Positions 1-32,802 of a DNA stretch of 32,802 nt are shown here, in pieces; within the stretch, counting starts at the first letter, position 1, and each line of letters opens with the position of its first letter. Under the pieces are notes generated by a model. The model was not told the DNA's origin and did not search any database. It saw only the letters and a program-made list of their open reading frames with translations. Made by a program: the position numbers and the translations under genes. Source of the DNA: a virus; the IMG/VR virus record IMGVR_UViG_3300027906_000073, positions 1 to 32,802 of that record; one strand, 5' to 3'.

Positions 1-1546
1 AAAAATAGAGCAAGATATATTTGACGCGAGCCCCTTTAATGAAAGATCAGGATTCGAAGACATAATCTTTTCAATGCTCGACCCGCGGGGGCCGTTTGGT
101 TACGCAGGAACGAATGTCGAAACTGGCGAAAGCGAGACAAACTGGAAAATCTTCAAAGATTCTATATCTAACTTTAAATCTTCAAAAAGCGCAGGCGAAA
201 AGAGTCTTGCGATTCTTTTCATCGGGTTGTGTGCGCTGGGGTTGATTCCAGGGTTACCAAGCCCCTCTCGTGCAGGCTCAGGCGCAATGAGAAAGGGTAT
301 GCAAAAAACCGCAAAAGAAATAAATGACACCGCCATAGATATAGCAGTCAAAGCAAGAAAGGCTGCTGAAGATACAGCTGCCGAAATACCGAAGAAAACT
401 CGTGCTAACATACTCGCCAAAGCCAGAAGACTAGAAGATGCTGGTAAACATAATTCCAAGATATTTAAAAAATATGGCGATGCCGGGTTTTGCAAAAAAG
501 GAGGGCTTAAGGAATCGTCAGGAGGAGTGATATGTTTCCCTTACAAGACAGACCGTAACGGAAAAGTTATAGACCCAGAGACGCCTCAAGGACGATACGT
601 TTATAATTTGCAACCCGGGGATGAGATCGTGTTAAGACACCCAGGTACAGGCGCGATGCCGGCGCCGGGGAGTGGCATGATAAAGATGAACGCTGATAAT
701 TTACAAAGACTACGAAGATCATCGCAGGCTTTCAAAAAAGGCATGAAGGCTGAGAATATAGGCTCCTACACCGCCATAGTGAGAGGAGAAATTCGACCAA
801 TGGCACTAATGAAGCTCCAAGATGGCACTGTGATGCCTTTCTATAGAAGCACCGCAAAGGGAGTTGCGGGAAGTGAAAAAGGATTATGGCTACCTTTTAA
901 TGGATTCGTTGATATGTTTAGTGGGCCCTGGATGCAAAAGCTGGGCCATCAACACCCAGATGCCCAAGTTGTTCAGTCTGGCTTTCGCAAGGGAGGTAAG
1001 CCAAATCTTTCTTCAAAATATTTCAACCCCGCTACAGAGCTAGATGGAGTATCGCAAGCTGCTAAAAAAAGCTTTCAGAAAGGGGGAATCTCAGGTGTAC
1101 AAGAGTTAGGGCCTATGATGGGCTTAAAAAATCTCTCTCGTTACGACGAGCCAGGGTCGGGAGGTTTAGCCAAATACATTGAAGAAATTAATGCTATACT
1201 AAAAAAGAAAGCGCCGGAAGGGCGATTGAGAAAAGAAATCGATGAAGATTACCTCGAAATGGCTGCTGTCAACCAGTGGATATCAAAAAGTGGTGTGGCG
1301 GATTCTTCGAAAACAAACATATGGTCTGATGTCGGTGGTGCGCAAAAGGTGGGTGCCAGTGGCGAAAAAACTCTATCACCGACTTGGCAAGAGATACTTG
1401 CGGCAGATAAGGCTCTATCAAAGAGTCTAGGGAAAAAAATTAAAGATAAAGTAAAAGGTTTTTTCAATCTAGAAGAAACAGAACTGAAAAAAATCATCTC
1501 CGAAGAAACTGAAAAAGTATTAAACAAGTACTACCACAACAATTGA
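1..1546 (+). CDS. Unknown protein, 5'-truncated by window edge; single hydrophobic segment
   Basis: I do not recognise this gene. An ATG lies at 74, but the same frame is open back to the first complete codon at position 2, with no stop and no clear Shine-Dalgarno before 74, so the true start is probably outside the window. From the ATG there are 490 residues: a hydrophobic stretch at about 44-62 (AILFIGLCALGLIPGLP), a Lys/Ala-rich helical region at about 70-125, then a mostly soluble part with several Gly/Pro-rich loops and a charged C-terminus. It is the only plus-strand gene here and converges with the leftmost minus-strand gene, overlapping it by 16 bases. The composition would fit a virion-associated protein, but that is only a guess. 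Confidence 0.6.
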   Translation, partial: KIEQDIFDASPFNERSGFEDIIFSMLDPRGPFGYAGTNVETGESETNWKIFKDSISNFKSSKSAGEKSLAILFIGLCALGLIPGLPSPSRAGSGAMRKGMQKTAKEINDTAIDIAVKARKAAEDTAAEIPKKTRANILAKARRLEDAGKHNSKIFKKYGDAGFCKKGGLKESSGGVICFPYKTDRNGKVIDPETPQGRYVYNLQPGDEIVLRHPGTGAMPAPGSGMIKMNADNLQRLRRSSQAFKKGMKAENIGSYTAIVRGEIRPMALMKLQDGTVMPFYRSTAKGVAGSEKGLWLPFNGFVDMFSGPWMQKLGHQHPDAQVVQSGFRKGGKPNLSSKYFNPATELDGVSQAAKKSFQKGGISGVQELGPMMGLKNLSRYDEPGSGGLAKYIEEINAILKKKAPEGRLRKEIDEDYLEMAAVNQWISKSGVADSSKTNIWSDVGGAQKVGASGEKTLSPTWQEILAADKALSKSLGKKIKDKVKGFFNLEETELKKIISEETEKVLNKYYHNN

Positions 1547-1866
1547 ATCAATATTATTAAAATTGCCAGCCCTAAACAAATCATGGTTTTCGTAGTGAAC
1601 ATTGATTCACCCAATAGGTACCACGTTAAAACCGGAAAGATGATAAGACCAGTAGAGGACCCAATGAAACGCGCTGACCACACGGAACCTGTGGCTTCCA
1701 CTATCATCCTCCATGCATACCAGAATGCAATTGATGTTGGGGCACCGATTAAAAATGCTGCATGGATAGGTTTATCTTTCCACCATTCCGAGACGTACTG
1801 TGCATTCAACTGAAACCAGCCCATTATTTGGCCCACAAAAAATAGCAATATCCCTAGATAAACCAT
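1531..1866 (-). CDS. Small four-helix integral membrane protein, DMT/SMR-like
   Basis: About 111 residues with four predicted membrane helices (roughly 1-17, 34-52, 66-84 and 91-110 from the ATG at 1866). The last part, with FIGSSTGLIIFPVLTWYLLGE followed by a hydrophobic helix, recalls half of a drug/metabolite-type transporter, but substrate and function cannot be read. A TTG at 1878 gives four extra residues. I prefer ATG 1866 because it forms a TGATG overlap with the stop of the upstream gene, which suggests translational coupling. No strong Shine-Dalgarno is visible. It is the last gene of the minus-strand block and converges with the plus-strand gene. It may act in the host inner membrane. 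Confidence 0.65.
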   Translation of the reverse strand: MVYLGILLFFVGQIMGWFQLNAQYVSEWWKDKPIHAAFLIGAPTSIAFWYAWRMIVEATGSVWSARFIGSSTGLIIFPVLTWYLLGESMFTTKTMICLGLAILIILIQLLW

Positions 1867-2207
1867 CAATGTGACCAAAGGCCAAAATTACTGAATAGCA
1901 TCCTACTTGATGATTCGACTGTCTTTGCCATACTTAAGAGATTTGTGTATTCTTCTTCTTTTACAAAGACTTGTTCCACTGATGCTTCTGTCATTTGGTC
2001 GAAATAGTCTTCGAATATGTTTTTAAGTGCAAGAGAACAGGAAGCATGCTCCAGAAGCACAGCTTTCTCCATCTCGCTTAAACTATATCTGCCCTCGACG
2101 ACATCTTCCAGTATTGAATTCAACCTATAATGGAAAGGCAGCAAGGAGTCGTATAATATTTTTATAATTTTGGACTCTATCTTGATGGGGGGCGGGGACT
2201 TTTTCAA
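1866..2207 (-). CDS. Hypothetical protein, helical, TTG start
   Basis: 113 residues, not recognised. The protein starts with a Pro-rich stretch (KKSPPPIKI) and is then predicted mostly alpha-helical, with many Glu/Ser residues and no membrane segment or cysteine cluster. The start is TTG at 2207, overlapping the glutaredoxin stop as TTGA, with GGAG about ten bases upstream. Its downstream end overlaps the start of the membrane protein gene. Tight coupling on both sides supports it as a real gene in the same transcript. Confidence 0.6.
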   Translation of the reverse strand: MKKSPPPIKIESKIIKILYDSLLPFHYRLNSILEDVVEGRYSLSEMEKAVLLEHASCSLALKNIFEDYFDQMTEASVEQVFVKEEEYTNLLSMAKTVESSSRMLFSNFGLWSH

Positions 2208-2449
2208 CCAACATACTCCAAGAGGTCAGTATAGCCGCCTATGCGCTTTGTATACCCGGTGTCCAAGTTGTTTGATAACACTATGGGTACCGTATTCTGG
2301 TGGTAAAACTCTTTATATTCTTCCAATATCGTTGTATTCTTAGAATAATCCAAAAAAACCCGCTCTATATCCTTTGCAATAAGTAAATCTTCAGCCATAA
2401 CACAAAAAGGACAGGTTGATCTGCCAATAATTATAAATCGTTCAGCCAT
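2204..2449 (-). CDS. Glutaredoxin
   Basis: 81-residue thioredoxin-fold protein. After a first beta strand (RFIIIGRS) it has the dithiol active site CPFC at about residues 12-15, the cis-Pro loop TVPIV in the middle, and the C-terminal GGYTDLLEY that contacts glutathione in glutaredoxins. This is the normal minimal family length. The frame opens further upstream, to 2515, but ATG 2449 has AAAGGA nine bases upstream and places the N-terminus where the family begins. The start lies just inside the end of the upstream gene. Phage glutaredoxins usually reduce ribonucleotide reductase. Here the reductase is B12-dependent and about 16 kb away, so that partnership is inference. Confidence 0.88.
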   Translation of the reverse strand: MAERFIIIGRSTCPFCVMAEDLLIAKDIERVFLDYSKNTTILEEYKEFYHQNTVPIVLSNNLDTGYTKRIGGYTDLLEYVG

Positions 2450-2729
2450 TGAGCAATTTCCTTTCAGAGGCGCTATTGAACTTAGAAAACATTTCCTCAG
2501 AGGTGCCCAAGGCAATGATTTGATCTACTTTGTCACCATTTGATACATTAACGAGGCAGAACTTTTTATCTATCATATCGGAAGCCTCCTCTCTTAAAAG
2601 AAAACTTTCGACTGCTTCATAATCTTTTATACTGATTATATGATCTACATTAATGTACATCCTGCTAATTGAAACTTTTCTTTTATATCCGTCATTCGCG
2701 ATGTCTAATCTTTTGATCTCTACTAACAT
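2442..2729 (-). CDS. Hypothetical small protein
   Basis: 95 residues beginning MLVEIKRLDIAN; not recognised. It reads as a small alternating beta/alpha protein with no signal peptide, membrane helix or metal site. The frame is open to an ATG at 2795, but the ATG at 2729 forms a TAATG stop/start overlap with the upstream gene and has AGTGGGGA just upstream, so I take 2729. The 3' end overlaps the glutaredoxin start by eight bases, placing it in the same operon. Confidence 0.65.
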   Translation of the reverse strand: MLVEIKRLDIANDGYKRKVSISRMYINVDHIISIKDYEAVESFLLREEASDMIDKKFCLVNVSNGDKVDQIIALGTSEEMFSKFNSASERKLLNG

Positions 2730-2998
2730 TAATTCCCCACTGACTTTAATATAAATGCTCCAAAGAGGCCTATTACGGAAGTAAATAATGTCCATATCAT
2801 CCTCGATGAGGTTTGCTTCCAGGACTCCAACTCTCTCAAACGCGCATATAGACCTTCATCTGGGTTGTATACTGCTTCTTTTATCTTTGCAATGTCTTCA
2901 GACATCTCCATTTGTTTGTTGCTCATAACATCCATACCATTGCAAATTCTATCTAATTTTGTTTGTATTTCTAGGTTCAAATCCTGTTGATCTACCAT
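2729..2998 (-). CDS. Coiled-coil protein with C-terminal membrane helix, XhlA/holin-like
   Basis: 89 residues. Residues 1-60 are highly charged and heptad-like, including an EDIAKIKEAV helix and LYARLRELESWK. Residues about 66-86 form one hydrophobic helix (MIWTLFTSVIGLFGAFIL) followed by a short basic tail. This layout, a cytoplasmic coiled coil then a single C-terminal membrane segment at about 90 residues, matches the hemolysin XhlA/BhlA-type phage proteins that assist holins. The assignment rests on architecture, not on conserved catalytic residues. The start ATG 2998 has GGAGG eight bases upstream. It sits 36 bases downstream of groEL. Confidence 0.5.
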   Translation of the reverse strand: MVDQQDLNLEIQTKLDRICNGMDVMSNKQMEMSEDIAKIKEAVYNPDEGLYARLRELESWKQTSSRMIWTLFTSVIGLFGAFILKSVGN

Positions 2999-3034
2999 GG
3001 TGGGTACCTCCGTGTCATCAATGATAATTAGTTT

Positions 3035-4603
3035 CTATTGTTCCACAATGCTATGGTTTGTTAATAAAAGTGTGGAAGCAACCGATACAGCATTCTTAAG
3101 GGCACATCTTGTGACCTTTGCAGGATCTATAATCCCCCTCTCTAGCAGATTTACTTTTGTACCTGTTGTAAAATCAAACCCCTCAAATTCCTCACATGAC
3201 TGAGCCGACAAGAGAATTACATCTGGACTCAAACCTGCATTGGATGCCATTGTCTTGAATGGTGCATTCAATGATGTCTTGAAGATTGTCAACGCAAGGG
3301 CCTGTTCTTCTGTTTCAAAGTTTGGCGCGATTTCGTTTGCGATTCTGTTCAACGTCATACCACCGCCCGGGACTATGCCTTCTTGCTGCGCTGACCTCAC
3401 TGCTTCTAACGCATCTTCCACCCTATGTTTTTTTTCGATCATTTCTACTTCTGAGGATGCACCCACCTTGATGATAGCTACACCCGAAGCGAGTCGAGAG
3501 ATGCGGGCTTGTAGCTTCTCTGCTTCTGGAATACTGTCCGTGTCCTCTATATTTTTTTTAATTTTCTCTATGGTTTCAGTAATGGTCGCAAGGGACCCTT
3601 CTCCATCCACGACGGTCGTGTTATTTTTTGTTATCTCTACAGAAGACGCCTGACCGAAATCTAAAAGGCTGATGTCTTCCAACTTGTGACCTAATGATTG
3701 TTGAAAAAACTTCGCTCCAGTTGACAATGCCAAGTCAGACATAATATGCCTCCTCTCCTCGCCGTATGCTGGTGGCTTCACAGAGACAACCTTCATTGAA
3801 CCTCTGACGGTGTTCATGATCAACGCAGCGAGGGCTTGACCCTCAAGCTCCTCGGCGATGATTACAAGTGGCCGGTTCTCTCGGGCGGCGATTTCTAAAG
3901 ACGGCAATATTTGGTTGACTTGTTCGATTTTGGAATCTGTAATTAAAAATATCGGGTTATCATAACGGCAGACATCCCTCCTAGTATCAGTAACGAAAGC
4001 AGAGGCAGTATAACCAGAATTAAATTGAAAACCCTCAACTAAAACCAAAGAAGTCTCTAATGATCTCGCTTGTTCAATTGTAATCGAACCGTTTTTTCCC
4101 ACCTTTTCCACAGCAGTAGCGACGAGATCACCTATGGTAGAATCATTGTTTGCAGAAATCGATGCGATATGCCTTATATCTTCCGACGAGGATATCGGCT
4201 GTGCTAGATCTTGAATAACCTCAAAAGATTCACTCAAACACTTATCCAGGCCTCTCTTGATTTCAATTGGCGAGGCGCCTGCAGCTATACTTTTATTAGC
4301 TTGAATTAATATTTCTCTCGCTAAGATGGTTGACGTAGTAGTTCCATCCCCAGCTTCTGCGTTGGTCATGGCCGATACTTGCTTAACCACTTGGGCCCCA
4401 GCATTCATGTGCGGATCTTCAAAATTAATATTTTGAGCGACCGTGACTCCATCTTTGGTAATAAAAGGTGTCTTGTTTTTTTGGTGTATAAGGACGTTTT
4501 GGCCTTTTGGGCCCAAAGTTGTTGCTACGTAATCCGCAAGAGTGTTTACGCCGTCGAGAACCTTGTTGCGGAGTTCAGGCCCATGGCTAAGTTGTGTTGT
4601 CAT
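3035..4603 (-). CDS. groEL: GroEL-type chaperonin (HSP60)
   Basis: 522 residues covering the full chaperonin: equatorial, intermediate and apical domains. Visible motifs are TLGPKGQNV and KDGVTVAQNI near the N-terminus, the ATP/Mg loop AGDGTTTSTILARE with the Asp matching E. coli D87, VEDALEAVRSA with the catalytic Asp matching D398, VPGGG, and a C-terminal GIIDPAKVTRCALKNAVSVAS. The Gly/Met-rich tail of bacterial GroEL is missing; the protein ends in HSIVEQ. It would fold phage proteins such as capsid or tail subunits, probably with the GroES-like protein encoded about 14 kb away. A TTGACA promoter lies directly upstream and the gene precedes the XhlA-like gene. It differs clearly from host-type groESL operons, so a recent copy of the host operon is unlikely. 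Confidence 0.96.
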   Translation of the reverse strand: MTTQLSHGPELRNKVLDGVNTLADYVATTLGPKGQNVLIHQKNKTPFITKDGVTVAQNINFEDPHMNAGAQVVKQVSAMTNAEAGDGTTTSTILAREILIQANKSIAAGASPIEIKRGLDKCLSESFEVIQDLAQPISSSEDIRHIASISANNDSTIGDLVATAVEKVGKNGSITIEQARSLETSLVLVEGFQFNSGYTASAFVTDTRRDVCRYDNPIFLITDSKIEQVNQILPSLEIAARENRPLVIIAEELEGQALAALIMNTVRGSMKVVSVKPPAYGEERRHIMSDLALSTGAKFFQQSLGHKLEDISLLDFGQASSVEITKNNTTVVDGEGSLATITETIEKIKKNIEDTDSIPEAEKLQARISRLASGVAIIKVGASSEVEMIEKKHRVEDALEAVRSAQQEGIVPGGGMTLNRIANEIAPNFETEEQALALTIFKTSLNAPFKTMASNAGLSPDVILLSAQSCEEFEGFDFTTGTKVNLLERGIIDPAKVTRCALKNAVSVASTLLLTNHSIVEQ

Positions 4604-4624
4604 TGTGTCTCACTTTCATTGATA

Positions 4625-4657
4625 GTTATACTATAACACGTTTTGGGGTTTTGTCAA
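4625..4657 (-). promoter_or_regulatory. Sigma70-type promoter of groEL with palindromic -10 region
   Basis: On the minus strand TTGACA (4657-4652) is followed after 16 bases by TATAGT (4635-4630), 22 bases before the start region of groEL. The -10 lies inside a perfect 13-base palindrome GTTATAGTATAAC (4637-4625), which could be an operator. The -35 overlaps the TGA stop of the upstream 624-residue gene. Confidence 0.75.
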
Positions 4658-6528
4658 GGGATTTGTTTATCTTTTGTGACCTGAAGCTCTTCTGTCTTTG
4701 AAATGACGTTTTCGGAAGCTTTGATTGCCTCTTCGGCTTTTGCACTATCCTGCAAGCCTCCGGCCATGAAAGAATATGTATTATCTTGTATCGCCTTTAC
4801 ATTCACAAAAATATCAAATAGAGATTCATTAAGAAGTCCAGTTACTCTGTTTAACATCTTCTGTGTATTCTTTCTACCGACGTTTATTGCACCGAAGAAC
4901 GCTGTCTCTTGGTTTGGACCCAATACGCGGTGATTGCTATAAGTGTGCACCTCCGCAACCATGACCTGTGTTAGGCCGAACTGTTCTGTCGAAAGATAGC
5001 CGCGGGTCTGTACTAAGGCTGCCAGCTTTTCCTCCCTGCTCATATCATTGTATAGTTCTGCAGACTTTTCTGGTGTGTACCAATTGTTCTTCTGGTTTAG
5101 GATTGCATTACGTCTTTTAGTTTCTTTCGTAGCAGAATACAACTTTAGTATACTAATTTTATCCGCGACACCGCCGCCGTTGTTGGCAGCCTTGGCGCGG
5201 CGAGCGATACTAATCGCGAGACCATTCATACGGTTAGTGATAGTCTTATCCTCCAGGTTGTACTTGGGTTGAGACAGTGTGTCATTAACCTGAGCTAGAG
5301 TCCCTAGTACTAGCTCGATTAGTCCATTAAATTCAGGCCCAGAACCATACATAGGAGATGTACCCCTCTTAACATAAGGTGCTCTCGGCTCATAATCAGG
5401 GGCAGCTTTTTCTTCGTCTGACAACTTTGCATCAGGGTCAAATGGTAAGAAAAATTTGTCACTTAATTGAGTCGCCCAACTTAGATTTTTAAGAAACTGC
5501 TGTACAAACACCTCATCAACTTGCAGCTCTTCTGGTATTTTCGCATTCATAGCGGCCATCTCCTCCTGAAAAGCTATGGCGTATTTGTTTTCCATCTCTT
5601 CTGCGGAAGGGTCTGCGATACCTGGTAGGTTATCTATGAAAGCTTGTCCTTTTTTCGGAAGCTGAATACACAACCTAGAGTGCTTTGAGGATCTAGATAG
5701 TATGTCGAAAATGTTGTCTAGGGTAAAATCAAACCTATACCATTTCAAGAAACCATTAACAGTTTGTCCTTCTTTTTGGCCGCCTTCGAATCGTTTCGTC
5801 ACAGCAATGTAACGCATGAGATCGACATCAAACTTAGGGTTTGTTATGTCTCCAACAAGATCTCTAAAAGAACCTCCAACATGTAAACCACCATCCTGAT
5901 ATAGTTTCAAACTTACAGGCATCCTCGTGCCGTCAGCTCTTGAGATGAAGTCTGCAATAGTCCCAGTATTAGCTGGTATCTGTTCACCTTTCATTAAGAC
6001 CGCCAAGAAGGCCTCGAAGCTAAAACCAGCAGAGGCAGCGTTAAAGTTCGCTATGATCTTTGTTAGTGTTTTGTAAAAAACCAAATAAGATAAGACGACC
6101 GATATTTGTTGCGCTGTCGAAGTGGATCCACCTTCTCCAAATGCCGCCTGCATGGCTGCATCCGGGTCGTCATAGAAATTAGAAATTGAAGCGATCTTTT
6201 CTACAAAATCCTCACCTTGAACATGTTCTAAAAATTGCAACAGCTTTTGTCGTTCTGGTCCATTAACTGGCTCTTCACCTTCGCGGGTGACATCAGTCCA
6301 GCCTAATTCTGTTACGTCGATCTCTGGGATGGCGTCCAGAGTTAAGGTCATAGACTTTCGTTCGTTAAGGAATTGTTCTCTAAGTAGGGCGATGGGGTCT
6401 TTGCTTGATTTAAACAGCCTACCCTTCTCTACTTCGTACACCTCCTCAATAAGACTAAACAAGTCTCCCATTGTCGAAAGAGTGCTCTTTCCATTGTTCT
6501 TTAATAAATATTTTTCATGCCAAGACAT
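4654..6528 (-). CDS. Large phage protein of unknown role; weak nuclease-like motif
   Basis: 624 residues, soluble, no signal peptide. I do not recognise it with confidence. Around residues 167-208 the order AGFSFEAFL (E172), TIADFI (D193) and PVSLKLY (K208) resembles the E...D...xxK arrangement of restriction-endonuclease-like (PD-(D/E)xK) folds, in the S-x-K variant known from Cfr10I-type enzymes. The following GGSFRDLVGDI would continue that core. The rest includes long helical, Ala/Glu-rich stretches near the C-terminus. It lies 20 bases downstream of the ClpP-like gene, so both probably share the promoter at 7270-7298. A structural or maturation role linked to the protease is equally possible. 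Confidence 0.55.
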   Translation of the reverse strand: MSWHEKYLLKNNGKSTLSTMGDLFSLIEEVYEVEKGRLFKSSKDPIALLREQFLNERKSMTLTLDAIPEIDVTELGWTDVTREGEEPVNGPERQKLLQFLEHVQGEDFVEKIASISNFYDDPDAAMQAAFGEGGSTSTAQQISVVLSYLVFYKTLTKIIANFNAASAGFSFEAFLAVLMKGEQIPANTGTIADFISRADGTRMPVSLKLYQDGGLHVGGSFRDLVGDITNPKFDVDLMRYIAVTKRFEGGQKEGQTVNGFLKWYRFDFTLDNIFDILSRSSKHSRLCIQLPKKGQAFIDNLPGIADPSAEEMENKYAIAFQEEMAAMNAKIPEELQVDEVFVQQFLKNLSWATQLSDKFFLPFDPDAKLSDEEKAAPDYEPRAPYVKRGTSPMYGSGPEFNGLIELVLGTLAQVNDTLSQPKYNLEDKTITNRMNGLAISIARRAKAANNGGGVADKISILKLYSATKETKRRNAILNQKNNWYTPEKSAELYNDMSREEKLAALVQTRGYLSTEQFGLTQVMVAEVHTYSNHRVLGPNQETAFFGAINVGRKNTQKMLNRVTGLLNESLFDIFVNVKAIQDNTYSFMAGGLQDSAKAEEAIKASENVISKTEELQVTKDKQIP

Positions 6529-6548
6529 TATAAAACCCCTGCTAATAA

Positions 6549-7235
6549 TTAGCTAATTTCGTCAGCAATTCCCATTTTAATTGCCTCTTCTGCTGATATG
6601 TACACATCCTTCTGACTTTTTAGAAGCTTTTTTATTCTTGAAGGTGTCAACTTGGTATAATTTGCAAGTGTTTCGATGTACCTTTCTTGGACCCATTTTA
6701 TTTCTTCTAATTCGTTCTCCATAGAAAAAATTGTGCCGGATGAGCCTGCAAGCACGTTGTGCAACATGATTCTGCAGTTTTTTCCTATTCTTCTCTTTCC
6801 TTTTGTTCCAGCTGCGAGTATAGGTACGCCGGCTGACATGACTTTTCCAATACCAAATGTCTCAATATCGCAAGTTCTCCCCTTAATCATATCCATAACG
6901 TCCAAAATAGCAAACATGTCTGATGCTGATCCTCCGTGTGTGGACACCATCAAAGATATAGGGCGGGCGACGAGCATCTCCTTGGACTTGGGTTCACCAG
7001 GTGTTTCGGGTATCAAAGTGTGAGAACTATTCTCTAAAAACAACAGTGCTGATACAACATCTGAACCTTTTCTCTCCCCTATATCACCGTAAAGGTTTAT
7101 CGTCCTCAGATCTCGATCTTGCGCATCGGGAATTTGAATGTTGTTGATGATAACAACCTGCTTTTCATCTTTTTTCGAAGCTTTGCTTTTTTTCTTTTCT
7201 TTTTTTTTGGGGTACGAAGATATTCTTTTTACCAT
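6549..7235 (-). CDS. ClpP-like serine protease, possible prohead protease
   Basis: 228 residues of the S14 (ClpP) family. After a basic N-terminal tail (Lys-rich, residues 1-26) come INLYGDI, the oxyanion loop THGGSA (G101-G102), the nucleophile region GKVMSAG with S134, AAGTKGKRRI, MLHN with H159 and KDVYISAEEA with D210. The Ser-His-Asp triad is therefore complete. Compared with bacterial ClpP it has a Lys-rich extension and an insertion of about 20 residues near 72-92. Phage ClpP-like proteins often serve as head maturation proteases, and an acidic core-like protein is encoded just upstream, which favours that role here. A degradative ClpP partner role for a host Clp ATPase is the alternative. 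It has its own promoter and AAAGGA before the ATG. Confidence 0.87.
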   Translation of the reverse strand: MVKRISSYPKKKEKKKSKASKKDEKQVVIINNIQIPDAQDRDLRTINLYGDIGERKGSDVVSALLFLENSSHTLIPETPGEPKSKEMLVARPISLMVSTHGGSASDMFAILDVMDMIKGRTCDIETFGIGKVMSAGVPILAAGTKGKRRIGKNCRIMLHNVLAGSSGTIFSMENELEEIKWVQERYIETLANYTKLTPSRIKKLLKSQKDVYISAEEAIKMGIADEIS

Positions 7236-7269
7236 TCGTTGTTCCTTTCTGGTGTTGAGTTATTTATAT

Positions 7270-7298
7270 ATTATAGAACATTTTTGAATAATTTTCAA
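7270..7298 (-). promoter_or_regulatory. Sigma70-type promoter for the ClpP-like gene
   Basis: Minus strand TTGAAA (7298-7293), 17-base spacer, TATAAT (7275-7270). It lies between the terminator at 7306-7337 and the ClpP-like start at 7235, so it starts a new transcript for the protease and the 624-residue gene. Confidence 0.8.
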
Positions 7299-7305
7299 GA
7301 AAATA

Positions 7306-7337
7306 AAAGCCCCGCATGCAAAACAAAACGGGGCTTT
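7306..7337 (-). terminator. Rho-independent terminator after the acidic core-like gene
   Basis: A nine-base perfect stem (AAAGCCCCG at 7306-7314 with CGGGGCTTT at 7329-7337) around a 14-base loop. Read on the minus strand it ends in a TTTTATTTT tract. It lies 30 bases past the stop of the acidic gene and just before the next promoter. Confidence 0.85.
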
Positions 7338-7366
7338 AAAGGTGTAACAACAAATTTACAATTTCT

Positions 7367-7915
7367 CTACTTTTTTCTACGAATTCTCTCTGAGACTATT
7401 CTCTTAGTTACTCTGCGCAGGACTTCGTTTATTATATCGTCCTTCTGCTTGCCTTCATAAACGCCTGCGCCGGCTGCCATTTCTTCTTCTGGAGCTTCGA
7501 CGTCGGCCTCCTCTGCCTCTACCTCTTCATCAGGCATATCATCTTCCATGTCGTCTTCCATGTCGTCTTCCATGTCGAGATCTTCTTCGCCCTCTTCTCC
7601 CATTGCTTCCTTTAGCCTTTCACCCAGATCTATCAGAAGCTGCGCTTCTTCTTCTGTCAAGCTTATATCCGCAGCGCCGAGCTCATCTTCCCCTTCCATG
7701 TCCATGTCATCTTCCATTTCCACGTCATCTTCCATGTCCATGTCATCTTCCATTGCTGGCTCTTCCATTGCTGGCTCTTCGGCTGGCATTGGATCTTCTT
7801 CTGCCTGCTCCATAATGTGCTTGTTTACGATAAAAGTATCAGTAAGACTCTCCACGTTTGCGAGCTTCATGAAGCGTCGTATTGTGTTTTCTTTCAATAA
7901 ATTGTTGTTACTCAT
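7367..7915 (-). CDS. Acidic protein, putative prohead core/scaffold protein
   Basis: 182 residues in three parts: a basic/hydrophobic N-terminus (LLKENTIRRFMKLANVESL), a long Asp/Glu/Met-rich middle (about 35-150) built partly from short repeats such as EDDM and EEPAM, and a basic C-terminal helix (IINEVLRRVTKRIVSERIRRKK). Small proteins with this head-acidic-tail layout occur near head genes in T4-like marine phages and recall prohead core proteins like gp67. That is a resemblance of layout, not a firm homology. It has GAAGGAG before the ATG, its own terminator, and precedes the ClpP-like protease that might process it. Confidence 0.55.
   Translation of the reverse strand: MSNNNLLKENTIRRFMKLANVESLTDTFIVNKHIMEQAEEDPMPAEEPAMEEPAMEDDMDMEDDVEMEDDMDMEGEDELGAADISLTEEEAQLLIDLGERLKEAMGEEGEEDLDMEDDMEDDMEDDMPDEEVEAEEADVEAPEEEMAAGAGVYEGKQKDDIINEVLRRVTKRIVSERIRRKK
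7542..7577. repeat. Three tandem 12-base units inside the acidic gene
   Basis: Three identical copies of TCTTCCATGTCG (7542-7553, 7554-7565, 7566-7577), encoding repeated EDDM-type acidic units on the minus strand. Confidence 0.9.
7746..7775. repeat. Two tandem 15-base units inside the acidic gene
   Basis: Two identical copies of TCTTCCATTGCTGGC, encoding the EEPAM/EEPAM repeat. Related degenerate CATCTTCCAT units lie between 7684 and 7745, suggesting repeat slippage shapes this acidic segment. Confidence 0.85.
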
Positions 7916-7990
7916 TCTAATTTCTCCTTCTTTTTAAAAATAGAGCGTAATCTGTTACAAAAATAAATAGTTTTGTTTAGTCAAAATGGT

Positions 7991-8242
7991 CTATTTTTTT
8001 ATGCGTTTGGATAATTTACCAATTGCTTTTTTTTCAATTTGCGAAACTCTAACTAGTGAAATTCCGAGTCTCTTGGAGATCTCGTCTAGTGTCATATTAC
8101 CGTTTTTATATATAGAAACCAGAGAACAATTTAAATCAGCTGAATAATCTATGAACATTCTGCACTCAGTACGATTACACACTTGACCAGTGTGGAGACA
8201 CTCTTCTGCGCACTGGGGTAATCCTTTTTTACTATTCTCCAT
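7991..8242 (-). CDS. Small Cys-rich protein with sigma70 region 4-type helix-turn-helix
   Basis: 83 residues from ATG 8242, chosen because AAGGA lies six bases upstream; the frame is open to 8281. The N-terminal half carries C11, C15, C22, C27 and C39 (CAEECLHTGQVC, then TEC, DLNC), which could bind a metal. Residues 49-74 (NMTLDEISKRLGISLVRVSQIE) match sigma70 region 4, the -35-recognising helix-turn-helix, including the RVSQIE recognition helix. There is no region 2, so it cannot be a complete sigma factor. It could be a transcription regulator acting on host RNA polymerase, perhaps for late genes. The start overlaps the end of the upstream RHH-like gene. Confidence 0.75.
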   Translation of the reverse strand: MENSKKGLPQCAEECLHTGQVCNRTECRMFIDYSADLNCSLVSIYKNGNMTLDEISKRLGISLVRVSQIEKKAIGKLSKRIKK

Positions 8243-8573
8243 GATTATCCTTGTCATTCGTGGCAAACTCAATAACATCAAATATATCTTGGCGGTCTTG
8301 ATCTGAAAGTGCTAAATCTTTCATCAATTCTTGCCCAGTGATGATTTCTTTTTTTGAATTTTTAATTTTTCTTTTACCCATGGTTCTCTCCTCTTGTTTA
8401 ATATGACTCACAACTTCTGTCATTAGTGGGTCACCTTGTATATATAATTTTAATATAGCTTCAAAAAATTGACTTTGTTGAAGGCCGTCATATTTTAACC
8501 TTATTTTTAAATCTACTGACTCTTTCTCATAACATCTAAAAACGAAAGTCACATTTTTATCTGGGTCTCTCAT
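8232..8573 (-). CDS. Hypothetical protein, possible ribbon-helix-helix regulator
   Basis: 113 residues. The first 45 (NVTFVFRCYEKESVDLKIRL, then a YDGLQQSQFFEAILKLYI helix) have the strand-helix-helix pattern of ribbon-helix-helix DNA-binding proteins. The centre is basic (GKRKIKNSKKE) and the end acidic. Confidence in the fold is limited. ATG 8573 overlaps the stop of the upstream GMP reductase/IMPDH-like gene (ATGA), so it is co-translated. Confidence 0.55.
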   Translation of the reverse strand: MRDPDKNVTFVFRCYEKESVDLKIRLKYDGLQQSQFFEAILKLYIQGDPLMTEVVSHIKQEERTMGKRKIKNSKKEIITGQELMKDLALSDQDRQDIFDVIEFATNDKDNHGE

Positions 8574-9616
8574 TTTGCTAAGATGTGTGTCTTACTCTCT
8601 CCAAGTCCCGAGGAAGTTTGTCTGATGAAGACTGCTCTTGCTCTCAACTCTGAAAGGTTGCGCGCACCAGAATAAGATAATCCTGATTTAATATTCCTGT
8701 GTAGATTAGACAATATCTCCTCCACAGAACCCTTGTATGGAATTGTTGTGGAGACCCCCTCCAGAGATCGAGCTTCTCCTCTCCAGGCAATCTGAGCTTC
8801 TGGAGATGCCATTCCTCTATAGATTTTGTAGTGCTTGTTTTCTGTCGAAGAATAAATTTCGCCGGGAGATTCGCGGGTGCCAGCGAGCATTGACCCAAGC
8901 ATAACCATGTCGGCGCCGGCGGCCAAAGACTTCACGACATCGCCCGCGTTTTTGATGCCTCCGTCTGCTATGATAGCTGCGTCGCCGGCGTCGCGACAAT
9001 CGAACACAGATTGCAAAGTAGGTACGCCATGGCCTGTTTGGATTCTGGTTGAACAAATAGAGCCTCCTCCAATTCCTACCCTTACTGCATCAGCGCCCCA
9101 GCTGGACAAATCAACATACCCCTCAGGAGTCGCGACATTGCCAGCTATCAGGGTGATTCCAGAAGAAAAATTATCTTTGGCGGATTTAAGTGCCCTCTCT
9201 ACTAATGAATGATGACCGTGCGCGACATCAATGCATAGAATCTTAACTCCAGAAGATACAAGAGCTCTTGATCTTTGTAAAAAGTCCGGGCCAACACCGA
9301 CCGCGGCTGAAATATTGTTTATGCCCGAAGAAGAAGCCTCTTCAAGCTCTGCTGCAATATTGTGTACTACAGAACACTGCTCTTCTATTGAGTTGTAGCG
9401 ATGCACTATGCCCAACCCACCTGATTTGATCATCGTTATGGCCATTGTGGATTCCGTCACAGTATCCATTGGACTGGAAATCACAGGCAACCTAAAAGAT
9501 CTCTTGCCTGTCGAATCTAAAATGCAGGATATATCTATCTCTTTTCTGCTGTTAATGTTGCTCTTTTGCGGCTTCAAAAGAACGTCATCGAAACACACAG
9601 CCTCTTTAAACATCAT
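8570..9616 (-). CDS. GMP reductase / IMP dehydrogenase family enzyme without CBS domains
   Basis: A TIM-barrel purine nucleotide oxidoreductase of 348 residues from ATG 9616 (AAAGGG upstream; a GTG at 9643 also opens the frame). Motifs are FDDVLLKP near the N-terminus, LPVISSPMDTVTE, AGNVATPEG, GIGGGSICSTRIQTG with catalytic C188 and T190, IADGGIKNAGD, MLGSMLAG and YRGMASPEAQ. The two regulatory CBS domains of standard IMP dehydrogenase are absent. The short active-site lid EARSLEG (E281) aligns with the E-x-R-x-x-E-G lid of GMP reductases, while the C-terminal GLGESKTHIL resembles IMP dehydrogenases. It would interconvert IMP/XMP or GMP/IMP in the cytoplasm. Direction cannot be settled here. 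It sits with dUTPase in a nucleotide-metabolism cluster. Confidence 0.88.
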   Translation of the reverse strand: MMFKEAVCFDDVLLKPQKSNINSRKEIDISCILDSTGKRSFRLPVISSPMDTVTESTMAITMIKSGGLGIVHRYNSIEEQCSVVHNIAAELEEASSSGINNISAAVGVGPDFLQRSRALVSSGVKILCIDVAHGHHSLVERALKSAKDNFSSGITLIAGNVATPEGYVDLSSWGADAVRVGIGGGSICSTRIQTGHGVPTLQSVFDCRDAGDAAIIADGGIKNAGDVVKSLAAGADMVMLGSMLAGTRESPGEIYSSTENKHYKIYRGMASPEAQIAWRGEARSLEGVSTTIPYKGSVEEILSNLHRNIKSGLSYSGARNLSELRARAVFIRQTSSGLGESKTHILAK

Positions 9617-9854
9617 CTTCTGCCCTTTCGTTGGGAACTCCACAACAATCTGTGCAAATTAAATCAATGTTGCTTGACTCTTTGTCAATGTGCCAGTCAT
9701 CGATGTTTTCTCCAGGATGTGGAGAACGGTCGCACATGGAACACTTTACTTGCTTCTTAAAGTTTTTCATCGTCTCCTTAAAGTGTTTCATAAACTGTTT
9801 TCGGGTGGCCACAAATTTCTTTCTTTTTAACTTTCTAGCAAAACTAGCCATCAT
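9606..9854 (-). CDS. Small basic zinc-ribbon-like protein
   Basis: 82 residues. The first 38 are very basic and helical (KLKRKKFVATRKQFMKHFK, then KNFKKQVK), followed by CSMC (C38-C41), a HPGENIDDWHI segment and CTDC near residues 68-71. The paired CxxC motifs suggest one zinc site. Similar small proteins occur in marine phages, but I know no function. ATG ATG at 9854/9851 follows CAGGAGATAA, and the start overlaps the dUTPase stop, so translation is coupled. Confidence 0.65.
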   Translation of the reverse strand: MMASFARKLKRKKFVATRKQFMKHFKETMKNFKKQVKCSMCDRSPHPGENIDDWHIDKESSNIDLICTDCCGVPNERAEDDV

Positions 9855-10312
9855 TTATCTCCTGTGGACCCTAGGGCCCCATCGGCGCGGCTAGTTTCTC
9901 CAATGTAAATCTTTCCGTCATCCACCTCGAATAAAGACGGTTTTTCAATTCTGACAAACACGCCTTGTGCAATTTTTTCTCCTGATTCGATAAAATTAGT
10001 ATTGGTACCAATGTTGTGAAGGTTGACAAATATTTCGCCCGTATAACCCTCGTCGACGACACAGGCGCCTGTGATCAGGTTTCGCTTACTGGCGATTCCT
10101 GATTTGTTCATAATTTGCAACATACAATCAGATGGTACTTCCATCTTAATTCCTGTTGGTAATAAAACGCTTTCACCAGGCTCGATACCTAAGATTTGTT
10201 TTTCTTCTGGACAGAAAAACAAATCCATACCAGCGTCCGTGTCGTGTGCACGAATCGGAAGTTTTGCGCTGCTCCTTACTCTATAGACTTTAACACTATT
10301 GTTGGCTCTCAT
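9851..10312 (-). CDS. dut: Trimeric dUTPase (dUTP diphosphatase)
   Basis: 153 residues with all five motifs of trimeric dUTPases in order: DAGMDLF, MNKSGIASKRNL, GACVVDEGYTGEIFVNLHN with the catalytic Asp, GEKIAQGV, and the C-terminal phosphate-binding arm RADGALGSTG. It converts dUTP to dUMP and diphosphate, keeping uracil out of phage DNA and supplying thymidylate precursor. A GTG at 10318 opens the same frame, but the strong AAAGGAGGT lies six bases before ATG 10312, and that ATG shares its A with the upstream stop (TGATG), so 10312 is the start. Length is normal for the family. Confidence 0.95.
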   Translation of the reverse strand: MRANNSVKVYRVRSSAKLPIRAHDTDAGMDLFFCPEEKQILGIEPGESVLLPTGIKMEVPSDCMLQIMNKSGIASKRNLITGACVVDEGYTGEIFVNLHNIGTNTNFIESGEKIAQGVFVRIEKPSLFEVDDGKIYIGETSRADGALGSTGDK

Positions 10313-10956
10313 CAGCACACCTCCTTTGAAGCTAAATCCTTTTCTTCTAACAGAGTGTACGTAAAGTTATTTTCAAACTTATCTGCAGCATGATTACAGG
10401 TGTCCATAAATTCATAAAAATCCACACTAGATTGAAACACTTGACAGCCTGCGGATACACCTCCTGTGTACTCTCTTTCGTCAGGGCCCCAGTGGCGATG
10501 GATATTTATGCCGAACATGCCGCGTTCTTTGGCGCCACCGGTATCTGCTTTTGAGTCTCTATTATTGTCTCTCCAGACTTCCACTTCGCCTCCGCGTTGG
10601 ACGAGAGCAGTATACTTTCTCTTCCCGCCATGAGTACCGACTTGGTATACTGATCTGTATTGTCCCGGAATGAGTATAGCGGCGCCTTTATGTCTCACAC
10701 TCTTAAGTGGTCGACGGAGTAGGTTTGGCCCGGGCTCGGTGGTTGCTGGATAGACATCGCAAACCCACTCTCCTTTTATTTTATATAGTACACTTAGAAA
10801 GTCGTCAAACTTTGACACATCACCGGAGTCGTTTCTTACTCCCACAATATTCAAATTGTAATCTCCTCTCTCAAAGAATACATATCCCTTTTCTGAAAGG
10901 GCTTTTTTGTATTGTTCTACCATAACTTTGGCAGAAAGTCCTGTTAGTCTTGCCAT
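10312..10956 (-). CDS. L,D-transpeptidase-like (YkuD-type) protein, endolysin candidate
   Basis: 214 residues. The C-terminal half has FGINIHRHWG (H153, H155) followed by GGVSAGCQVF (S168, C171). This His plus SxGC layout is that of the YkuD/L,D-transpeptidase catalytic site. An N-terminal helix and a beta-rich region with HKGAAILIPGQYR precede it. No signal peptide is visible, so it would need a holin or similar to reach peptidoglycan. In phages such proteins may cut or modify the cell wall; whether this one is a lysin, a virion protein or something else is inference. ATG 10956 has AAAGGAG upstream; the end overlaps dut. Confidence 0.62.
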   Translation of the reverse strand: MARLTGLSAKVMVEQYKKALSEKGYVFFERGDYNLNIVGVRNDSGDVSKFDDFLSVLYKIKGEWVCDVYPATTEPGPNLLRRPLKSVRHKGAAILIPGQYRSVYQVGTHGGKRKYTALVQRGGEVEVWRDNNRDSKADTGGAKERGMFGINIHRHWGPDEREYTGGVSAGCQVFQSSVDFYEFMDTCNHAADKFENNFTYTLLEEKDLASKEVC

Positions 10957-10969
10957 TCTGTTTTCTCCT

Positions 10970-13534
10970 TTATGCTAATAGCTTAAACATTTTTCTCATA
11001 CTAAATGTTGAAAAGCCCCACTGCTGGTTATAATTTAACCTTGCCATATAGGGTCTGTTGAGCTGAACTATGTCCCTTTCAGGGTCAACTCCCCAGCATC
11101 GAATTATTGTCATTTCGTTATTGTCGTCAATCACCTTTACAACATAAAAATTCTTACCGTTCTTTGATTTTTTCAACTTACATTCTCTAGGAATAAACCA
11201 CGTAACACCAAGCTCTGGGTCGAACTCTGAAATGGGTGGCACGTAAAGTTCATCCAACTTTTGTCGCACTCTTGGGGTTACGACTGCGTTTATGGGAAAA
11301 ACACCCGTTAAGTTAACTAAGTGTTCTAGCTTCTCCTCTTCTGAGAAATCTCCCTCTGGTTCGTACTTTTTAATATTTTCAATCAGGTTTTTTTCTTTCC
11401 TTGGGCGGTCTTCGGCGACTGCGGCATAAAAGTGTGCAAGACCAGTAAACCTATCATCAATAAGATCATTCATTGCTTGACCCAGCGTCAAAGCGTGAAT
11501 CGACTTCTTGTTCAGTTTGGAATAAATAATTTCCGGATGAAACAAGAAATCTTCAATCGTATTGAATGGTCTATGTTCAATAATTTGTTCAATGGCTTTG
11601 ATACCCAATCCCTTGATAGATGACAGAGGTTGAATGAGTGTCTTCCCATCCTCACTGATTTCCCAATTGACACCCGAGGTGTTAACATTCAAAGGTTCGA
11701 CACTATACCCCAAGGACTTGGCTGTTGCAATTGCGCGCTCTTTCCGCGTTTCAGGTTCCTTGTCTAGAAAAGCTGCTAGCCACTCCGCAGGATAATAGTT
11801 AAGAAGATAAGCACACTGATAAGACAACACACAATAGGAAACAGCGTGAGACTTATTGAAACCATAGCCTGAAAAGTATTCAAAAGTTTCCCAAAGCTCT
11901 CTGGCTTCATAATCTTTCATCCCTTTCTCAACGCAGCCGCGCTTGAACTTGTCAAAAATCTTGTCTTTCTGAATTTGAATTTCACCAGTACCCTTCTTAG
12001 TAAGAAGTTTTCTGAGCTTGTTGCCCTCATCCAGAGACAGATCCTTGCCTAGTTTGTGAGCCAACATAGCAATCTGCTCCTGGAAAATAAGGAAACCATA
12101 TGTTTCTTCAGTTACTTCGCGGACATGGTTGTTAATATATTCTACGTCCCCTGGGTTTGACTTGGCACCAATGTATTTCCTGTCCACTCCCGCGCCTAAT
12201 GGGCCAGGGCGGTAGATAGAAGTGATAGCTGACAAGTCAATGATGTTGTCTGGCTTCGCATTCTTACAGAACGACTGGGCCCCGGTTTCTGTAAATTGGA
12301 AGATACCGGCCCACTTGCCTTTATGAAAGATGTTTTGCCAAACTTCCTTGTCATCCAAATTAATCTTTTCTGGGTGGAGATTTTTATCGTAGAAATCCTT
12401 AATGTCTGCAAACGTGGGATCCTCCATTCCGTGATGTCGTCTAAGGATGCGATCGATGGCACCTTCGAGCATACGAAGAGAAGCTAGCCCAAGAATATCG
12501 AACTTGATGAAGCCCATCGGTTCAAGGTGTCTCACGTTCATACCCTCAGACCAAGGTGTTTGTCTTACCCCCCCTGAGTTAATAAGCGGCATCCACTGGT
12601 CTAAGTTTTCCCCCACCACAACTCCGCCAGCATGGCGGGAAGCTGATCTAGTCTGGCCGTATAGTTTCTCGATATGAGTTTTAATGTTCGGGTACTTAGT
12701 CAAAAAGGCCTGTAGGGACTCAGAGAACTCCATCAACTCTTCAAACGTAGGAGCATAGACACCGGAAGTAATTCCGTGCTTTGCCTTGGCCCTTGGCGTT
12801 GCTTCGTAAACCATCTTGCTAGTTACATTGTTAACTTCTGTAAATTCGATACCGTAGAACTTTGAGATATCCTTGATAAGAGACCGCAACTGAAGAGTGT
12901 TCCAGTTAGTAATTGGTACAACTGAATTGTCCCCCCATTGATCAATTAAGATCTCTTTCAAAACCATCGGGTCAGACACATCATAGTCAATATCCGGATA
13001 TCCAGATCCACCTTTAGTCAGGAATCTTTCAAATTGAAGCCCGTACTTAATCGGGTCAACTTGCGTGATATTCAAAACATATGCAACGAGTGATCCAGCG
13101 GCCGAGCCGCGGCCGGCGCCGACTAGTTGTCGGTCGACGGCGACGTCTGCAATAGACTTCATAGTTAAAAAGTATTTTGAGAAACCGCGGTTTTCGATGA
13201 CGTTGACCTCGTGTTTCAGGCGGTCTACATACTCTTGCCTACCTTGGAGCCCAAGCGATCTAAGACCTTCGACGCATAATGCGGCCAGCGTCTGGCCGGC
13301 TGTGGACCCCTCAGGTACGACGAAATCTGGCAGGCGCACTGTATTATCTGGCAGGAAGGTCTCTATGCGATCGTGGGCTATCTTGTGTGTCCTGGCGATT
13401 GAATCTTTTACGATCTTGTCATCATATTCTACACCACACTCCTTGGAGTATTTAAGATAAGATTCCCACATTTGGTCTCCGTTCTTGGGATACAACTCAT
13501 AACCTACCTCTTGTAAAGTTCCCTGTCTTTCCAT
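10970..13534 (-). CDS. dnaE: DNA polymerase III alpha-like (family C) polymerase, palm/fingers/C-terminal part
   Basis: 854 residues covering the family C polymerase after the PHP domain. Key motifs: GAGRGSAAGSLVAYVLNITQ, the catalytic PDIDYD (D181, D183) and KFDILGL with the third Asp D346, matching E. coli D401, D403 and D555. Further along are YRPGPLGAG, FNKSHAVSYC, a helix-hairpin-helix (GLGIKAIEQII) and a C-terminal OB-like region. The PHP domain is encoded by the separate upstream ORF in another frame, overlapping by 31 bases. ATG 13534 has no Shine-Dalgarno, so translation may depend on coupling or frameshifting. Catalytic residues look intact, so it should be active and is a plausible replicase beside the family A enzyme. 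Confidence 0.92.
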   Translation of the reverse strand: MERQGTLQEVGYELYPKNGDQMWESYLKYSKECGVEYDDKIVKDSIARTHKIAHDRIETFLPDNTVRLPDFVVPEGSTAGQTLAALCVEGLRSLGLQGRQEYVDRLKHEVNVIENRGFSKYFLTMKSIADVAVDRQLVGAGRGSAAGSLVAYVLNITQVDPIKYGLQFERFLTKGGSGYPDIDYDVSDPMVLKEILIDQWGDNSVVPITNWNTLQLRSLIKDISKFYGIEFTEVNNVTSKMVYEATPRAKAKHGITSGVYAPTFEELMEFSESLQAFLTKYPNIKTHIEKLYGQTRSASRHAGGVVVGENLDQWMPLINSGGVRQTPWSEGMNVRHLEPMGFIKFDILGLASLRMLEGAIDRILRRHHGMEDPTFADIKDFYDKNLHPEKINLDDKEVWQNIFHKGKWAGIFQFTETGAQSFCKNAKPDNIIDLSAITSIYRPGPLGAGVDRKYIGAKSNPGDVEYINNHVREVTEETYGFLIFQEQIAMLAHKLGKDLSLDEGNKLRKLLTKKGTGEIQIQKDKIFDKFKRGCVEKGMKDYEARELWETFEYFSGYGFNKSHAVSYCVLSYQCAYLLNYYPAEWLAAFLDKEPETRKERAIATAKSLGYSVEPLNVNTSGVNWEISEDGKTLIQPLSSIKGLGIKAIEQIIEHRPFNTIEDFLFHPEIIYSKLNKKSIHALTLGQAMNDLIDDRFTGLAHFYAAVAEDRPRKEKNLIENIKKYEPEGDFSEEEKLEHLVNLTGVFPINAVVTPRVRQKLDELYVPPISEFDPELGVTWFIPRECKLKKSKNGKNFYVVKVIDDNNEMTIIRCWGVDPERDIVQLNRPYMARLNYNQQWGFSTFSMRKMFKLLA

Positions 13535-14337
13535 ACATCAGCATTATAATAATGTGAATCTGCAGTTGATATAAGTTCGATGCCGAACTCTTGATGCATT
13601 TGAATAATATATTGATTCAAATCATGTTGTTCTGGGACATTGTTCCACTGCAATTCGCCATACCACCGGTCGCCGAATATTGTCTGCATCTTTTGAGTTG
13701 TCTCTCTCATCGCGTGTAATATTGCGTCCGGACCAACCTCGCGGTTTTCCCAATAATTGCCTGCATAGACACCGCCGAGACAAGCGGATGCTGCTAGCAC
13801 CCCCTCATTGTGTTTTTGAAGCATGTTGTAGTCAACGCGGGGGTATCGATAAAAATTATCGCCCGAATAAGATTCGGATATCATTTTGAATATATTTTGC
13901 AAACCTGTTTGGTTCATAGCTAGCAAAATCAAGTGTCTCCTCCTGTTGAGGACGGACTTGATTTTCTTCTTTGAAGCACCTTCGTTCTCCACAGTTGTAC
14001 CAGATTTATCGGCTTCGTAGTCAGATTTCTTTTTGGCGGCGGCTTTTATGTCATCATATTCTTTCTTCCACTTCTTTACAGAGGGAATAAAATATGCCTC
14101 ACAGCCGAAAATGGGCTTAAATTCTTTACCCTGATTGTGCATTTTTTTTGCGTGCAAAACTTGCCATGCTAACCCATTCATGTTCCCATGATCAGTCAAG
14201 GCTAGAGAATCCATTCCGTTTTCATACGCAAAATCCATGTGTTCTGGTGGATATCCCAGCGCGTCGAAGGGCGATCCGGCGACGGAATGTGCATGCAGCC
14301 CGACAAAGGGAATTTTACTTTTTGTTCTAGATTTCAT
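13504..14337 (-). CDS. PHP-domain (N-terminal) part of DNA polymerase III alpha
   Basis: 277 residues matching the N-terminal PHP domain of bacterial DNA polymerase III alpha: FVGLHAHSVAGSPFDALG (H15, H17), LALTDHGNMNG (D49, H50), IFGCEAYFI, a charged Lys/Asp-rich insertion at about 90-125, HLILLAMNQTG, and STADSHYY near the end, equivalent to TNDVHY. The metal-binding His/Asp residues are present, so a metal-dependent proofreading or structural role is possible. It stops at TAG 13504-13506 just where the polymerase module should continue; that module follows in the -1 frame. The start overlaps the end of the upstream 67-residue gene by 11 bases. Confidence 0.88.
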   Translation of the reverse strand: MKSRTKSKIPFVGLHAHSVAGSPFDALGYPPEHMDFAYENGMDSLALTDHGNMNGLAWQVLHAKKMHNQGKEFKPIFGCEAYFIPSVKKWKKEYDDIKAAAKKKSDYEADKSGTTVENEGASKKKIKSVLNRRRHLILLAMNQTGLQNIFKMISESYSGDNFYRYPRVDYNMLQKHNEGVLAASACLGGVYAGNYWENREVGPDAILHAMRETTQKMQTIFGDRWYGELQWNNVPEQHDLNQYIIQMHQEFGIELISTADSHYYNADVWKDRELYKR

Positions 14338-14530
14338 CTACTAATTCTTTCATTTCTTTTATTGAGTCAAAGAGGGCTTCTTTCACTGCCTCTCTCTCTG
14401 TTTCGAACATCTCAATTATAAACCTTTGTTGCTCATTTGTCAAGAAAATATATGCATCAGGAAAATTAACATCAGATTTGATATGGTACGATAATTGATT
14501 GTATACTTTTTCTAAATATTTTTCACTCAT
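14327..14530 (-). CDS. Small hypothetical protein
   Basis: 67 residues, mostly helical and acidic, not recognised. It has no membrane segment or cysteines. ATG 14530 is preceded by CAAGGAG with suitable spacing, and its 3' end overlaps the PHP-domain gene while its 5' end overlaps the upstream gene by eight bases, so it is a genuine member of the operon. Confidence 0.6.
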   Translation of the reverse strand: MSEKYLEKVYNQLSYHIKSDVNFPDAYIFLTNEQQRFIIEMFETEREAVKEALFDSIKEMKELVDEI

Positions 14531-15377
14531 GGTTCTCCTTGTTTTTTAAAAAATATGGCTTCATAAACTGTCTTCCGGGTCGAGACAGGGTCAAATTCGA
14601 TGAATAAAAATTTTTTAGAGACTCCCATGTTGATAACTCATAGTAATCTTCTATTTCTATTTTTTTATTTACATCTATTATATCAATATTAAATATTTTG
14701 TCAAGCTTAAAATCCTTACTTGACCATCTTTCTTTTATCGGCAAAGAAGGGTTGCCGGCGGTGCACTCGCTCTTTATGTTCCACTTAAATTTTGGCCAAT
14801 CTTCTGGAAAGAATGTGAAACCAAGATATTTATTTTCTCTCACTGTCTTGTTGTCGTGTGAAAGAAAGAAAGACTCGGAGCCACGAATCGATGATCGATG
14901 ACCCCTTACTATCTTTGGTTCGTAAATTCCGTATGGAAAAGAAACATAATATTTTGTTGGGGTAACCCACCTACTTACCTTGTCGGATATTTGAAAAGCC
15001 GTTAAGGATCCGTGCAGTATGGACCAGCCCAGAGAGTCTCTTCTGTTTCTGTCTTTTTGTGAAATAGGTGTATAATAAACCGGAATCCACTTCTGGTGAT
15101 AATCCTTCCTCTTTACAAAGTCCTTTTCTTCGAAATACCTAGGGGACATTACATAATCCCCTATTCTTTTCTTGACTAATGGGGCAGTGTCATCATTACA
15201 CACTACCCAGATTGTATCGCACCCAGCGAGTGCGCATTCATAAACCGATCTCTCGACGGCGAGCATCCCTTCTCTCAGTGGCTGTACGTAGTCTGGCCAT
15301 GGATGGTCGAAGGAGTTCTGCCACCCTGAGAGGGGGATTATTCCCGCTAGGTTGCGGCCATGTGGAGCCGGCGTCAC
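14523..15377 (-). CDS. Phage protein with nucleotidyltransferase-like N-terminus
   Basis: 284 residues, GTG start at 15377 preceded by AAAGGAAG with eight-base spacing and overlapping the upstream stop as GTGA. The N-terminus has LAGIIPLSGWQN, PLREGMLAVERSVYEC and ALAGCDTIWVVCNDD, which looks like the Rossmann-like nucleotide-binding start of sugar-nucleotide transferases (GT-A fold). The GxGxR-type signature is altered. Later parts (VYYTPISQKDRNRRDS, GWSILHG) are conserved-looking but unknown. Similar proteins occur in marine phages. An NTP-transferase activity is uncertain. It pairs with the next upstream gene. Confidence 0.55.
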   Translation of the reverse strand: MTPAPHGRNLAGIIPLSGWQNSFDHPWPDYVQPLREGMLAVERSVYECALAGCDTIWVVCNDDTAPLVKKRIGDYVMSPRYFEEKDFVKRKDYHQKWIPVYYTPISQKDRNRRDSLGWSILHGSLTAFQISDKVSRWVTPTKYYVSFPYGIYEPKIVRGHRSSIRGSESFFLSHDNKTVRENKYLGFTFFPEDWPKFKWNIKSECTAGNPSLPIKERWSSKDFKLDKIFNIDIIDVNKKIEIEDYYELSTWESLKNFYSSNLTLSRPGRQFMKPYFLKNKENHE

Positions 15378-16144
15378 TGAAACACTTCCTTTAAGTTTAG
15401 TTTCAAAAACTTTATATTCTCAGAATCTAAATAAATGTTTCTATCCCTCTCTGTAACTACTCTATTTTTGTGGACAACTTTTGGCTTTCTAAATTTGGGC
15501 GCGCCGCTTTTATAAAGTTTCATAAAATTTCCTTTTACACCAATATACTCCAGATACCTCTTGACGGCGAAGCGTACCATAGAATCTGAATATTCAAAAT
15601 CTTGCAAATTCTCTCTCGTTAATATGGACTGGACAACACAATCTGTTACATACGTCGCTCCGTCTACGCGGTCAGAAGTGTAAAAATGTATTTCCGAAGC
15701 AAATGATTCCAGCTTTTCAATTTTTGGTTTTAAATAGCTATGCTTTGCTCCAAGGTTCGATAGCTCAAAATCGTCATGTACCACATAATCGAACCCCCGG
15801 GGGTCTACTACTTCATTGTCCAGCTCTAGACCAGTTGGGTCAAAAATTTCGCAAAAATTGAAACAGTATTCAAAATTTTCTGATTTTGATGATATTTTTA
15901 TTTTTTCGTTAGTTATTCTTGCTTTTTCGAAATCATGACATGTAATCAGTTTACCCTGCATTGACAACAAGAGTAATGCTCTTGACCAAATGAAATCTAC
16001 CCTGTCTGACCCAAAAATACGGAATGGTGCGGTTTCAAAAAACAAGGGAGGGCGTTTTGCGTTATATAAAAAATAACTGTCGTTCACTATAGAATATAGA
16101 GCAGCGGTGATATCACTACCTACTGTTACCTTATCTAGAAGCAT
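15374..16144 (-). CDS. Hypothetical phage protein
   Basis: 256 residues, not recognised. It begins LDKVTVGSDITAALYSI, has PPLFFETAPFRIFGSDRVDF, and a basic, Lys/Arg-rich C-terminus (KFRKPKVVHKNRVVTERDR). No signal peptide, membrane helix or known catalytic motif is visible. The stop overlaps the GTG start of the nucleotidyltransferase-like gene, so the two may work together. The start lies inside the end of the lipoprotein gene, ten bases of overlap, with TTAGGA just upstream. Confidence 0.6.
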   Translation of the reverse strand: MLLDKVTVGSDITAALYSIVNDSYFLYNAKRPPLFFETAPFRIFGSDRVDFIWSRALLLLSMQGKLITCHDFEKARITNEKIKISSKSENFEYCFNFCEIFDPTGLELDNEVVDPRGFDYVVHDDFELSNLGAKHSYLKPKIEKLESFASEIHFYTSDRVDGATYVTDCVVQSILTRENLQDFEYSDSMVRFAVKRYLEYIGVKGNFMKLYKSGAPKFRKPKVVHKNRVVTERDRNIYLDSENIKFLKLNLKEVFQ

Positions 16145-18231
16145 ATTCCTAATTTATGATCATATGTTCCAAGATAATTTGAAGCATATTTATACACAAT
16201 TTGATGGCTGAACGCTTGCTCTACATCATTTCTAGGCAAACATGCTTCGTCGATAATCGACATCAGATCGTTATACATACTGACTGAATTTGACGTAAGA
16301 TCAAACAAAGACCCGTTTCCAGCCAGAGCGAGATCTTCCCAGTGCCGGGAGACATTCCCGAATCCGCCTCCAGAAGAAAAAGCATATAATTTTAAATTTA
16401 TCGCAGCGCGGGCGGTGGCTTCGACGATCTCTTCCGTGACCGGCCTGATTGGACCTTCAGGATCATTAATGTCCCTAAGGTAGGATTGTTCTTCTTCATC
16501 GCTAAAAATAATTATAATACGCTCTGAATTCGGTCTCCAATTGACGGTGAAATTTTCTTTTTCTGGTATCGAATTAGTGTTTCTCCACCAAGCTGTAGAT
16601 GCAACATCTACAGGAGCATTAGCTGAAATGTTTCTCATTGCTAGATATGCAGCGTCAAGCAACATTTCACTTCCAGTGTCCATGCCTTCGTTCCCCAGAT
16701 CTGCGAAGGCTGCCAAAAATTGATCAAAGGGGGAGATGTCTGAGACCAAAACAAGGGTCTCGTCTTCGTCCTCGATAAATTGTTTTGGCCCTATGATTAG
16801 GCCCCACTGTAGAGGTTCTTCAGCTGCGAAATGAGTCGCGAACCTATTCAAAGCAATCTTAACAGCCTCGATCTGATCATCCATCGAGCCGGACCAATCT
16901 ACAATAAACAAAATATCAGTCTCTCTAATCTCCTCTCCGTAGTCAACAACACCGTCACAATCGTTGTCAGCTCCGTCGCAGATTTCTCGTTGTGGTGTCA
17001 CCTCGCCCGAACAGTAGCCCACTGTGAAGGCGTTGTTCCGGTCGGAACCCCACTCGCCGCGGCGGCAATAGACTTCTCCAGGTGCACAGACGCCGACGAG
17101 TAAAGTCTCTGGCTCTCCTGTATAACATGCTTGCGTCAGATTTTCGTCAATTTCCTGGTCGCAATCTTCATCAAAATTATTACATTCCTCTTGCTGTAAA
17201 ATAATACCAAATCGGTGATCACACTCGGCTTCAGGGTTAGGTGGCAAATAAACGCACAGAGCAGCACAATCAGTCATCCTCATTTCACTGCAATTGGGGT
17301 TTGCACATTCACATGTCTTAAACCCTTGTCCGCAAATCAAAGGAGGTTCAGCACAAGGGATGAGATTGCCCACATCATCTAAAGTACAAAGACAGTCCAA
17401 ACCTTCATCAATCTGGCCGTCGCAATCGTTATCTTCACCATCGCACTCTTCGTCAAGCGGCTGGCGAGCTGTGCAAGATATCCAATTACCAGCTTCGCAA
17501 ATTTCGAGGCCTCGGGCACAGGCAGTTTGGCATTCGCGAGTAAGTTCTTCATCGACTACGCCATCGCAGTCGTTGTCTGCTCCGTCGCAAATGTCTGATG
17601 GTACCGGGCCGCAAACACCGCACACATTCGTCTGGTTTTCGTCGATGATGCCGTCACAGTCGTCGTCCTGGTAGTTACATCGCTCTTCGCTGGGGTCACA
17701 TATCACACACTCTCCATATTCTATATCTCCCTTTCTGCAGAGGATCTCCTGCTCCCCTTCCACACCTTCGATCTCGCATCGGACCGTTATAGTTATGTTG
17801 TGATCTATGCCGGGAGGGCACTCTAAGATTGTCCTACAATCACTTCTAGATAAAACCTCATTCGGTGGACATGTCAAGTCTATTGACCGGTCGCAGATAT
17901 TCAAACTTTCATCGCAAATGTTCATCACGACCTCTGCTGCTGCAACGCCCAATCCGCTTGGTGGACAATACCACATTTGAGTCTGACAACACTGAGGCTC
18001 ACATTCACAAAACTGCTCACTTGAACTATTTACACTCAGACAAGGGTCAATATAAGCATCCTGGATTGTGTGACTCAAGATGTTAATATCGCTTGATGAG
18101 TCAAGAAAAGCGTCTTGACTGAGTATGTTTCGGGATGCGTCATCTAGGCTTTGGTTGTCGATCTGGGATCCATCTGAACAGGCTACTGCAATTGACAACA
18201 GCAGGCTACAGGTTACTAAAAATCGTATCAT
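16135..18231 (-). CDS. Secreted lipoprotein with DNDCDG metal-binding-type repeats and a von Willebrand A domain
   Basis: 698 residues. The N-terminus is a signal peptide (IRFLVTCSLLLSIAVAC) with a lipobox-like AVAC and lipidation Cys at 18, so the protein should be exported and membrane-anchored. Residues about 60-430 are Cys-rich and contain five repeats of the D-x-D-C-D-x-x-x-D-E type (near 188, 218, 267, 353 and 421; for example DNDCDGVVDEE), as in MopE-like putative metal-binding repeats. From about 437 follows a VWA domain with MIDAS residues: DWSGS (D445, S447, S449), a Thr around 519 and FSDEE (D578). Such proteins abound in Myxococcota and Bradymonadota, so it was probably taken from such a host. 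It may alter the host surface, for example in superinfection exclusion or adhesion. The gene lies 17 bases after groES. Confidence 0.85.
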   Translation of the reverse strand: MIRFLVTCSLLLSIAVACSDGSQIDNQSLDDASRNILSQDAFLDSSSDINILSHTIQDAYIDPCLSVNSSSEQFCECEPQCCQTQMWYCPPSGLGVAAAEVVMNICDESLNICDRSIDLTCPPNEVLSRSDCRTILECPPGIDHNITITVRCEIEGVEGEQEILCRKGDIEYGECVICDPSEERCNYQDDDCDGIIDENQTNVCGVCGPVPSDICDGADNDCDGVVDEELTRECQTACARGLEICEAGNWISCTARQPLDEECDGEDNDCDGQIDEGLDCLCTLDDVGNLIPCAEPPLICGQGFKTCECANPNCSEMRMTDCAALCVYLPPNPEAECDHRFGIILQQEECNNFDEDCDQEIDENLTQACYTGEPETLLVGVCAPGEVYCRRGEWGSDRNNAFTVGYCSGEVTPQREICDGADNDCDGVVDYGEEIRETDILFIVDWSGSMDDQIEAVKIALNRFATHFAAEEPLQWGLIIGPKQFIEDEDETLVLVSDISPFDQFLAAFADLGNEGMDTGSEMLLDAAYLAMRNISANAPVDVASTAWWRNTNSIPEKENFTVNWRPNSERIIIIFSDEEEQSYLRDINDPEGPIRPVTEEIVEATARAAINLKLYAFSSGGGFGNVSRHWEDLALAGNGSLFDLTSNSVSMYNDLMSIIDEACLPRNDVEQAFSHQIVYKYASNYLGTYDHKLGICF

Positions 18232-18248
18232 AAATTTCTCATTTCTGT

Positions 18249-18575
18249 CTAAGAATTAATCGACCGAGTATAATGACCCATTACATAATTCTCCAAGATC
18301 ATGTAATGTTTCTTACCCGAGACCATTACTTCCTGCAGCATTGATGAGTCTATAACTATTCTTGATTCATCCGACAAGTTGTACTTTATTTTTCTTATAG
18401 AATCTGAACAGTCGGGAGATATTCTTATTACTGTTGCCTCTATGTAGCGTACCCTTTCAGGGTCATAGTCATCTGGAAGGATGACCCCTGAAGGGGTCTT
18501 TTCTTCCTTGAAATGAGGAATTACCAATAGATGTCTATTCAGTGGTTTTAGGCTCCTTACCTTAGGTGCGGACAT
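18249..18575 (-). CDS. groES: GroES-like co-chaperonin
   Basis: 108 residues with the GroES fold signature: LKPLNRHLLVIPHFKEE at the start, a mobile-loop region KTPSGVILPDD whose hydrophobic GVIL would dock to GroEL, and a C-terminal HYMILENYVMGHY strand replacing the usual LIMSESDILAI. It is longer than bacterial GroES (about 97) and divergent, comparable in spirit to T4 gp31. It would cap the phage GroEL or host GroEL to fold large phage subunits. It is not next to the phage groEL gene. ATG 18575 follows AGTAGG and lies within the end of the GapR-like gene. Confidence 0.85.
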   Translation of the reverse strand: MSAPKVRSLKPLNRHLLVIPHFKEEKTPSGVILPDDYDPERVRYIEATVIRISPDCSDSIRKIKYNLSDESRIVIDSSMLQEVMVSGKKHYMILENYVMGHYTRSINS

Positions 18576-18834
18576 GGCGACCTACTGATCTCTGGCATTT
18601 ATTTACATAGTCAGTCAACAATTCCATGTCTGTTTCAGATTTATATAACCTATATGCTTTAACAGCTAGTCTCATTTCTTGTTTAGACAACCATCCATTT
18701 TCCGCATATGATTCTCTTAGGTCCTTTCTCTGTTCTTTAAAGGGTTCCATGGCATCTTCGATGGCCACAAAAGTCTTAATGTAGTTAGCAATATGTTCTT
18801 CTTTTGCTAGGGGCTTCTTCATGTTTGAACTCAT
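18562..18834 (-). CDS. Small helical GapR-like (DUF2312-type) protein
   Basis: 90 residues, almost wholly helical. The segment FVAIEDAMEPFKEQRKDLRE, then SYAENGWLSKQEMRLAVKAYRL, resembles the helix-AxxxGf-K-lrk-vrL pattern of GapR/DUF2312 proteins, which clamp overtwisted DNA ahead of replication. The basic C-terminus (RSVGRHVRT) would suit DNA contact. The similarity is short, so the call is tentative. It is the first gene after a near-perfect consensus promoter, with AAAGGA before ATG 18834, and its end overlaps groES. Confidence 0.5.
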   Translation of the reverse strand: MSSNMKKPLAKEEHIANYIKTFVAIEDAMEPFKEQRKDLRESYAENGWLSKQEMRLAVKAYRLYKSETDMELLTDYVNKCQRSVGRHVRT

Positions 18835-18867
18835 ATCTTTTCCTTTCTTGTTTTGAGTTATAATATT

Positions 18868-18896
18868 ATTATACAGTATTATATCACTATTGTCAA
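18868..18896 (-). promoter_or_regulatory. Consensus sigma70-type promoter
   Basis: Minus strand TTGACA (18896-18891), exactly 17 bases, then TATAAT (18873-18868). Both hexamers are perfect matches. It lies in the 68-base gap between the ribonucleotide reductase stop and the GapR-like gene and should drive GapR-like, groES, lipoprotein and following genes using the host RNA polymerase. Confidence 0.9.
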
Positions 18897-18902
18897 CACT
18901 TT

Positions 18903-20765
18903 TTATACAAATTTTACCTCACATGCACCGCCGGCGCATGCGACTTCTCCCTTGAGATCTGTGTTGTCCTCTTCTTCCTTGACGTAAGTGAGATCAATTT
19001 CAGCTAACGAATCCATCATTGCCTCGTACGTCTCTTTCGAACAGTCTTCAAAAGGGGCTTGCGTGTAACTTCCACCATCATATGGCAAAACAGACAACCC
19101 ATTATAACTATTTCTGTTTTCCCACATCCACTCTCCGACGTCTGCCCATTCTGCTTCTTTAATCGAGATCGTGGCTGATATATTGTGGGTGTTTTGACCT
19201 TTACGGAATCCGGGCTTGACCCATTCATCAGTAACCAGCTTTACGCGCTTCAGAAGCTGCAAAGCGGACTCTGATCTCAAGATCGAACCTTCTGGTGATT
19301 TTTGCGGAATGGATATGACCGCAGTTGTGTGAGGGCTGAAATACTCATCTTCAACCAGCGTAGGGTGATTTTCTAATAAGTATTTATAAATAGGCTCATT
19401 TTTACCGACGCGGAGGCGCCGGATGTAGTAGTTACTATGCCACGCATGAATGCCGGAACTGGTTCCGAGAGTCAAACTGGTGGTTCCAGCAGGCTTAACA
19501 CAAGTTGTTCGAGCAGCAGACTTAATTCCTATCAAATCCGCGACTCGCTGATTCTCAGAAAGAACCTCAGATGCGGCCCTCTTCATATCCAGCTTTAGAA
19601 CCGAGCCGGAGGCAATACCAGTCATGGAGACTCCAATCAATGCGTCTTTTTCTGTCGTTCTTCTCCAGATGTCCCTCAGATAGTGAAAATCTGTGTAACT
19701 AGCTTGTAGTGTCCCTATGAAAGCTGCGCACCTGACTCTCTCGTTAAGGTCTTCTTGTGTTTCCACGTTCGAAACGTTAACTTCCGTTAGATTACAAAAT
19801 TGATATGGTCTCAATCCAATTTCACAGCAAGGGTTTGTTCCCCAGTCTTTATCGTTCGAAAAGTAAAACCCGGGCTCACCGGCACCAGAAGCCTTAACTC
19901 GGTCCCAGAGGCTCATAAAATAATCTTTTTCAATCTTATGCCTTAATAGGACTACAGAATTATTAGCCCTACCTCTTTGCGGATTTGTTTCCCACCAATT
20001 TCCTGTTTTTGCAGCAATCATATCCTCGTCATCGGCCGAGAATAATGAAATAAGAGCAGCCCTGCGAATACCTCCAGCCAGCACCGCGTCAGCGATGTGA
20101 CAGATCATATCGTGCACCTCGATTGGCGCTAGCTTATCTCCATTTTCTTTCAAAGAAAGCATACCCTCTAGCTTAACCAAGCATTCACGAAGGGGCTGGG
20201 GGCCAGGGGCTTTACCACCTGACGTAATGAGGGCTGCGCCTTTCGGACGAATATCTGAATAGTCGAATCTCAGTCTTGAGCCCCCTGAAAAATAAGACCT
20301 TACTAGAGCTTTTACTGCGTCGGCCCAACCCTCGATAGAGTCGTTAACGAGAAACCTACGGGTCCTATTCATATTTGGTCTTGTGATTTCTGGTAGCTTT
20401 TCGACATGGTGCTTTTGAACACTATACCCTACACCGGTACCACCTAGAAGCAGAAACATCGATTCCGAGAAGCACCTCCAATCATCAGCAGGCATAAAGG
20501 CACAATTGAAAATTCTATTAGGGGCAACCTCAATAGGTTTTCCGCCGAATTGCATAGATCTCATTGATGGTAAGACTTTTTTATCATACACCTGCTTATA
20601 TGCTTTTCGAATTTGAAGTTCTAATTCTGGAAACTTCTTAAGGTGCATATTCATGTTTCTGGTCACTAACTCGTCCCACGTTTCTCTTCTGTTTTTATCA
20701 TCTATATACCTTGCATACTTCATGTGTACTGTGATCTCTGATAAGATTTGATTTGACAACTCCAT
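18903..20765 (-). CDS. nrdJ: Class II (adenosylcobalamin-dependent) ribonucleotide reductase
   Basis: 620 residues resembling the monomeric class II reductases. Motifs: LPSMRSMQFGG, NRIFNC with the redox Cys C88, LLLGGTGVGYSVQ, the finger-loop active site NPCCEIG (N311, C313/C314, E315), GVSMTGIASG, PAGTTSLTLGTSSGIH, and a C-terminal redox pair C610-x4-C615 that matches the CxxxxC of the Lactobacillus-type enzyme. It makes deoxynucleotides from ribonucleotides using B12 radical chemistry, without oxygen or an NrdB subunit. It needs cobalamin from the host. A glutaredoxin is encoded about 16 kb away. Its ATG follows GGAGG by eleven bases, one base after the helicase stop. No intein is visible. 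Confidence 0.93.
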   Translation of the reverse strand: MELSNQILSEITVHMKYARYIDDKNRRETWDELVTRNMNMHLKKFPELELQIRKAYKQVYDKKVLPSMRSMQFGGKPIEVAPNRIFNCAFMPADDWRCFSESMFLLLGGTGVGYSVQKHHVEKLPEITRPNMNRTRRFLVNDSIEGWADAVKALVRSYFSGGSRLRFDYSDIRPKGAALITSGGKAPGPQPLRECLVKLEGMLSLKENGDKLAPIEVHDMICHIADAVLAGGIRRAALISLFSADDEDMIAAKTGNWWETNPQRGRANNSVVLLRHKIEKDYFMSLWDRVKASGAGEPGFYFSNDKDWGTNPCCEIGLRPYQFCNLTEVNVSNVETQEDLNERVRCAAFIGTLQASYTDFHYLRDIWRRTTEKDALIGVSMTGIASGSVLKLDMKRAASEVLSENQRVADLIGIKSAARTTCVKPAGTTSLTLGTSSGIHAWHSNYYIRRLRVGKNEPIYKYLLENHPTLVEDEYFSPHTTAVISIPQKSPEGSILRSESALQLLKRVKLVTDEWVKPGFRKGQNTHNISATISIKEAEWADVGEWMWENRNSYNGLSVLPYDGGSYTQAPFEDCSKETYEAMMDSLAEIDLTYVKEEEDNTDLKGEVACAGGACEVKFV

Positions 20766-20766
20766 T

Positions 20767-22143
20767 CTATTTCTTTCCTCCTTCTCTCTTGAAAACTTGA
20801 TACTTCTCTTTTAAGTTTGCTAACCTTTCCGCGGAAGATTTTTGTATTATATCATTCGCGGTTTCTCCCGTCTTCGGCAGAACTTTTATCTTCACGTTGC
20901 TCGTATCCATAAAAATTGGATACACCAATCCATCAGGGCCGTTTCTATTCTTTGCTATAAAGATACGCCCCTGATTCGTATTTTTATCTTCAACAGTCCT
21001 AGAGACTGTAAAAATAAAATCTGCTACAAAACATTTGTTGAATGCCTCGGAGATTGACTCCATTGTGATCACTTCTGCATTCAATCCAGACCTGTTAGTT
21101 TGCGACGCTGTCCAGAGTGGACATTCACAGATTTGAGCTATTCCTCTAAGCTCTTCGTAAATAGTTTCTAGTTGGTGCCTTTTCTCATCTTTTCTGCTAT
21201 TTTCTGGTCTGATTAAGTCTCCATAGTCTACAATGATCATATCTGGGGTGAAATCTCTGCGTTTTAGCTTTTCAACGTGATTTTTGATCGTTTGTATACT
21301 AGCGCTTCGAGTAGGGTACTCTTTTACTATTAGTCTCCCTTCCACTTCCTTAATTTCATCATAAATTTTCTCTTTAAAGACTGTCAGATTTTTGAGCTCA
21401 ACGCCGGTGATGGCAGAATCATATCGATTTGCGACAACAGTATCAGCAAGCTCCAAAGTATAATGGAGAACATTTTTCCCCGCCTTAAGGGCTTGGGCCC
21501 CAAGGTGCACTAAAACCATAGACTTGCCGGCGCCAGTGGGGGCAACTACCACTCCTAATTCGCCTTTTCCCAAACCACCTTTCGAAATATCATCAATATC
21601 TTGCCACCCTGTTGTGACGGGGCCTCTCGCTTTCTTTAAAAAGCGCTCCTCGAAGTCCGCCAAATAATCATACCCAAGGGTATTGTCTGACCCTAGCTTG
21701 AGTGCATTGTCGATTACTTTCGAAACCTCGTCGAAAGATGAAGATTTTATCAACTCAACTGACTTGATTAGAGCTTCTTTTAACTTTTGTTTCTTGCAAA
21801 AATCCAGTGCCGTATCTTTGATAAAATCAGCACTATCCGGCACTTGTCCATTGGCGAGTACGCGGGCATAATATTCTCGTATCCTAACTTTAACCGATTC
21901 TGGTTCTGCATCCAAACCTGTTCGTATGATGGAATGCATAATATTAGATGTAGGGTGGACTCCATATTTCTTCCTGTATTGTTCGATTTTTCCAATGAAG
22001 ACTCTTAAATGCTTGAGTTCTAAAAAATTTAAATCTAAAACCTCAAACATTTGATCTGCGAAGGCCCTGTCATTAAGTATGAGATGACACAAATCTTCTT
22101 GAAAGGTTTTGCCAAATTTAGAAAAACTTTTTTCCTGCTCCAT
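20767..22143 (-). CDS. Replicative DnaB-type DNA helicase
   Basis: 459 residues. An N-terminal helical domain (1-150) is followed by the RecA-like motor: TTGWQDIDDI, Walker A APTGAGKS (201-208), Walker B MIIVDYGDLI, and ASQTNRSG with the Arg-finger region further on. This is the SF4/DnaB layout, similar in size to T4 gp41. It unwinds duplex DNA at the fork as a hexamer. The frame opens at a GTG at 22182 overlapping the exonuclease stop, but ATG 22143 has AAGAGGAAG directly upstream, so I use it. It lies between the exonuclease and nrdJ. No primase gene is recognisable in the window; it may lie elsewhere. Confidence 0.9.
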   Translation of the reverse strand: MEQEKSFSKFGKTFQEDLCHLILNDRAFADQMFEVLDLNFLELKHLRVFIGKIEQYRKKYGVHPTSNIMHSIIRTGLDAEPESVKVRIREYYARVLANGQVPDSADFIKDTALDFCKKQKLKEALIKSVELIKSSSFDEVSKVIDNALKLGSDNTLGYDYLADFEERFLKKARGPVTTGWQDIDDISKGGLGKGELGVVVAPTGAGKSMVLVHLGAQALKAGKNVLHYTLELADTVVANRYDSAITGVELKNLTVFKEKIYDEIKEVEGRLIVKEYPTRSASIQTIKNHVEKLKRRDFTPDMIIVDYGDLIRPENSRKDEKRHQLETIYEELRGIAQICECPLWTASQTNRSGLNAEVITMESISEAFNKCFVADFIFTVSRTVEDKNTNQGRIFIAKNRNGPDGLVYPIFMDTSNVKIKVLPKTGETANDIIQKSSAERLANLKEKYQVFKREGGKK

Positions 22144-22178
22144 TAAACTTCCTCTTGTTTTAACAATACTAACACATT

Positions 22179-23141
22179 TCACTCAGAAAAGGAAGATATT
22201 ATATGATTAAATCTTTGTTCCAAATCGGTAGTAGAGACAGTTAGGACCCCATCTTGGAGCATCAACTTTCTTATTTCTGTTTGATTGTAGTGTGGTTTAT
22301 AATCTTCAAACGTACTGTCAATTCCTTGTTTCGCCTGTATTGAGAGCATTGGCGATGATAGTTGCATGATGTCATAATTGTTTTTTATTAAGTTCTGATT
22401 CTCAACAATGTTGGAGAAGACTTTTTGCTTGTTTTCTACTTTTTCACACTCTTTTAAGACATCAGACAGGTAATGTATTTTCTCCTGTTTCAAAAAAGAA
22501 AATCTCTTTGACACAGTGCTTAGGCCGACGTTTGGGACCCCTGGTAAATTGTCTGAAGAATCTCCTACAATGGCTCTTGCAAGAGCGAAATTGACAGGGT
22601 GAATACCAAATTTCTCTACTATGTCGTTTTTATTCAAGTATTCCTTTTGGATTGGTCTGTGTAAAATAGTTTTGTCGTCAAGAAGTTGAATGAAATCTTT
22701 ATCCGCCGAGACTATGACTTTTTGCCAAGCCGAAAACATCGGGCTAGCTTTTACATATGAAATAACATCATCTGCTTCTACTAATGGTTCCATGAATTGA
22801 ATAACTGGGGTTTGGTTAAAATATTCTATTACTCTCATCTGTTGCCAAACTTTATTGTTTATTACATCGCTTTCGTCCATCCCGACTTGTGACCAATTGG
22901 TTCTAGGCGGTTTGCGGCCGCCTTTGTAGTTTTTGTTCATCGAGCGGCGCTTTTTGGAACCACCCTTACCATCCCACACTAAAACCAACAAGTCTGGCTT
23001 CACCTCTCTCGTAAGCTTGTTCAGGATGTTGATAAAAGTCCTCATACCGCCGATGGGGGATCCGTTTGGGTTTTTACTAGGGTCTACTATATATCCACGA
23101 ATAAACTGGTTATACGCGTCCACTATCATCATTCTCTTCAT
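22179..23141 (-). CDS. 5'-3' exonuclease (FEN/RNase H-type)
   Basis: 320 residues with the flap-endonuclease/T4 RNase H-type metal site: MIVDAYN (D8), VWDGKGG (D57), EADDVISY (E122, D124, D125), VSADKDF (D147, D149) and GDSSDNLPGVPNVG (D194, D197). The last is the helix-hairpin-helix DNA-binding motif. It probably removes RNA primers or 5' flaps during lagging-strand maturation, complementing the family A polymerase, which has no such domain. The start ATG is preceded by GGAGAAAAT and lies just after the poly-U tract of the terminator at 23153-23180, so its expression likely needs read-through. Confidence 0.92.
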   Translation of the reverse strand: MKRMMIVDAYNQFIRGYIVDPSKNPNGSPIGGMRTFINILNKLTREVKPDLLVLVWDGKGGSKKRRSMNKNYKGGRKPPRTNWSQVGMDESDVINNKVWQQMRVIEYFNQTPVIQFMEPLVEADDVISYVKASPMFSAWQKVIVSADKDFIQLLDDKTILHRPIQKEYLNKNDIVEKFGIHPVNFALARAIVGDSSDNLPGVPNVGLSTVSKRFSFLKQEKIHYLSDVLKECEKVENKQKVFSNIVENQNLIKNNYDIMQLSSPMLSIQAKQGIDSTFEDYKPHYNQTEIRKLMLQDGVLTVSTTDLEQRFNHIISSFSE

Positions 23142-23152
23142 ATTTTCTCCGT

Positions 23153-23180
23153 AAAAAAAAGCCCGCCGAAAAGGCGGGCT
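23153..23180 (-). terminator. Rho-independent terminator after recA
   Basis: Stem AGCCCGCC (23160-23167 region) with GGCGGGCT (23173-23180) around a five-base loop, eight base pairs, followed on the minus strand by a run of eight T. It sits 12 bases after the recA stop and 12 bases before the exonuclease start. Confidence 0.93.
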
Positions 23181-23191
23181 GTGATTTTTGA

Positions 23192-24325
23192 CTACTCTGT
23201 CGGTGGACTCTCGTCCACACCGTAGAAGTCGTCTGCTTTGCCCTCTCTATTCTTGAATTTCATAATAACATCTTCTTCAATAATAGTCAAGACACTTTCT
23301 CTAAATTTTTCACTCTCAAGTTTATTGACCCACTGTTTACGCTGGAACTTCTCCTTAGAACCATCATTGTGGATTATCGTAAACCATGCCCCGGACTGCT
23401 CAAGCCTTTCAGAAATCTGGATTGCATCAAACCAACTTTCCTCATCTTGGACGCCGACGGCTTCATCACCCCACAGGATTTTGAAGTTGCAGGTTCGGCC
23501 GTGGGTCCCGAAACGAGACTTCTCCAGCTTTACCTTTACTTCAGATCCGATACGGAAGCCATTGTCGTCAACGATGAAGCTAGCTTTGGCTCTTCTTGCT
23601 GTGAGCCACACACGAAGCGAATAAGCATAAATCATAGCTTTTCCGCCGGGTGTCGTGTATGGTTCGGTCATAGCCTGTGCTGGCGTTCTTGCTCCCAGGT
23701 TCGTCTTCAATTGATTGAGGACTAGAAAGGTGGCGTTCGCGTCCGCGATAGGGATGGTTAATTTGGACATTCCCTTAGCCAGAATTCTCGGCTTTACAGC
23801 CATGGACGACTGAGGATTGAAATCACCTTCAACGTCAGAAATCGAGGGAGTGAGAGCCAGCGAATCCCAAATAAAAAGCCACTTGTTGCCAGTGGCTAAC
23901 AATTCTTCGATGGTCTCCAAGACAAACTCAACAGATGCTGCCTGGACATACATTAATCTATCTAAGTCGCAGCCGGCGCGTTCCATAAATGATGGATCAA
24001 TAGCGGACTCTGAATCAAAATAAACTACATCAATTCCCATCTTTTGAGCGTTGCCAGCGATTTGGGCAGCTAGAAACGATTTACCAGTCCCAGGAAGACC
24101 TGCGATCTCGGAGATTTTGCCCACTGGGATTCCTGCGTGTCTTCCCTTGCATATGATGGCATCAAGCCATCGGGATCCGGTGGGGATCCACTCCTTCACT
24201 TCTGTTGGGTTATTGTCTTGGAGCGAATGGGCAACTTCTCTTCCGGCTTTTTTGTTGATAATGCCGCGGATGGCGGATATATCAAGGGCTCCTTTTTTTA
24301 GTTTCGTAACTTTGCTTTTGGCCAC
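23192..24325 (-). CDS. recA: RecA/UvsX-type recombinase
   Basis: 377 residues. The N-terminus (ISAIRGIINKKAGREV) is followed by IPTGSRWLDAIICKGRHAGIPVGK, Walker A GLPGTGKS (76-83), FDSESAIDP, Walker B LFIWDSLALTP, a loop 1/2 region ARTPAQAMTEPYTTPGG, and an acidic C-terminus. The shape is closer to RecA than to the shorter UvsX, though it is divergent. It promotes homologous strand exchange for recombination-dependent replication and repair. The start is GTG 24325, with TAGGTG upstream and only seven bases after the ssb stop, so it is cotranscribed with ssb. A strong terminator follows it. Confidence 0.93.
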   Translation of the reverse strand: MAKSKVTKLKKGALDISAIRGIINKKAGREVAHSLQDNNPTEVKEWIPTGSRWLDAIICKGRHAGIPVGKISEIAGLPGTGKSFLAAQIAGNAQKMGIDVVYFDSESAIDPSFMERAGCDLDRLMYVQAASVEFVLETIEELLATGNKWLFIWDSLALTPSISDVEGDFNPQSSMAVKPRILAKGMSKLTIPIADANATFLVLNQLKTNLGARTPAQAMTEPYTTPGGKAMIYAYSLRVWLTARRAKASFIVDDNGFRIGSEVKVKLEKSRFGTHGRTCNFKILWGDEAVGVQDEESWFDAIQISERLEQSGAWFTIIHNDGSKEKFQRKQWVNKLESEKFRESVLTIIEEDVIMKFKNREGKADDFYGVDESPPTE

Positions 24326-24332
24326 GGTGCAC

Positions 24333-25085
24333 CTACTGATTCAACAAATCAGAGAAAGCAGCTTCTACAGAGTCTGTTTCTGTAGTGCCCTTTGAGGTGC
24401 CGAATCTTTCAAGCTCAACATTGCCAGAATCGTTTGACAAGTGTTGGTCCATGATTGATTGCACTTCTTCTGTTGTCTTTCTTTCAAAGATTTCATCAAA
24501 ATTTGGAATAGTCTCTAACAGTTCAGCGCAGCGTTCGTCGCCACCGACAGCGTCATCGCAAAGAACAGTCTTTCGAGGTCGTGGTCGGATATCAGTGCGC
24601 GGGAAACTTGCACCTGGAAGCTTTCCGTACATCAATTTAAGATCGTTTCCTGTTTCGGGATCTGTTACGTCTCCGTAGTCTGGGTCCAGCACGATTGTCA
24701 GGAGTTTTTCGTAGGCCATTTTGCCATAACCCCAGACTCGGATTCCCTGATCTTCTTCTCCCCTCACTAGAACCGGGGAGAAAAATCTTTGCTTCGCAAA
24801 CATTTCCTTTGCTTGTTTCTTGCTCTCCTCGGTGCCTTCGTTCCACAACTTGTTTGCAAAGTTGCACGCTGGGCAGTCGTCCCCGAAATTTCTCTTCGGG
24901 CACAAGAAAGACTGTCCTCCGATTCCGTAATGAAAAAATTTCTCTTTAAACGGGTCTCCATCGGGCGTGGAAACAATACGAATATTGCTTTCTCCGTCTT
25001 CTGGTCTCCAGAAGTTCTTTTTTCCGTCTCCTTTTCCGTTAAGTTTATCTAACTTCGCTTTCATAGCGTCTAAATTAAGTGCCAT
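24333..25085 (-). CDS. Single-stranded DNA-binding protein, T4 gp32-like
   Basis: 250 residues with the gp32 layout: an N-terminal helical arm (LDAMKAKLDKLNG), an OB-fold core, a zinc-like cluster H52...C62...CPAC (C71, C74), and an acidic, Ser/Thr-rich C-terminal tail (SKGTTETDSVEAAFSDLL) that in gp32 recruits replication partners. It coats single-stranded DNA at forks and recombination sites. The gene has its own promoter, a 5' stem-loop leader and a strong TAGGAGGT before ATG 25085, and is followed by recA. High expression is expected. Confidence 0.85.
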   Translation of the reverse strand: MALNLDAMKAKLDKLNGKGDGKKNFWRPEDGESNIRIVSTPDGDPFKEKFFHYGIGGQSFLCPKRNFGDDCPACNFANKLWNEGTEESKKQAKEMFAKQRFFSPVLVRGEEDQGIRVWGYGKMAYEKLLTIVLDPDYGDVTDPETGNDLKLMYGKLPGASFPRTDIRPRPRKTVLCDDAVGGDERCAELLETIPNFDEIFERKTTEEVQSIMDQHLSNDSGNVELERFGTSKGTTETDSVEAAFSDLLNQ

Positions 25086-25136
25086 TTTGTATTACCTCCT
25101 ATGGTGTGTTGTTTTTTTGCACATTTGGCTATAGCA

Positions 25137-25156
25137 GGTCGGCAAATTTCCCGACC
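25137..25156 (-). promoter_or_regulatory. 5' leader stem-loop of the ssb mRNA
   Basis: Six-base perfect stem GGTCGG/CCGACC with an eight-base loop GAAATTTG, placed about five bases after the expected transcription start and about 50 bases before the ssb ATG. There is no U tract after it, so it is not a terminator; it could stabilise the mRNA or be a binding site for autogenous control. Confidence 0.55.
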
Positions 25157-25167
25157 AACTGTTATAT

Positions 25168-25196
25168 ATAATATCAGGTTGTTTCTTCGTTGTCAA
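25168..25196 (-). promoter_or_regulatory. Sigma70-type promoter for ssb-recA
   Basis: Minus strand TTGACA (25196-25191), 17 bases, TATTAT (25173-25168). The -35 is inside the end of the FtsZ-like gene, whose TGA stop immediately precedes the -10. Confidence 0.82.
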
Positions 25197-26040
25197 CAAT
25201 TATTTGTTGAATTTTTGGCGAGAAGTATTCTACGTAAATATAATCTTCTTCGTATTGAGTTGGGTAGATCCCAAATGAAACCTTAGTTTCATTAGTGATT
25301 CTTGATTTTACTTTGTTGGTGATTGTTCTAAACAAATTTTCCTGCGTCTTTAACTTTTCTTCTTTGATACCATAATAGTATACCACTTCCACCTCTTGAT
25401 TGAAAGGAAAAAATAACAAATCATCTTTTTCCAATGAACTTAGCCCGATAGTAGTGATTCGACACGACTCCTTTGTCCGCTTGAATGTTGATGTGACCGG
25501 GCTTGAATTTTTAAAAACGTCTAACATATAATAGGTACTAGTAAATACGTGATTTATTTGGTCATAGTAATCAAACACATTTGTTGGGCCCGCAAACTCC
25601 TCCAATCGGAGGTTAGAAACTAAGCAAATTTTTTCAAATAGACCACTGCGAGCATAATTTTGCAGAATGCCGCGGCAGGCCCTTTCTTGAAGCGTCTTCT
25701 CTTCTGAGAGAACTTCAATTTCTGGTGTGAAATACACAACATCCATTTTCACACCTCTCAAGTGCAATGAGTGTAATGCTCGCAGAACAAGACCTGATGA
25801 GTTAGAAGCTCCGCATAAAAATACAGTACAACTTTTATCAATCGTATTTAACCACGTATATAACTTCTCTGTATCCATAGATTCATATTCTTCAGGACCA
25901 GGAAGAGTGGGTATTTTAAAATTATATTTTGTAGTTTTTTTGTTTTCTGTCGATATAGTATATGGCTGATAAACTTTGAAATTTGATAGCTGCTTTACAA
26001 TGTTGGATCCGGCGGTTCCAATTCCTAAAATGTTTTTCAA
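25174..26040 (-). CDS. Divergent FtsZ/tubulin-superfamily-like protein
   Basis: 288 residues. The order of elements follows FtsZ: an N-terminal ILGIGTAGSNIVKQL (like FtsZ IGVGGAGSNAV), VFLCGASNSSGLVLRAL at 73-89 where FtsZ has its GGGTGTG loop, FTPEI...LQERACRGI...FEKICLVSNLRLEEF at about 104-149 (like TKPF...A..GI..L..D..IVIPN..LL), VFDYYDQINHVFTSTY, ITTIGLSS, and KVSFGIYPTQYEEDYIYVEYF near the end, like the FtsZ IIFGA...D.V.VTVIATG strand pair. The Gly-rich loop is degraded and the catalytic NxDxxD loop is not visible, so GTPase activity is doubtful. Start is TTG 26040 with AAAGGAG eight bases upstream, overlapping the polymerase stop. A phage-spindle-like role is only a hypothesis. Confidence 0.5.
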   Translation of the reverse strand: MKNILGIGTAGSNIVKQLSNFKVYQPYTISTENKKTTKYNFKIPTLPGPEEYESMDTEKLYTWLNTIDKSCTVFLCGASNSSGLVLRALHSLHLRGVKMDVVYFTPEIEVLSEEKTLQERACRGILQNYARSGLFEKICLVSNLRLEEFAGPTNVFDYYDQINHVFTSTYYMLDVFKNSSPVTSTFKRTKESCRITTIGLSSLEKDDLLFFPFNQEVEVVYYYGIKEEKLKTQENLFRTITNKVKSRITNETKVSFGIYPTQYEEDYIYVEYFSPKIQQIIVDNEETT

Positions 26041-27176
26041 ATTTTCATCTCCTTTAGGTTTCCGAAGTTTTTACCAATCTTACAAGTACTGATGAATTTT
26101 CCCCAGCGAGTTTGCTCGAATTGATCCTTTATGTCTCTCAACATTATAGCATCTTCTTTCGACATGTCAAGTACAATTGAGTCATGAAGTGTAAAAGCTA
26201 CTGTTGTCTTTCTATCTTTAAGCATTTTTTGTATCTTATAGGCGTTTTCAACAACTTGATCAGAAGTTGTCGATTGAAGTAAATAATTTTGCGCTTTTCT
26301 CTCTTCTACTTGCAGAACTCGGCCGAATGGGGTTGTAAGTGTTTTTTTTTCAGAACAGTAAAAATCTCGAAAAATTTGCCTCGAAAAAATTTTGTCCAGT
26401 CGACTTTTTGGAGCTGAAATATTATATAACCAGGAAAATACTTTGGTTTTAGTTTCCTCCCTGGAGTACTCTCTTGAGAAAATGTTTTCAGACACCCACT
26501 CGTGTATGTCTTTTTTTGGCTGTTCTTGATCACACAGCGCCAAGAGCATTCTTATTTCCGCCGCGTTCAAGTCGATTTCGACAAACGCGTCATTTTGGGG
26601 TTCCAAGAGGCGTCTTTGTTCTTTTTTTAGTGTCAAGATAGGTACTGATCTTTTTTCTGTTGTGAACCTTCCAGTTGAAGAGCCAAAGATGTTATATATA
26701 ACTCTTTCTTTTTTCCCCTTAAAGGTGATATCTTGTCTGGCTATGTTAGAAGCTAAAACATGGGCCTTGTGTAAGATTTCATAACTCTTATCTTTATCAA
26801 TTGACAACTTTTGCAAATTTCTCATAGCGCTTTGCCTCTCTGAGAGCCAACCTAAAAGTTGATGCTCCGGCACTACGTCGAATAGACAACTTCCCTCTAT
26901 GTCTATCTTTGCCGCTAGCGCGGCGCGTCTTTGGGCATTTATTTTTTCTTGACATCCTTGATATTTTTCAGGATTTGTAGAAAATTCAACCAAAGACGCG
27001 CCGCGCGAAGCGACAAACAAGTATTTATATTCTTCATCTTCTAGCAGCGGAGAGTGTGTCCAAGCTACAGAGAAATCTTTAAAAAATTCCCTTGTCGGTT
27101 CTTTGATCAAGCGAGAGCCATCAAAAACTCCTTCACATCTCTGTTGAATGTCCAGTGTCTGAATTATCTTCTTCAT
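26037..27176 (-). CDS. Small family A (Pol I-like) DNA polymerase without exonuclease domains
   Basis: 379 residues, essentially only the polymerase domain. Motifs: TGRF (168-171), motif A VEIDLNAAEIRML with catalytic D202, an O helix with R239, K243, F247 and Y251 at exactly the Taq spacing R659/K663/F667/Y671, and motif C TLHDSIVLD (H331, D332). The 3'-5' and 5'-3' exonuclease domains are missing; a separate 5'-3' exonuclease is encoded about 3 kb downstream. It is much shorter than typical Pol I (about 600 residues for the Klenow part), so thumb and exonuclease regions are reduced. It may be a gap-filling or lesion polymerase beside the family C enzyme, or a replicase. ATG 27176 lies inside the upstream gene's end, 44 bases of overlap. 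Confidence 0.85.
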   Translation of the reverse strand: MKKIIQTLDIQQRCEGVFDGSRLIKEPTREFFKDFSVAWTHSPLLEDEEYKYLFVASRGASLVEFSTNPEKYQGCQEKINAQRRAALAAKIDIEGSCLFDVVPEHQLLGWLSERQSAMRNLQKLSIDKDKSYEILHKAHVLASNIARQDITFKGKKERVIYNIFGSSTGRFTTEKRSVPILTLKKEQRRLLEPQNDAFVEIDLNAAEIRMLLALCDQEQPKKDIHEWVSENIFSREYSREETKTKVFSWLYNISAPKSRLDKIFSRQIFRDFYCSEKKTLTTPFGRVLQVEERKAQNYLLQSTTSDQVVENAYKIQKMLKDRKTTVAFTLHDSIVLDMSKEDAIMLRDIKDQFEQTRWGKFISTCKIGKNFGNLKEMKI

Positions 27177-28356
27177 CTTCTTTTGCTTTTTCTCTTTCTA
27201 TTCTTTCTTTTAAAAAGTTAGCGATTGCATTCTCTGCATAATTTATAACCCCAGAAGGGTGTGTTAAACCATTTTCTAACATTCTATACCTTTTTAAGCT
27301 TTCTGTCAACATATTTTGAAAAACTTTTTTCGCAGGAGATGGGTCGATGTCAGACGAATAAAAGTCCGGGGATTTTAATTGCCCTATCTCCCTCATTCTA
27401 TTTAAGAGGTATGAATTTATCCACTTCTCTTCAGATAATGAGTCTATAGCTGCCCTCAACATTACAACGTCCGGTTTTTTAATCTTCCAATATTCTATAT
27501 AGAGTCTTTTATAAAAAGATTTCAAATTCCAATAATCATCGAGGCCAGTGCGGATCAAATACTCTGATGAATAAAAATCACGAAACGGCCTCTCATATCT
27601 GTAATTTAAAATATTTGCCTGCACTTCTTCTGACTTCAGATCTAACGCTATCCGCCAGGGGCAATTTTGGTCGACCAAAAAGCCAAATTTGTTTGCAATC
27701 TCGCCGAAGCATTGAAAGGACTCGTCGGAAACAATTTCTGCCTTCACATAATCAATCGCAGGATCTAACTGTGGTGCGAGATCAACATACAAACCAGTGT
27801 CATACACTGTCGAATACGGACTTAAAATATAACCAGTTTTTGTTATTTTGTAATTTCTTTTGTCATCATCGAAAATAACTGCGTCTAATTTCTCAACAAA
27901 GTTGTCGAAATTTAAAAATTCTGATGCGAGGCGCCCATTAACAAACGGATCTAACATCACCTGGGATACCAATTGTTGATATCTTTGATAATTTTGTGAA
28001 ATGTTTTCATAACTCTTCTTTACTATCAACCCAGAGAATACTTGAGGTAAGCCTATTTGCCCCTCAGTCATCGCTTGTAAATAATGGTCCCTGAATTTGT
28101 TGTATATTTTTACTACAAAGTTTAACCCTACAATCTCTCCAGAATAATCACCAAAAGACAATAATTCTGCATTTGGTTCTACTAAATAATTTTTGTGATC
28201 CAAAAAGCCATACAACTTATCCTCAGAAACCGTGTCTAAAAAATGAATATTTAATTCTTGTTTCTTTTCCTCTACAAAGTTTGTGTATCTTTTTCTTTCT
28301 CTTATTTGAGTTTGGTTATTGTCTGTTAGTCCTCCTAGGAACTTGTCTTGTTGCAT
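27133..28356 (-). CDS. Putative virion structural protein
   Basis: 407 residues, not assigned to a known family. It is a mixed, Tyr/Phe-rich protein with segments such as NKFGFLVDQNCPWRIALDL and FRDFYSSEYLIRTGLDDYW, and an acidic C-terminal tail (KEDEEDNSDTGHSTEM). No signal peptide or membrane helix. It follows the hub-like gene by ten bases with GGAG before ATG 28356, in line with the baseplate genes, so a tail or baseplate role is the best guess. Its end overlaps the polymerase gene. Confidence 0.55.
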   Translation of the reverse strand: MQQDKFLGGLTDNNQTQIRERKRYTNFVEEKKQELNIHFLDTVSEDKLYGFLDHKNYLVEPNAELLSFGDYSGEIVGLNFVVKIYNKFRDHYLQAMTEGQIGLPQVFSGLIVKKSYENISQNYQRYQQLVSQVMLDPFVNGRLASEFLNFDNFVEKLDAVIFDDDKRNYKITKTGYILSPYSTVYDTGLYVDLAPQLDPAIDYVKAEIVSDESFQCFGEIANKFGFLVDQNCPWRIALDLKSEEVQANILNYRYERPFRDFYSSEYLIRTGLDDYWNLKSFYKRLYIEYWKIKKPDVVMLRAAIDSLSEEKWINSYLLNRMREIGQLKSPDFYSSDIDPSPAKKVFQNMLTESLKRYRMLENGLTHPSGVINYAENAIANFLKERIEREKAKEDEEDNSDTGHSTEM

Positions 28357-28366
28357 CGTTTAACTC

Positions 28367-30763
28367 CTATTTTCTATTTTTGGCGGCGCGTGAACGAACA
28401 GATTTGGCGGCGTCCATTAGGCTGTCTACCTTCTTCGTTGCAGCAGACTGCTTGTCTGTTCTCTTTGGCTGACCTCTAGTTTCAGGGTATCCAGCGTGGG
28501 TTAATTGTAAATTAGTGGACAAGACCCCGGAATTGAAAGCAGTCGTAACTTTAATTATAGAATAATAGCCCCCTATGCCAAGTCTGCGAGCGGCGGAGTC
28601 TTTTTTTCTCGGATCCCCAAACCCAAGAGAGTTTGGATCAACGTACACTTCCATAGAGGGAAAAAATATGGTGTTTCCGAACATCGAGACGGTAGCATTT
28701 TGAGGAATTCTTAATGCCTCCCAACCATCGCCATGGCCGACGGTGGCGTATTCAACTCTACCTGGAACTTGCATCTGTTGAAAGTTAATTGTTTTTACCA
28801 GGCCTCTATCTTGGCTTGTCCTAAGATGTACAATTCCCTCATCATAATCCAACTTTTCGTTACCTTTCCCTGAAGAGGAAGTCGTAACACACCTCTCTTG
28901 GTGAAATATTATCAATTCTGGTATCTTTTTCTTAAGGTTGATTGATTTTGGCTGAGTTGCACTTATTTCATTGACGTTGACTTCTCCTTTTTTTATTTTA
29001 CTTTTCAAGGTCGGGCCGGCGATGGAACTTACCCTAAATACCGTCTTCTCCACCAGATCGGCGCCCGGTATGGAGCGCATAGATTTGTTGAGAAGCTTTA
29101 AACAAAGTGTTACCAACATCTCTCTCAGGCCTAAGAAATACTTTTTTGGCTTCACATAATCACTATAAATTTGAGAATAGATTAAATCAACCGACACTGG
29201 AACATCTGCTATGTTTATTGTTTGCTCTGTTTTTGACCCCTTTGCACGGAATGATGCGTCAGCAAACAAAACATTTATATTTGACAACCAAACCTTGGCG
29301 TCTTGTAACTCCCTCAACACACTGGTTGCGAAAGGTTTCTCAATTTGTTTATCGTCAAGCTGAGATTTTGTTCTGCTTTCGGCCTCTGTAATATCTTTGA
29401 CATTTTTCGCGACAAGGGCGTCGACAAGGTCACCAAAGGTCACATAAAAAAAATAAGGAGACTTATTAAAAATAGCAAAAGGGTCGAGCTCAGATGCACC
29501 TGAATCATTGGATGTTGCTCCAAGGTTTATTTCGCTTGCGCCGGCTAAATCAGGGGGAGCATCAGACTTTGAACCTTGGATTTTCTGAGATCCTTTGCTT
29601 GATTTTTTCTTCTTTACTAGAGAATCATTAAATTCATGAAACCCCTTCTCCTTGTTGTATAAAGATGCATGAATTTTTCCTTTTACCTGGAGGGATTCAA
29701 AGACCTTAGAAAATGACCCCATGATGGAACCTAGGTGATCCGGTTTTTTGAGTTTTGCGTGCTCTTTCTTTGACTCTTCATCTTTTCCTTTTTTATCTGG
29801 TGTCTGCGTTCTTAAGTCTTTTGCGTCATGAGCCTTTTTCTTTACTGCATACTCGCCGGCTGCAGGAACCGAGATCTGTGTGATTTTTTGTTTTATTTCT
29901 GATCTCTCTAAAAGATTATACATATAGTCTTCGTCTGCGGCTTCGAGGTTGCCATGAAACTGTGCGGTAATCGACGCGGATCCATTTTGCTGAAGGGAGA
30001 GATTGTGGCCAGTATAATAAAGACTTATATACATCTTCATTGAGTTTATAGCGAGTTTTTCCTCTTTTGTAAAAATGTTATCTTTATCCACAAATGTGTA
30101 CCCCAAAGTGGCCATGATGGGTAAACTTTTGCCATTCTTTAGTGCACTGGGAGTCGGAGTCTTAGTAGAAGATGCGAGCTTTTTTGACTTTCCAGTTCTC
30201 ATTAATATTAAATCTGCCAATTCTGCATATGAGTCGTCTGGAGTTTCAAACAGAGTCGACAATGAGTCTACGTCTACAGCAAGGTTCGCAGTAAGCATAC
30301 CGAGGCCGGCTTGATAAGGATTGGCGCCTAAAAAATCGACACTAAAAGACTTTATCACAGCCGAGTTGGCAGTGTATGGTTTTTTTAAATTTATTTTATC
30401 ATCTCCGGTAAAGTTAAAATCGTTAACCGTAGGAAAATAAAACGGCTTGTACTTTTTTAATTTTTCATAATATCTGTAAAGTCTGATTTCTGGTACTAAA
30501 AGTGACAACTTGTGATTTTCGATATTAAGGAAGTGTTTATCTAGTCGATAGCTAATTTTCTTTTTTGTCGGAATGACTGCTTTTCCGATAACACATGTTG
30601 GCTTATAAGGGCCTATTATTTTAGCCAATGGCAACAAGGTCTGCAACGGAGAAGCGCCAAACGAACTCTTCTTCACGGTGCTGTTTTTTGGTATTGACTT
30701 CTTAAGTGAAGAGATCAGCTGATATTGTAAAAATGCTTGAGGTATTAATAGATTTTTTTTCAT
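28367..30763 (-). CDS. Large baseplate/hub-like structural protein
   Basis: 798 residues. The N-terminal region is moderately basic; about 305-345 is a Lys/Asp-rich low-complexity stretch (KAHDAKDLRT, then DKKGKDEESKKEHAKLKK) and a second Lys/Ser linker follows near 385-400. The C-terminal part contains NATVSMFGNTIFFPSMEVYV, DPNSLGFGDP and LGIGGYYSIIKVTTAF, a pattern I associate with conserved tail hub proteins of marine myoviruses. Position directly after the LysM-type baseplate gene supports that. The exact identity (hub, spike adaptor or other) is not settled. The start overlaps the previous stop by four bases (ATGA). Confidence 0.55.
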   Translation of the reverse strand: MKKNLLIPQAFLQYQLISSLKKSIPKNSTVKKSSFGASPLQTLLPLAKIIGPYKPTCVIGKAVIPTKKKISYRLDKHFLNIENHKLSLLVPEIRLYRYYEKLKKYKPFYFPTVNDFNFTGDDKINLKKPYTANSAVIKSFSVDFLGANPYQAGLGMLTANLAVDVDSLSTLFETPDDSYAELADLILMRTGKSKKLASSTKTPTPSALKNGKSLPIMATLGYTFVDKDNIFTKEEKLAINSMKMYISLYYTGHNLSLQQNGSASITAQFHGNLEAADEDYMYNLLERSEIKQKITQISVPAAGEYAVKKKAHDAKDLRTQTPDKKGKDEESKKEHAKLKKPDHLGSIMGSFSKVFESLQVKGKIHASLYNKEKGFHEFNDSLVKKKKSSKGSQKIQGSKSDAPPDLAGASEINLGATSNDSGASELDPFAIFNKSPYFFYVTFGDLVDALVAKNVKDITEAESRTKSQLDDKQIEKPFATSVLRELQDAKVWLSNINVLFADASFRAKGSKTEQTINIADVPVSVDLIYSQIYSDYVKPKKYFLGLREMLVTLCLKLLNKSMRSIPGADLVEKTVFRVSSIAGPTLKSKIKKGEVNVNEISATQPKSINLKKKIPELIIFHQERCVTTSSSGKGNEKLDYDEGIVHLRTSQDRGLVKTINFQQMQVPGRVEYATVGHGDGWEALRIPQNATVSMFGNTIFFPSMEVYVDPNSLGFGDPRKKDSAARRLGIGGYYSIIKVTTAFNSGVLSTNLQLTHAGYPETRGQPKRTDKQSAATKKVDSLMDAAKSVRSRAAKNRK

Positions 30764-31113
30764 AGATCACTCACATTTTGTGCCTGAGATATTGCAGTGT
30801 CCACTGGAGTTGGTATAAAAATAGTATCTCCTATTTTGCAATGGAATTCTGTTGGTTTCGAATTGAACCACGCTATGACCCACCACAGACTTGCGTCGCC
30901 ATAGTTTTTATAGGCAATTTTGCTCATAGTGTCTCCCAAACTATAGGTGTGCTGCGCGATCTCGATTTCTTTTAAGAAAGACTCCTGAGCGGGGTCCCCA
31001 TATGTAATTAAACCAAAGTGCCTTATTGTTTCGGAACCCGTTCTGTTTCGAAAATCTCTATAAACTTCGTCCTGGTTGTAAAAAATGCCCCCTGTCTCAT
31101 TCCAAGCTGCCAT
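30760..31113 (-). CDS. LysM-type baseplate protein, gp53-like
   Basis: 117 residues. The C-terminal half carries a LysM-like fold: HTYSLGDTMSKIAYKNYGDA, then SLWWVIAWFN and KIGDTIFIPTP, the strand-helix-helix-strand pattern with the typical LGDT start and IxIP end. The N-terminal half (YNQDEVYRDFRNRTGSE) is unique. T4 gp53 and the tail protein XkdP-type proteins combine LysM modules with baseplate roles, and the neighbours are tail genes, so a baseplate wedge or hub-linker is likely. ATG 31113 follows AAGGAG. Confidence 0.7.
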   Translation of the reverse strand: MAAWNETGGIFYNQDEVYRDFRNRTGSETIRHFGLITYGDPAQESFLKEIEIAQHTYSLGDTMSKIAYKNYGDASLWWVIAWFNSKPTEFHCKIGDTIFIPTPVDTAISQAQNVSDL

Positions 31114-31143
31114 GTTGTGTCTCCTTATATAAGCATATTGCTA

Positions 31144-31764
31144 TTAACTAAGCTTTAGTGTACCTTTTGTCTGCGCTGTTTCAAAATTATAAGGGAAGCT
31201 CTTTTGTAAAAAATTCCCCCGTTCAGTGTACCCCAATGTCTCCTCGTGTAAAGGCTGAAAATTAAAAGTTAAACTATATACAACTGGCAGCAGGCGCCCG
31301 TTGTTTATAAAATGCCCAGTTTCAAATTTAGGAGTAAACGAGATTCCAGAAATTGTACCCAAAAGGCCACGGCCGTCTGGTTGGGATATATAATTAGCGT
31401 ACTTTATCCTCCATATTGGGGGCGCTTTGATCGTTCGTGCGTTGTTACTTGACCCAATCGGATTACTATAAACAGGATAACACATTTGTATTAGCGTAGT
31501 ATAGTTGGTAAAATTCTCCACGGCCTGCTCTTCATCAACTGCCAAAATATCTAGTGCACACTGGATCTGTCTAGATGTTGACTGATAGTGTTTTACTGGG
31601 TCGTTTCGACCGAAGACGGTTTCTCCGCCGAAGCCGATAGTGTAATTATCGTTAAAAGATGTTATAAATGCCGGAAATGAAACTATGTTTCCGGTTGTTA
31701 CACTTTTAAAAAAAATCTTGCCTATATTTGGATCTTTTTCTGTTATTTCATGAAAAAATGACAT
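31144..31764 (-). CDS. Tail/baseplate structural protein
   Basis: 206 residues. Segments SFPAFITSFNDNYTIGFGGE and FGRNDPVKHYQSTSRQIQCAL, then GLLGTISGISFTPKFETGHF resemble a tail structural protein seen in marine myoviruses beside LysM baseplate proteins; I know no precise function. It is mostly beta-strand, no signal peptide. ATG 31764 has GGGGAGG just upstream, and the gene lies between the putative tape-measure-type gene and the LysM protein, the usual order for tail-completion and baseplate genes. Confidence 0.6.
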   Translation of the reverse strand: MSFFHEITEKDPNIGKIFFKSVTTGNIVSFPAFITSFNDNYTIGFGGETVFGRNDPVKHYQSTSRQIQCALDILAVDEEQAVENFTNYTTLIQMCYPVYSNPIGSSNNARTIKAPPIWRIKYANYISQPDGRGLLGTISGISFTPKFETGHFINNGRLLPVVYSLTFNFQPLHEETLGYTERGNFLQKSFPYNFETAQTKGTLKLS

Positions 31765-31792
31765 ATCTATCCTCCCCTATTTTCATCTTACA

Positions 31793-32802
31793 TCATACCT
31801 TGGCCAGCGCGACGTCGACGATCTTTTTTGTTGTACCATCATCAAACTTGAGGGTAAGATTCAAACCCCCAGACTGAGTAATGTGCTTTGCAAAGCTGGC
31901 TATCGCTGCATCAGTTGCAGGGTTTAATTGAGTTGACTGTTCCTCAACCTTTTTCCCTTTACCGGGCTTTGGAATTGTAAAAGGCGCCGGTGCTGGCCTT
32001 ATCTCTGTTTCGCCCGCGTCGTCGCGGGACGGAGACGAATCTTCGTCAGTGGCTTCGCCAACGAACCCTTCAACTTTCAATGCTTCGGAAAAGGCTGAGC
32101 GCTGACTTTGGTCGTATGCTGATTTGTCTCCCTGTTTTCTGTCAAGCTCGTTGTTTACTCTTTCTTGAAAGGAGGAGTCGTCGTCCGATTCGCGAGCAAA
32201 GCGTATCAACTTCCGATAAAAACCCAGGGCGCCCTTGCCAGTTACCGCCTTTGCCGCGGCGATGGCCTGTGTCTCAAGATATGTTATATCGTCATCACCT
32301 TTTCTGAAGGGTTTAGCAATATCTGCAGTTTCCGATAGAAGTTCATTGGCGGCTAATTCGATATCGTCCAAGGCTTTGGGTGAAGGCATCGCTCCTGATC
32401 CTCCACCGGAAAGTGACGATACTAGGTTGCCCAACTTTTTACGGAGCACGACGGTCTGCTCGGTCTGTGGCAGAGTCTGTAGCAGTTCAAAAATTCTATT
32501 TATCTGTGGCATCCTGGTCATTGCTATTCTGACACCCTTTAGCCTATCGGCTGTAGTTTTGAAACCGGTGCCCTTGAAGCCGCCGGCTGACGAAATCGAT
32601 TCGGCCAACTCTTCCAAGCCGCCGATGCCGAAACGTGTTGTGTCTTGGATAGATTGACCTGTTGTCATTGTCTCCATGAGTGCCTTGGTCCTGTCATAGC
32701 CGGCGTCGCCGGGTTTCATTTTTGCAAATCTGGAGAATATGTCTCCCCCTCCTTGTCCTCTTAGGCCTCCTCCAATTAATTTTGCTCGTTCTTCAGCCAT
32801 CG
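31793..32802 (-). CDS. Possible tape-measure-type protein, C-terminal part (runs off window)
   Basis: At least 335 residues. An in-frame ATG lies at 32800, just before the edge, but the next base pair ends the window, so the gene may begin further right; the protein looks like an internal or C-terminal piece. It is Gly/Ala/Ser-rich with helical stretches (SPKALDDIELAANELL, then ETQAIAAAKAV), a linker with PAPAPFTIPKPGKGKKVEE, and a final SGGLNLTLKFDDGTTKKIV. Location just upstream of baseplate genes fits the end of a tape-measure protein, but the sequence itself proves nothing more. Confidence 0.4.
   Translation of the reverse strand, partial: MAEERAKLIGGGLRGQGGGDIFSRFAKMKPGDAGYDRTKALMETMTTGQSIQDTTRFGIGGLEELAESISSAGGFKGTGFKTTADRLKGVRIAMTRMPQINRIFELLQTLPQTEQTVVLRKKLGNLVSSLSGGGSGAMPSPKALDDIELAANELLSETADIAKPFRKGDDDITYLETQAIAAAKAVTGKGALGFYRKLIRFARESDDDSSFQERVNNELDRKQGDKSAYDQSQRSAFSEALKVEGFVGEATDEDSSPSRDDAGETEIRPAPAPFTIPKPGKGKKVEEQSTQLNPATDAAIASFAKHITQSGGLNLTLKFDDGTTKKIVDVALAKV

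Follow-up and report, generated by a model that had tools for sequence, protein, structure and literature searches.

A predicted tubulin/FtsZ-fold protein that lacks the T7 motif, encoded with a small family A DNA polymerase in a lineage of mostly marine phages

Work on phage tubulins has so far concerned GTP-driven filaments, encoded by jumbo phages or plasmid-like elements. TubZ of Bacillus plasmids (4ei7, 2xka; type III partition) is found on extrachromosomal elements together with a centromere and the gene of its DNA-binding partner TubR, and it has the T7 motif as well as a long C-terminal helix and tail. PhuZ (phiKZ gp39, 201phi2-1) is a phage-encoded protein of the tubulin fold, and the protofilament of phiKZ PhuZ requires its tail and the T7-containing interface (PMC3678025). 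For the FtsZ-like families that Makarova and Koonin described in 2010, an intact GGGTG(S/T)G signature was the means of recognition (PMC2875224); both they and Misato are divergent within the FtsZ-tubulin superfamily, and functions other than division have been proposed for them. A search of the open-access literature returned descriptions of TubZ, of PhuZ and of divergent FtsZ-like families from cells and did not find the family reported here, a large marine phage family of tubulin-fold proteins that has apparently not been described before.

The window, meaning the whole 32,802-nt stretch of viral DNA that was analysed (IMG/VR record IMGVR_UViG_3300027906_000073), contains on its minus strand a real gene for a 288-residue protein with a TTG start (25174-26040). 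The open reading frame is more than a chance occurrence, because hundreds of contigs encode a conserved form of the protein, dN/dS is low in close family pairs and the gene order is kept. The gene and its neighbours are given below, with counts over 119 related loci that are limited by contig ends.

27133-28356, minus strand: 407-residue protein upstream of the polymerase, function not assigned (match in 87 of 119 loci)
26037-27176, minus strand: small family A DNA polymerase, 379 residues (Pfam E 6.8e-10 and PHROG; the Asp residues of motifs A and C are present)
26049-26055, minus strand: Shine-Dalgarno sequence AAAGGAG, 8 nt from the TTG start of the tubulin-fold gene (sequence)
26037-26040, minus strand: TTGA, a 4-nt gene overlap in which the start codon of the tubulin-fold gene overlaps the polymerase stop (TGA) (sequence)
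25174-26040, minus strand: predicted tubulin/FtsZ-fold protein, 288 residues (AlphaFold2 model, Foldseek matches to FtsZ and TubZ, family conservation)
24333-25085, minus strand: gp32-type SSB (Pfam E 1.8e-11, PHROG; in 113 of 119 loci)
23192-24325, minus strand: UvsX/RecA-type recombinase (Pfam and PHROG; in 95 of 119 loci)
22179-23141, minus strand: 5'-3' exonuclease of the FEN type (Pfam and PHROG; in 79 of 119 loci)
20767-22182, minus strand: probable DnaB-type helicase (position and translation; in the place of the annotated helicases of Mel-JY01 and immuto)

An earlier, sequence-only reading of this DNA had placed the gene between a family A polymerase and ssb, behind a strong Shine-Dalgarno sequence, and both the Pfam matches of the two neighbours and the AAAGGAG element agree with it. 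Residues D202 and D332 of the polymerase are invariant in 28 relatives. The identical 4-nt overlap of start and stop codons is seen in close relatives of the window locus, and it probably couples translation of the polymerase and the tubulin-fold gene. The family is under strong purifying selection, with dN/dS values of about 0.06-0.08 that come from other, close family pairs with unsaturated synonymous sites, as these sites are saturated between the window protein and its closest kin. The isoelectric point is 5.8 for the window protein and also 5.8 for the family mean, values that do not hint at DNA binding.

Single-sequence searches with the window protein in Pfam, PHROGs and the PDB produced no convincing relative, and tblastn of 50,697 phage records found no member of the family. 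The number of loci in IMG/VR rose from 20 to 35 and then to at least 595 as the query alignment was widened, the last figure being one of pattern-matched, partly redundant loci. An alignment of 68 diverse members was used, and motifs were counted over 147 distinct proteins. The contigs that carry the gene are up to 190 kb long, and one relative found through the polymerase lies on a contig of 204 kb. The nominal match of the single-sequence PDB search, a designed pentatricopeptide protein (E 0.0008), was rejected, its score being a sum of sub-threshold repeats. Profile searches of the PDB with two family alignments found no relative. An outward search from the two longest branches of the family gave no intermediates towards canonical FtsZ. 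A match in the genome of a WOR-3 bacterium (L121, CP070664.1) was rejected as evidence of a host: the phage block is flanked by runs of N in a MAG scaffold, and the piece in this chromosome probably comes from a phage contig that was wrongly scaffolded.

The linkage to the polymerase is seen from both sides. There is at least 600 nt of sequence upstream of the tubulin-fold gene in 101 of the 119 loci; the polymerase was found in 105 loci, and in 100 it is on the same strand and no more than 400 nt upstream. With the polymerase as the query, 79 new loci were found, and the tubulin-fold gene is present in all 76 that have at least 900 nt downstream. The polymerase-seeded loci with this gene reach down to about 32-33% polymerase identity, in a sample that is biased towards polymerases like the seed.

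Immediate adjacency to the polymerase gene was not kept as a family-wide property, as a MazG-like gene intervenes in one clade. This gene (KLVRDxIPxII, at about 5630-6000) separates the polymerase and the tubulin-fold gene in L071, L077, L076, L101, L109 and L119.

Two more distant relatives are in culture, Microcystis phage Mel-JY01 and Flavobacterium phage immuto. Their blocks are ordered in the same way, but the polymerase and SSB are separated by other small genes, and no member of the family is detectable in either genome. The tubulin-fold gene is thus not needed for such modules generally; it is fixed in one large, mostly marine lineage of the replication module, not in all. Three distant kin, cultured or uncultured, that are without the tubulin-fold gene encode a protein of 129-151 residues with the motif HRKKxxNTxYTINxLN between the polymerase and SSB (L154:5675-6064, L155:5374-5763, L156:1346-1801), and this protein possibly fills the slot.

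The structure of the window protein was predicted with AlphaFold2 without templates, from an alignment of 35 family members (pLDDT 89.8, pTM 0.89). In a Foldseek search of the PDB, the best match of this model is FtsZ (1fsz, E 8.9e-13, about 310-320 columns), and the best 50 matches listed are all FtsZ or TubZ. The alignments of the 288-residue model have TMq values of 0.60-0.70 over about 305-345 columns and span both domains. A second model was obtained for a distant member (L071), which is 35% identical to the window protein, from its own alignment (pLDDT 93.7, pTM 0.91). Its best match is TubZ (E 1e-12), followed by FtsZ, and tubulin appears once among the matches listed. The two alignments have members in common, and the models are therefore not fully independent. 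The N-terminal nucleotide domain, the central helix H7 and the C-terminal domain in the tubulin topology are present in both. On these models the window protein almost certainly has the tubulin/FtsZ fold, in agreement with the sequence-only reading, which had proposed an FtsZ/tubulin-like fold and suggested this prediction and fold search as the check.

Among viral structures, the window model best matches A0A6J5RW92, a 452-residue protein of an uncultured Caudovirales phage that carries the annotation 'FtsZ Cell division GTPase' (TMq 0.75), a comparison made by structure alone. The next matches are phage entries called cell division protein and tubulin. Models of the PhuZ type are among the BFVD matches, with TM values of about 0.48-0.49, below those for FtsZ.

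There is much less to be seen in sequence profiles. The profile of the 68 members aligned by hhalign with 24 FtsZ sequences at E 0.0016, in a co-linear path from T1 through T4 and T6 to H7. The score for real FtsZ is 32.4, compared to at most 23.0 for column-shuffled FtsZ and up to 35.1 for shuffles of 25-column blocks. As the block shuffles score as high as real FtsZ, the signal is local, and it probably comes mostly from the T1 loop. This alignment was used for the mapping of residues only, since the block-shuffled decoys equal it. The best E values to PF00091 (0.0085-0.019) and TIGR00065 (0.03) belong to a few members and are weak and not significant, and the curated cut-offs of these two models are reached by no family member. 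The matches of single members in Pfam are mostly to generic Rossmann families, with TrkA_N among the commonest.

Because the profile similarity to FtsZ does not exceed that of block-shuffled decoys, the case for homology to tubulin/FtsZ is a structural one, based on the predicted models and the conservation of the pocket and not on profile statistics. The sequence-only reading had named a lack of tubulin-family profile hits as an argument against itself. By sequence this is nearly what was found, the matches being weak and non-significant, and it is the structure search that supports the assignment.

The elements of the putative nucleotide site, and the two regions that are specific to the family or altered in it, are as follows.

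26002-26025, minus strand: T1 loop GIGTAGSN, residues 6-13 (G8 in 145 of 147 members, with two gaps; aligns with FtsZ GxGGxGxN)
25873-25902, minus strand: PGPEEYESMD at the T3 position, residues 47-56 (E50 in 141 and Y52 in 139 of 147)
25792-25812, minus strand: T4 loop GASNSSG instead of GGGTGTG, residues 77-83 (G77 in 144 of 147)
25642-25665, minus strand: LQNYARSG, residues 126-133, family-specific patch at the end of helix H5 (Q127 and R131 in 147 of 147, S132 in 145 of 147)
25612-25614, minus strand: N143, the guanine-contact Asn of T6 by the FtsZ alignment (kept in 144 of 147; aligned with an invariant FtsZ Asn)
25510-25578, minus strand: core helix H7, residues 155-177, carrying Y159 and N163 at base-contact positions (N163 in 145 of 147)
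25459-25509, minus strand: H7-S7 linker, residues 178-194, the site of T7 and H8 in FtsZ (no NxDxxD; helix absent by DSSP of both models)

The T1 loop and the altered T4 loop are as the sequence-only reading had described them. The GGGTG[ST]G signature is present in none of the 147 members, which sets them apart from the 2010 FtsZ-like families with their intact GGGTG(S/T)G (PMC2875224). The third position of T4 is occupied by Gly in 79 of the 147 members and by Ser in 58. A GxGx[IV]SG-like loop, with Gly at this position, is found in over half of the broader family, and GASxSSG is another degenerate form. In a maximum-likelihood tree of the 68 members, the Gly and Ser labels are strongly clustered, and several changes are required. 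The hallmark of the family, PGPEEYESMD, is placed by hhalign on the T3 region of FtsZ.

The base of the nucleotide would be contacted by N143, Y159 and N163, a mapping that depends on the hhalign alignment. Residue 159 is aromatic or His (Y, F, H or W) in 143 of the 147 members. The positions of Y159 and N163 are those of the Tyr/Asn pair of tubulin at the H7 base contact. The degenerate glycine loop does not imply that the nucleotide site is lost, as the guanine-contact positions are nearly invariant. As judged from these residues, a guanine-nucleotide site is likely retained, with putative GTP binding.

The opposite is seen on the face that carries out hydrolysis in FtsZ. The motif NxDxx[DE] between H7 and S7 is found in none of the 147 members, compared to 22 of 24 FtsZ controls at the equivalent place, and the sequence-only reading was correct that the catalytic NxDxxD is not visible in the window protein. 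Helices H8 and H9 are absent from both models. Both end in strand S10 and a short helix, with a tail of about 10 residues; the C-terminal helix H11 and a long tail are absent. Hydrolysis activated by a neighbouring subunit is improbable, because the T7 motif and H8/H9 are absent, and the sequences make it very likely that canonical GTP hydrolysis has been lost. The description 'possibly GTPase-dead' in the sequence-only reading is supported as far as canonical hydrolysis is concerned, while putative nucleotide binding is probably kept.

The window protein and FtsZ (M. jannaschii 1fsz, S. aureus 3vo8) thus have in common the two-domain fold, the central H7, the T1 loop, the T6 Asn and the H7 base-contact positions. 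In comparison with FtsZ, the window protein has no GGGTGTG, no T7 NxDxxD, no H8/H9 and no C-terminal FtsZ tail; the identity is about 10-15% in structural alignments, and the protein is viral and its gene adjoins that of a polymerase. TubZ differs in having T7 and the long C-terminal helix and tail, which members of the family do not have, and in its partition partner gene; no such partner was noticed next to the gene here, whose neighbours are the polymerase and SSB. The family is also unlike PhuZ, as had been proposed from the sequence: an hhalign comparison with phiKZ PhuZ (gp39) gave a probability of 0.2% and E 0.27, with no sequence kinship, the T7 catalytic motif is missing as are H11 and the long acidic tail, and the gene context differs. 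We regard the family as a degenerate phage branch of the tubulin/FtsZ fold that is new, as is the genetic context of its genes.

Taken as a whole, the protein is read here as a nucleotide-binding, non-hydrolysing tubulin-fold switch or scaffold of the phage replication module, a reading that we judge to have about an even chance. It is put forward because the base site appears to be kept, the hydrolysis face is lost, the constraint is strong, the PEEYE and LQxYARS patches are invariant and the gene is coupled to that of the polymerase. The two-domain protein would keep guanine nucleotide binding in its N-terminal domain. With the T7 motif and H8/H9 missing, protofilaments that are driven by hydrolysis, like those of FtsZ or PhuZ, would not be expected, and we infer that dynamic polymers are not formed. 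The protein would be translated directly after the small family A polymerase and coupled to it. Together with the polymerase-SSB-UvsX-FEN machinery, it may then serve as a nucleotide-dependent switch or as a non-dynamic scaffold on which the replication of phage DNA is organised. A role in replication is favoured by the polymerase linkage. Gene order suggests a function shared with the replication neighbours, although phage operons also carry unrelated genes. Two observations weigh against the reading: the protein is absent from the cultured phages that share this block order, and a MazG-like gene lies between it and the polymerase in one clade.

Unconventional filaments, which would position or segregate phage DNA without T7-driven hydrolysis and would resemble PhuZ or TubZ without membership in either group, are an unlikely alternative. 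Filament proteins have this fold, the invariant PEEYE and LQxYARS patches could be assembly interfaces, and the adjoining genes handle DNA. However, T7, H8, H9, H11 and the long tail are all absent, and the protofilament of the phiKZ protein needs its tail and the T7-containing interface (PMC3678025).

Somewhat less likely still is an inhibitor of host FtsZ, one of the roles suggested in the sequence-only reading, which would dock on the bottom of the FtsZ subunit and cap or poison the filaments of the Z-ring, such that division stops during infection. Phages encode FtsZ inhibitors, and a protein whose closest fold is FtsZ, with the nucleotide ('top') face kept and the hydrolysis face (T7/H8) lost, has features that would suit this role. 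To our knowledge, however, the FtsZ inhibitors described from phages come from early genes that are small and variable, and the tubulin-fold gene is a fixed part of the replication block.

A last alternative is a binding protein or an enzyme, for example one of nucleotide metabolism, whose Rossmann domain is tubulin-like without any kinship or functional likeness to tubulin. This would explain why single sequences most often match TrkA_N and other Rossmann families in Pfam and why real FtsZ scores no higher in hhalign than block-shuffled decoys. It is very improbable, given that both confident models align with FtsZ/TubZ through H7 and the C-terminal domain, that every top match listed is FtsZ, TubZ or tubulin, and that the T6 Asn and the aromatic/Asn pair of H7 suit the recognition of guanine.

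The switch or scaffold reading has a further, more tentative form, to which we give somewhat less than an even chance: the protein could be the first tubulin-fold core component of a phage replication machine that is not a motor. In abundant uncultured marine phages, it would bind GTP without hydrolysis and serve the co-translated polymerase as a switch or scaffold. The family is common in marine viral contigs, with the predicted fold and the guanine-contact residues kept, the hydrolysis face dropped and the gene locked to a DNA polymerase. If the reading is true, a cytoskeletal fold has been recruited for viral DNA replication, and the capabilities of a tubulin without T7 become directly testable.

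Other genes on the minus strand of the window may be mentioned. DNA polymerase III alpha (10970-14337) is found in two overlapping frames, with the PHP domain at 13504-14337 and the remainder at 10970-13534, and is either a split gene or the product of a sequencing frameshift. Two DNA polymerases, one of the DnaE type and the small one of family A, thus seem to be encoded by this phage. Host-like genes recognised by Pfam are those for GroEL (3035-4603), ClpP (6549-7235), IMP dehydrogenase (8570-9643), GroES (18249-18575) and a B12-dependent ribonucleotide reductase (18903-20765). In addition, a 698-residue protein (16135-18231) has a signal-like N-terminus and repeats of the CDGxDNDCDGxxDE type (Pfam Cu-binding_MopE), which is odd for a phage replication region.
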